A stretch of DNA of 39,812 bases from Nitrospira sp. (GTDB lineage Bacteria > Nitrospirota > Nitrospiria > Nitrospirales > Nitrospiraceae). The DNA lies in the NCBI GenBank assembly GCA_023248215.1, contig JAHFEW010000040.1, positions 1 to 39,812 on the forward strand, given 5' to 3'. Shown here in pieces: positions 1-39,812 of this stretch. The position numbers and the translations under genes were made by a program. The notes below the pieces were generated by a model. That model was not told the origin of the DNA. It ran no database searches and saw nothing but the letters and a program-made list of their open reading frames with translations. Position 1 is the stretch's first letter. The number at the start of each line of letters is the position of its first letter.

Positions 1-26
1 CACGCAGACAGCGAGCACTGTTCGAA

Positions 27-56
27 GTTCCGCTGGAGCCATGCTCACAGCGGAAC
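27..56. terminator. Stem-loop downstream of secA
   Basis: A perfect 9-bp inverted repeat (GTTCCGCTG / CAGCGGAAC) with a 12-nt loop lies about 80 bp beyond the secA stop codon. No T-run follows on either strand, so it is either a weak terminator or an mRNA 3' end structure. The remaining bases 1-137 show no gene I can support. Confidence 0.35.
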
Positions 57-137
57 GAGTTGCGCAGCTGAGACGAGCGAGGCTTCGTACGGTCGTACTT
101 CAGCGGCGAGCGACAGGGGCCACTCAGTCCCATCCCC

Positions 138-2840
138 TCACGCTCCGTGGCACTTCTTGTATTTCTTCCCGCTCCCGCAAGGGCAGGGGTCGTTGCGACC
201 CACCTTGTCGGCCTGGCGATGGGCGCTTTGCGGGGCCGGTTCGTCGCTGCGGTTGAGCACCATGCGAGGCGGCGGAGCCGGCGTGGGGACCGGCGGTGGC
301 TGTTCGCCCCTGACGGCCTGTACGCGGAACAGTCGTTCCAGCACATCCGACTTGATGCGGTCCATCATGGCGGAGAACATGTCGAAACCTTCTCGCTTGT
401 ACTCGATCAGCGGGTCTTTTTGCCCATAGCCGCGCAAGCCGATCCCGTCGCGCAGGTGGTCCATGCCCAGCAGGTGATCTTTCCAATGGTGGTCGATCAC
501 TTGCAGGAGCAGCATTTTCTCCAGATACCGCATCAGCTCGGAGCCGAGCTCCTGCTCCTTGTGCTCGTAAGCGTGACGAACCTTGGTGTGGACCTCTTCG
601 ATGAGGGCATCTCGACCGACGTCCTTGAAGTGTTCGGCCACGCTGCCGTGACCCTGCGTGATATCCAAGGCGAATTGCCCCTCCAGGGCTTCCCCGAGGC
701 CGCTGTAGTCCCACTCTTCCTGGTACTGCTCGGCTGAGCAGTACGTGTCGACGAAGGCCTGGACCACATCCTTTATCATCTCGTGGATGTCTTGCTGGAT
801 GTGCTCACCTGCCAGCACGGCGTGGCGGTGCTGATAAATCACTTCGCGCTGCTTGTTCATCACGTCGTCATATTCGAGCAGCTGTTTGCGGATTTCGAAG
901 TTGTGCGCCTCGACTTTTTTCTGCGCGTTGGCGATGGCGCGTGTGACCATGCCATGTTCGATCGGCACGCCTTCTTCCATGCCCAGCTTGAGCATCAACT
1001 GGGACACGCGTTCGGAGGCGAAAATGCGCATCAGATCGTCTTCAAGCGACAAGTAGAATCGTGAGGACCCAGGATCGCCTTGACGGCCGGCGCGGCCACG
1101 GAGTTGGTTGTCGATGCGGCGACTTTCATGCCGCTCGGTCCCGAGAATATGCAGCCCTCCCGCCGCGATCACTTCTTGTTTGTCCTTTTCGCAATCGGCC
1201 TTGATCTCTTCGAAGATCTCCAGTTTGCGCGTGTCCGGCAGGCTTTCGTCCTGGTACAGAATTCGTTTGAACAGGAAGTCGGGGTTGCCGCCTAAGAGAA
1301 TGTCCGTTCCGCGGCCCGCCATGTTGGTGGCGATGGTCACCGCGCTTTTGCGCCCAGCTTGCGCGATAATTTCCGCTTCTTTCTCGTGAAACTTAGCATT
1401 CAGCACGTTGTGCTTGATGCCGTTGCGGCTCAAGTACCCCGCCAACCGCTCGGACTTCTCGATGGAAATCGTGCCGACCAGAACCGGCTGGCCGCGTTCA
1501 TGGCAGTCCTTGATTTCTTCGACGATGGCCGTGAACTTTTCTTTTTCCGTGCGGAAGACGACGTCCGCATAGTCCTTGCGGATCATGGACCGATTGGTCG
1601 GGACGACGTTGACGTCCAGATTGTAGATCTTGGCGAACTCTCCCGCTTCCGTGTCGGCCGTGCCGGTCATGCCCGCGAGCTTCTTGTACATGCGGAAATA
1701 GTTCTGGAAGGTCACGGAGGCCAGGGTCTGATTCTCGTTGGCGATTTTCACGCCTTCTTTGGCTTCCACGGCCTGGTGCAATCCGTCGCTCCAGCGGCGG
1801 CCCGGCATCAACCGGCCGGTAAACTCATCGACAATGAGGACTTCGCCGTCTTTCACCACATAATCCACATCGCGCTTGTAGAGGGCATAGGCCTGTAACG
1901 CCTTCACGACGTGGTGCACGAGATCCATGTGCTGCAGGTCGTAGAGATTGTCGACCCCCAGCAGCTTTTCGACGCGGATGTTGCCGTCTTCCGTGAGCGA
2001 GGCGGTTTTGGTTTTTTCCTCGATCGTGTAATCCTGTTCCGGTTTGAGCTGCGGAATAATGGAGTTGATGCGGTAGTACAAATCAGTGGTTTGATCGGTC
2101 GGACCGGAGATGATCAAAGGCGTCCGCGCTTCGTCGATCAAGATGCTGTCGACTTCGTCTACGATGGCGAAGTGCAGGGGCCGCTGGACGCACTGGCTCA
2201 GGTCGCTGACGATCAAGTTGTCGCGGAGGTAATCGAAACCGTACTCATTGTTGGTACCGTAGGTAATTTCAGCGCGATAGGCTTCATGCCGGCTGCAGGG
2301 TCTGAGGTGCTGCAGTCGCTTGTCCGCTGCTTCATACGTCGGGTCATAAAGAAAGGAGGCATCGTGCTGGATGATGCCGACCGAGAGGCCGAGCGCGTGG
2401 TAAACCTGAGCCATCCATTGGGCGTCGCGTTTGGCCAGATAATCATTGACGGTGACGAGGTGGGCGCCCTTCCCTTCCAGTGCGTTCAGGTAGAGCGGAA
2501 GGGTGGCGACTAGGGTTTTGCCCTCACCGGTCTTCATTTCGGCGATCCGGCCCTTATTCAGAATCATGCCGCCGATCAACTGCACGTCGAAGTGCCGCAT
2601 CTTCAAGCGGCGGCGGGACATTTCACGGCAGACGGCGAACGCGTCGGGCAGAATGTCATCCAACGTTTCTCCGGCCTCGAGACGCTTCTTGAATTCTTGC
2701 GTCTTATCGGCCAAGGCCTGATCGGAGAGTGGTGTCAGGCTCGATTCGAGCCCATTGATCCGCTCGACGATCGGGCGCAACGCCTTGATCTCGCGGTCGT
2801 TTTTACTTCCGAATACGATGTTCAGTACTTGTGTTAGCAT
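138..2840 (-). CDS. secA: Protein translocase subunit SecA
   Basis: This is the ATPase motor of the Sec preprotein translocase, which pushes unfolded preproteins through SecYEG at the inner membrane. The 900-aa product matches the usual SecA length. Visible landmarks are the Walker A stretch MKTGEGKT near residue 105, the DEAD-like VDEVD motif near 225, the [15 protein letters not shown] helicase motif near 580, and the helical scaffold with [15 protein letters not shown] near 770. The C-terminus is the zinc-binding SEC-C motif ([13 protein letters not shown]), which binds SecB and phospholipid. The ATG at 2840 gives the canonical N-terminus ([10 protein letters not shown]-like). It diverges from the TPR gene. 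A TATACT box lies on the minus strand at 2905-2900, but no good -35 accompanies it. Identification is secure. Confidence 0.98.
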
Positions 2841-2989
2841 GCAGGCGCACCTTCATTCTCACGAGCGAGGCTCGAAAGGGAGCATCGGCTCGGCGGCGGA
2901 GTATACAGGAATCCATAGGGGAATCCTACCGAAACAGCTGGCACGGTCTCAACTCCTCCGCAGTCAAGGGATAGGCGATGTTCCTGTCA

Positions 2990-3018
2990 TTGCTTTCGGG
3001 TGCCCTGCCGTCTATAGT
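2990..3018 (+). promoter_or_regulatory. Sigma-70-type promoter for the TPR gene
   Basis: TTGCTT (2990-2995) is separated by exactly 17 bp from TATAGT (3013-3018). This is close to the sigma-70 consensus and leaves a leader of about 55 nt before the ATG at 3082. Confidence 0.55.
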
Positions 3019-3081
3019 GGGGGCCGTCATTGCGCCGACAGTCTCGGCGAGGGTCACCCACGAACTCTACTACGGATTTCG

Positions 3082-4161
3082 ATGCGGCGTGCAGCCAGTT
3101 CCTCGCGGAGTCTTCTCACCAGCCTTTCGCTCTTTTGCCTGGTCTGTGTCTTCTCAACTCTCGACTCGTCGGCGGCCCCGGCTCCATCCTCAGAATCGGC
3201 TCGGCGGAGCTATGAACGGGGAGTCACGCTCTTTCGCGAGGGCAATGCCGATGGCGCGATCGAGGCGCTGAAGAAGGCGATCGCGCAGAATCCCCGCCTG
3301 GCCGATGCCTATCATGTGTTGGGGTTGGTCTATTTTCAGAGCAAGCGCAATCCGGAAGAGGCGATTCAGGCCTACAAACAATCGCTGAAATTGAGTCCGC
3401 CTTCGGCAGAGATCCTCAACGATCTTGCCGATGTGTATCTCGCGCAGGGACGGGGGAATGATGCGGAAGCGGCGCTGCGACAGGTGTTGGACATCGCGCC
3501 GGGAAACGAAGAGGCTCATCTGGATTTGGCACGGATCTATGAAGAGCGGCACGATCGCCCCAACGCCGTGAAAATGTACCAGTCCTTGTTGCGTGTCCGG
3601 CCCGACCATGCTGAGGCCTTGTACCATCTGGCCAATCTCTTCGACAGTCAAGGCGACCTCAAGATGGCCCGTGAGCAACTGTCCCGTCTCACGCAGGCGA
3701 ATCCCCGACATGCCGATGCCTGGTATCTGCTCGGGCGACTTGCCGAGCGAGGGAATGATTTGCACGCAGCGGCCGCTGCCTTCAATCAGGCCATTGCGGT
3801 GAAGCCGGACCTGGTCGATGCCCATTACAACCTTGGTTTTGTCTTCCGAAGCCAGGGGCTTCTCGTAGAGGCCGAGCGCGAGTTTCTGGAGGTGATTCGA
3901 TATCGTCCTGAATATGCGGAAGCTCATCTGAATTTGGGCATGGTCTATACCAACTTGAATCGATTGGATGAAGCAGAGAAGGAACATGAGCGGGCCGTGG
4001 CCCTCAAGCCTAATTCGGCAGAGGCCCATTATAACCTCGGGGTCTTTTACGAACTTCACCGCAAGGATATGGCCCGGGCCTTGGCACAATACCGGCGGTA
4101 TCGGGATCTCGGCGGGCGGGATGAGCGGGTAGAGCGCATCATCGGCGTGGGAGGGCCCTAA
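3082..4161 (+). CDS. Secreted tetratricopeptide-repeat protein
   Basis: The 359-aa product starts with a Sec signal peptide (residues 1-29, basic RRAASSSR then a hydrophobic run ending SSA). It is followed by about eight consecutive 34-residue TPR units from residue 38 to the C-terminus. Each carries the usual pattern (A..LG..Y...G....A....K.A....P). TPR arrays are protein-interaction scaffolds, so this is probably a periplasmic or outer-membrane-attached adaptor. No catalytic domain is present. I chose the ATG at 3082 because it gives the signal peptide and sits 64 nt behind a good promoter. The frame stays open upstream, but without a likely start. No partner can be named from the sequence. 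Confidence 0.85.
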   Translation: MRRAASSSRSLLTSLSLFCLVCVFSTLDSSAAPAPSSESARRSYERGVTLFREGNADGAIEALKKAIAQNPRLADAYHVLGLVYFQSKRNPEEAIQAYKQSLKLSPPSAEILNDLADVYLAQGRGNDAEAALRQVLDIAPGNEEAHLDLARIYEERHDRPNAVKMYQSLLRVRPDHAEALYHLANLFDSQGDLKMAREQLSRLTQANPRHADAWYLLGRLAERGNDLHAAAAAFNQAIAVKPDLVDAHYNLGFVFRSQGLLVEAEREFLEVIRYRPEYAEAHLNLGMVYTNLNRLDEAEKEHERAVALKPNSAEAHYNLGVFYELHRKDMARALAQYRRYRDLGGRDERVERIIGVGGP

Positions 4162-4167
4162 CCAGGA

Positions 4168-4379
4168 CTATTCATGAATACCTGCTCCGTCGTCCGATCC
4201 TCTCGCCCGGCGGGGCTTTTCTCGTTCGGCCTCCTCGACGGACTGCAAGTACGCCTTCGTCGGCCTCACGTGCGAGAAGCCCCGGCTGACTTCCGTCTCG
4301 AACGGCTCGCTACGGCATTCATGAATAATCCGGGTTAACCCGCAGGAAATCCCGCGGGCAGGTGAGGACGAATGTTGCG
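4168..4379. repeat. Intergenic inverted-repeat block
   Basis: No gene is seen between 4162 and 4435. The stretch contains two copies of a palindromic ATTCATGAATA word (near 4191 and 4318). It also has an imperfect inverted repeat, GGGGCTTTTCTCG (about 4213-4225) against CGAGAAGCCCC (about 4271-4281). This is the look of a REP/BIME-type extragenic element with a structured transcript. Confidence 0.4.
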
Positions 4380-4409
4380 TTGACGGTCCCCAGCTCACTT
4401 TGTTAGCAT
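4380..4409 (+). promoter_or_regulatory. Probable promoter of the CxWxC cluster
   Basis: TTGACG (4380-4385) is followed after 18 bp by TAGCAT (4404-4409). The -35 box is strong and the -10 box is moderate. The predicted transcript would start about 20 nt before the ATG at 4436. Confidence 0.4.
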
Positions 4410-4435
4410 GCCAGCCTGTCATTGGTCTTTATCCT

Positions 4436-4741
4436 ATGCGAGTTCCGTTCTTCAGAAGCATCGTTTGGGTCGTTGCCTTCGCCGTCATTGTCTTGTTGGC
4501 CGTGACGACCGGCAGCGCGGTTGCGCATGAACTTCAACATGCGGCGCATCACAATGCCGGCATGCATGGGTCCGGCATTTGTGCCTGGATGTGCGCAACT
4601 GCCGGGGCGCATGTCGCGACCCCCGTCCATTCGGCGCAAGTATTCGAGATAGTCAGCCTCCTTCCCTTTGACTCTGACCACGCCTTTTTGATTCAACTGC
4701 TCGCCCCGAGTCAGCCTCGCGCTCCACCCGCTTTCGCCTAA
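4436..4741 (+). CDS. Small His-rich CxWxC protein, copy 1
   Basis: The 101-aa protein has one N-terminal hydrophobic segment (residues 9-30, signal peptide or anchor). A histidine cluster follows (H31, H35, H38, H39, H44), then C49-x-W51-x-C53, a variable hydrophobic middle, and a C-terminal PRAPP. The same plan recurs at 8833, 12316 and (frameshifted) 21755, so it is a family and not chance coding. The His and Cys residues are suited to binding a soft metal on the periplasmic side. The RAPP end and neighbourhood resemble DUF2946-like proteins found next to copper receptors, but that is only a recollection. A TTG at 4400 is an alternative start. It precedes the first beta-propeller gene by 127 bp. 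Function unknown. Confidence 0.7.
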   Translation: MRVPFFRSIVWVVAFAVIVLLAVTTGSAVAHELQHAAHHNAGMHGSGICAWMCATAGAHVATPVHSAQVFEIVSLLPFDSDHAFLIQLLAPSQPRAPPAFA

Positions 4742-4868
4742 TCCCAGTTCACGTTGTGCTCTCTTGCTCTGCGGCTTGATCCCGCAGGGTGTGACAGAGC
4801 AATGCGGCGTGGTCTCTCGCGCCCCATGCACACTGCTTCTCCAGATCGTCGATGTACGAGGACCGTCA

Positions 4869-6140
4869 ATGTTCTTGGTCCGTGACTTCCGCACTGCCTT
4901 GAGGGTTGTCGTGGTACTGCTCGCGATGAGTGGCTCCGCAAGCCTCGCCTGTGCCGACAATGACCGCCAGGCCGCCGTCATACTAGAGGCGCCACTCACA
5001 CTCGTGCAGGCGATGACGGCGTTGTCCCCTCCCACCCTTCGATTTAATCGCGAGGGGCTGTTGCACGCTGCCTGGGTGGAAAAAAGTGGGCTGCAAGGGG
5101 AGATCAAGACGGCGCAAGTCCCAGCAGGACAATCGGCAGCGACCATGGTTCAGGTGAATCAGGCCGGTAGCGGACCGGAAGCCGTTCATCAATCTCCTGG
5201 ATTTGCCATGGGATCTGATGGCGCTCAATTCGTCACCTGGTCCGCCGCCAATAAAACTCCCGGCGCGCTCTTCGCTTCGGATCTCAAGCTCACGCGTTCG
5301 ACCGATGGCCATATCTTCCAGGCGCCGACGCAGGTCAATGACGACGGATTGGCCATTTCGCACACGTTTGAGGATCTGTCCGTGGGGAAGGGCGGCGAGA
5401 TCTACGTGGCCTGGCTGGACGGACGGAATAAGGATCGGAGTGGCGCCAGCGCATTGTTTGCCTGCTCGCGGGACAACGGGGCCACGGTCGACAAGAATGT
5501 GGTGATCGACGGGATGGCCTGTCCCTGCTGTCGTCCGATGCTGGCCCAGGCGCCGGATGGAGCGTTGTGGGTGGCCTGGCGCAAAACCTTCGAGGGGAAC
5601 GTGCGGGACATCGTGATCGCCAGGTCGACCGACCAGGGGCGGTCCTTTTCGCCGTCGACGGTGGTGAGCCGGGACGGGTGGGTGTTCGATGCTTGTCCGC
5701 ATCGCGGGCCTTCCATCGCCTTCGATGGCCCGGGACGGCTGTATATCGGATGGTACACAGAGGGCAAAGACGAGCAGCCTCGTCTCTTCATTGCGACATC
5801 GGACGATCAGGGAGCCACCTTTTCAACAGCGGTAGCGCTCCATTCTGCCGCCACTTCACTTCCGGACAATTTGCAGATGGCGGTCCACCCGGACGGGCAA
5901 GTCGTGGCGGTGTGGGAAGAGGTGACCGGCGTACGCAAACGAGTCGTCATGCGGGTCTCAATGGATCGCGGGCAGACATTCGGCCCGGTGCTCACCTTGA
6001 GCAGCGGTTCCAAGGCAGAGCATCCGGCGGTGGCCATCCATGACAGCGGGAGGGTAGCGATCGGCTGGACTGAACATGCATTTCCGCACAACAAGATTAT
6101 CGTGCAACAGGGGCAGCTGCAGCGCGTGGCGGACCAGTAG
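4869..6140 (+). CDS. Sialidase-like Asp-box beta-propeller with CxCC motif, copy 1
   Basis: The 423-aa protein has a signal peptide (residues 1-30, ending SLACA). Repeated Asp-boxes of the S-x-D-x-G-x-T-F type follow (SRDNGATV, STDQGRSF, SDDQGATF, SMDRGQTF), typical of sialidase/BNR propellers. I see no evidence for the full sialidase active site. What sets it apart is a cysteine set: C218-P-C220-C221-R, and later C276-P-H-R. Both are shared with the paralogue at 10474. They fit a metal site or disulphides better than glycoside hydrolysis. The gene sits between CxWxC copy 1 and a repeat element that precedes tonB. The ATG at 4869 gives the signal peptide. Annotation tools would probably call it exo-alpha-sialidase, which I think is misleading. 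Confidence 0.8.
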   Translation: MFLVRDFRTALRVVVVLLAMSGSASLACADNDRQAAVILEAPLTLVQAMTALSPPTLRFNREGLLHAAWVEKSGLQGEIKTAQVPAGQSAATMVQVNQAGSGPEAVHQSPGFAMGSDGAQFVTWSAANKTPGALFASDLKLTRSTDGHIFQAPTQVNDDGLAISHTFEDLSVGKGGEIYVAWLDGRNKDRSGASALFACSRDNGATVDKNVVIDGMACPCCRPMLAQAPDGALWVAWRKTFEGNVRDIVIARSTDQGRSFSPSTVVSRDGWVFDACPHRGPSIAFDGPGRLYIGWYTEGKDEQPRLFIATSDDQGATFSTAVALHSAATSLPDNLQMAVHPDGQVVAVWEEVTGVRKRVVMRVSMDRGQTFGPVLTLSSGSKAEHPAVAIHDSGRVAIGWTEHAFPHNKIIVQQGQLQRVADQ

Positions 6141-6242
6141 AGCCGCCGGGGCCATGCCTATTCTCTAGTAAGCTGTTGAAAAACCATTTTGATGCCCATG
6201 AAGGCAGGAACATGTGTGAGTCGGGGGCGACGTGCAGAGCGC

Positions 6243-6486
6243 CAGCAGGATGTTCAGAAAGGCCGTCCAGCGAGGCCGCAGCGAGGTCCACGGCGCGAAG
6301 CATAATGAGCGCCACGTGTGTGGACGCCGGCGAGACGGTGAGCCGGCAGTGTCTTGGAGGCGAAGCCACAGCATTCTTACCCACCCACCCCGAGCCTGCC
6401 GAGACAGGCTCTGTTCCCGTGGGCCGTACGTTGAGCCTCTGCGCGATGCGAGAACAAAGCTGGCGGCCTTTTTCAACATCCTGCTA
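6243..6486 (-). repeat. 244-bp CAGGATG-type repeat element, copy A
   Basis: Read on the minus strand it begins TAGCAGGATGTTGAAAAAGG and ends in an inverted version (GGCCTTTCTGAACATCCTG), so it has about 20-bp terminal inverted repeats. The interior matches copy B (15067-15310, opposite orientation) almost base for base. It contains an internal GAGCCTG/CAGGCTC hairpin. It has no coding capacity of its own. It looks like a MITE or REP-like non-autonomous element. Confidence 0.8.
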
Positions 6487-6504
6487 GGAGTGAGTGGAGG
6501 AGTC

Positions 6505-6963
6505 ATGAAGATGCAGGCGGATCAGAGGGCGAGGCGGATCGGTGTCTATGGACTGGTGGGGTTGGTGCTCTTGCTGTGGGCTCCGGTTGGCTCAGCTGCG
6601 GACACAAAGGCTGAGAAGACGTTCCACATCGTGGTGACTGACACACAGGGCGTCGAAACCGAACTCAAGAACGGCATTTTTTATTGGGAAGAAAAAATGA
6701 GCGAGACCTCGTTTGTTCCCCATGAACTCCGGCACCTGCCGGCAAAACGCGGCACGGCCACGGTCAACATCAAATTCGACCAGATTAAGCAGATCGAGAT
6801 CAAGTCCGGTGCCGACAAGGCCGCGCCGGCCATGACCGTGACCTTGGTTAACGGCAAAAACGGGGAGTTCGTTCCTGCAGTGAACGGCAGCCTCAAGGGC
6901 GAGTCGGATTTCGGTCAAGTCGAGGTGCCGATCGGTTCGATTTCCAAGGTGGTCTTTAAGTAG
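6505..6963 (+). CDS. Secreted protein of unknown function (152 aa)
   Basis: The product carries a signal peptide (residues 1-32, hydrophobic VYGLVGLVLLLWAPVG, cleavage near SAA). A 120-residue domain rich in beta-strand residues follows, with no cysteines. Visible phrases are IFYWEEKMSE near residue 57 and IKQIEIKSG near 94. I do not recognise the family. The ATG at 6505 has a good ribosome site (GGAGG about 5 nt upstream). The longer open frame runs back through repeat copy A and is not credible. It lies 35 bp before tonB and is probably co-transcribed with it, so a role at the cell envelope is likely but unspecified. Confidence 0.75.
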   Translation: MKMQADQRARRIGVYGLVGLVLLLWAPVGSAADTKAEKTFHIVVTDTQGVETELKNGIFYWEEKMSETSFVPHELRHLPAKRGTATVNIKFDQIKQIEIKSGADKAAPAMTVTLVNGKNGEFVPAVNGSLKGESDFGQVEVPIGSISKVVFK

Positions 6964-6998
6964 GGACAGGGGCGATTCGTTTCGGAAGGGAGCATCCC

Positions 6999-8135
6999 AT
7001 GGACAATGTGCTCATGGCGCAATCGTGGCAATCGAAACAGGCAGCGAAGGGGTGGGGGGCGTCCCTCGTGCTACATGCCTGTCTCGCGCTGGCCGCGTTC
7101 GTTCTCATGCCGAAGATGGCTGTGCTGGTGCAGCAAGAGCCGTTCAAATGGGATGTGGCCCTGGTCGAGGCTCCGCGTGAAGTGGCGCGTCAGGAAGAGC
7201 CGGCCCCTGTGCCGCAAGTGCAGCCCCCAGCGCCGACGCCAGTGCAGCCCCGGCCCGAGCCGGTGCGCGCCGTGCCGCCGCCTCAGCCGGTGCAGCGCCA
7301 GGTGGAAACGAGGGTGGTGCCGCAGGTGGTTCAGCGTGAAGTCCAGCCGGTGGTCGAAACGGTTCGTCCTCAAGAGCAGATTCAGCCGACACGGGAAGCG
7401 GTTCAGGTGCAGGCGAAGCCGATCGAGCCACAAGAAATTCAAAAGACTGAACCGCTGATTCAGGCGGCGACGCCGGCTGAGGTGAAGCGAGAGGTGGCTC
7501 CGGCGGTTGAGCAACAGGCCGTTGAAGCGGCCCCTGTGACGGCCCAGATCTACCAGGCGCAGAAGATGGTCACCGAACCCGCAGTAGTGGAAACGCGATC
7601 AGAGCCGGTCATGACGGCGAGCGCGCCGGCTACCCCGGCCGCCGAATCGGTTCCGGCCAATGTGGATCCTGCGCCAGCTGTGGAAGCAGTCGCCGCCGTG
7701 AGTGAGCCGGTGCCGGCGCCCTCGGCCCCTGCGGAACCAACCGCCGAACCGACCGCCCCGGTTGCGGCTGCACAGCAGGATCCGGCCACGTTGCAAGAAC
7801 ATCAGGTCGTGGCCCGCGCGGTTATGCCCAGGCCTGCGACGAAGGCCGACTATGGATGGCTGGCGGAATCGTTGCATCGCCGCATCATTGAGTTGCGACA
7901 TTACCCAAGTACCGCGCGCTTGAATGGCTGGGAAGGCAAGGTCGTGCTGAAGGTCTCGATCCGCCAGGACGGGCAGCTCAAAGATGTCCAAGTGGTAAAG
8001 AGTTCCGGGCATGAGTCGTTAGATCAAGCCGCGATAGAAGCGGTGCGGCGAGCCTGCCCACTCCATATGAAGCATGAGCTGACGGCTCCGATGGTCGTGC
8101 TGCATCTTCCGGTCAGCTATAGCCTAAACCGATAG
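6999..8135 (+). CDS. tonB: TonB energy transducer
   Basis: TonB links the ExbBD proton channel in the inner membrane to TonB-dependent receptors in the outer membrane. The 378-aa protein has an N-terminal membrane anchor (about residues 24-42). A very long Pro/Val/Glu/Ala-rich periplasmic spacer (about 60-280) follows. The C-terminal TonB domain (about 290-378) includes YP, a GWEGKVVLKVSI strand, GQLKDVQVVKSSGH and LDQAAIEAVRRA. No exbB or exbD is present in the window, so it must share them with another locus. The start has a GGAAGGGAG ribosome site. Its TAG stop is the first codon of a repeat-element end (TAGCAGGATGGTGAAAAA). It presumably serves the receptors at 12745 and 17157. Confidence 0.92.
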   Translation: MDNVLMAQSWQSKQAAKGWGASLVLHACLALAAFVLMPKMAVLVQQEPFKWDVALVEAPREVARQEEPAPVPQVQPPAPTPVQPRPEPVRAVPPPQPVQRQVETRVVPQVVQREVQPVVETVRPQEQIQPTREAVQVQAKPIEPQEIQKTEPLIQAATPAEVKREVAPAVEQQAVEAAPVTAQIYQAQKMVTEPAVVETRSEPVMTASAPATPAAESVPANVDPAPAVEAVAAVSEPVPAPSAPAEPTAEPTAPVAAAQQDPATLQEHQVVARAVMPRPATKADYGWLAESLHRRIIELRHYPSTARLNGWEGKVVLKVSIRQDGQLKDVQVVKSSGHESLDQAAIEAVRRACPLHMKHELTAPMVVLHLPVSYSLNR

Positions 8136-8160
8136 CAGGATGGTGAAAAAGGCTGCAAGC
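8133..8160 (+). repeat. Solo end of the CAGGATG repeat element
   Basis: TAGCAGGATGGTGAAAAAGG followed by CTGCAAGC matches the left end of copies A, B and C, but no matching right end is seen nearby. The tonB stop codon is the TAG of this end. Confidence 0.6.
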
Positions 8161-8244
8161 TGTCACTGACTCAGTTGAAGCAGCCATCTGAAGGCAGCCA
8201 GTCGGTAAATTCAGTGAGGCCTGCAGAGGAGCAGAGGTGACATC

Positions 8245-8826
8245 ATGAACTGTCCGTCAACAGCGACCCTGCATGTGATGCGAGTGTTGAAGGGGCTTCG
8301 GAAGAGCCTCGTGCTTGCCCTCGTGCTGGGGGTCGGTCTCGTCGGCACCGTGTGGGCCATGGGCTCGCGTCCTCCCGCTGCGGGGATGCCCGCCAGTGAG
8401 TTCTCGTTGACTGATCTCGACGGCAAGTCTCATACGCTCGATGAATATCGGGGGAAGATCGTCCTCCTCAACTTCTGGGCCACCTGGTGCAAACCTTGCA
8501 CCACGGAAATGCCCGCGATGCAAACCGCGTATGACCAACTCCGCGAGAAAGGGTTCGTGGTGCTGGCCGTCAACGAGTTGGAAGATGAAGCGAGAGTCCG
8601 TGAGCACATTCAAAGTCACAAACATACGTTTCCTGTTCTGCTTGATCGCGAGAACAAGGTTGCCAATCAGTACGGCGTCTTCGGCTTACCGGTGAGCGTG
8701 TTTATCGATCAAGCCGGAGTGGTGCAGGAATACATCAAGGGCGGACTGCTGACGGAAAGCAAGATTCACGACATCGTCAATCGGATTCAATCCGCCAAAC
8801 CGATGAACACGACGGCATTGCGCTAA
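8245..8826 (+). CDS. TlpA/ResA-type thiol-disulphide oxidoreductase, copy 1
   Basis: The 193-aa membrane-anchored periplasmic thioredoxin has an N-terminal hydrophobic segment (about residues 20-40). A TlpA-like fold follows, with LTDLDGKSHTLDEYRGKIVLLNFWATWC and active site C82-K-P-C85. The cis-proline region is YGVFGLPVSVFID near residue 147. Such proteins reduce cysteines in periplasmic metal proteins (cytochrome c maturation, copper-site assembly). It lies 6 bp before CxWxC copy 2, so the CxWxC or CxCC cysteines are plausible substrates (inference). The ATG has GAGGAGCAGAGG upstream. Confidence 0.9.
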   Translation: MNCPSTATLHVMRVLKGLRKSLVLALVLGVGLVGTVWAMGSRPPAAGMPASEFSLTDLDGKSHTLDEYRGKIVLLNFWATWCKPCTTEMPAMQTAYDQLREKGFVVLAVNELEDEARVREHIQSHKHTFPVLLDRENKVANQYGVFGLPVSVFIDQAGVVQEYIKGGLLTESKIHDIVNRIQSAKPMNTTALR

Positions 8827-8832
8827 AACAAG

Positions 8833-9141
8833 ATGCCCGGGATGCAACGTATCGCGACCAGTGTGGTATTGGCTCTCTGTCTGCTGGGGCTTCAGGGCCT
8901 GGTGTACCCGCGCGTGATGGAGCACGCCTCGCAGCATGCTCATCATGGGGCGGATGTCCATGGCACCGCCCTGTGCACTTGGATGTGCGCGGCTGGACAG
9001 GTGCTTGATGGCGCTCCCACAACCTCTCTTCTTGAACGATCGCCGGTTGCCCGCCTCGAACAGGTGACTCCTCGAACCATTCCCCCTATTGCGACCCGAA
9101 CCGTTCCTTCTCGCGGACCTCCAGCGGATTTCCTGCTCTAG
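8833..9141 (+). CDS. Small His-rich CxWxC protein, copy 2
   Basis: The 102-aa protein has the same plan as copy 1. A hydrophobic N-terminus (9-25) is followed by H31, H35, H37, H38 and H43, then C48-T-W50-M-C52, and SRGPP near the C-terminus. The His spacing relative to copy 1 differs by one residue. It follows the TlpA gene by 6 bp, so the two are surely translated from one message. Start choice between ATG 8833 and ATG 8842 is open, since the ribosome site is weak. Function unknown; a periplasmic metal-binding or metal-delivery role is inferred from the ligand-rich motif and the neighbours. Confidence 0.72.
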   Translation: MPGMQRIATSVVLALCLLGLQGLVYPRVMEHASQHAHHGADVHGTALCTWMCAAGQVLDGAPTTSLLERSPVARLEQVTPRTIPPIATRTVPSRGPPADFLL

Positions 9142-9297
9142 TTCAACCTGACTCCAGCGACGTCATCCGGCACCGGTACTGTTCCGGGAAGGAGGCCTGC
9201 GCCGGGGGTCTGGCTTCTCCCATTCAGTGATCAAATGCCGTGGCCTCATCCCAATCAACAGTGACGATTGTGGTGGCCCGAAAGGAATGTGAGGCAT

Positions 9298-10416
9298 ATG
9301 GATTGTCGGTACCGGTTTTTAGGAATGATGATGGTCATCGCTGTCGCCAGTGCGGCGACCATCGTCTCTAAGGCCGAGGCGTCGTGCGGCGCCGTGTCCT
9401 GTTTTGTCGTCATTGGTTCGCAACAGCAGGTTCCCCAGGCCGGGGTGCTCACCGTCAACGGGCTCTACAATTACACGCCGATGCGGGTGCTCGGCGGGAC
9501 GTCGGGCATCATCCCTGGGGTTGACCAGGCCAGCCGACAGATGATCTTGGACCATCACCAGGAAACTCGGACCATCACCCAGCAAGCGACCCTTGATCTG
9601 AACTATGGGCTCACTGAGCGGATCGGATTGCAGGTCACACTCCCCTATATGTGGCGAACACATAAACACATCGACGGAATCGGTGAGGATGGGCTGAACG
9701 GGGAAGGAGCTCCGACGAAGTTTTCCTCCAATGGTATCGGGGACATGCGCGTCGGGCTCAAATACAATGTGTTGCCGACATTGCGAAGCATGGTGGTCTT
9801 AGGGTTCGGAGTGTATCTGCCGACCGGCAACACCAAGGCGCCTGACAGTGCGGGAGCCCTCATGGAATCCCCCGCGCAGCTCGGTCGAGGACAGGTCGGA
9901 TTGAACCCGACAATCTATCAGACGTACGAGTTGATTCCTCATCGGCTCAATCAGTTTCTGTCGGCCAGCTACCGGCATACCTTCCGGAACAACAACGGGT
10001 ATCAGTTCGGTGACGAATATATGCTCAATGCCGGACTCAACCTTGTGACGACTCCCTGGTTGATTCTCACCGGTCAGGTGAACTATCGCTACTTGGTTCA
10101 CGATAATTTCAGCTCGTCGCTCCTCCGTTCAGCGACTCCGGCCGATGCTCCGGACTTTCCCGGTGAGCCTGTCCCCATCGATCCCACAATCCGGAGCCGC
10201 GCAGTGCCGACCACCGGCTCGACGTACCATGCCTTCTCACCAGGATTTCAGGTCAACCTGGGGCAACTCGTCGAATCGAGCTGGACCAACATGACCTCGC
10301 TCTACTTTTATGCGCAGATTCCCTTCGCGAGGGATTCCAACAACAGTTTGGCACAAGGCACCAGTTTTATCTTCGGTTTGACCAAGTCGTTTCAAATGAT
10401 CAGCCCGGGGGCATAG
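9298..10416 (+). CDS. Outer-membrane beta-barrel protein with N-terminal Cys pair
   Basis: The 372-aa protein has a signal peptide (1-28, ending KAEA). A C30-G-A-V-S-C35 pair follows immediately, then alternating amphipathic strands typical of a barrel: TLDLNYGLTERIGLQVTLPY near 100, GDMRVGLKYNVLP near 150, FLSASYRHTF near 220, SLYFYAQIPF near 340. It resembles outer-membrane transporter/porin families broadly, and I cannot name the exact one. The ATG at 9298 is supported by AAAGGAATGTGAGG; the frame opens earlier at a TTG. It sits between CxWxC copy 2 and the second beta-propeller (57 bp downstream), and probably forms the outer-membrane part of the same module. Confidence 0.75.
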   Translation: MDCRYRFLGMMMVIAVASAATIVSKAEASCGAVSCFVVIGSQQQVPQAGVLTVNGLYNYTPMRVLGGTSGIIPGVDQASRQMILDHHQETRTITQQATLDLNYGLTERIGLQVTLPYMWRTHKHIDGIGEDGLNGEGAPTKFSSNGIGDMRVGLKYNVLPTLRSMVVLGFGVYLPTGNTKAPDSAGALMESPAQLGRGQVGLNPTIYQTYELIPHRLNQFLSASYRHTFRNNNGYQFGDEYMLNAGLNLVTTPWLILTGQVNYRYLVHDNFSSSLLRSATPADAPDFPGEPVPIDPTIRSRAVPTTGSTYHAFSPGFQVNLGQLVESSWTNMTSLYFYAQIPFARDSNNSLAQGTSFIFGLTKSFQMISPGA

Positions 10417-10473
10417 CGACGGATGACAGCTGTGAATATGACAGGCGGCGCGCAATTGGCGAAGAGAGGCATC

Positions 10474-11763
10474 ATGATTCTGTGGCATCTGGCTCGAAAG
10501 AGTTCCTCCTCATGCATGGCTGCGATCATCCTGCTAGGTGTAATGGTGGGCCCGCCGGTTCGCGCGGAGTCTCCTGAGGTGTTTCATCTCGGTGCCAAGT
10601 GGACGACCGAACACAAGGTGAAGAGCGTGGTGGGTCCGTCGGTGCAGATCGACGAGCAGGGTTCTGTCTCGTTGGCTTGGATGGAAGAGGACAAGGACGT
10701 GCGATCCGTGCTGTATGCCCGCAGTACCGCGCCTGGCGGGCCGATGGGATCGCCGGTTCGCATCAATCGCCCCGACGACGTGCCCTATTGGAGACAGGAA
10801 GCTCCGGCCCTGGTGGTGCAAGGGGACGAGGTCTTTGTCACCTGGGGATTGACGCATTCCAAGGCAACCCCACAGCAACCGCTCGCGACTGAGTTGCGCT
10901 TGAGCCGCTCCACCGATCGTGGACAGACGTTTCAGCCGTCGGTGCTGGTGAATGATGATCCGGGTGTCATTCAACATACCTTTGATGCGCTGCATCGCGA
11001 CTCGGATGGCCGGCTGCACCTGTCGTGGATCGACGGACGTGACGGGAGGAAAGAGCCGGGGACCTACGTCGCTCGATCGCTGGATGGCGGTCAGACGGTG
11101 ACGAAAAACATCCAAGTCGACGAGGGCACCTGTGTCTGTTGCCGAACGGCGGTCACCAGCGGCCCGGACGGCATGGTCTATGTGGCCTGGCGAAAAATCT
11201 TCGAGGGTAACGTCCGCGAAACCGTCGTCGCTCGTTCGACCGATCACGGCGACACGTTCGAGGCGCCTGTCATCGTTGGGCACGATCAATGGGTGTTCCC
11301 GGCCTGCCCACACCGGCCGGCCTCCATGGGAGTGGATCGGCAAGGACGGTTGTATGTGGTTTGGTACACGGAAGGGAGGGATGAAATTCCCGCCGTCTAC
11401 ACCGCCTATTCCGACGATCGAGGCAAGACCTTCTCGGAAAAGCGAAAACTGAACATCGCCAAAAACACGTTTCCCGACCATCCCCAGATTGCTGTCGATC
11501 CGGCCGGACGGATCGTCGTGGTGTGGGAGGAGCAGGCGCCGGTCAAGCGGGATGTGGTGATGAGTGTCTCGAACGATCGCGGGGAGAGGTTTGCCACGCC
11601 GCAAAAAGTGAACGAGAAAAAAAGTCAGACCCCCGTGGTAGCGGTGAATGCGCAGGGGCTGTTTGCCCTGGCTTGGATGGAGCACGGCATGCCGGGCCAT
11701 AAGCTCGTGGTGCAGACTGTGCGGGTACCGTCCGTGAAGGTGGCGGCTGAACCGACACGGTGA
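10474..11763 (+). CDS. Sialidase-like Asp-box beta-propeller with CxCC motif, copy 2
   Basis: This 429-aa paralogue of 4869-6140 has a signal peptide ending near PVRAE (residue 31). Asp-boxes are STDRGQTF, SLDGGQTV, STDHGDTF, SDDRGKTF and SNDRGERF. The cysteine set is C220-V-C222-C223-R plus C278-P-H-R, at nearly the same positions as in copy 1. Both also share (V/L)AWRK.FEGNVR and WY.EG.DE. The conserved cysteines argue for metal or redox chemistry rather than sialic acid cleavage. The ATG at 10474 has GAAGAGAGG upstream; an earlier start at 10423 is possible. The second TlpA gene follows after 25 bp. Confidence 0.8.
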   Translation: MILWHLARKSSSSCMAAIILLGVMVGPPVRAESPEVFHLGAKWTTEHKVKSVVGPSVQIDEQGSVSLAWMEEDKDVRSVLYARSTAPGGPMGSPVRINRPDDVPYWRQEAPALVVQGDEVFVTWGLTHSKATPQQPLATELRLSRSTDRGQTFQPSVLVNDDPGVIQHTFDALHRDSDGRLHLSWIDGRDGRKEPGTYVARSLDGGQTVTKNIQVDEGTCVCCRTAVTSGPDGMVYVAWRKIFEGNVRETVVARSTDHGDTFEAPVIVGHDQWVFPACPHRPASMGVDRQGRLYVVWYTEGRDEIPAVYTAYSDDRGKTFSEKRKLNIAKNTFPDHPQIAVDPAGRIVVVWEEQAPVKRDVVMSVSNDRGERFATPQKVNEKKSQTPVVAVNAQGLFALAWMEHGMPGHKLVVQTVRVPSVKVAAEPTR

Positions 11764-11788
11764 GCTAAGCGGACTTGGTGTAGGAACG

Positions 11789-12319
11789 ATGATGATCATG
11801 CTTCTGAGAGGCGTCGTGCTGTCTGTCGCCCTAGGGCTGGCCGCGAGCCCTGTGTTCGCAGACGATCCCCTGGCGGCCTTGAAAATCGCGCGGGTCCTGC
11901 CGGAGACGGCTGCGGCGCCGTTCGACTTGAAATCTCTGGATGGCAAGTCGGTTCAACTTGCGGACCTGAAGGGGAAAGTCGTCCTGGTGAATTTCTGGGC
12001 CACCTGGTGCGGGCCCTGCAAGGAAGAAATGCCGGCATTCGAACGGTTGCGGCAGAAGCTGGACCCCCAGCGCTTCGCCCTGCTCACGATCACAACCGAC
12101 TTGCAGCGGGACGGCATCAAGCATTTCCTGGCGAACCTGCATGTGCAGCTTCCCGTGTTGTTCGATGAAGATCAGGACGTGTCCCAGGCCTATTTGGTGC
12201 GCGCCTTGCCGACCACGGTGCTCATCGATCGGCAAGGACGGTTGGTTGGACGCGCCGTCGGGCCGCGCGAGTGGGATGCCCCCAAAGCGATTCATCTGTT
12301 GCAGGGCATGATGGAATGA
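11789..12319 (+). CDS. TlpA/ResA-type thiol-disulphide oxidoreductase, copy 2
   Basis: The 176-aa secreted thioredoxin-fold protein has a signal peptide (1-24, ending PVFA). It carries the redox motif W-C74-G-P-C77 and the cis-Pro segment VRALPTTVLIDRQGR near residue 140. It is clearly related to copy 1 (DLKSLDGKSVQLADLKGKVVLVNFWATWC), but has a cleavable signal and the classical CGPC. Its last four bases overlap the start of CxWxC copy 3 (ATGA), indicating translational coupling. The thioredoxin plus CxWxC pairing is thus repeated in the cluster. Three ATG codons lie close together at the start (11789, 11792, 11798). Confidence 0.9.
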   Translation: MMIMLLRGVVLSVALGLAASPVFADDPLAALKIARVLPETAAAPFDLKSLDGKSVQLADLKGKVVLVNFWATWCGPCKEEMPAFERLRQKLDPQRFALLTITTDLQRDGIKHFLANLHVQLPVLFDEDQDVSQAYLVRALPTTVLIDRQGRLVGRAVGPREWDAPKAIHLLQGMME

Positions 12320-12636
12320 GCCGCGTGAAGAAACCGTTCGTCAGCCTCGCGGCCATCCTCGCGGGGGTCTATCTGGTCCTGGCCGTCTTCTCGGGGGCCT
12401 GTGCGGTCGAGCATCTAGAACCGCAAGCACCGGGTCATCACCATGGAGGGACGGTTTCCCACTCCACCTTCTGCGCCTGGGCCTGTCAGGCGAATCCCAC
12501 GTCGGATGTCGGGCCTTCTGCCTTCGTGCTTCACCCGGTTCTTGTGGTCGCGTTCTTCGTCGAGAGCGACCACACCGTCATCGCAGGCGGCGCGGGATTC
12601 CGCGCCGCCTCTCGTGCGCCTCCCGTTCAGTCGTAA
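12316..12636 (+). CDS. Small His-rich CxWxC protein, copy 3
   Basis: The 106-aa protein has an N-terminal hydrophobic segment (8-30) and HHH at 41-43. H49 follows, then C53-A-W55-A-C57, then SRAPP near the C-terminus. It starts inside the stop codon of the TlpA gene (ATGA overlap), the tightest coupling in the cluster. Alignment of HHHGGTVSHS..CAWAC with the frameshifted copy 4 (HHPHSGTESHS..CSWAC) is especially close, so copies 3 and 4 form one subgroup and 1 and 2 another. It lies 108 bp before a TonB-dependent receptor. Confidence 0.75.
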   Translation: MSRVKKPFVSLAAILAGVYLVLAVFSGACAVEHLEPQAPGHHHGGTVSHSTFCAWACQANPTSDVGPSAFVLHPVLVVAFFVESDHTVIAGGAGFRAASRAPPVQS

Positions 12637-12744
12637 TTCCTTTTCATATCGCTAGTTGTGCTAGCTGCTCTTCTCGCCTGATGGACAGGGGCGAGAGGGG
12701 TCTGTCCCTGCTGTCATGTGCACCGTTGTGCCAGGAGGAAGTGT

Positions 12745-15069
12745 ATGTGGGCCAGTCTTCATTCATCAAAAATTCAATCGATTCTTCTCTGGAGCGTCGT
12801 GATGGCGCTGTCCTTCGCTGACTCTCATTCGTTCGCGCAAGAGAACGCTCCGGCTCCGGCAGTGGTGGAAAAAAGCGCGCGGGAGCGCGATCTGCGGGAT
12901 CAGTTGCAAAAAATCCTCCATGAGCTGGAGGAACTGCAACAGCAACCGGAAGCGGGTGCGTCGGCCGTGTCGCCTCCACCGGCGGTGGTGCAGGAATCGC
13001 TCGAGCCGACCCTGGCGGAGCCGATCCCACAATATGAGCTGGCCGATGTGAGCATCGTGAGCAACCGGGTGCAGCGGCGGCCGGAAGGTATCACGCTCTC
13101 GGCCACCGAGCAGTCGGAAACCGAATCCCAGCCGACCAGGACGCTCAAAGAATCGATGGAATCGCTGCCGGGTGTCGTGCTCAGGCAGGCCAACGGGCCA
13201 AGAGACTTCAGCATCTCCATCCGCGGGTCGGGAGTCAAAACATCATTTGCGGTCCGGGACATCAAGATGTATGAGGACGGGTTCATCCAAACGCAGTCCG
13301 ACGGCTTGTCGCGCTTGGATATCCACGATCCCTGGTTCATGCGAAGCGTGGAAGTCACCCGAGGCGCCTCGTCGTCGTTGTACGACAACTACGCGCTCGG
13401 CGGCATGGTGCATTTCCGCACGCGACGTGGGAGCGATATCAACGGATTCGAGTCGTTCCTCAGCGGCGGGTCCTACGGGTATCAGAAATACTCCTTCGCG
13501 GTCGGCAAACAGTACACCAATGTCGATGTCTCGCTCTTTGGGAGCAACGTGATCGAGGACGGATTCATCCGGCACAGCGATTACAGCACGCAAACGATGA
13601 ATTTCAATTTTCGCGTGAAGGTGGACGACAAGCAGAACCTGTATTTCAAGGCCATTACGAACTGGCTCGACACGCGGGTGCCGACCAGGCTGACTATCGA
13701 TCAATTCAATGCCGATCATCGGCAGGCTGGCGGGATCAACAACGCCACGAATGCGGTGTTGCTGGGACAGCGCCGTTTGGACCGACGCAACATCATCGGC
13801 GGGATGTACGAGCGGCAGATCGATGCCAACACGGTGCTCACGATGGAAGCCGACTACGACGTAAAGGACATCAACCAGACCTTCACGCAGATCACCGACA
13901 ACATCAATCCGAACTACAAGCACTATACCGATTTACGGCACGATGGCCGGTTGTTCGACATGCCTTTGCGCAGTTACGTCGGTTTCTTCGTGAACCAGAT
14001 GGAGCAGGAAGGGAATACCTTCAACAATCTCCAAGACTTTTACGGCACGCGAGGGACCTTGGCGCAGAACAGCCGAGGCACGATCCGGAACATCGGCGGG
14101 CGATTCCGGGAAGAACTGGAAGTGGTGCCGAATTGGACAGTTGCTGCGGGCCTCGGTTTCGAACAGTCGCAGGTGAGCGTGCAAACGATCAGCTACACGG
14201 GCGGCGCCGTGAGCGGACGCTCAGGGGCAGAGCGAAGCTTTAGCAACTGGGCGCCGGAGATGTCGATTACCTGGAAGCCGGCGGAGGACTATCGCCATTG
14301 GGCCCGCGCTTCCACCGGTTACGCGATCCCGGGATTCGGCAATCTCACAACGAATCCCTTTACCGGCCTCGCCGGGACCAACTTCGAACTGAAACCCCAG
14401 AAGAATCTGAATGTAGAACTCGGGACGGAGTCGCGGCTGCACAAGACGCTGACGGTGCAACTGGTGGGGTTCATCACATTCTTCAAGGACGAAATCATTA
14501 CGCAAGTCGTGTCGAACACCGGTGGCACCGCCTCGATCAATGCGGATTCATCGCAGTATAAGGGGATCGAGTTGTTCTATGACTGGCGGCCCTTGGACGG
14601 CTTGCGCCTGTCCGGCGCCTATACCCATATCGACGCCCACTACATCAATTTCAACGACAAGTTCTTGTCGGGCGGCGTGCCGACGACCTTCGTGCGAGAC
14701 GGCAAGTTTGTTCCGAACGTGCCGACCGATGTGCTCAATTTCAAGGAAGCCTACGATCACAGCGGCACCGGCTGGGGCGGATGGGTGGAAACCAATTACA
14801 TGAACACCTATTTCTTGAACAACAACAACACGGTGGGCATTCCTGCTTATTGGATCGTCAACCTGAACATTCACAAAAATTTCGAGTTCCAGAACAACAA
14901 GTGGATACGCTTTGCGAAGTTCTACGCGGAACTGGACAACATCGCCGACAAGAAATACGCGGCGTCCGGCAACGTGGTGGCGGACAGCACGCCGGATGCA
15001 AGCAAAACGCTGTTCTTTGCAGGCTATGGCCGGGCGTTTTATGCGGGGGTGACATTGGGTCTGTTCTAG
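12745..15069 (+). CDS. TonB-dependent receptor 1
   Basis: This 774-aa outer-membrane active transporter has a signal peptide (1-31, ending SFA). An unusual charged helical stretch (about 38-68, RERDLRDQLQKILHELEE, likely coiled coil) comes before the plug. The plug spans about 95-220 (LKESMESLPGVVLRQ, RGSG, VEVTRGASSSLYDNYALGG). A 22-strand-type barrel follows, ending YAGVTLGLF with the terminal Phe needed for Bam assembly. A perfect AGGAGG lies 7 nt before the ATG at 12745. Substrate is unknown. It follows the propeller/TlpA/CxWxC genes, so I infer it imports whatever that module handles. Its TAG stop is the first codon of repeat copy B. Confidence 0.92.
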   Translation: MWASLHSSKIQSILLWSVVMALSFADSHSFAQENAPAPAVVEKSARERDLRDQLQKILHELEELQQQPEAGASAVSPPPAVVQESLEPTLAEPIPQYELADVSIVSNRVQRRPEGITLSATEQSETESQPTRTLKESMESLPGVVLRQANGPRDFSISIRGSGVKTSFAVRDIKMYEDGFIQTQSDGLSRLDIHDPWFMRSVEVTRGASSSLYDNYALGGMVHFRTRRGSDINGFESFLSGGSYGYQKYSFAVGKQYTNVDVSLFGSNVIEDGFIRHSDYSTQTMNFNFRVKVDDKQNLYFKAITNWLDTRVPTRLTIDQFNADHRQAGGINNATNAVLLGQRRLDRRNIIGGMYERQIDANTVLTMEADYDVKDINQTFTQITDNINPNYKHYTDLRHDGRLFDMPLRSYVGFFVNQMEQEGNTFNNLQDFYGTRGTLAQNSRGTIRNIGGRFREELEVVPNWTVAAGLGFEQSQVSVQTISYTGGAVSGRSGAERSFSNWAPEMSITWKPAEDYRHWARASTGYAIPGFGNLTTNPFTGLAGTNFELKPQKNLNVELGTESRLHKTLTVQLVGFITFFKDEIITQVVSNTGGTASINADSSQYKGIELFYDWRPLDGLRLSGAYTHIDAHYINFNDKFLSGGVPTTFVRDGKFVPNVPTDVLNFKEAYDHSGTGWGGWVETNYMNTYFLNNNNTVGIPAYWIVNLNIHKNFEFQNNKWIRFAKFYAELDNIADKKYAASGNVVADSTPDASKTLFFAGYGRAFYAGVTLGLF

Positions 15070-15310
15070 CAGGACGATGAAAAAGTCCGCCAGCTTTGTT
15101 CTCGCATCGCACAGAGGCTCAACGTACGGCTCACGGGAACAGAGCCTGTCTCGGCAGGCTCGGGGTGGGTGGGTAAGAATGCTGTGGCTTCGCCTCCAAG
15201 ACACTGCCGGCTCACCGTCTCGCCGGCGTCCACACACGTGGCGCTCATTATGCTTCGCGCCGTGGACCTCGCTGCGGCCTCGCTGGACGGCTTTTTTGAC
15301 CATCCTGCGG
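15067..15310 (+). repeat. 244-bp CAGGATG-type repeat element, copy B
   Basis: It starts TAGCAGGACGATGAAAAAG and ends GGCTTTTTTGACCATCCTGCG, with terminal inverted repeats. It has the same length as copy A (6243-6486) and lies in the opposite orientation. By eye the central 200 bp differ at only a couple of positions. The pair brackets the tonB-TlpA-propeller-receptor genes. The receptor stop codon is its first three bases. A further partial end (CAGCCTGCTGG, revcomp of the element start) lies near 15342-15352. Confidence 0.8.
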
Positions 15311-15416
15311 GATGTCCCAGCATTGTCGAAATGATTTTACAACAGCCTGCTGGATATGGGGCGCGAGGGGCAAGAGAAGAGTGTCCCTCGCCTATGCGAT
15401 CAAGAAGGAGGTTGCG

Positions 15417-15611
15417 ATGAACAAGCAACTGTTGCGAGTCGGTGAAGCGGCCGATGCATTGGCGGTCAGTCGTTGGACGATCTATCGATGGGTTGAGGAC
15501 GGCCGACTGGAGGGCACGAAGATCGGGCGCGGGAGCCTCAGGGTTTTCCGTGCGTCGCTGGACAGGCTGGTGCAGAACAATAAGACGCAGGAACTGAACA
15601 TGTCGGTATGA
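15417..15611 (+). CDS. Excisionase-like small HTH protein, copy 1
   Basis: The 64-aa protein is a single MerR/excisionase-type winged helix (LLRVGEAADALAVSRWTIYRWVEDGRL, then wing GRGSLRVFRASLDRLV). This fold binds DNA and occurs in phage excisionases and in small plasmid or regulatory proteins. The ATG at 15417 has AAGAAGGAGG upstream. There is no integrase nearby, so a transcriptional role for the following genes (amidohydrolase, receptor 2) is more likely than excision. A close paralogue starts at 22461. Confidence 0.8.
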   Translation: MNKQLLRVGEAADALAVSRWTIYRWVEDGRLEGTKIGRGSLRVFRASLDRLVQNNKTQELNMSV

Positions 15612-15688
15612 CACATGAATCTGAAAGACAATCGATCATGGCGGTGGATCCCGCTCCGAGGCCTGTCCTGTGAAGGGTGTGAGGGACT

Positions 15689-17098
15689 ATGAGACTCGTT
15701 GTTTTTCTTCTGGCCGTTCTGTTATCCGGCTGTGCGGGCGGCTCCGGCAGTGCCTCGTCCTCCGAGAGGTCGCATGCGACCGGGTCGACAACGGCCGGGA
15801 GCTATGCATTTCTCAACGGCCGGTGGTTCGACGGAACCGGCTTTGAGGCAGCTATCTGGTACTCGGTGCAGGGACGTCTGACTCGCACGCCGCCGCAGGG
15901 CCGAGTGGAGACGGTCGATCTCTCCGGCCTGTTCCTCGTGCCGCCGTTCGGTGAGGCCCACAATCACAACGTCGAGGATTCATGGAATCTCCAGATCGTG
16001 ACCGAGCGATACCTGCGAGACGGGGTGTTCTACGTGAAGATCCCGAACAATGTGCGGGAGTTCGCGGTAAAGAACCGCGGTGCACTGAATGTGCGAACGA
16101 GTCTCGATGTGACCTTTGCCCACGCCGGCCTCACGGGGCGGGGAGGACATCCGATTGCGCTGTATGAAGACCTGTTGCGGGTCAGCCGGTATGAGCAGAC
16201 GCTCGGACCGATCGAGCGGGGATGGTTTGAGAACCGGGCCTATGTCGTCATTGAGACGGAACGTGATGTGGACGAGAAATGGGAGCTGATCACAAGCGGG
16301 CAGCCCGATTTTTTGAAGGTGTACTTGGTCCATTCTGAGGACTCCGATGGGGATCGACGACCGGGAGAGACGGCGGGCCGCACCGGTCTCCATCCGCGCC
16401 TCTTGCCGCACATTATCGCCAAGGCACATGCGGCGGGGCTGCAGGTCACGGCGCATGTCGAAACGGCGGCTGATTTTCGCCACGCGGTTCAGGCGGGCGT
16501 GGACGAGATCGCCCATGTGCCTGGGTGGCTGGTGAAGAGTGCAGGTGATGCGGAACGCGCCAGACTGACGGAGGAAGAGGCGCGGTCGGCGGCGGAACGG
16601 AACGTGCGGGTCGTGACGACGACCGTCGCGGGGCTGGCCATGCCTGCGGCCGAGGCCCACCACCCGCAGCCTCATCACGAGGAGCATGCCACGAAACAGT
16701 CCGGCCATGGCGAACTTCTGCCGGATGCCGGAGCCGTACAAGTTCTGAAGGACAATCTCACCCTGCTTCATCGTGCGGGCGTTCGATTGGCGATCGGCAG
16801 CGACCATGCCGACACGTCGTTGGCCGAAGTCCTGCACCTGCGCACATTGCAGATCTTCGACGACCTCACCCTGTTGAACCTATGGTGTGAGGCGACTCCT
16901 CGCGCCATTTTTCCTGGTCGAAAAATCGGGAGATTCGAGGAAGGCTATGAAGCCAGCTTCCTGGCGCTGGCCGGTAATCCCATCGATGATTTCACCCAGG
17001 TGCAGGCCATCAGACGCCGGTTCAAACAGGGAGTGCCGCTGGATGATCAGATCGGTGGTGGTGCCGACGGCTCCGAGACAACGCATCGTTCGCACTAG
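15689..17098 (+). CDS. Lipoprotein amidohydrolase-family protein
   Basis: The 469-aa protein begins with a lipoprotein signal (LLAVLLSGC, Cys15), so it is probably anchored to the outer membrane. The body resembles the amidohydrolase superfamily. It has an early beta-sandwich strand set, the FGEAHNHN metal-ligand strand end near residue 92, VTAHVET near 255 and AIGSDHAD near 370 (the late Asp ligand region). Metal ligands therefore seem largely kept, although the motif around AHNHN lacks the usual Asp of DxHxH. A His-rich insert, HHPQPHHEEHATKQSGHGE, lies near 328-346. The substrate cannot be told. It precedes receptor 2 by 58 bp and probably acts with it, processing a ligand at the cell surface or in the periplasm. 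Confidence 0.75.
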   Translation: MRLVVFLLAVLLSGCAGGSGSASSSERSHATGSTTAGSYAFLNGRWFDGTGFEAAIWYSVQGRLTRTPPQGRVETVDLSGLFLVPPFGEAHNHNVEDSWNLQIVTERYLRDGVFYVKIPNNVREFAVKNRGALNVRTSLDVTFAHAGLTGRGGHPIALYEDLLRVSRYEQTLGPIERGWFENRAYVVIETERDVDEKWELITSGQPDFLKVYLVHSEDSDGDRRPGETAGRTGLHPRLLPHIIAKAHAAGLQVTAHVETAADFRHAVQAGVDEIAHVPGWLVKSAGDAERARLTEEEARSAAERNVRVVTTTVAGLAMPAAEAHHPQPHHEEHATKQSGHGELLPDAGAVQVLKDNLTLLHRAGVRLAIGSDHADTSLAEVLHLRTLQIFDDLTLLNLWCEATPRAIFPGRKIGRFEEGYEASFLALAGNPIDDFTQVQAIRRRFKQGVPLDDQIGGGADGSETTHRSH

Positions 17099-17156
17099 TG
17101 CAGGGTGAGCCTCAGGACACGTTCTCAAGACATCATTCACTTACAAGGAGAAGACA

Positions 17157-19418
17157 ATGAAACCTGGGTTGCATTGGGAAAGTGTATCGGCATGCTGTGG
17201 TCTGGCGGCCATGTTGGTGATGGGAATCTATGCGTCCGCCGAATTGGCGGCGGAGGAACCTTCAGATCAAGACGCGCCCGTGGTGGTGGTCGAGCCGGTC
17301 GAGGTGAAGGGGAAGCGGATCGAAAACGTCGAAGATGTGAAGCAGGAACTGGCTCGTAGACCGGGGAGTAATATTCTCATCGAAGAAAAGCAGATCACCG
17401 AGTCACGAGCCCTCAATCTTCAAGACGTGCTGCAGTTTGCACCCGGGGTCCGCTTTCAATCGCGCTTCGGCGCGGACGAAGGACAGTTTCAGATCCGGGG
17501 CACCTCCTTGCGCAATAACTTCCACCATCGAGGCATCAACATCTTGATCAATGGGATCTTCTTCGGCGATGCCGACGGCTTTTCTGATTTTGAATCGATT
17601 GACCTCTTGGCGTACGAACGCATCGAAGTCTATAAGGGCGCGAACGCGCTGCGCTACGGGGCGAACAGCATCGGCGGGGCGATCAACTTCGTGCCGCGGA
17701 CGGGCTACAGCGCCTCCACGCTGCAAATGCGGATGCTCGCCGGCAGCTTCGGCATGGTGAGCGGCCAGGTCTCCAGTGGGAAAGTCACGCAGCCGTTCCA
17801 GGTCGGCAGCATGAGCGCGACGATGGACTACTACATCAGCGTCTCCGGCAACCGCCAGGACGGATTTCAAGACAACAGCCAGCAGGCCAGAGAGCGGATC
17901 AATGCCAACATCGGCCTCCAGCTCGGGAACCATCAGGAGATCCGCGCTTATTTTCTCCAGGCGAATGTGGCCGAACGCATTCCTGGCTCGCTGACCACTG
18001 GACAACTTTTTCAAAACCGGCAGCAGGCGGGTGGGCAAAGCCCTCCCGGAACCCCTCCGTTCTTTGCGTGCAACCTGAACAACCAGGTCTGTAATTACGG
18101 GCGTTACTATAGTCTGCAGCGCATCGGGATCGCGTACCACAACGAGTTCGCTCCCAATCAATACTTCGAAATCATTCCCTACTTCTCGAATCAGTATGTG
18201 GACCACCCCATTTTCCAGACGATTCGACAGGATAACAACAACGTCGGCGGTGAGTTCCGGTACGTCAATTCCAACACCTTGTTCGGGAAGAACAACTCCT
18301 TCGTCGCGGGATTCCAGCCGCGGTATGGTGATCAGCGCCAGCAGCGGTTTGTGAACATCAACGGCAGCATCGGAGCCCTGACGCAAAACTACAGGGCCCA
18401 GACCACGTACTTCGGCGCCTATGCCGAAGATGCGTTCGATGCCACCAAGGACTTCACGATCGTGATCGGTGGCCGCTGGGACTATAGCGGACGGCAGGCC
18501 ACGGTGGACAACTTCGGACCGGCCGGCAATCCCTTCAACCCCAATACGCCGTCCACGCCGACCGGCACCAATCGGCCGTTGCAGCATTTCGATGCGATCA
18601 GCCCGAAAGTCGGCTTCGTCTATCGCACCACGCCGACTTCTCAATTGTATTTCAATGCCAGCCGGGCCTATGAGGCGCCGCTCAATCTGGAGCTGCTCTC
18701 CTCGGTCAACGCGAACGGCACGCCGAATACGGGCTTTCTCAACCTTGACGCGCAGCGCGCGTGGCAATTGGAATTAGGCCACCGCGGGACCTCCGCCGAT
18801 CGGCGCTACAACTGGGATGTCACGGTCTACAATCTCGAGATGCAAAAAGAGATTCTCGCGTCGATCATCAACAACCAGGGTACGTTCCAAAACGCCAATG
18901 GGACGCGTCACACCGGCGTGGAAGCGGGCGGTGGCATGGTGCTCAAAAAAGGGCTGTTCGCACAGGGTGGGGCTGGCAGGGAGGACAGCCTGCAAACGCG
19001 CGTGGCCTATACCTGGTCGCGCTTCAAGTTCACCGATGACGTGCGAGCTGGGGGAGCAGTCGGCCAGAATGTGTTGATTGCCAAAGATGGGAACACGGTT
19101 GCCGGTGCGCCGGAACATAGCCTGAACGTGGAGTTCCGGTACGACCATCCGGCCGGTTGGTGGATCGCGCCGAATATCGAGTGGTCGCTGTCCGGATTCT
19201 ATACGGACTATCAAAACACGATTAAGAATCCTTCCTATGCGCTCATCAATCTGCGGTCAGGGTGGAACGTCGACGAACACTGGACGCTCTTTGCCGAAGG
19301 ACGCAATTTGACCGACAAGACCTATGCCGGCGCAGTGGTGGTCAACGATCAATTCAATCGGTATGCCAACGCGGGGCTGGGAATCAGCGCATTCGGAGGG
19401 GTGGAGTATAAGTTCTAA
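17157..19418 (+). CDS. TonB-dependent receptor 2
   Basis: The 753-aa outer-membrane receptor has a signal peptide (about 1-31) and a plug with LNLQDVLQFAPGVRFQ near 90, FQIRGTSLRNN near 117 and ERIEVYKGANALRYGANSIGGAINF near 160. The barrel ends GGVEYKF with a terminal Phe. The ribosome site AAGGAGAAG is ideal. It is the Fe-siderophore-like (FecA/FhuE-type) class by plug style, but the ligand cannot be deduced. The barrel holds one Cys pair (ACNLNNQVC near residue 303-309), probably an extracellular disulphide. A strong stem-loop lies 40 bp after the stop. It belongs to the amidohydrolase / S9-like neighbourhood. Confidence 0.92.
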   Translation: MKPGLHWESVSACCGLAAMLVMGIYASAELAAEEPSDQDAPVVVVEPVEVKGKRIENVEDVKQELARRPGSNILIEEKQITESRALNLQDVLQFAPGVRFQSRFGADEGQFQIRGTSLRNNFHHRGINILINGIFFGDADGFSDFESIDLLAYERIEVYKGANALRYGANSIGGAINFVPRTGYSASTLQMRMLAGSFGMVSGQVSSGKVTQPFQVGSMSATMDYYISVSGNRQDGFQDNSQQARERINANIGLQLGNHQEIRAYFLQANVAERIPGSLTTGQLFQNRQQAGGQSPPGTPPFFACNLNNQVCNYGRYYSLQRIGIAYHNEFAPNQYFEIIPYFSNQYVDHPIFQTIRQDNNNVGGEFRYVNSNTLFGKNNSFVAGFQPRYGDQRQQRFVNINGSIGALTQNYRAQTTYFGAYAEDAFDATKDFTIVIGGRWDYSGRQATVDNFGPAGNPFNPNTPSTPTGTNRPLQHFDAISPKVGFVYRTTPTSQLYFNASRAYEAPLNLELLSSVNANGTPNTGFLNLDAQRAWQLELGHRGTSADRRYNWDVTVYNLEMQKEILASIINNQGTFQNANGTRHTGVEAGGGMVLKKGLFAQGGAGREDSLQTRVAYTWSRFKFTDDVRAGGAVGQNVLIAKDGNTVAGAPEHSLNVEFRYDHPAGWWIAPNIEWSLSGFYTDYQNTIKNPSYALINLRSGWNVDEHWTLFAEGRNLTDKTYAGAVVVNDQFNRYANAGLGISAFGGVEYKF

Positions 19419-19457
19419 GCGGTGGGTCACGGTCTCTGTTCGGAATGAATGGCTCCT

Positions 19458-19491
19458 GCACAGAGCCTCGCCGTTGGGCGAGGCTCTGTGC
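19458..19491 (+). terminator. Strong stem-loop after TonB-dependent receptor 2
   Basis: A perfect 15-bp stem (GCACAGAGCCTCGCC with its complement) closes a 4-nt GTTG loop. No U-run follows, so it may act as a transcript-stabilising 3' end or need Rho. Confidence 0.6.
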
Positions 19492-19590
19492 GTGCATTGC
19501 TTTGCTGGAACGAAGAGGGTCGATCCCCAGCGCCTTGTTCGACGAGTCGGCTCCAGGGGTGGACGATCGCCGATTAAACATGTGATAACT

Positions 19591-21618
19591 ATGTCTGTTA
19601 GGCATCCCCGGATGGTGTGTCCTGGTCACCTCAGGGATAAACCGCGCCGGCTCATGTACGGACTGCTTGCCATTCTGTTATTCCTGTTGTGCGTGGAGCC
19701 CGCCCACGCGGATTCAAGCTCTGCGCCTCCACCCACTGAGTCCTTCGCCGCTCTTCCGCGCATCTCATCGATTCAACTCTCTCCATCGGGCAAACATCTG
19801 GCGGTCCTCCGCAATCACGAGGGGAAGACCTGCCTGGATACCCAAACCGTCACCGGGCAGGATGTGCACCGCGTCGTGACGATGGACAATCTGGAATTTA
19901 TCATTGCGTGGTTTCAGTGGGTGAACGACGAACGGTTGCTGGTCAGTATCCGGCTCGCGGATGCGCGCGAGGGGATCGACTCGCAGGAAACTCGACTGCT
20001 GGCGGTCAATCGGGACGGGACGCAGCAGAACCCCAATCTTTTCAAGCAGGCTCCCTTCCTCTCGACCTTTGGAAAGAAACATTTCCCCCAGTTCCAGGAT
20101 CGTATCGTGGGAACCATTCCGGGCGATCCCAGGCATGTTCTCATCGCGCTTGACCTCGAGCGACCGCTGGCTCCGGATGTCTACAAACTGGACGTCTATT
20201 CCGGCGAGCGGCAGCTGGTGCAGGCGAATCCGGGACTGCAGCCGGGCTCGCGCAATGTCCTGCGATGGATTGCCGATCGCGAAGGCCAGGTGCGGGCCGG
20301 GGCGGGCCAATTTGAGACCACGGTGCGTGTGATCGTCAAGCCGCCGGAGTCCAGCACGTGGCGCGACTTTGCCGAATATGACCTGGCAAAGGAAACAGGC
20401 CTGGTGCCGCTGGCGTTCGATGCCGATCCCGCGTGGCTCTATGTGAGGGATCAACATCGGGGAAAGGCCGCGATCTTTAAGCTCAACATCGTTGATCGCT
20501 CGGCGGATCGTCTTCTCGTGGCCTCCGACCAGAAGTTCGATCTGGCCGGCGAATTGGTGTATGCGCCGGGGCGCCGGAAAGTCGTCGGCGTCCGGTACAG
20601 CGCGGGTGATCAGCGGGTCTTGTTCTGGGATTTCGACGCCCAGCGGCTCCAGGCCCGCATCGATCGGACGATACCAGGGCGCGCGAACGTCATTCATAGC
20701 AGCAGTGACGATGGGCGACTGCATGTGGTGCGCTCAGCCGGCCCGGCTCATCCTCCGCAATTTTATCTGTTCGACGAACGCGATGGGCGCATGGTAGCGC
20801 TCGGTCAGGCCTACCCCGATCTTGACGCGGCCGGTCTGGCGGTTCCGCAATCGATCACGCTGACGGCACGCGACGGGAAAGAGTTGCATGGTTTTCTGAC
20901 CATCCCGAAAGATCGAGACCCTCGACAACTTCCCCTGATTCTGTTTCCGCACGGGGGGCCGGCATCGCACGAACGCGATGCGTTCAACTATTGGACGCAG
21001 TGGTTCGCGAGTCGCGGGTGGGCGGTGCTGCAAGTCGACTTTCGCGGCTCGGACGGGTACGGAGATGAGTTTGCACGGGCCGGATTCCAGCGCTGGGGTC
21101 TCGAGATGCAGGACGATTTGACCGACAGCGTGCATTGGGCGATCCAAACCGGCCTCGCGAACGCGAACCGCATCTGTATCGTCGGCGCAGGCTATGGCGG
21201 GTATGCAGCGTTGATGGGCGCGGTGAAGACGCCGGAGCTCTATCGCTGCGCCGCCAGCCTGGGCGGCGTGACGGACTTGCTGCAGATCGTGGCCGCCAGC
21301 CGCTGGTATCTGAATCAAAAGCAGGTGGTGGAGTCGCGCACCGGTTCCTGGTGGAGTGATCGCGATCGACTGCAGGACACCTCACCTCTGTACCATGCGC
21401 AGGACATCCGCACGCCGCTCCTGCTGATGCATGGCGCCATGGATCGGGTGGTGTCGGTGTCCCACGGCCGCGACATGGCCGAGGCATTGAAGATGGCCAA
21501 GGTCACGGCCTATCGTTATATCGAACTCCCCTTGGCCGATCAGGCCCTGAGTCGCGAGCAGGATCGGATGCAGGTATTCATGGAGCTGGAACAATTTCTC
21601 ACCAACTATTTAGAGTAG
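19591..21618 (+). CDS. S9 (prolyl oligopeptidase-like) family protein, probably catalytically dead
   Basis: The 675-aa exported protein has a signal peptide (hydrophobic MYGLLAILLFLLCVEPAHA). An N-terminal beta-propeller domain (about 60-400) and a C-terminal alpha/beta-hydrolase domain (about 410-675) follow, the order of S9C acylaminoacyl-peptidases. FPHGGP, the DFRGSDGYG loop and the GW..MQDDL segment are normal. But the nucleophile elbow reads G-A-Gly534-Y-G-G-Y instead of G-x-Ser-Y-G-G-Y (codon GGC where Ser AGC is expected). The catalytic His position is Gln651 (ADQAL where GHGF is usual). Only Asp618 (HGAMDRVV) of the triad remains. It should be a non-hydrolytic binding protein. Start is uncertain among 19591, 19612 and 19654. 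Confidence 0.85.
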   Translation: MSVRHPRMVCPGHLRDKPRRLMYGLLAILLFLLCVEPAHADSSSAPPPTESFAALPRISSIQLSPSGKHLAVLRNHEGKTCLDTQTVTGQDVHRVVTMDNLEFIIAWFQWVNDERLLVSIRLADAREGIDSQETRLLAVNRDGTQQNPNLFKQAPFLSTFGKKHFPQFQDRIVGTIPGDPRHVLIALDLERPLAPDVYKLDVYSGERQLVQANPGLQPGSRNVLRWIADREGQVRAGAGQFETTVRVIVKPPESSTWRDFAEYDLAKETGLVPLAFDADPAWLYVRDQHRGKAAIFKLNIVDRSADRLLVASDQKFDLAGELVYAPGRRKVVGVRYSAGDQRVLFWDFDAQRLQARIDRTIPGRANVIHSSSDDGRLHVVRSAGPAHPPQFYLFDERDGRMVALGQAYPDLDAAGLAVPQSITLTARDGKELHGFLTIPKDRDPRQLPLILFPHGGPASHERDAFNYWTQWFASRGWAVLQVDFRGSDGYGDEFARAGFQRWGLEMQDDLTDSVHWAIQTGLANANRICIVGAGYGGYAALMGAVKTPELYRCAASLGGVTDLLQIVAASRWYLNQKQVVESRTGSWWSDRDRLQDTSPLYHAQDIRTPLLLMHGAMDRVVSVSHGRDMAEALKMAKVTAYRYIELPLADQALSREQDRMQVFMELEQFLTNYLE

Positions 21619-21754
21619 GAAGCAGGATGGGTGCGGTCTAGAGTATCGCCGGCATCTCACGGTAGTTTGGTTTGTGTAGCATCCATGAGCACACGTCGGT
21701 AGACAGATTTCTTGGAACGGCGTAAAGGATACAGAGGCTGAAGATTACTCGACC

Positions 21755-22095
21755 ATGAACAGACTCTCTTTCAAAGAATCCTTGGTTGGCATCGCACTCG
21801 GCATTGCCGGAGTCTATCTCACCTTCTCACCTTGGCGCTCACGACAGCTGGCTGCCTCCTTGCGCATGCTGCGCCGTCGGGCGGTCACCACCCACATTCT
21901 GGAACTGAGTCGCATTCATCCCTCTGCTCCTGGGCCTGCCAGGCGACGTCCGATGTCGGGCCCGTCTCTCAGGGCGCCGCGGGGATGGTGTGGGCTGCTC
22001 GGTCTCACGCGATCTCCTCTCCTCCGCGCTTCATTGCTTTCGAGAACCAGTCGTCCCTTCACGCTCGCGCGCCGCCGATCCCTGCGCGGGGATAG
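21755..22095 (+). pseudogene. Small His-rich CxWxC protein, copy 4 (frameshifted)
   Basis: The N-terminus (MNRLSFKESLVGIALGIAGVYLTF) starts at ATG 21755 and resembles the leader of copy 3 (AAILAGVYLVLAVF). From about 21829 the family sequence continues in another frame. It holds an AHAAPSGGHHPHSGTESHS His cluster, C-S-W-A-C, TSDVGP (also in copy 3) and a final ARAPP, ending with TAG at 22093-22095. One base seems to be missing in the ACCTTCTCACCTT stretch (21821-21833). Either the gene is broken, the assembly has a one-base error, or a -1 frameshift is used. It follows the S9-like gene by 136 bp. Confidence 0.65.
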
Positions 22096-22460
22096 TTCGG
22101 GCGGGACGCACGTCGCCTTCACACCACAGAGACAATGAGGTCTGTTCCGCAACAGCAGGGGTTGTAGGCGGGAGCTTCATCGAAACTGTTGGCCGCAATC
22201 TCCGGGTGTTCGGCCCGAACTATTTCACTCACTGAAGATGTCGTCCGAGTCCAGGTGCCCTTCTGGCCCGGACCATCCGGCAGCGCAGGCGCCTGACCTG
22301 TGACCTCCGCTGCCGACCCACGCAATATGCTGTGACGTAGTTGAATGTGGTCGTGAATGGTGGACCCGGTTATTGGGGAGGCCGTTGTCCTTCCTGCATC
22401 CGGGGAGGAGCGGTTTCGAAGACGCTCCTGTCCACCGCCAAGTGGTGGAGGAGGGCGGTG
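22096..22460. other. Intergenic region without a supported gene
   Basis: About 365 bases without a convincing gene on either strand. A short stem-loop (AGGAGCG / CGCTCCT, about 22406-22430) lies before the HTH gene. Nothing else recognisable. Confidence 0.5.
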
Positions 22461-22751
22461 ATGGATCAGCCGCTCCTGCGCGTGAAAGAAGCTGCGCAAT
22501 TACTGAAGGTCAGCAAGTGGACGATCTCTCGCTGGATCGATGAAGGCCGGTTGGATGCCACGAAGATCGGGGGAGGAAGCCTACGGATTTTTCGTCGCTC
22601 CGTACTAGTCAAGCAGGTTGTTTCGCCGGCGGGAGGGAGTACTGTCGGCGATCAGCCGTACTTGAGCTTCAACGCCAGATTCGTTGAGGCCAGCAGTAGG
22701 GTGACAGCATTCGCGATGATGATCGGTAACGAGTCAATGAGCATCCCGTAG
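22461..22751 (+). CDS. Excisionase-like small HTH protein, copy 2
   Basis: The first 60 residues are an excisionase/MerR-type HTH (LLRVKEAAQLLKVSKWTISRWIDEGRL, wing GGGSLRIFRRSVL), clearly paralogous to the 64-aa protein at 15417. The frame runs on to residue 96 over the 3' end of the antisense SemiSWEET gene. That tail (from about residue 65) has no counterpart in copy 1, so the ancestral stop codon may have been lost. The ATG is preceded by GGAGGAGGGCGGTG. It is placed after CxWxC copy 4, as copy 1 is placed after receptor 1, at the edge of a module. Confidence 0.7.
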   Translation: MDQPLLRVKEAAQLLKVSKWTISRWIDEGRLDATKIGGGSLRIFRRSVLVKQVVSPAGGSTVGDQPYLSFNARFVEASSRVTAFAMMIGNESMSIP

Positions 22752-22909
22752 ATCAGCCAGAGCAGGACACCTGTGCTGAAGGAGGCCAGCATCCCCAGCG
22801 AAAGATCTTCTGCCGATTTGGACTTCCAGGTTTTCATCACCTGCGGGAGAAAGGCGATGGTCGTCAGCGCGCCCGCCACCAGACCGAGCGTCATCGTCAT
22901 GGCCTCCAT
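22652..22909 (-). CDS. SemiSWEET-type sugar transporter
   Basis: The 85-aa protein has three transmembrane helices and the PQ-loop signature (TTIAFLPQVMKTWKSKSAEDLS near residue 16-37; N-terminal PQ, then LSLGML and WLIYGM near 52). This is the length and arrangement of bacterial SemiSWEETs, which dimerise to make a facilitative sugar channel in the inner membrane. It lies 18 bp downstream of the glucosidase gene on the same strand, so both probably act on the same sugar supply. Its 3' end overlaps the tail of the opposite-strand HTH frame. Confidence 0.88.
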   Translation of the reverse strand: MEAMTMTLGLVAGALTTIAFLPQVMKTWKSKSAEDLSLGMLASFSTGVLLWLIYGMLIDSLPIIIANAVTLLLASTNLALKLKYG

Positions 22910-22927
22910 AAGAATGCCTTCCCTCTT

Positions 22928-25219
22928 CTATTCCAGCGCCCCTTCAACCACAACACTGAGATCGCCATCCACCTTCAGCACCTCAACCTCGATTCCTCTC
23001 GGGCCTCGCTGGAATCCGAGATCAAGTCTGGCGCGACCAACCCGGAGCCGGCGGAGCTGCAGCCGGTCGAGAAAATCCGGCAGGATCGGGCGAACGATTC
23101 TGAGCCGCCGCTCGAATGCCTCCGGAACCAATCCCAGCAGCGTTTGAAGCAGAAAGGGCATGGCGCCGACTGCCCAGGCTTGGGGGTGGCATGCTACCGG
23201 ATAGGAGACAGGGATCTGGTACTTCTCGCGGCTGAAGCCGCAGAAGAGTTCCGGCAGTTGATGGTCTCGAAAATGGAACGCGGCCTCGAACAGTCCTTGG
23301 AAGATGCGCAGCGCCTCACGATCATGACCGTATCGGCGAAAGCCGGCGGCGATGATGGAATTATCGTGCGGCCAGACAGTGCCGAGATGGTACCCGATCG
23401 GGTTATACGCCCGCTCCTGAGCGGACAGCGTCCGAACGCCCCAGCCGCTGAACATGTCCTCCGCCATCAGCCGTCGCACCGTCCGATCCGCCTTGTCCGG
23501 ATCGGCGATCCCGGTCCAGAGGGCCTGCCCGGAATTGGAGGCGACGACCGCAGCTGGCTTCCCGCCGGCTTGGAGCGCCAACGCGTAACACCCCTGCTCC
23601 TCCATCCAGAAATCTTGATTGAACCGTCTGCGAAGCCGATCCGCCTCTTGCCGGAGTCGCTCGGCCCGCTCTCGATCTCCGGCGCGGGCGTACAGATCTG
23701 CGATGGCGTGCTTGGCGACATAGGCATAGCCTTGAACCTCCACCAGCGCGATCGGCGCCTCGGCCAAACTGCCGTCTACGTTGACGATCGCATCACCAGA
23801 ATCTTTCCACCCCATGTTCACCAGCTTTTCTTCCGACCGGCCGGTGTAGGTCACATAGCGTTCGCCGTGCCGATCCCCATAGATGTCCATCCAATCCAGC
23901 GCCCGCTCGATATGGCGCCGCAATTCATGGAACAGAGCCAGGTCTCCTGTCCAGGCGGCATGGCGACCGACTAGGATCAGAAACAACAACGTCGCATCCA
24001 CCGTCCCATAGAAGGGGGTATGGGGAATGACGTTCAGGTTCGCCATCTCACCGACCCGAAGTTCGTGCAAAATCTTGCCCGGCTCCTCATCTCGCCATTC
24101 GTCCTCGCGCTCGCCTTGATATTTCGCCAGCAGCCGGAGCGTCTGCTCGGCGACCGCAGGATGGTACGCGAGTGTTTGCAGTGCCGTGATGAGGCTGTCG
24201 CGCCCGAACAGGGTGACGAACCACGGCACGCCGGCCGCGAAGTACGTTTCGCGCCCGAGTTGGGTTCGGAGTACGCGGAGCCCCCGGAATGACCGTTCCA
24301 TAATCTCATCGAGCGACGAGCCGTTGCTGGATATCTTCGTCACCTGGGCCATCCAGGCCTGCGTCTCCTCCTCCAGTTCCGACTCGAGATGGTCGCGGTT
24401 TGGCACATCAGCGGTCTTCGAAAGGAAAGCGGGGCGACCTCTGGATTCGGCGAGAATAAGGGAGACGGCAATCTGCCGGCTTTCCCGAGGTCCGAGGCGG
24501 ATCAGAAACTCGGCGGTGGCGCCGTGCGTCCGATGAGGCGGCGGAGAACAGTGCACCGCCAGGCTTCGATAGATGCCGTCTTTCCCGTCATACCGAAAAC
24601 TCAACACTCCGTCATTCCATACCGGCGCCTGTAGGTCGCCATACGGCTTCGGCACCAATCCTCTGACCGCGAACACGTCCTCGAAGGCTGACTGAAACGT
24701 CAGGGACATAGCAAACTCCGCTTGCCGAAGCGTGAAGTTCTGGAAGAGAAGCCGGTCGCGGAGCGCCGGCGTGCCGCTGTCGATGAGGCGGCCCCAGGTA
24801 ATCCCGATCTCTTCCTTGTCGAGCGCGCTTCCATCCGGCATCGTGATCCTCGGGTTCGTTAACGTGAAGACCCCGATGGAGCCTTGGGCCGCGCTGGCGG
24901 ACAGCTCCTGCGCCATCAGACCGGCCAGCCGGAGCTCGTAGCCGTTGAGGAAGCGGCAATCGTGGTAGTAGAGCCCGAACCCGTGCCTGTTGTGCAACGG
25001 CACGTTGCCGTCAGGTTTCGCCAAGAAGAACACGTCTTCATGCTTGATGACGATGGCATCGGCGAGGCTTTCCACATCGGTCGGCCTCCCCTTGGTCAAC
25101 ATCTCTTCTCGTTGGCCGTCTTTCTTCTCAGCAGTCCGAAGAAGATGGCGGACCTCGACCACCGGCGCTGTGAAGGGCCATGCCAAGGAGAGGGACAGGA
25201 ATGTGCGGCGGGAAATCAT
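22928..25219 (-). CDS. Glycogen debranching-type amylo-alpha-1,6-glucosidase family protein
   Basis: The 763-aa protein has an N-terminal beta-sandwich domain (about 50-260; KHEDVFFLAKPDGNVP, then GLYYHDCRFLNGYELRL). A C-terminal (alpha/alpha)6 glucosidase domain (about 290-730) follows, with PWFVTLFGRDSLIT, HTPFYGTVDATLLF, GWKDSGDAI and GYHLGTVWPHDNSIIA. These are hallmarks of the bacterial amylo-alpha-1,6-glucosidase / GDE_N_bis family, which trims alpha-glucans. The N-terminus is odd: the ATG at 25219 gives M-I-SRRTFLSLSLAWPF, a twin-arginine-like leader that such enzymes do not usually have. ATG 25102 would give an ordinary cytosolic start. A TTG at 25246 is also open. It pairs with SemiSWEET downstream. 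Confidence 0.88.
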   Translation of the reverse strand: MISRRTFLSLSLAWPFTAPVVEVRHLLRTAEKKDGQREEMLTKGRPTDVESLADAIVIKHEDVFFLAKPDGNVPLHNRHGFGLYYHDCRFLNGYELRLAGLMAQELSASAAQGSIGVFTLTNPRITMPDGSALDKEEIGITWGRLIDSGTPALRDRLLFQNFTLRQAEFAMSLTFQSAFEDVFAVRGLVPKPYGDLQAPVWNDGVLSFRYDGKDGIYRSLAVHCSPPPHRTHGATAEFLIRLGPRESRQIAVSLILAESRGRPAFLSKTADVPNRDHLESELEEETQAWMAQVTKISSNGSSLDEIMERSFRGLRVLRTQLGRETYFAAGVPWFVTLFGRDSLITALQTLAYHPAVAEQTLRLLAKYQGEREDEWRDEEPGKILHELRVGEMANLNVIPHTPFYGTVDATLLFLILVGRHAAWTGDLALFHELRRHIERALDWMDIYGDRHGERYVTYTGRSEEKLVNMGWKDSGDAIVNVDGSLAEAPIALVEVQGYAYVAKHAIADLYARAGDRERAERLRQEADRLRRRFNQDFWMEEQGCYALALQAGGKPAAVVASNSGQALWTGIADPDKADRTVRRLMAEDMFSGWGVRTLSAQERAYNPIGYHLGTVWPHDNSIIAAGFRRYGHDREALRIFQGLFEAAFHFRDHQLPELFCGFSREKYQIPVSYPVACHPQAWAVGAMPFLLQTLLGLVPEAFERRLRIVRPILPDFLDRLQLRRLRVGRARLDLGFQRGPRGIEVEVLKVDGDLSVVVEGALE

Positions 25220-25226
25220 CACATCA

Positions 25227-26204
25227 TCATCGTCTCCGGTTTCCAAGCCTCTCTACGCGCGATTCCTCTCCAGTCCGAGCATCGAGCCGATGATATGCCC
25301 GACCAGACCTCTGGTCAAACCCCCAACACCGGTTTTCCCAACGCCCATGGAGGGAACGGAACAAAAGGCATCCGAAGGGTGGCGTCTGAATAGACGGCTT
25401 ATTGTCGGGCCGTGCCAGCTCGGGCTTGGGCCCCTCCTTCTCGCCCGGCGCTGCTGGATGTCTTTCCTCTCGCCGCTCCTCGAACCAGGGGAAGAGCGCG
25501 GGGAGCACCACCAAGGTCAACAGCGTGGAGGTGATGGGGCCGCCGATCACCACAACCGCCAGGGGACGCTGCACCTCCGACCCCATGCCGTGAGCGAGCG
25601 AGAGCGGGACGAGTCCCAGCAAGGCGACCAGGGCGGTCATCAGCACCGGCCGGAGACGCAAGAGGCATCCTTTGACGATGGCCTCGGCGCCGCGCTCGCC
25701 GTCCTCTCGTAACTTGATGATGTACGAGATCAGCACAATGCCGTTCAGCACCGCCACCCCGAATAGATTGATGAACCCCTGTAACCGTCACCTGGCGGCC
25801 CGGCTTCCCACTGACGCCGGCACGCTCAGATATTCCCCGGTGAACCACAGCGCCACGATGCCGCCGATCATCGCGAACGGCAGATTATTGAGGATAATCA
25901 GCGCCGCGTAGTGCACCGAATTAAAGGAGGAGAACAAGAGCATGAAGATGATCCCGATCGTAATCGGTACGATGATCTTCAGGCGCGCCATCGCGCGCTG
26001 CATGTTCTCGAAAGAGCCACCCCACACGAGGTGGTAGCCTGGTGGCAGCCGGACTTGCTTCGCGATTTTCTGCTGGGCTTCTGCCACGATGCTCTCGATA
26101 TCGCGGCCTAAGGTATTGAATCCGATATAGATGCGGCGTTGCAGTCCCTCGCGACTGATAAGGGTGGGACCTTCCAGCAATATACGAGTCCCTCTGTTCG
26201 TGAC
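25227..26204 (-). pseudogene. Truncated, interrupted CusA/CzcA-type RND efflux pump (C-terminal third)
   Basis: The remnant reads, from 26180 downwards, LEGPTLISREGLQRR, the periplasmic LPPGYHLVWGGSFENMQRA, a transmembrane run ending GEYLSVPASVG, then after a break FINLFGVAVLNGIVLISYI, LRPVLMTALVALLGLVPL and the terminal membrane helices. These are heavy-metal RND (HME) features; a full pump is over 1000 aa, so about two thirds are gone. At 25760-25795 an extra 30 bp, in frame, places a TGA (25785-25787) inside the conserved SVG-FI junction. The 5' truncation point lies about 25 bp from repeat copy C. The tail after EERREE to 25227 is not typical and is probably read-through. Confidence 0.85.
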
Positions 26205-26227
26205 TTACCTCCGTGATCCTTCCTGCC

Positions 26228-26356
26228 TAGCAGGATGCGGAAAAAGTCCGCCAGCGGCGTTCTCGCATCGCTCAGACGCTCAACGTACGGCAGAGAGTAC
26301 GATTCGCCTCTTCGCTCGCTGCGGCCTTGCTGGACGGCCTTTTTGCGCATCCTGCG
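26228..26356 (+). repeat. 129-bp CAGGATG-type repeat element, copy C (short form)
   Basis: It shares both ends with copies A and B (TAGCAGGATGCGGAAAAAG at the left, GGCCTTTTTGCGCATCCTGCG at the right) and the TTCTCGCATCGC..CAACGTACGGC segment. It lacks about 115 bp of the interior. It sits between the RND remnant and an oxidoreductase remnant, so it probably marks the rearrangement joint. Confidence 0.75.
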
Positions 26357-26431
26357 GGCTATTCTGACACCGACACGGCACGTGAGCTGATCGCGGCGTA
26401 TTACGCAACAATCGAGTTTTTCCGCAGCCTG

Positions 26432-26632
26432 CTAGACCATGTACCAGATGTCAGAGGCGTGTGGCGGATAGGCAAATATCTCCGCGAGGTCCGTCGCGGT
26501 CAGTCCTGATCGGATCGCCACGGCGAAGAGGTTGATGACTTCTTCTGCATGAGAGCCCGGCAAGTACGCGCCAATGGTCCGACCACTCCCTTCCTCGACC
26601 AGGACCTTGAAACCGGAGCATTCCTCCCCAAC
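26432..26632 (-). pseudogene. C-terminal fragment of a pyridine nucleotide-disulphide oxidoreductase
   Basis: The frame from 26632 down reads SGFKVLVEEGSGRTIGAYLPG, then SHAEEVINLFAVAIRSGLTATDLAEIFAYPPHASDI. This is the dimerisation domain end of the glutathione/mercuric reductase family (usual HPTxSD appears as PPHASD). The remaining 400 or so residues with the FAD and NAD sites are missing. The TAG stop (26434-26432) is the first codon of another repeat-element end (TAGCAGGCTGCGGAAAAA). The upstream joint at about 26640 fuses it, out of frame, with a different small gene. Confidence 0.75.
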
Positions 26633-26904
26633 TCGGTGCGACGAATGGCGGCTGTAAGCTCGACAGGGACGTAGTGAGATCCCTGCGCGGAAGCGTGGAA
26701 TTGGTAGGCTCGCCCCTGCGCGTCCAAATTGATATATCGCCGGGTCCAGATGTGCTTGTACAGATAAATGCGCGTGCTGTGATCCCAGAGGACTTCCCCC
26801 ATGAACATGAAGTGCGTGACGGCTTTCTCGGGCAAGACCTTGAGCAGTGGTTCCCACACTGCTGGATCCGGACAGCGTTGCTCAATGACTTTCACTGGGT
26901 TCAT
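26500..26904 (-). CDS. Small hypothetical protein, C-terminally disrupted
   Basis: The part from ATG 26904 to about 26640 looks like a real domain. It includes PAVWEPLLKVLPEKAVTHFM, GEVLWDHSTRIYLYKHIWTRRY and NLDAQGRAYQFHASAQGSHYVPVEL, a compact aromatic-rich fold. I do not recognise its name. After about residue 90 the frame runs across the oxidoreductase remnant in the wrong register, so the native C-terminus was lost by the same deletion. No clear ribosome site is seen. It may still be expressed as a fusion of about 134 aa, but I regard it as decayed. Confidence 0.45.
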   Translation of the reverse strand: MNPVKVIEQRCPDPAVWEPLLKVLPEKAVTHFMFMGEVLWDHSTRIYLYKHIWTRRYINLDAQGRAYQFHASAQGSHYVPVELTAAIRRTELGRNAPVSRSWSRKGVVGPLARTCRALMQKKSSTSSPWRSDQD

Positions 26905-27254
26905 GGTCTGACCATGGTGTTCGGACAGCAATGCTCCTGATTCCTCTTGTTTTACGACCCCTTTTGTTTTACCCGGGACGGAACACTCTGGTCGCATGGG
27001 ACATCTTGCCCACACAATGAAACCCGGCAAATAACATGGGATTCTTTCTTAACAAGCAATTCTGCAGGGACAAAGAGTCCCGCTGAATGCCACTTCATCA
27101 GGGCTAATACTGAACTAACTTCTCTTTCAGTTTTCCAACAGATAAGTGTCTTGGGCTGCTTCGGGCACAAATAATGCTCTGCAACTGGTCATGTGTGACT
27201 GTCGAGTCATAAATGGTTCCTCGTTCACCGTCACTACTATAAAGGAGGTCCGCC
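26905..27254. other. AT-richer intergenic stretch
   Basis: No gene is supported. Base composition is visibly more AT-rich than the rest of the window (for example TTTTGTTTTACCC near 26965 and TTCTTTCTTAACAAG near 27043), consistent with acquired DNA. The promoter of the following lipoprotein gene is probably in the last 60 bases. Confidence 0.4.
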
Positions 27255-27715
27255 ATGAGCATGAGGTGGAAATCGTTAGTTGCTTTAGTTGCTATTATGC
27301 TTCCCATCGTGTTCCTCGCCGGCTGTGCGAGCGACAGAAGCTGGCTCATGCTACCAGGACCGGCATGATCCATGACATCAAAGTGGGAGAATCCCTGAAC
27401 CCTCCGAAACTTGAGGTCCGGGTGGGAGATGAGATCCGGTGGATCAATACCAGAAGTGCTCCCGTGAGAATTGTGTTTGTGGATCCGCTGAAAGATCGGG
27501 TGTCCTGTCAGAATGAATTCGAATTCGGCGGTCTCAAGGGGATGTTTTCAGACGAGGCCAGTAATGTCGGTGAAACCACGATCGAGCCGAATCAATATGC
27601 CAGCCTCTGTATCTCATCGCCCGGTTCGTATAGCTACAATAGCCGTATGGTCGCCAACACGCCTGGCGGTGAGACGACCTTAACCGGAAAGATATGGGTC
27701 GCCCGCATGGAATAA
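27255..27715 (+). pseudogene. Cupredoxin-like lipoprotein, frameshifted
   Basis: ATG 27255 has a perfect ribosome site (AAAGGAGGT) and encodes a lipoprotein signal (VAIMLPIVFLAGC, lipobox Cys24), but this frame stops at 27366-27368. From about 27360 a second frame carries the body: MIHDIKVGESLNPPKLEVRVGDEIRWIN, VSCQNEFEF, then ISSPGSYSYNSR and a final VARME, ending 27715. The layout (first strands, GDEIRWIN, late Cys) resembles plastocyanin-like cupredoxins; the ligands are not a clean match (Cys and late Tyr instead of a clear C-x-H-x-M). One inserted base near GGACCGGC would restore a single protein of about 153 aa. Confidence 0.6.
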
Positions 27716-27831
27716 GAGTTCCAGACTGGTCAGAGACACACCTTTATGGGGCGGAGCAGGTCCGCCCCATGTTGGTGCTGCAGAGGCTTTGGAGTGTTTC
27801 GTCCTACACGAGCAGGACGAGGGAGTGAACC

Positions 27832-28302
27832 ATGAAGGCGATTCTACTGGCGGTGCTCTCTGTGTTCCTGTTGAACTGCGTCGGCGTCGCCCAAGACACG
27901 ACAGACCCGAACGACAATTCAGCTGACGCTGAAGCCATCATGCATGTCGTGAAAGACTTTATCGAAGCCTGGAATCGAGACGACGTGAACTCCTTCGTCG
28001 CTCTCTTTATGCCAGATGGTGAGTTGGTCACCCCCAAAGGTGCCAGCAAGACGCAACAAGAGATCGAGCATGTCCTCATTGAGGAACATCCTGAAATCTT
28101 TTTCGCCACCAACTTATCCGAGACGGTGGACTCCATCGGCTTTCCGGAACCCTATTGAGCAGAGGTCATGGGACACTTCCTATTGTGCTGTGTCGAGGTG
28201 CTCCTCGGATTTGAGGCTTCGGCGGAAGGTTCTTTTTTGCTTCAACTCATCGATCGAGAAGGCGAATGGAAGATCGAACGAGCCAGCATCACCGAGTCTT
28301 GA
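27832..28302 (+). pseudogene. SnoaL-like (DUF4440/SgcJ-type) secreted protein with an internal TGA
   Basis: The first 108 codons give a signal peptide (1-20) and the start of a SnoaL-like fold (AIMHVVKDFIEAWNRDDVNSFVALFMPDGELVTPKG). The family is usually about 150-160 aa. After TGA 28156-28158 the same frame stays open for 47 codons and supplies the missing end (GFEASAEGSFLLQLIDREGEWKIERASI), to TGA 28302. A single nonsense change (for example CGA to TGA) explains this. A sequencing error is also possible. No selenocysteine-insertion element is evident. Ligand or reaction unknown. Confidence 0.7.
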
Positions 28303-28362
28303 GTGATCAACGGTGCGACTCTCGCGACGGCATGACATCATGGGGAAGGAGATCCAACCATC

Positions 28363-28998
28363 ATGCGACGAACTACAAGCAAGCGGGTGGCGCGGAAAAA
28401 ACAACAGACCCGAGAGAGGTTACTCCATGTCGCTTTGGGACTCTTTCACGAGAAAGGTATTTATTGGACAAAGATTGAGGACATCACGGAACGGGCGGAT
28501 ATCGGGAAAGGCACCTTCTACAAGTATTTTCCCACCAAGGAAGCCCTTCTTCTGACGTTGCTGCAGCAGGGTCTGGAGGAGTTGACCGCCCGGATCCGAG
28601 AACGAGTACGCTCAAACAATGAAGATTCTCAGATCACCGGACAGGTCATTGACGCGAAGTTCGACTTCTATCTCCAACGGCCGGAGTACCTGCTGCTCTT
28701 TCATCAGGTGCGGGGCCTCCTGCAGTTACAGGCCGGGCATATGAAAGAACTGCGGGCAGTCTATCATCAGCACCTGAAACGACTGGCTCAGATGCTGAGC
28801 CCCACTTTGAAAGGACGTGATCATGATGCGGCTGCGGCGCAAGACCTGTCCATGGTTGTCTCGGCTTTCACCGTGGGCTTGCTCACGTATCATCTCCTCT
28901 TCGACAAAACCGATCAGGTCACACGCGACAGAGCCCGCCTCCAAATGCAAATTGAACGGAGCATCCACGCGTTATTTGCGATCGGATCAGGACATTGA
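28363..28998 (+). CDS. TetR/AcrR-family transcriptional regulator
   Basis: The 211-aa protein has an N-terminal TetR HTH (about 16-62; RERLLHVALGLFHEKGIYWTKIEDITERA, then GKGTFYKYFPTKEALL). An all-helical ligand-binding C-terminal domain follows (about 75-205). AAGGAG lies 13 nt before the ATG. Such regulators usually repress an adjacent efflux or catabolic gene. Here the neighbours are broken genes (RND remnant, SnoaL pseudogene), so its original target may be lost. The effector cannot be read from sequence. Confidence 0.9.
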   Translation: MRRTTSKRVARKKQQTRERLLHVALGLFHEKGIYWTKIEDITERADIGKGTFYKYFPTKEALLLTLLQQGLEELTARIRERVRSNNEDSQITGQVIDAKFDFYLQRPEYLLLFHQVRGLLQLQAGHMKELRAVYHQHLKRLAQMLSPTLKGRDHDAAAAQDLSMVVSAFTVGLLTYHLLFDKTDQVTRDRARLQMQIERSIHALFAIGSGH

Positions 28999-29134
28999 AT
29001 GTGAGGTTAGCTAGGTGAACGGGGCGTTGTTGTATTGTTGAGACCGCGCGACGATCAGCCCGGCACACCCATCCAGCAGGGGCGGCTCCGTAAAGCGGTT
29101 CATCGATGAACCGTGATGAGATCCGTAGCGGCTC

Positions 29135-29689
29135 TTACCAGTAGTAGGGAAAGGGACGCCCATACGACCCCCAATAGGGATGCCAAAATGGGCTGTAGTA
29201 GGGATAGGGGCGGCTTCTCCATTGGTTCGAGTCTTGGGCTGGCATCCAGGTTCGGACGTTTTTGATGTCGATCACCGGGTAGGAATAGTCGGTCTCGTCG
29301 AGAGGCAAAGTGATGGAACCGGTGACCTCGCCGGTGATGGTGACGAAGGTCCCGTGGGGAAGAGTCGCGGGATCGAGGAACTCCCGTTGGATGGCCACAA
29401 AACGCCCTTCGGACTTCATGAGATCAAGCGTCGGCTGTTGCGAATCATTGAGCGGGAGCTGAAGCACCTCGATACGCGTGCCGTCTTTCATGCGCCGGGC
29501 TGCGAGCACCTGCCCGCCGAGCACGAGGGTTTGTCCCTTGAAAGAATCCGGGGCGGTCTTGATCTGAGAAAACGGCGGGGCTTGCGGCCCGCCTTGCGCC
29601 GAATCGACGGTCCCGCTTGAAGAGGCACAGGCCGCCAGGACCGCGGCGATCGAGAGAATCACAATCCCCTGTGGAAGTTTCACCTGCAT
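29135..29689 (-). CDS. Slp-family outer-membrane lipoprotein
   Basis: The 184-aa protein has a lipoprotein signal (IVILSIAAVLAAC, lipobox). A Slp-like beta domain follows: FSQIKTAPDSFKGQTLVLGGQVLAARR, IEVLQLPLN, GRFVAIQ, GTFVTITGEVTG and YPVIDIKNVRTW. The C-terminal tail is rich in Tyr, Pro and Trp (YPYYSPFWHPYWGSYG). Slp lipoproteins are outer-membrane proteins linked to stationary phase and acid or stress tolerance. ATG 29698 would add three residues, but the best -10 box on this strand (29702-29697) overlaps that codon, so ATG 29689 is preferred. It diverges from the DsbA-like gene. Confidence 0.82.
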   Translation of the reverse strand: MQVKLPQGIVILSIAAVLAACASSSGTVDSAQGGPQAPPFSQIKTAPDSFKGQTLVLGGQVLAARRMKDGTRIEVLQLPLNDSQQPTLDLMKSEGRFVAIQREFLDPATLPHGTFVTITGEVTGSITLPLDETDYSYPVIDIKNVRTWMPAQDSNQWRSRPYPYYSPFWHPYWGSYGRPFPYYW

Positions 29690-29696
29690 CCTGGGC

Positions 29697-29704
29697 ATTA
29701 TACC
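29697..29704 (-). promoter_or_regulatory. Extended -10 promoter of the Slp lipoprotein gene
   Basis: On the minus strand TGGTATAAT is a perfect extended -10 (TGnTATAAT), with TATAAT at 29702-29697. Transcription would begin around 29690, immediately at the ATG at 29689, implying a leaderless or nearly leaderless message. No good -35 is seen. Confidence 0.45.
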
Positions 29705-29730
29705 AGAGGCACAAAGTGACGAGCATTGTT

Positions 29731-29736
29731 TATAAT
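29731..29736 (+). promoter_or_regulatory. -10 box of the DsbA-like gene
   Basis: A perfect TATAAT lies on the plus strand about 50 bp before ATG 29786. The -35 region (about 29708-29713) is poor, so activity may need an activator. Confidence 0.35.
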
Positions 29737-29785
29737 GCCGACGAGACTGTCGAACCGACCAGTGGGTAGGAAAGGAGCGCAGCGT

Positions 29786-30433
29786 ATGGTGAAGAATCGT
29801 GGGTGGCAAGGTCGTCTGATTGGAACGATGGTGGTGACAGCCGCACTGGGTTTCGCGGGAGTGGGCTGGGCAGGCAAGGCCGAACTCAAAGGCAAGTTCG
29901 AGATCCTTAAGGATGAGGTGTCGACGCACAAGCCTGGGAAGGTGCAGTTGGTGGAATTCGCCGATTTCTACTGTCCCCATTGCCACCGGTTTGACGGAGA
30001 GGGCGTGCCGCTGTTGGAAAAGGAGTTTGGAAAAAAATTGGAAGTCACAATGGTGGGCTATCCGGTGATGCCCGGCAAGTTGCCGACGGCCTTCGACATG
30101 TATGAACAGGCCAAGACCATGGGCAAGGGCGATGAGATGAAACGGGTGTTATTCCGTATCATCCATAAGGACAAGATCGGCATCATCGACCGGACGATCC
30201 GTGAATTGCTTATCCGTGAGGTGGGGCTGGATCCTGTGGCGTTTGAAGCGGGGTTAGCCAGCGCCAAGCCGGCGAGGGCCTTTGAAGAAGGGCGGAAATG
30301 GGGCGATCGGATCAAGGTTCAACAGACACCCACAGTGTTATTGGACGGCAACATCAAAGTGGAACAGATCGATCCTGAAAATTTGAAGGTTCTTATTCAA
30401 AGTATTCTGGATGGTGACGGGAAACGTCCGTAA
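29786..30433 (+). CDS. DsbA-family thiol-disulphide oxidoreductase
   Basis: The 215-aa periplasmic protein has a signal peptide (about 1-29, ending GWA). The thioredoxin-fold start VQLVEFADFYCPHCHRF carries the active site C63-P-H-C66, the DsbA type. A helical insertion follows, then the cis-Pro segment VQQTPTVLLDG near residue 190. It likely introduces or shuffles disulphides in secreted proteins, and would suit the many Cys-bearing exported proteins of this window. A good AAAGGAG precedes ATG 29786. It is transcribed toward copA (149 bp apart) and may be a separate unit. No DsbB-type partner is seen. Confidence 0.9.
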   Translation: MVKNRGWQGRLIGTMVVTAALGFAGVGWAGKAELKGKFEILKDEVSTHKPGKVQLVEFADFYCPHCHRFDGEGVPLLEKEFGKKLEVTMVGYPVMPGKLPTAFDMYEQAKTMGKGDEMKRVLFRIIHKDKIGIIDRTIRELLIREVGLDPVAFEAGLASAKPARAFEEGRKWGDRIKVQQTPTVLLDGNIKVEQIDPENLKVLIQSILDGDGKRP

Positions 30434-30581
30434 GGCGTCAGGGGTAAGGCGCCATGGACAGGGATGTTGAAACGGCGTGAATAGATGCAAGGAGATCAGA
30501 TCCTGGACGCACGGGCTTTCTTGCTTCAATTTTCGACGGTACCCTTCACGCCGTACCCCTTACCCCTCATGAGTTACTCTG
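30434..30581. repeat. Small inverted repeats before copA
   Basis: An AGGGGTAAGG word near 30440-30453 has its complement (CCTTACCCCT) near 30557-30568. The arms are about 100 bp apart, with further GGCG/CGCC words around them. They could form a long leader hairpin or be remnants of an extragenic repeat. No gene here. Confidence 0.35.
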
Positions 30582-33473
30582 ATGGCGATTGATCCGATCT
30601 GCGGGATGACAGTGGAGGCGGCAACGGCGGCGGGCCGCTTCGACTACGAAGGCGAGGCCTACTACTTCTGCAGCACCCATTGCCTCGACCGCTTTCGAGC
30701 CGCACCGAACCAGTATGTAAAGAAGGTCTCTGCCGCCGGTGCGGCCCTTCCAGTTTCGGGACACCGCTCGCTTCCCATGATGCAGCCGATGGTGGATCAG
30801 CCGGTCGCAGGCGGCGAACTTGACCCGGTCTGCGGAATGACCGTGCAGCCATCCACGGCGGCGTGGTCTTACCTGCACGAAGGCAAGACCTACTATTTCT
30901 GTTCTCAGGGTTGTCTCGAAAAATTCCGGGCCGATCCCGCTCGCTATCTGATGTCGGGCACCGTGGCGCCCGTGGAAATGAAACGACCTCTTGGCGGGAA
31001 CCCTCTCCCCATGCTGGCTGTATCCCCGCCGAGCGAGACCGCTTCCGGTGCTATCGATCCTGTCTGTGGCATGACGGTTGATCCGGCCACAGCGGCCGGG
31101 TCCCATGTGTATCAGGGCAAGCCCTACTACTTCTGTTGTCAGAGTTGTTTGACCAAATTTCGCGCAGATCCTCTGCGGTATCTCGCTCCTGCGTCATCGA
31201 AACAGATCACTCCTGCAGCACCAGCTGCCGTCGGGACGAAGTATGTCTGTCCCATGTGTCCTGAAGTGCTGGAGGACAAACAGGTGCCCTGTCCGAAGTG
31301 CGGTATGGCGCTGGAGCCAGCCTCGCCGTTGCCGTTACCGGCAAGGACGGAGTATGTCTGCCCGATGCATCCGGAGGTCGTGCAAGCGGAGCCTGGTGCC
31401 TGTCCAAAGTGTGGGATGGCGCTGGAGCCGAGGACGGTCACCGTCGAGGACGAGCAGAATCCCGAGTTGATAGATATGGCTCGACGGTTCTGGGTCGGGC
31501 TCAGCCCCACGGCGGTGGTGTTCGTGCTGGCCATGTCTCATATGCTTCCCGGTCATCCGATGCAATATGTGATTTCGGACGAGTGGTCGGCATGGGTTCA
31601 GTTCCTGCTTAGCACGCCGGTCGTCCTCTGGGCTGGATGGCCGTTCTTTCAGCGCGGATGGGCGTCGATTGTGCATCGTAGTCCGAACATGTTTACGCTG
31701 ATCGCGATCGGCACCGGCACGGCCTATCTGTACAGCGCCTTCGCCACGGTGTTTCCGTCGTGGATTCCGCAATCGTTTCGGCTTGAGCACGGGGCGGTGC
31801 CGGTCTACTTTGAAGCCGCGGCCGTGATTACGGTGCTGGTCCTGCTCGGCCAGGTCATGGAACTGCGGGCGAGGAGCCAAACGACCGGTGCCATCCGGGC
31901 CTTGCTGGGGTTGGCACCCAAGACCGCGCGATTGTTGCGGGAAGACGGTCGAGAGGAGGACATTCCGCTCGATCAGGTGCAGGTGGGAAGCCATCTGCGA
32001 GTGCGGCCGGGAGAGAAAGTGCCGGTCGATGGTCTCGTCCTCGAAGGGACGACGGCTATCGATGAGTCGATGATTACCGGAGAGTCCGTGCCGGTTGAGA
32101 AAAGCGTTGGTGACCGCGTCACGGGCGGCACGATCAACGGCTCGGGTGGTGTCGTCATGCAAGCCGATCGCGTCGGCGCGGACACGCTGCTGGCGCATAT
32201 CGTTCAGATGGTCGCTGAGGCGCAACGCAGCCGGGCGCCCATTCAGCGGACCGCCGATGTAGTGGCCGGGTACTTTGTACCCATCGTGGTCGGCGTTGCG
32301 ATCGTGACCGGACTGGCCTGGGCGTTGTTTGGGCCGGAACCGCGTCTGGCCCATGCCTTGCTGAATGCCGTGGCGGTGCTGATCATCGCCTGTCCCTGTG
32401 CCCTTGGCTTGGCGACGCCGATGTCGATCATGGTGGGAACGGGGCGCGGCGCTGCGGCAGGCGTCTTGTTCAAGCAGGCCGAAGCGCTGGAGACGATCGA
32501 GAAGGTCGATACATTGGTCTTCGACAAGACCGGTACTCTCACCGAAGGGAAGCCGAAACTTCGAGTCGTGAGCGCGTTGCCCCCTTGGTCCGAAACGGAT
32601 CTGTTGCGACTAGCGGCCTCGGTCGAACGGGGGAGCGAGCATCCGTTGGCCGGTTCCATTGTCAGTGGGGCCGAGGCGCGTGGCATCAAGCTGGAGCAGG
32701 CGTTCGATTTCACTTCGAAGACGGGGAAGGGCGTACTGGCCACAGTCGGGAGCAGACGAGTGGCGGTAGGCACCGTTGATCTGTTACGAGAAGGACTGGC
32801 GGACGGCGACGGCTCTCTTGCCGCGTTGGAAACGACTGCCGAGATGATGCGGCAGACGGGACAAACCGTGATGTTCGTCGCCGTCGATGGCCGTCCTATC
32901 GGCTTGCTTGGGGTGGCCGACCCGATCAAGAGTTCAACGCAGGACGCGTTGCGACTGTTGAGGCAAGAGGGGCTCAGGCTGGTGATGGTCACCGGCGATC
33001 ATGCGGTGACGGCAGAGGCGGTGGCGAAGGAATTGGGATTGGACGAGGTCCTGGCCGGCGTGAAACCCGGCCAGAAGAGTCGGATCGTCCAGGATCTTCA
33101 GAAGGATGGCCATGTGGTGGCGATGGCCGGCGATGGAGTGAATGACGCTCCGGCGCTGGCGCAGGCTGATGTCGGTATTGCCATGGGAACTGGAACCGAC
33201 GTGGCCATGGAGAACGCCGGTGTCACGCTGGTCAAAGGAGATTTGCGAGGCATTGCCAGGGCGCGCCGGTTAAGCAAGGCCACGATGCGGAACATTCGGC
33301 AGAATCTCTTTTTCGCCTTTGTGTACAATATGGTCGGGGTTCCCATCGCGGCTGGTCTGCTCTATCCCTTCTTCGGCGTTCTCCTCAGTCCTATGTTGGC
33401 CAGCGCGGCGATGACCTTCAGTTCCCTGTCGGTGATCTCCAATGCGTTGCGTCTCCGGCATGCCGATTTATGA
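30582..33473 (+). CDS. copA: Copper-type P1B ATPase with three YHS and two HMBD domains
   Basis: This 963-aa inner-membrane ATPase exports Cu(I) or a similar soft metal. In order: three YHS domains (about 4-45, 83-126, 160-205), each with DP(I/V)CGMTV and a YYFC..xC pair; then two heavy-metal-binding HMBD motifs (about 222-246 and 255-280; YVCPM..PE..., [10 protein letters not shown]). Eight predicted membrane helices follow, with the transport motif C604-P-C606, TGES, the phosphorylation site D648-K-T-G-T, the SEHPLA motif and [10 protein letters not shown]. The usual GMTCxxC ferredoxin-like HMA domains are absent. CPC with YHS/HMBD is typical of CopA/CopB-like pumps, so Cu is likely but not proven. 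HtrA follows directly. Confidence 0.93.
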
Positions 33474-33541
33474 GTTCTGAGTGTGGGACCCCTCACCGCG
33501 TGATAGGCTGTGGCCTGCCTTTCCGGAGGATATTCAGCGCA

Positions 33542-34981
33542 ATGACTTCCAGTATTCGCCATCCGTTCGTCCTGGCCGTAGGGATGCTCATCGCCCTGCT
33601 CGGACTCTGTCCCCTGTGGCAGCCCGCCGCAGCCGGTCCTGCATTCTCTTCGGCGCGTCCACTGCTCGTCAGCACGAACGGGGACTTGCAGGCACAGGTG
33701 CGGACGACCGCAGCCAAAGTCATTCCTGCCGTCGTCAGCATTGCCTCGACCGTCATGGTGCACGATCAGACATTCAGCGATGAAGGCCTTCCCTTCGGCA
33801 TGTTCAAAGACGTGCCTCCTCGCCGGCAGTACGGCCAAGGCTCCGGGGTCATCGTCTCGCCGGACGGATACATTATTACCAACAACCATGTCGTCGCAGA
33901 TGCGGTGGATGTGGAAGTCATCCTGGCCGATCGACGGCAGTTCAAAGGCCGCGTGGTCGCCACCGACCCGAAGACGGATGTCGCGGTCGTCAAGATCAGT
34001 GCGACCGGCCTTCCCACAGTGGCCTGGGGCGATTCCAGCGCGCTCGCCGTCGGTGATTTCGTGCTCGCGATCGGTAATCCGTTGGGATTGAGCCGCACGG
34101 TGACGTTCGGCATCGTCAGCGCCGTAGGGCGCGCGGATGTGGGGGTGGCCGACGTGGAAGACTTTATTCAGACCGATGCGCCGATCAATCCGGGGAACTC
34201 CGGCGGGGCGCTGGTGAATATCAATGGAGAGCTGATAGGGATCAATACGGCCATCGCCAGTCCGACCGGCGGCAGCGTCGGCGTGGGGTTCGCGATTCCC
34301 AGCAACATGGCGCGAACCGCCATGCAGAGTCTCCTCAAGACCGGCCGTGTGGTGCGTGGGTTTTTGGGTGCCTCCACGCAGGATGTCACCCCGCTGTTAG
34401 CCAAGATTTTTCACCTGCCGGATGTCAAAGGCTCGATCGTGACCGACCTGCAGGCGAAGGGCTCAGCCGAACGGGCTGGATTGAGGCGCGGCGACGTGGT
34501 CGTGCGTTTTGACGGACGCGATGTGATGGACAGTGGCCATTTGCGCAACCTGATGGCGGCAGCGGCCATTGGCAGCAAACACCGGATTGAGTTGGTTCGT
34601 GAGGCCAAGTTGATGCAGACGGACCTCACCGTGCAAGAGGCTCCGCGAGAACGAGTCAAAAAAAACCAGACGTCGGATGCCGCGAGCACGGCCGCGCATC
34701 CCTTGGCCGGGGTGATTGTCGATGATGTGACGCCGGCCTTGGCGCGACAGATGGATTTGGCCGTCAATTCCGGACTCGTCGTGACGGATATCGAGGAAGG
34801 CAGTCTGGCCGAAGTGTCCGGTCTCCAGCCAGGCGACCTCATTCTAGAACTCAATCGGCAGCCGATCCCGAATTTTGCCACCTTCCAACGGCTCGCCGAG
34901 CCGTTTCGATCCACCGACCTCGCCCTCTTGCTCATCAATCGCCAAGGCAACATTCTCTACATTCCAATCCAGGGCGAATAG
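33542..34981 (+). CDS. HtrA/DegP-like periplasmic serine protease with two PDZ domains
   Basis: The 479-aa protein has a signal peptide (1-31, ending AAAGP). A trypsin-like domain follows with the complete triad: H116 (TNNHVV), D146 (KTDVAVVK) and S220 (GNSGGAL). Two PDZ domains follow (about 275-365 and 390-478). It degrades or refolds damaged exported proteins. The gene lies right behind copA; an ATG at 33470 overlaps the copA stop (ATGA), but ATG 33542 gives the cleaner signal peptide and has GGAGGA upstream. Co-transcription with copA would link metal export to envelope repair (inference). About 100 bp separate it from nikR. Confidence 0.92.
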   Translation: MTSSIRHPFVLAVGMLIALLGLCPLWQPAAAGPAFSSARPLLVSTNGDLQAQVRTTAAKVIPAVVSIASTVMVHDQTFSDEGLPFGMFKDVPPRRQYGQGSGVIVSPDGYIITNNHVVADAVDVEVILADRRQFKGRVVATDPKTDVAVVKISATGLPTVAWGDSSALAVGDFVLAIGNPLGLSRTVTFGIVSAVGRADVGVADVEDFIQTDAPINPGNSGGALVNINGELIGINTAIASPTGGSVGVGFAIPSNMARTAMQSLLKTGRVVRGFLGASTQDVTPLLAKIFHLPDVKGSIVTDLQAKGSAERAGLRRGDVVVRFDGRDVMDSGHLRNLMAAAAIGSKHRIELVREAKLMQTDLTVQEAPRERVKKNQTSDAASTAAHPLAGVIVDDVTPALARQMDLAVNSGLVVTDIEEGSLAEVSGLQPGDLILELNRQPIPNFATFQRLAEPFRSTDLALLLINRQGNILYIPIQGE

Positions 34982-35026
34982 GCCCCTCTCCTTCGTTCCG
35001 TCCCTCACGGTGTCGTTATTCTTCGG

Positions 35027-35055
35027 TTGACTCGCCGCTTCAGCAGTGTTACTTT
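35027..35055 (+). promoter_or_regulatory. nikR promoter
   Basis: TTGACT (35027-35032) and TACTTT (35050-35055) are 17 bp apart. The -10 box falls inside the left half of the NikR operator, as expected for an autorepressed gene. Confidence 0.5.
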
Positions 35056-35073
35056 TTATAAATTCGTAACACT
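35045..35073. promoter_or_regulatory. NikR operator (perfect palindrome)
   Basis: AGTGTTAC and its exact complement GTAACACT are separated by 13 bp. This matches the GTGTTAC-N13/14-GTAACAC type of NikR site known outside enterobacteria. It lies 13 bp before the nikR start codon and covers its -10 region. Confidence 0.8.
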
Positions 35074-35085
35074 TGATGAGGTCTT

Positions 35086-35505
35086 ATGAAGAAGCTTGCC
35101 CGATTCGGCGTCTCACTCGATCAGCACCTGCTCCTGGATTTTGATCGGCTGATCGAGCGGCGCAAGTATACCAATCGATCAGAAGCGATTCGCGACTTGA
35201 TTCGCGACAATCTGGTCGGGCAGGAGTGGGACGAGAACAAAGAGACGGTGGCTACGATTACGTTTGTCTATGATCACCATGTGCCGGATCTGTCGAGAAA
35301 ACTCACCCACATTCAGCACGATTTCCAAGGTCACATCATGGCTGGAATGCACGTCCATCTCGACCATGACCACTGTCTTGAGGTCCTGGTTGCCAGAGGC
35401 AAAGGGGCCGCCATCCGCAAAGTCGCCGACGCCTTGCTCAGCGTGAAGGGTGTGAAGCATGGCAAGCTGACCATGACGACGACCGGCAAGGGGCTGAGCC
35501 TCTGA
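35086..35505 (+). CDS. nikR: Nickel-responsive regulator NikR
   Basis: The 139-aa protein has an N-terminal ribbon-helix-helix DNA-binding domain (about 1-45; RFGVSLDQHLLLDFDRLI, then TNRSEAIRDLIRD). A C-terminal ACT-like nickel-binding domain follows. The Ni ligands H78, H89, H91 and C97 (MHVHLDHDHCLEVL) keep the same spacing as E. coli H76, H87, H89 and C95. It senses excess nickel and represses nickel uptake. The palindrome 13 bp upstream predicts autoregulation. It shares one base with the following DUF3842 gene, so they form an operon. No Nik ABC or NikM-type transporter is present in the window. Confidence 0.95.
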   Translation: MKKLARFGVSLDQHLLLDFDRLIERRKYTNRSEAIRDLIRDNLVGQEWDENKETVATITFVYDHHVPDLSRKLTHIQHDFQGHIMAGMHVHLDHDHCLEVLVARGKGAAIRKVADALLSVKGVKHGKLTMTTTGKGLSL

Positions 35506-35924
35506 TGACGATTTGTGTCGTAGATGGCCGTGGCGGAGGCCTCGGCAGTCGTATGGTCGAGGGGCTGCGCGGCCTTGCGGAAGATGGTCATGCGGTCATT
35601 GGCTTGGGACTCAATCGAGCCTCTGCGGAGGCTATGGCCAGGGCCGGCGCCACCTCGATCGAAACGGCTCCGCAGATGATCCAATGCCGGCTCGACGGTG
35701 CGGATATGATCGTGGGCTCATTGAGTCTTCTGATGCCGGGATCCATGTTGGGCGAGGTGACTCCCGTTCTCGTGCAAACTCTGCTGGAGTCTCCCGCGAA
35801 AAAAGTACTCCTCCCCCTCAACAAACGGAAGGTCGAAGTAGTCGGCGCCGAGGGACGAACCCTCGATGCGTTGATCGACCAGGCCGTTCAGCGTATTGCG
35901 TTTTTGCTCAGGCCGATCGCCTAA
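35505..35924 (+). CDS. DUF3842 family protein
   Basis: The 139-aa cytosolic protein has a Rossmann-like start (ICVVDGRGGGLGSRMVEGL), then VIGLGLNRASAEAMARAGA, DMIVGSLSLLMPGSMLGEVTP and KKVLLPLNKRKVEVVG. This pattern I associate with DUF3842, a family of unknown function. The glycine-rich first loop could bind a nucleotide. Its ATG overlaps the nikR stop codon by one base, so translation is coupled and NikR probably controls it. This suggests a nickel-related task (inference). No membrane segments and only one Cys, so direct transport is unlikely. Confidence 0.85.
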   Translation: MTICVVDGRGGGLGSRMVEGLRGLAEDGHAVIGLGLNRASAEAMARAGATSIETAPQMIQCRLDGADMIVGSLSLLMPGSMLGEVTPVLVQTLLESPAKKVLLPLNKRKVEVVGAEGRTLDALIDQAVQRIAFLLRPIA

Positions 35925-35963
35925 GCGAGGCCGCTCGTTCTTCTTTGCTCCCATACTGCACAG

Positions 35964-36043
35964 TCAGATCACGAGGGTCTGAACCGGCCGAGAGGGGCTG
36001 ACCGTGGGCTTTTGTGAGCGCCTCGTCCGTTCACGTGATCTGA
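35964..36043 (+). promoter_or_regulatory. Possible structured leader before TonB-dependent receptor 3
   Basis: TCAGATCACG (35964-35973) and its perfect complement CGTGATCTGA (36034-36043) enclose 60 nt that contain smaller GC-rich foldable words (CCGGCC, GGGGCTGACC). The right arm ends 12 bp before the receptor ATG. It could be the closing stem of a regulatory RNA or a pair of half-sites. No named riboswitch is recognised. Confidence 0.4.
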
Positions 36044-36055
36044 TTCGGAGTGGTT

Positions 36056-38101
36056 ATGTGGCGGCTTGGATGGTGGGTCGGTATGGGAACGATGGTCCTG
36101 TGCTCCGGCATGGCGGCGTTGGCGCATGATCCGGATTTGCCGGATGTCGAAGTGTCTGAAGTGAGCATCGAGGCGGATCGTCCAGTCGCGGCCTCCTCCC
36201 AACAATTTATTCCCGATAAAGAATACGTAATGCAACCGCAAGGACGTCCGGCGCAGGTTCTCCGTCTGATTCCAGGGCTTGTTGCTGTGGAGCATTCGGG
36301 CGGGGCAGGGAAAGCTGATCAGTACTTCTTGCGAGGATTCGATGCGGATCATGGCACTGATGTCGCGTTCTTCGCCGACGGTATGCCGATCAATTTGCGG
36401 TCCCATGCACATGGCCAAGGTTATGCCGATTTGAATTTCATCATCCCGGAAACCATTGAAGGACTGGATGCCTATAAGGGGGCTTATCACGTCGAATTCG
36501 GAGACTTCAATACGGCCGGGGCGGTCAATTTCAGGACTCGCGAGGTGGTCCGTGAGGGAATGGTGCAGGCGGCCGGCGGTCAGTTCGATACCCAACGCTA
36601 TCTGTTGATGCTGTCTCCCACGAAGGACAAGGTTCGGACGCTCCTTGCCGCGGAGGGTTACTACACCAATGGGCCATTTCAAAATGACAATCGCTATTTT
36701 CGGACGAATCTTTTAGGGAAGGCGACCATGAACCCGACCCCCCGGTCGGAGCTGAGCCTCACGGGAACCTTCCAAAAATCTCAATGGAATGCGTCAGGTG
36801 AAACTCCTCTGCGGGCGGTGCAGGACGGAACGCTCGACCGGTTCGGGGCCATTGATCCGTCCGAGGGAGGGAACACGATTCGGTCGACGGCCCGCCTGAA
36901 TTACCATTACGACACCCCGTCAGGAGGTCGATTCTTTGCGAACGCTTATGGGCAGTACTACAAGTTCGATCTCTTTACGAATTTCACCCTCTTTCTCAAC
37001 GACCCCGTCAATGGAGATGGCATTCAGCAGTCCGACCGGCGGGTGATGTATGGGGGAGATGTGGGCTATCGACAGGCCGGCCGGGTCGTGAACATGGAGA
37101 GCGCCGCGACGGTTGGCCTGCAGTCGCGGGTGGACAATATCCATGCCCGCCTGGGCACGCAAACGAAGCGCAATCCCTTGGGGACGACGATCGACAGCGA
37201 TATCCTCGAAGCCTCCTATTCGCCTTTTGTGAAGCTGGACGTGCAGCCGACTCCCTGGATGCGACTGGCCGGCGGCCTGCGTAGTGAGCTCTTCACCTTC
37301 GATGTCCACAACCGCTGCCCAGATTGTACCGAGCAGCCTGCAGGCAGGACAAACAGCGGGCTGGTGCTGCCCAAGGCCAATGTGATTCTCGGGCCCTGGT
37401 TCCGCACAGAGTTCTTTGCCAATTATGGCGAAGGCTTTCACAGTAACGATGCCCGATCTGCTGTCGTGCCAGGCTCGGCGCCTCTTGCCAGGGCCAAGAC
37501 CTATGAAGTGGGACTTCGATCAAAGCCTTGGGGGGCGGAGGGCCTGGAGGTCATTGCGACCTTGTGGGCCATCGATCTCCAATCAGAGCTGCTGTTCGTC
37601 GGAGATGGGGGCACGACCGAAATCCGCGGGGCGACGCGGCGACGCGGGGTGGAAGTGGCGGCGCGAGGACAGATCGTCGGCCCGCTCTATTTTAACGGCA
37701 GCGTGACCTGGTCGCATGCGGAGTTCACCAACGGCGATGCGATTCCGCTGGCGCCCGAGCTCACCGGTTATGGAGCGTTGATTCTGCGATGGCCGGAAGG
37801 ATTGACCTCGCAACTCCAAGCGACCTACATGGGGGTACGACCATTGACCGAAGACCAGAGCATTAAATCGCCATCTTGGCTGGACTTCGACCTGTCCGAG
37901 CGCTATCAAATCCCGGTCAAACTTGCGCATGGACGCCTCGAAGCGTTTCTCTTCGTTCAGAACCTGCTCAATACCAAATGGGAACAAGCTGTGTTTGCAT
38001 TTGAGTCGAGGCTCAGAAGTGAGGCGGCAGGCGTGACCGACATTCACTTTGTGCCGGGGAATCCGCGAATGGTCATGGGAGGGCTCGCATGGTATTTCTA
38101 G
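36056..38101 (+). CDS. TonB-dependent receptor 3, candidate metal receptor
   Basis: The 681-aa outer-membrane receptor has a signal peptide (1-23, ending ALA). A short plug follows (about 55-185; GRPAQVLRLIPGLVAVEHSGGAGKADQYFLRGFDADHGTDVAFF, GMPINLRSHAHGQGYADLNF). The barrel ends GGLAWYF with terminal Phe. The plug His-rich stretch (SHAHGQGYAD) is typical of a receptor group often found near metal genes. One possible disulphide (CPDC) lies near residue 421-424. It lies 131 bp after DUF3842, downstream of nikR, so a nickel or other metal substrate is plausible, but no NikR box like that at 35045 is seen in its own leader. GGAG lies 6 nt before ATG 36056. Confidence 0.88.
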   Translation: MWRLGWWVGMGTMVLCSGMAALAHDPDLPDVEVSEVSIEADRPVAASSQQFIPDKEYVMQPQGRPAQVLRLIPGLVAVEHSGGAGKADQYFLRGFDADHGTDVAFFADGMPINLRSHAHGQGYADLNFIIPETIEGLDAYKGAYHVEFGDFNTAGAVNFRTREVVREGMVQAAGGQFDTQRYLLMLSPTKDKVRTLLAAEGYYTNGPFQNDNRYFRTNLLGKATMNPTPRSELSLTGTFQKSQWNASGETPLRAVQDGTLDRFGAIDPSEGGNTIRSTARLNYHYDTPSGGRFFANAYGQYYKFDLFTNFTLFLNDPVNGDGIQQSDRRVMYGGDVGYRQAGRVVNMESAATVGLQSRVDNIHARLGTQTKRNPLGTTIDSDILEASYSPFVKLDVQPTPWMRLAGGLRSELFTFDVHNRCPDCTEQPAGRTNSGLVLPKANVILGPWFRTEFFANYGEGFHSNDARSAVVPGSAPLARAKTYEVGLRSKPWGAEGLEVIATLWAIDLQSELLFVGDGGTTEIRGATRRRGVEVAARGQIVGPLYFNGSVTWSHAEFTNGDAIPLAPELTGYGALILRWPEGLTSQLQATYMGVRPLTEDQSIKSPSWLDFDLSERYQIPVKLAHGRLEAFLFVQNLLNTKWEQAVFAFESRLRSEAAGVTDIHFVPGNPRMVMGGLAWYF

Positions 38102-38202
38102 GCCGCTACGCGGCCAATGTTCAATGATCAATGGAAAATGTTGAATTGAAAGATCCGTCGTTCACCATTAACATTCCTCATTCAATATTGTCTGTGAGGG
38201 CT

Positions 38203-38775
38203 ATGATCTTACTGCGTGAGTATTTCGCGCGTCCGACCCTGGAGGTCGCGCGATCGTTGATCGGGAAGTATCTCATTCGTGATAGCGGGCACGAGCAGGT
38301 GGCCGGTCGGATTGTAGAAGTCGAGGCCTACGTCGGTCCCGAGGACCAAGCCTGTCATGCCTCCAAAGGCCGAACGCAACGGACCGACGTCATGTTCGGG
38401 CCGGCCGGGGTAGCCTACGTCTATCTGGTCTATGGAATGCATCATTGTCTGAATGTCGTCACCGAACGCGAGGATTTTCCGGCTGCCGTGCTCATCCGAG
38501 CCATTGAGATTGAGGGGCGACTCATCGATGGACCGGGGCGAATCTGCCGTGAACTGGGCATTGATCGAACGCTGAATCGACACGACCTTACGCGGGGGAA
38601 ATCCCTCTGGTTTGAGGATCGAGAAAGTGCAGAGCCACAGAAGGCGATCGGGACCTTTCCGAGGATCGGGGTGGATTACGCGGGACTGTGGGCGAAGAAG
38701 CTCTGGCGGTTTCGGTTACAGACGGCGGGAGATGCTAGTCGAAGGGGCCCTCGTGAAACCGGACGCGTCAAATGA
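38203..38775 (+). CDS. 3-methyladenine DNA glycosylase (AAG/MPG family)
   Basis: The 190-aa base-excision repair enzyme removes alkylated purines. Visible family features are LREYFARPTLEVARSLIGKYLI at the N-terminus, RIVEVEAYVGPEDQACHA (catalytic Glu and flanking region) near 42-60, GRTQRTDVMFGPAGVAYVYLVYGMHHCLNVV near 63-93 and AVLIRAIE near 102. The typical length is 190-200 aa, so ATG 38203 is preferred over 38131, which would add 24 unrelated residues. The C-terminal end is short and basic. A strong terminator follows only 2 bp after the stop. Confidence 0.92.
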   Translation: MILLREYFARPTLEVARSLIGKYLIRDSGHEQVAGRIVEVEAYVGPEDQACHASKGRTQRTDVMFGPAGVAYVYLVYGMHHCLNVVTEREDFPAAVLIRAIEIEGRLIDGPGRICRELGIDRTLNRHDLTRGKSLWFEDRESAEPQKAIGTFPRIGVDYAGLWAKKLWRFRLQTAGDASRRGPRETGRVK

Positions 38776-38777
38776 AA

Positions 38778-38807
38778 CGGGGCCGCCGTCGTGCGACGGC
38801 GGCCCCG
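38778..38807. terminator. Bidirectional-type GC-rich terminator hairpin
   Basis: A perfect 13-bp stem, CGGGGCCGCCGTC, pairs with GACGGCGGCCCCG around a GTGC loop. It lies between two convergent genes and presumably serves both. The T-rich tail on the plus side is short (GTCGTTCTTCT). Confidence 0.75.
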
Positions 38808-38831
38808 CATGTCGTTCTTCTGGAGTAGGAA

Positions 38832-39194
38832 CTACTCGATCTTTCGATCGCCCGTGATCTTCGTGGCCGAGGTCACAGGAGGTTCAATCTTGATTTGCGG
38901 TCCCTGCACGTTCGGCAATTGACCGGCGCCACGGCCTTCGGTGATCCGCGCGTTGTCCGTCTTGACCAACTTCTGTTCCGCATGGATGGAGTCGGCAGAC
39001 TTGAGCAAGGTGGATGCGCCGCGTGCGTCTTTCTGTCCTGGGTCATTGGCCGTCGGCTGTCCGTTTACCGGGCTGCCGTCATTCTTCATCGGATAGCCTT
39101 CATGCTTCGGCAGCAGCGCCGGATTCGCGGAGGCCATCGAAAATACAAACAATACGCCTGCAAGGGTCGCCACGGTGCCGATCACGAGTTTCAT
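38832..39194 (-). CDS. Small secreted protein of unknown function
   Basis: The 120-aa product has a signal peptide (1-23, ending SASA) and a polar, Asn/Gly/Pro-rich mature part. It has PALLPKHEGYPMKNDGSPVNGQ just after cleavage and LLKSADSIHAEQKLVK in the middle, without Cys. The mature region appears largely disordered. An AAAGGAG ribosome site precedes ATG 39194 closely. A TATACT box lies on the minus strand about 30 bp upstream. I recall similar small proteins only from Nitrospira-like genomes and cannot name a function. Confidence 0.7.
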   Translation of the reverse strand: MKLVIGTVATLAGVLFVFSMASANPALLPKHEGYPMKNDGSPVNGQPTANDPGQKDARGASTLLKSADSIHAEQKLVKTDNARITEGRGAGQLPNVQGPQIKIEPPVTSATKITGDRKIE

Positions 39195-39302
39195 ACCCCT
39201 ACTCCTTTGAAAGAATGTGAAAGTATAGTGGTCGATGATAATCGTTAGAAGCCTCAAGAGTGCGGGAATCTTAGCTATCTGGAGAAGCGCTGTCAAGGAC
39301 AA

Positions 39303-39812
39303 AGGGGGGAGGGATGGGAGCGTGGGTCAAGAGCGGACACCGCCGGCTCACCGCCTCGCCGGCGTGCGCAAACTTGACGCTCCTTATTCGTCGCGTCGCG
39401 CACCTCACGCAACGCGCGGCGTCTGAAGGCCCTCATTGGACGTGCGCAGGAGAAGGGGACCTCAGGCCGCCGCTGGTGAGATAAAAAACGTGCTCGGGCG
39501 ATGCGCGCAGATGGATAGGCCTCGATCCTCATACCAGATGAGGGTGGGACTCCCGATAAGATACGAGGGATGGCGGTGGTCTATGGCCACTTCTTTGCTT
39601 GCGCAACGCGTGGCCTCGGAAGGCCCTCGTTGGACGCGCGTAGGAGAAACCTCCCTATCCTGCTCGCTTTGGGTGGCGTGGGAATGGAAAAAGCATAAAT
39701 GGGCGCAGGTGGATGGCTCACCAGGACCACCCACATGAATGGATAGTTGAAAGCTCAAGAGAAAAACGGGCGCAGCCTTGGAAGGCCCTCGCCTGGGTAA
39801 GGGCGCGTCTAG
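39303..39812. repeat. Gene-free region with three copies of a GAAGGCCCTC repeat
   Basis: No gene is supported. Three related blocks occur, near 39409-39455, 39600-39648 and 39775-39812. The first two share CGCAACGCG.GGC.TC.GAAGGCCCTC.TTGGACG.GCG.AGGAGAA. The third keeps only the GGAAGGCCCTCG part before the window ends. A block near 39341-39400 (GCCGGCTCACCGCCTCGCC onward) resembles the interior of repeat copies A and B. The stretch looks like a nest of degenerate intergenic repeats. Confidence 0.5.

Follow-up and report, generated by a model that had tools for sequence, protein, structure and literature searches.

The window analyzed here, a 39,812-nt contig of a 4.69 Mb Nitrospira genome, carries a gene for an S9 peptidase-like protein in a cluster with TonB-dependent receptors, in which the serine and the histidine of the expected catalytic triad are replaced. 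This raises the questions of whether the gene has merely decayed, encodes an enzyme of some other chemistry, or is maintained for a non-catalytic role, and of what that role might be. To answer them, the window was compared with related Nitrospira genomes, including the finished N. defluvii chromosome.

Reading frame and active site of the S9 gene

The frame is open over 675 aa (19591-21618, + strand), and a profile search matched residues 465-674 to Peptidase_S9 (PF00326; E 7.7e-36; score 124 bits, cut-off 22.6). While the initial annotation was thus correct in describing an uninterrupted frame, the start that it gives, 19591, probably lies too far upstream. The ATG at 19654, giving 654 aa, appears to be the true start, because in-frame stops occur just 5' of residue ~18 in four orthologues and most of the genus reading frames begin near residue 22. 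Translation from 19654 opens with a good signal peptide, MYGLLAILLFLLCVEPAHA, and this prediction implies that the protein is probably periplasmic. The features of the gene are as follows.

19654..21618, + strand: predicted S9-type pseudoenzyme (open frame, PF00326, upstream stops in orthologues)
19654..19710, + strand: probable Sec signal peptide (sequence read directly)
19738..20820, + strand: N-terminal beta-propeller region, ~residues 50-410 (inferred from S9 architecture)
20824..21615, + strand: C-terminal alpha/beta-hydrolase domain, residues 412-675 (PF00326, model, PDB matches)
21190..21192, + strand: nucleophile position 534, Ser replaced by Gly, codon GGC (alignments, codon read)
21442..21444, + strand: catalytic Asp618, kept in all (alignments)
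21541..21543, + strand: catalytic His position 651, occupied by Gln, codon CAG (alignments)

The closest solved relatives were shown to be acylaminoacyl peptidases and related S9 enzymes, with 5l8s matched at E 3.6e-27 by sequence and at 6.4e-31 with a profile. When the hydrolase domain was modelled alone (pLDDT 75.8, pTM 0.79), its top PDB matches were S9 enzymes, including 8wt1 (Foldseek E 3.8e-16), and it could be aligned with 1ve7 over 234 residues (VIA-align Z 24.0, rmsd 3.2). The propeller region consisted only of strands in a low-confidence full-length AlphaFold model (pLDDT 53), and gave a partial PDB sequence match to 7c72 from residue 264. In comparison with the acylaminoacyl peptidase/S9C enzymes (5l8s, 1ve7, 8wt1, 7c72), the protein therefore shares the hydrolase fold, the HGGP loop, the GxxxGGY elbow, and the catalytic Asp, but it differs from them in lacking the Ser and His of the triad, in its predicted export, and in being part of a TonB-uptake cluster; identities in the structural alignments were 20-28%.

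Assignment of the active-site positions was concordant among the sequence matches to S9 structures, a MAFFT alignment with intact-triad relatives, and the domain model. Thus, of the triad of an active S9 serine peptidase, Asp is present while the Ser in GxSxGG and the His are missing, and the comparison with S9 structures that the initial annotation had proposed upheld its reading of Gly at the nucleophile, Gln at the His position, and a retained Asp. The protein is the sole true S9 protein of this genome: as a query it matched itself alone, and the remaining PF00326 matches were weak alpha/beta-hydrolase ones.

Loss of the catalytic residues across Nitrospira and its relatives

Orthologues with 69-82% identity were found in 27 of the 29 genus genomes, the window's own counted; the gene was missing from one complete genome (G009) and was not detected in another that is 84% complete (G017). 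As for the nucleophile, none of the 26 readable genus genomes encoded Ser, 25 having Gly and one, G004, having Asp, and the absence was seen in the finished N. defluvii chromosome FP929003.1 as well. The His position of the same genomes was occupied by Gln (12), Glu (8), or His (6). Of the Gly/Gln pair of the window, Gly is thus shared by nearly all homologues, whereas Gln turned out not to be fixed. Chance, sequencing error, and isolated decay were ruled out by the agreement of all 26 genomes, finished chromosomes included.

Beyond the genus, a protein of a sister genus (G414, 60% identity) bears Asn at the nucleophile and Tyr at the His position. In G308, from a third genus, the protein combines Gly at the nucleophile with a retained His, and its close relative G143 possesses the full triad. 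In the phylogenetic tree, the Nitrospira proteins and that of G414 formed one clade (99/100), while G308 grouped with G143 (100/99). Because the clade without Ser is monophyletic while the Gly-bearing G308 groups with the Ser-bearing G143, the tree showed that Ser was lost at least twice, once before the Nitrospira radiation and, as a separate event, in a second genus. The former loss is placed by the tree before the split from G414, and the drift of the His position was shown by the same comparison to have come after the loss of Ser. Outside Nitrospirota, the only matches were on plasmids, all below 60% identity, with 31-38% for the best of them; the two examined have an intact Ser, and one of them adjoins a TonB heme-type receptor while the other lies in an unrelated context.

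Two further observations concern individual members. The G004 orthologue (L027, G004:C1:1721936-1723900) combines a nucleophile Asp with Asp and His, resembling an Asp-nucleophile alpha/beta hydrolase. In addition, a 3.7 kb contig from a genome assigned to another genus (L038, G361:C128) encodes an S9 protein 100% identical to that of the window, and is probably mis-binned.

A second Nitrospira clade of ~47% identity was found to keep Ser, Asp, and His (G004, G009, G015, G018, G023, and G025, together with G225 from another genus). In N. defluvii, this intact-triad paralogue, at 2111073-2112962, adjoins TonB, ExbB, ExbD, a receptor with an STN domain, and FecR (L069, 2098000-2117900), and on the basis of this gene arrangement the S9 proteins of Nitrospira are assigned to TonB-uptake loci.

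The median pairwise dN/dS of the S9 gene was 0.138 (propeller, 0.129; hydrolase domain, 0.128), which is within the range of its neighbours, namely receptor 1 (0.131), the amidohydrolase (0.177), and receptor 2 (0.052); all these values are approximate, with synonymous sites near saturation. Full-length frames were retained wherever the gene was complete on its contig. Of ~80 positions invariant in the intact relatives, the clade without Ser retains almost all, the main departures being S534, H651, N483, S487, G434, and S626; almost no variation is seen in the HGGP oxyanion loop, in the GYGGY elbow, or at Asp618 and Tyr538, and the propeller bears many clade-specific invariant residues. These comparisons indicate a selective loss of catalysis in a protein that otherwise remains under constraint. 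Since the loss of Ser is common to the orthologues and the gene is under purifying selection, the S9 protein is very probably a maintained pseudoenzyme and not a case of isolated decay.

The TonB-uptake neighbourhood and its putative copper link

In the genus, the genes usually stand in the order BNR, TonB, TlpA, leader, outer-membrane barrel, BNR, TlpA, leader, receptor 1, amidohydrolase, receptor 2, and S9. The following neighbours were identified in the window.

4325-4741: leader peptide, CruR/CutF-like (motif, spacing)
6999..8135, + strand: TonB (PF03544)
8827-9141: leader peptide, CruR/CutF-like (motif, spacing)
10423..11763, + strand: BNR-repeat exported protein with a CxCC motif (Pfam, sequence)
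11789..12319, + strand: TlpA/ResA-like thiol-disulfide protein (profile searches)
start 12169/12316, end 12636, + strand: leader peptide (CAWAC-42 aa-RAPP), CruR/CutF-like (81 nt before receptor 1)
12718..15069, + strand: TonB-dependent receptor 1 (TBDR1), PqqU/YncD-like (profile and PDB matches)
15689..17098, + strand: amidohydrolase-superfamily lipoprotein (PF01979, E 7.6e-6; metal ligands apparently intact)
17157..19418, + strand: TonB-dependent receptor 2 (TBDR2), 86-94% identical across the genus (Pfam, PDB 6v81/9c4o)
start 21742/21793, end 22095, + strand: fourth leader peptide, CruR/CutF-like (just downstream of the S9 gene)

The PDB matches of TBDR1 were to PqqU/YncD only. TBDR2 matched the copper-related receptor structure 9rvq (CrtA) at 1.9e-14, but 6v81/9c4o (PqqU/YncD) at about 4e-27. 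Between receptor 2 and the S9 gene lies a 14-bp perfect inverted repeat, cacagagcctcgcc / ggcgaggctctgtg (19458-19491), without a clear T tract. Two BNR-repeat exported proteins (4764-6140 and 10423-11763) each contain a CxCC motif (CPCC and CVCC, respectively) and are possibly metal-binding.

The initial annotation had linked the S9 protein to receptor 2, and this association was not sustained by gene content. Receptor 1 is followed by the S9 gene with receptor 2 absent in G021 and G016, receptor 2 by the S9 gene with receptor 1 absent in G007 and G001, and receptor 1 again by the S9 gene in G143 and G414; conversely, receptor 2 and the amidohydrolase occur without the pseudoenzyme in G009, G279, G140, and G337. 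The S9 gene thus strictly tracks neither receptor, and, because receptor 2 and the amidohydrolase are present in the complete genome G009 while an S9 orthologue is not, gene content indicates that the pseudoenzyme is not essential to TBDR2 transport.

A pointer to copper, absent from the initial annotation, was provided by the leader peptides. Four short proteins of the window, all apparently exported, contain a His-rich stretch and a CxxxC motif and have RAPP or RGPP at the C terminus, and these are the only leader peptides of this type in the genome. Among 14 aligned examples, two His, both Cys, the Arg, and both Pro are invariant, of which the Cys and Pro motifs had served as selection criteria; the spacing from CxxxC to R(A/G)PP, which is 41-42 aa in 14/14, the His residues, and the position of the genes are independent of that selection. 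In Bordetella, CruR is a copper-sensing leader controlling a TonB receptor operon, characterized by CXXC, RAPP, and a fixed 45-residue spacing (PMC9426467), and CutF resembles CruR (PMC9973294). Like those of CruR-CrtA(BfrG) (PMC9426467, PMC12914433) and CutF (PMC9973294), the Nitrospira peptides are small, apparently exported, Cys-motif peptides ending in RAPP with conserved spacing, and a leader stands directly upstream of a TonB-dependent receptor. They differ from CruR in having CxxxC in place of CXXC, a spacing of 41-42 in place of 45, and no Pfam DUF2946 match at E up to 10, and the Nitrospira receptors are closer to PqqU/YncD than to CrtA. The peptides are probably copper-sensing leaders of a family new to Nitrospirota. 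Judged from the motif of the leaders, their spacing, and where they lie, together with a copper-type P-ATPase found a few kilobases from the S9 cluster in several genomes, the neighbourhood points to copper, and the cluster is probably copper-responsive.

Further along the window (30582-38101), a copper-type P-ATPase with YHS domains, a DegP-like protease, NikR, and a TonB receptor are encoded in a row, and in G143 (L105) the same set closely follows the S9 cluster.

Proposed role and precedents among S9 proteins

We consider it rather more probable than any other single account that this exported S9 protein has kept its fold, has lost its peptidase chemistry, and now serves as a non-catalytic accessory of the TonB-uptake cluster. 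In such a role, the pseudoenzyme would act in the periplasm, where the closed cavity between propeller and hydrolase domain would retain a small ligand, either a metal chelate or a peptide-like compound, that the outer-membrane receptors bring in; alternatively, it would dock a component of the TonB/TlpA/BNR machinery. The enzyme from which it descends, a type that persists in one relative at a similar locus and in the paralogue at the TonB/ExbBD/FecR locus, presumably cleaved the ligand. A more specific version is offered only tentatively: the S9 fold would hold an imported chelate of copper (or of another metal) in the periplasm, on behalf of a copper-uptake system controlled by several translational leaders that sense copper, and would be a bacterial counterpart of DPP6/DPP10.

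Equally tentative is the view that the protein is a pure protein-protein adaptor, whose surface docks a receptor, TonB, or a BNR/TlpA protein and whose old active-site cavity is irrelevant. This would agree with the drift of position 651 among Gln, Glu, and His and the changes at N483, S487, and G434, which look as if the pocket chemistry no longer mattered, with the clade-specific invariant residues of the propeller, and with the inactive DPP6 (Asp) and DPP10 (Gly), which bear the same substitutions and work as auxiliary subunits (PMC4873792). The near invariance of the HGGP loop, the GYGGY elbow, Asp618, and Tyr538, however, implies a pocket that is not free to decay, and no one partner is present at every locus.

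Two other explanations are far less probable than a non-catalytic role. Retention of Asp618 and the HGGP loop would be compatible with an enzyme of different chemistry, acting through Asp618 and the oxyanion loop, joined in certain members by Asp534/His651 or Glu651; the G004 protein in particular unites a nucleophile Asp with Asp and His, as do the Asp-nucleophile alpha/beta hydrolases. We regard this as very improbable, given that the nucleophile is Gly in 25/26 genomes, that position 651 varies, and that the hydrolase domain of the clade has gained no invariant Ser, Cys, or His. Ser533 of the GSGYGG stretch was ruled out as a shifted nucleophile, since the window protein and many orthologues have Ala there. 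Conservation hence revealed no alternative Ser/His pair, and together with the lack of Ser in 26/26 genus homologues and the dN/dS of ~0.14, this substantiated the earlier suggestion of a pseudoenzyme kept by selection. Almost as improbable is a relaxed gene that lingers on its way to loss, catalysis having become unnecessary. The gene is indeed missing from G009 and undetected in G017, and Ser loss was followed by His drift, but its intact frames, a dN/dS (at near-saturated dS) resembling those of receptor 1 and the amidohydrolase, and a Ser loss predating the split from G414 all argue to the contrary.

By analogy, the closest functional precedents for the pseudoenzyme in an accessory role are DPP6 and DPP10. 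These members of the DPP4 group of S9 proteins are inactive, bear Asp and Gly, respectively, at the nucleophile, and are Kv4 auxiliary subunits, whereas the fly DPP10 is still active (PMC4873792, PMC4350108). Like the predicted pseudoenzyme of the window, they are S9 proteins that have lost activity, carry Asp or Gly at the nucleophile, and have a relative of the active type; unlike it, DPP6 and DPP10 are membrane proteins of animals, belong to another branch of S9, and have a channel as partner.

Among bacterial S9 proteins, the Atxe2-family lasso peptide isopeptidases are likewise encoded beside TonB receptors. Their catalytic residues are missing in the window protein, and identity with this family was rejected (NF033523; score 49 bits, cut-off 400).

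The best-known inactive S9 proteins, DPP6 and DPP10, come from animals, and our literature search found no paper on bacterial S9 pseudoenzymes or on a genus-wide inactive S9 protein in bacteria. Annotation pipelines would take such S9-family matches for peptidases. The proteins described here would provide a natural series for the passage from a peptidase to a binding protein, with Ser in G143, Gly in its sister G308, Gly, Asp, or Asn elsewhere, and an intact paralogue. For Nitrospira, nitrite oxidizers central to nitrification, the pseudoenzyme marks a probable copper-responsive uptake cluster.
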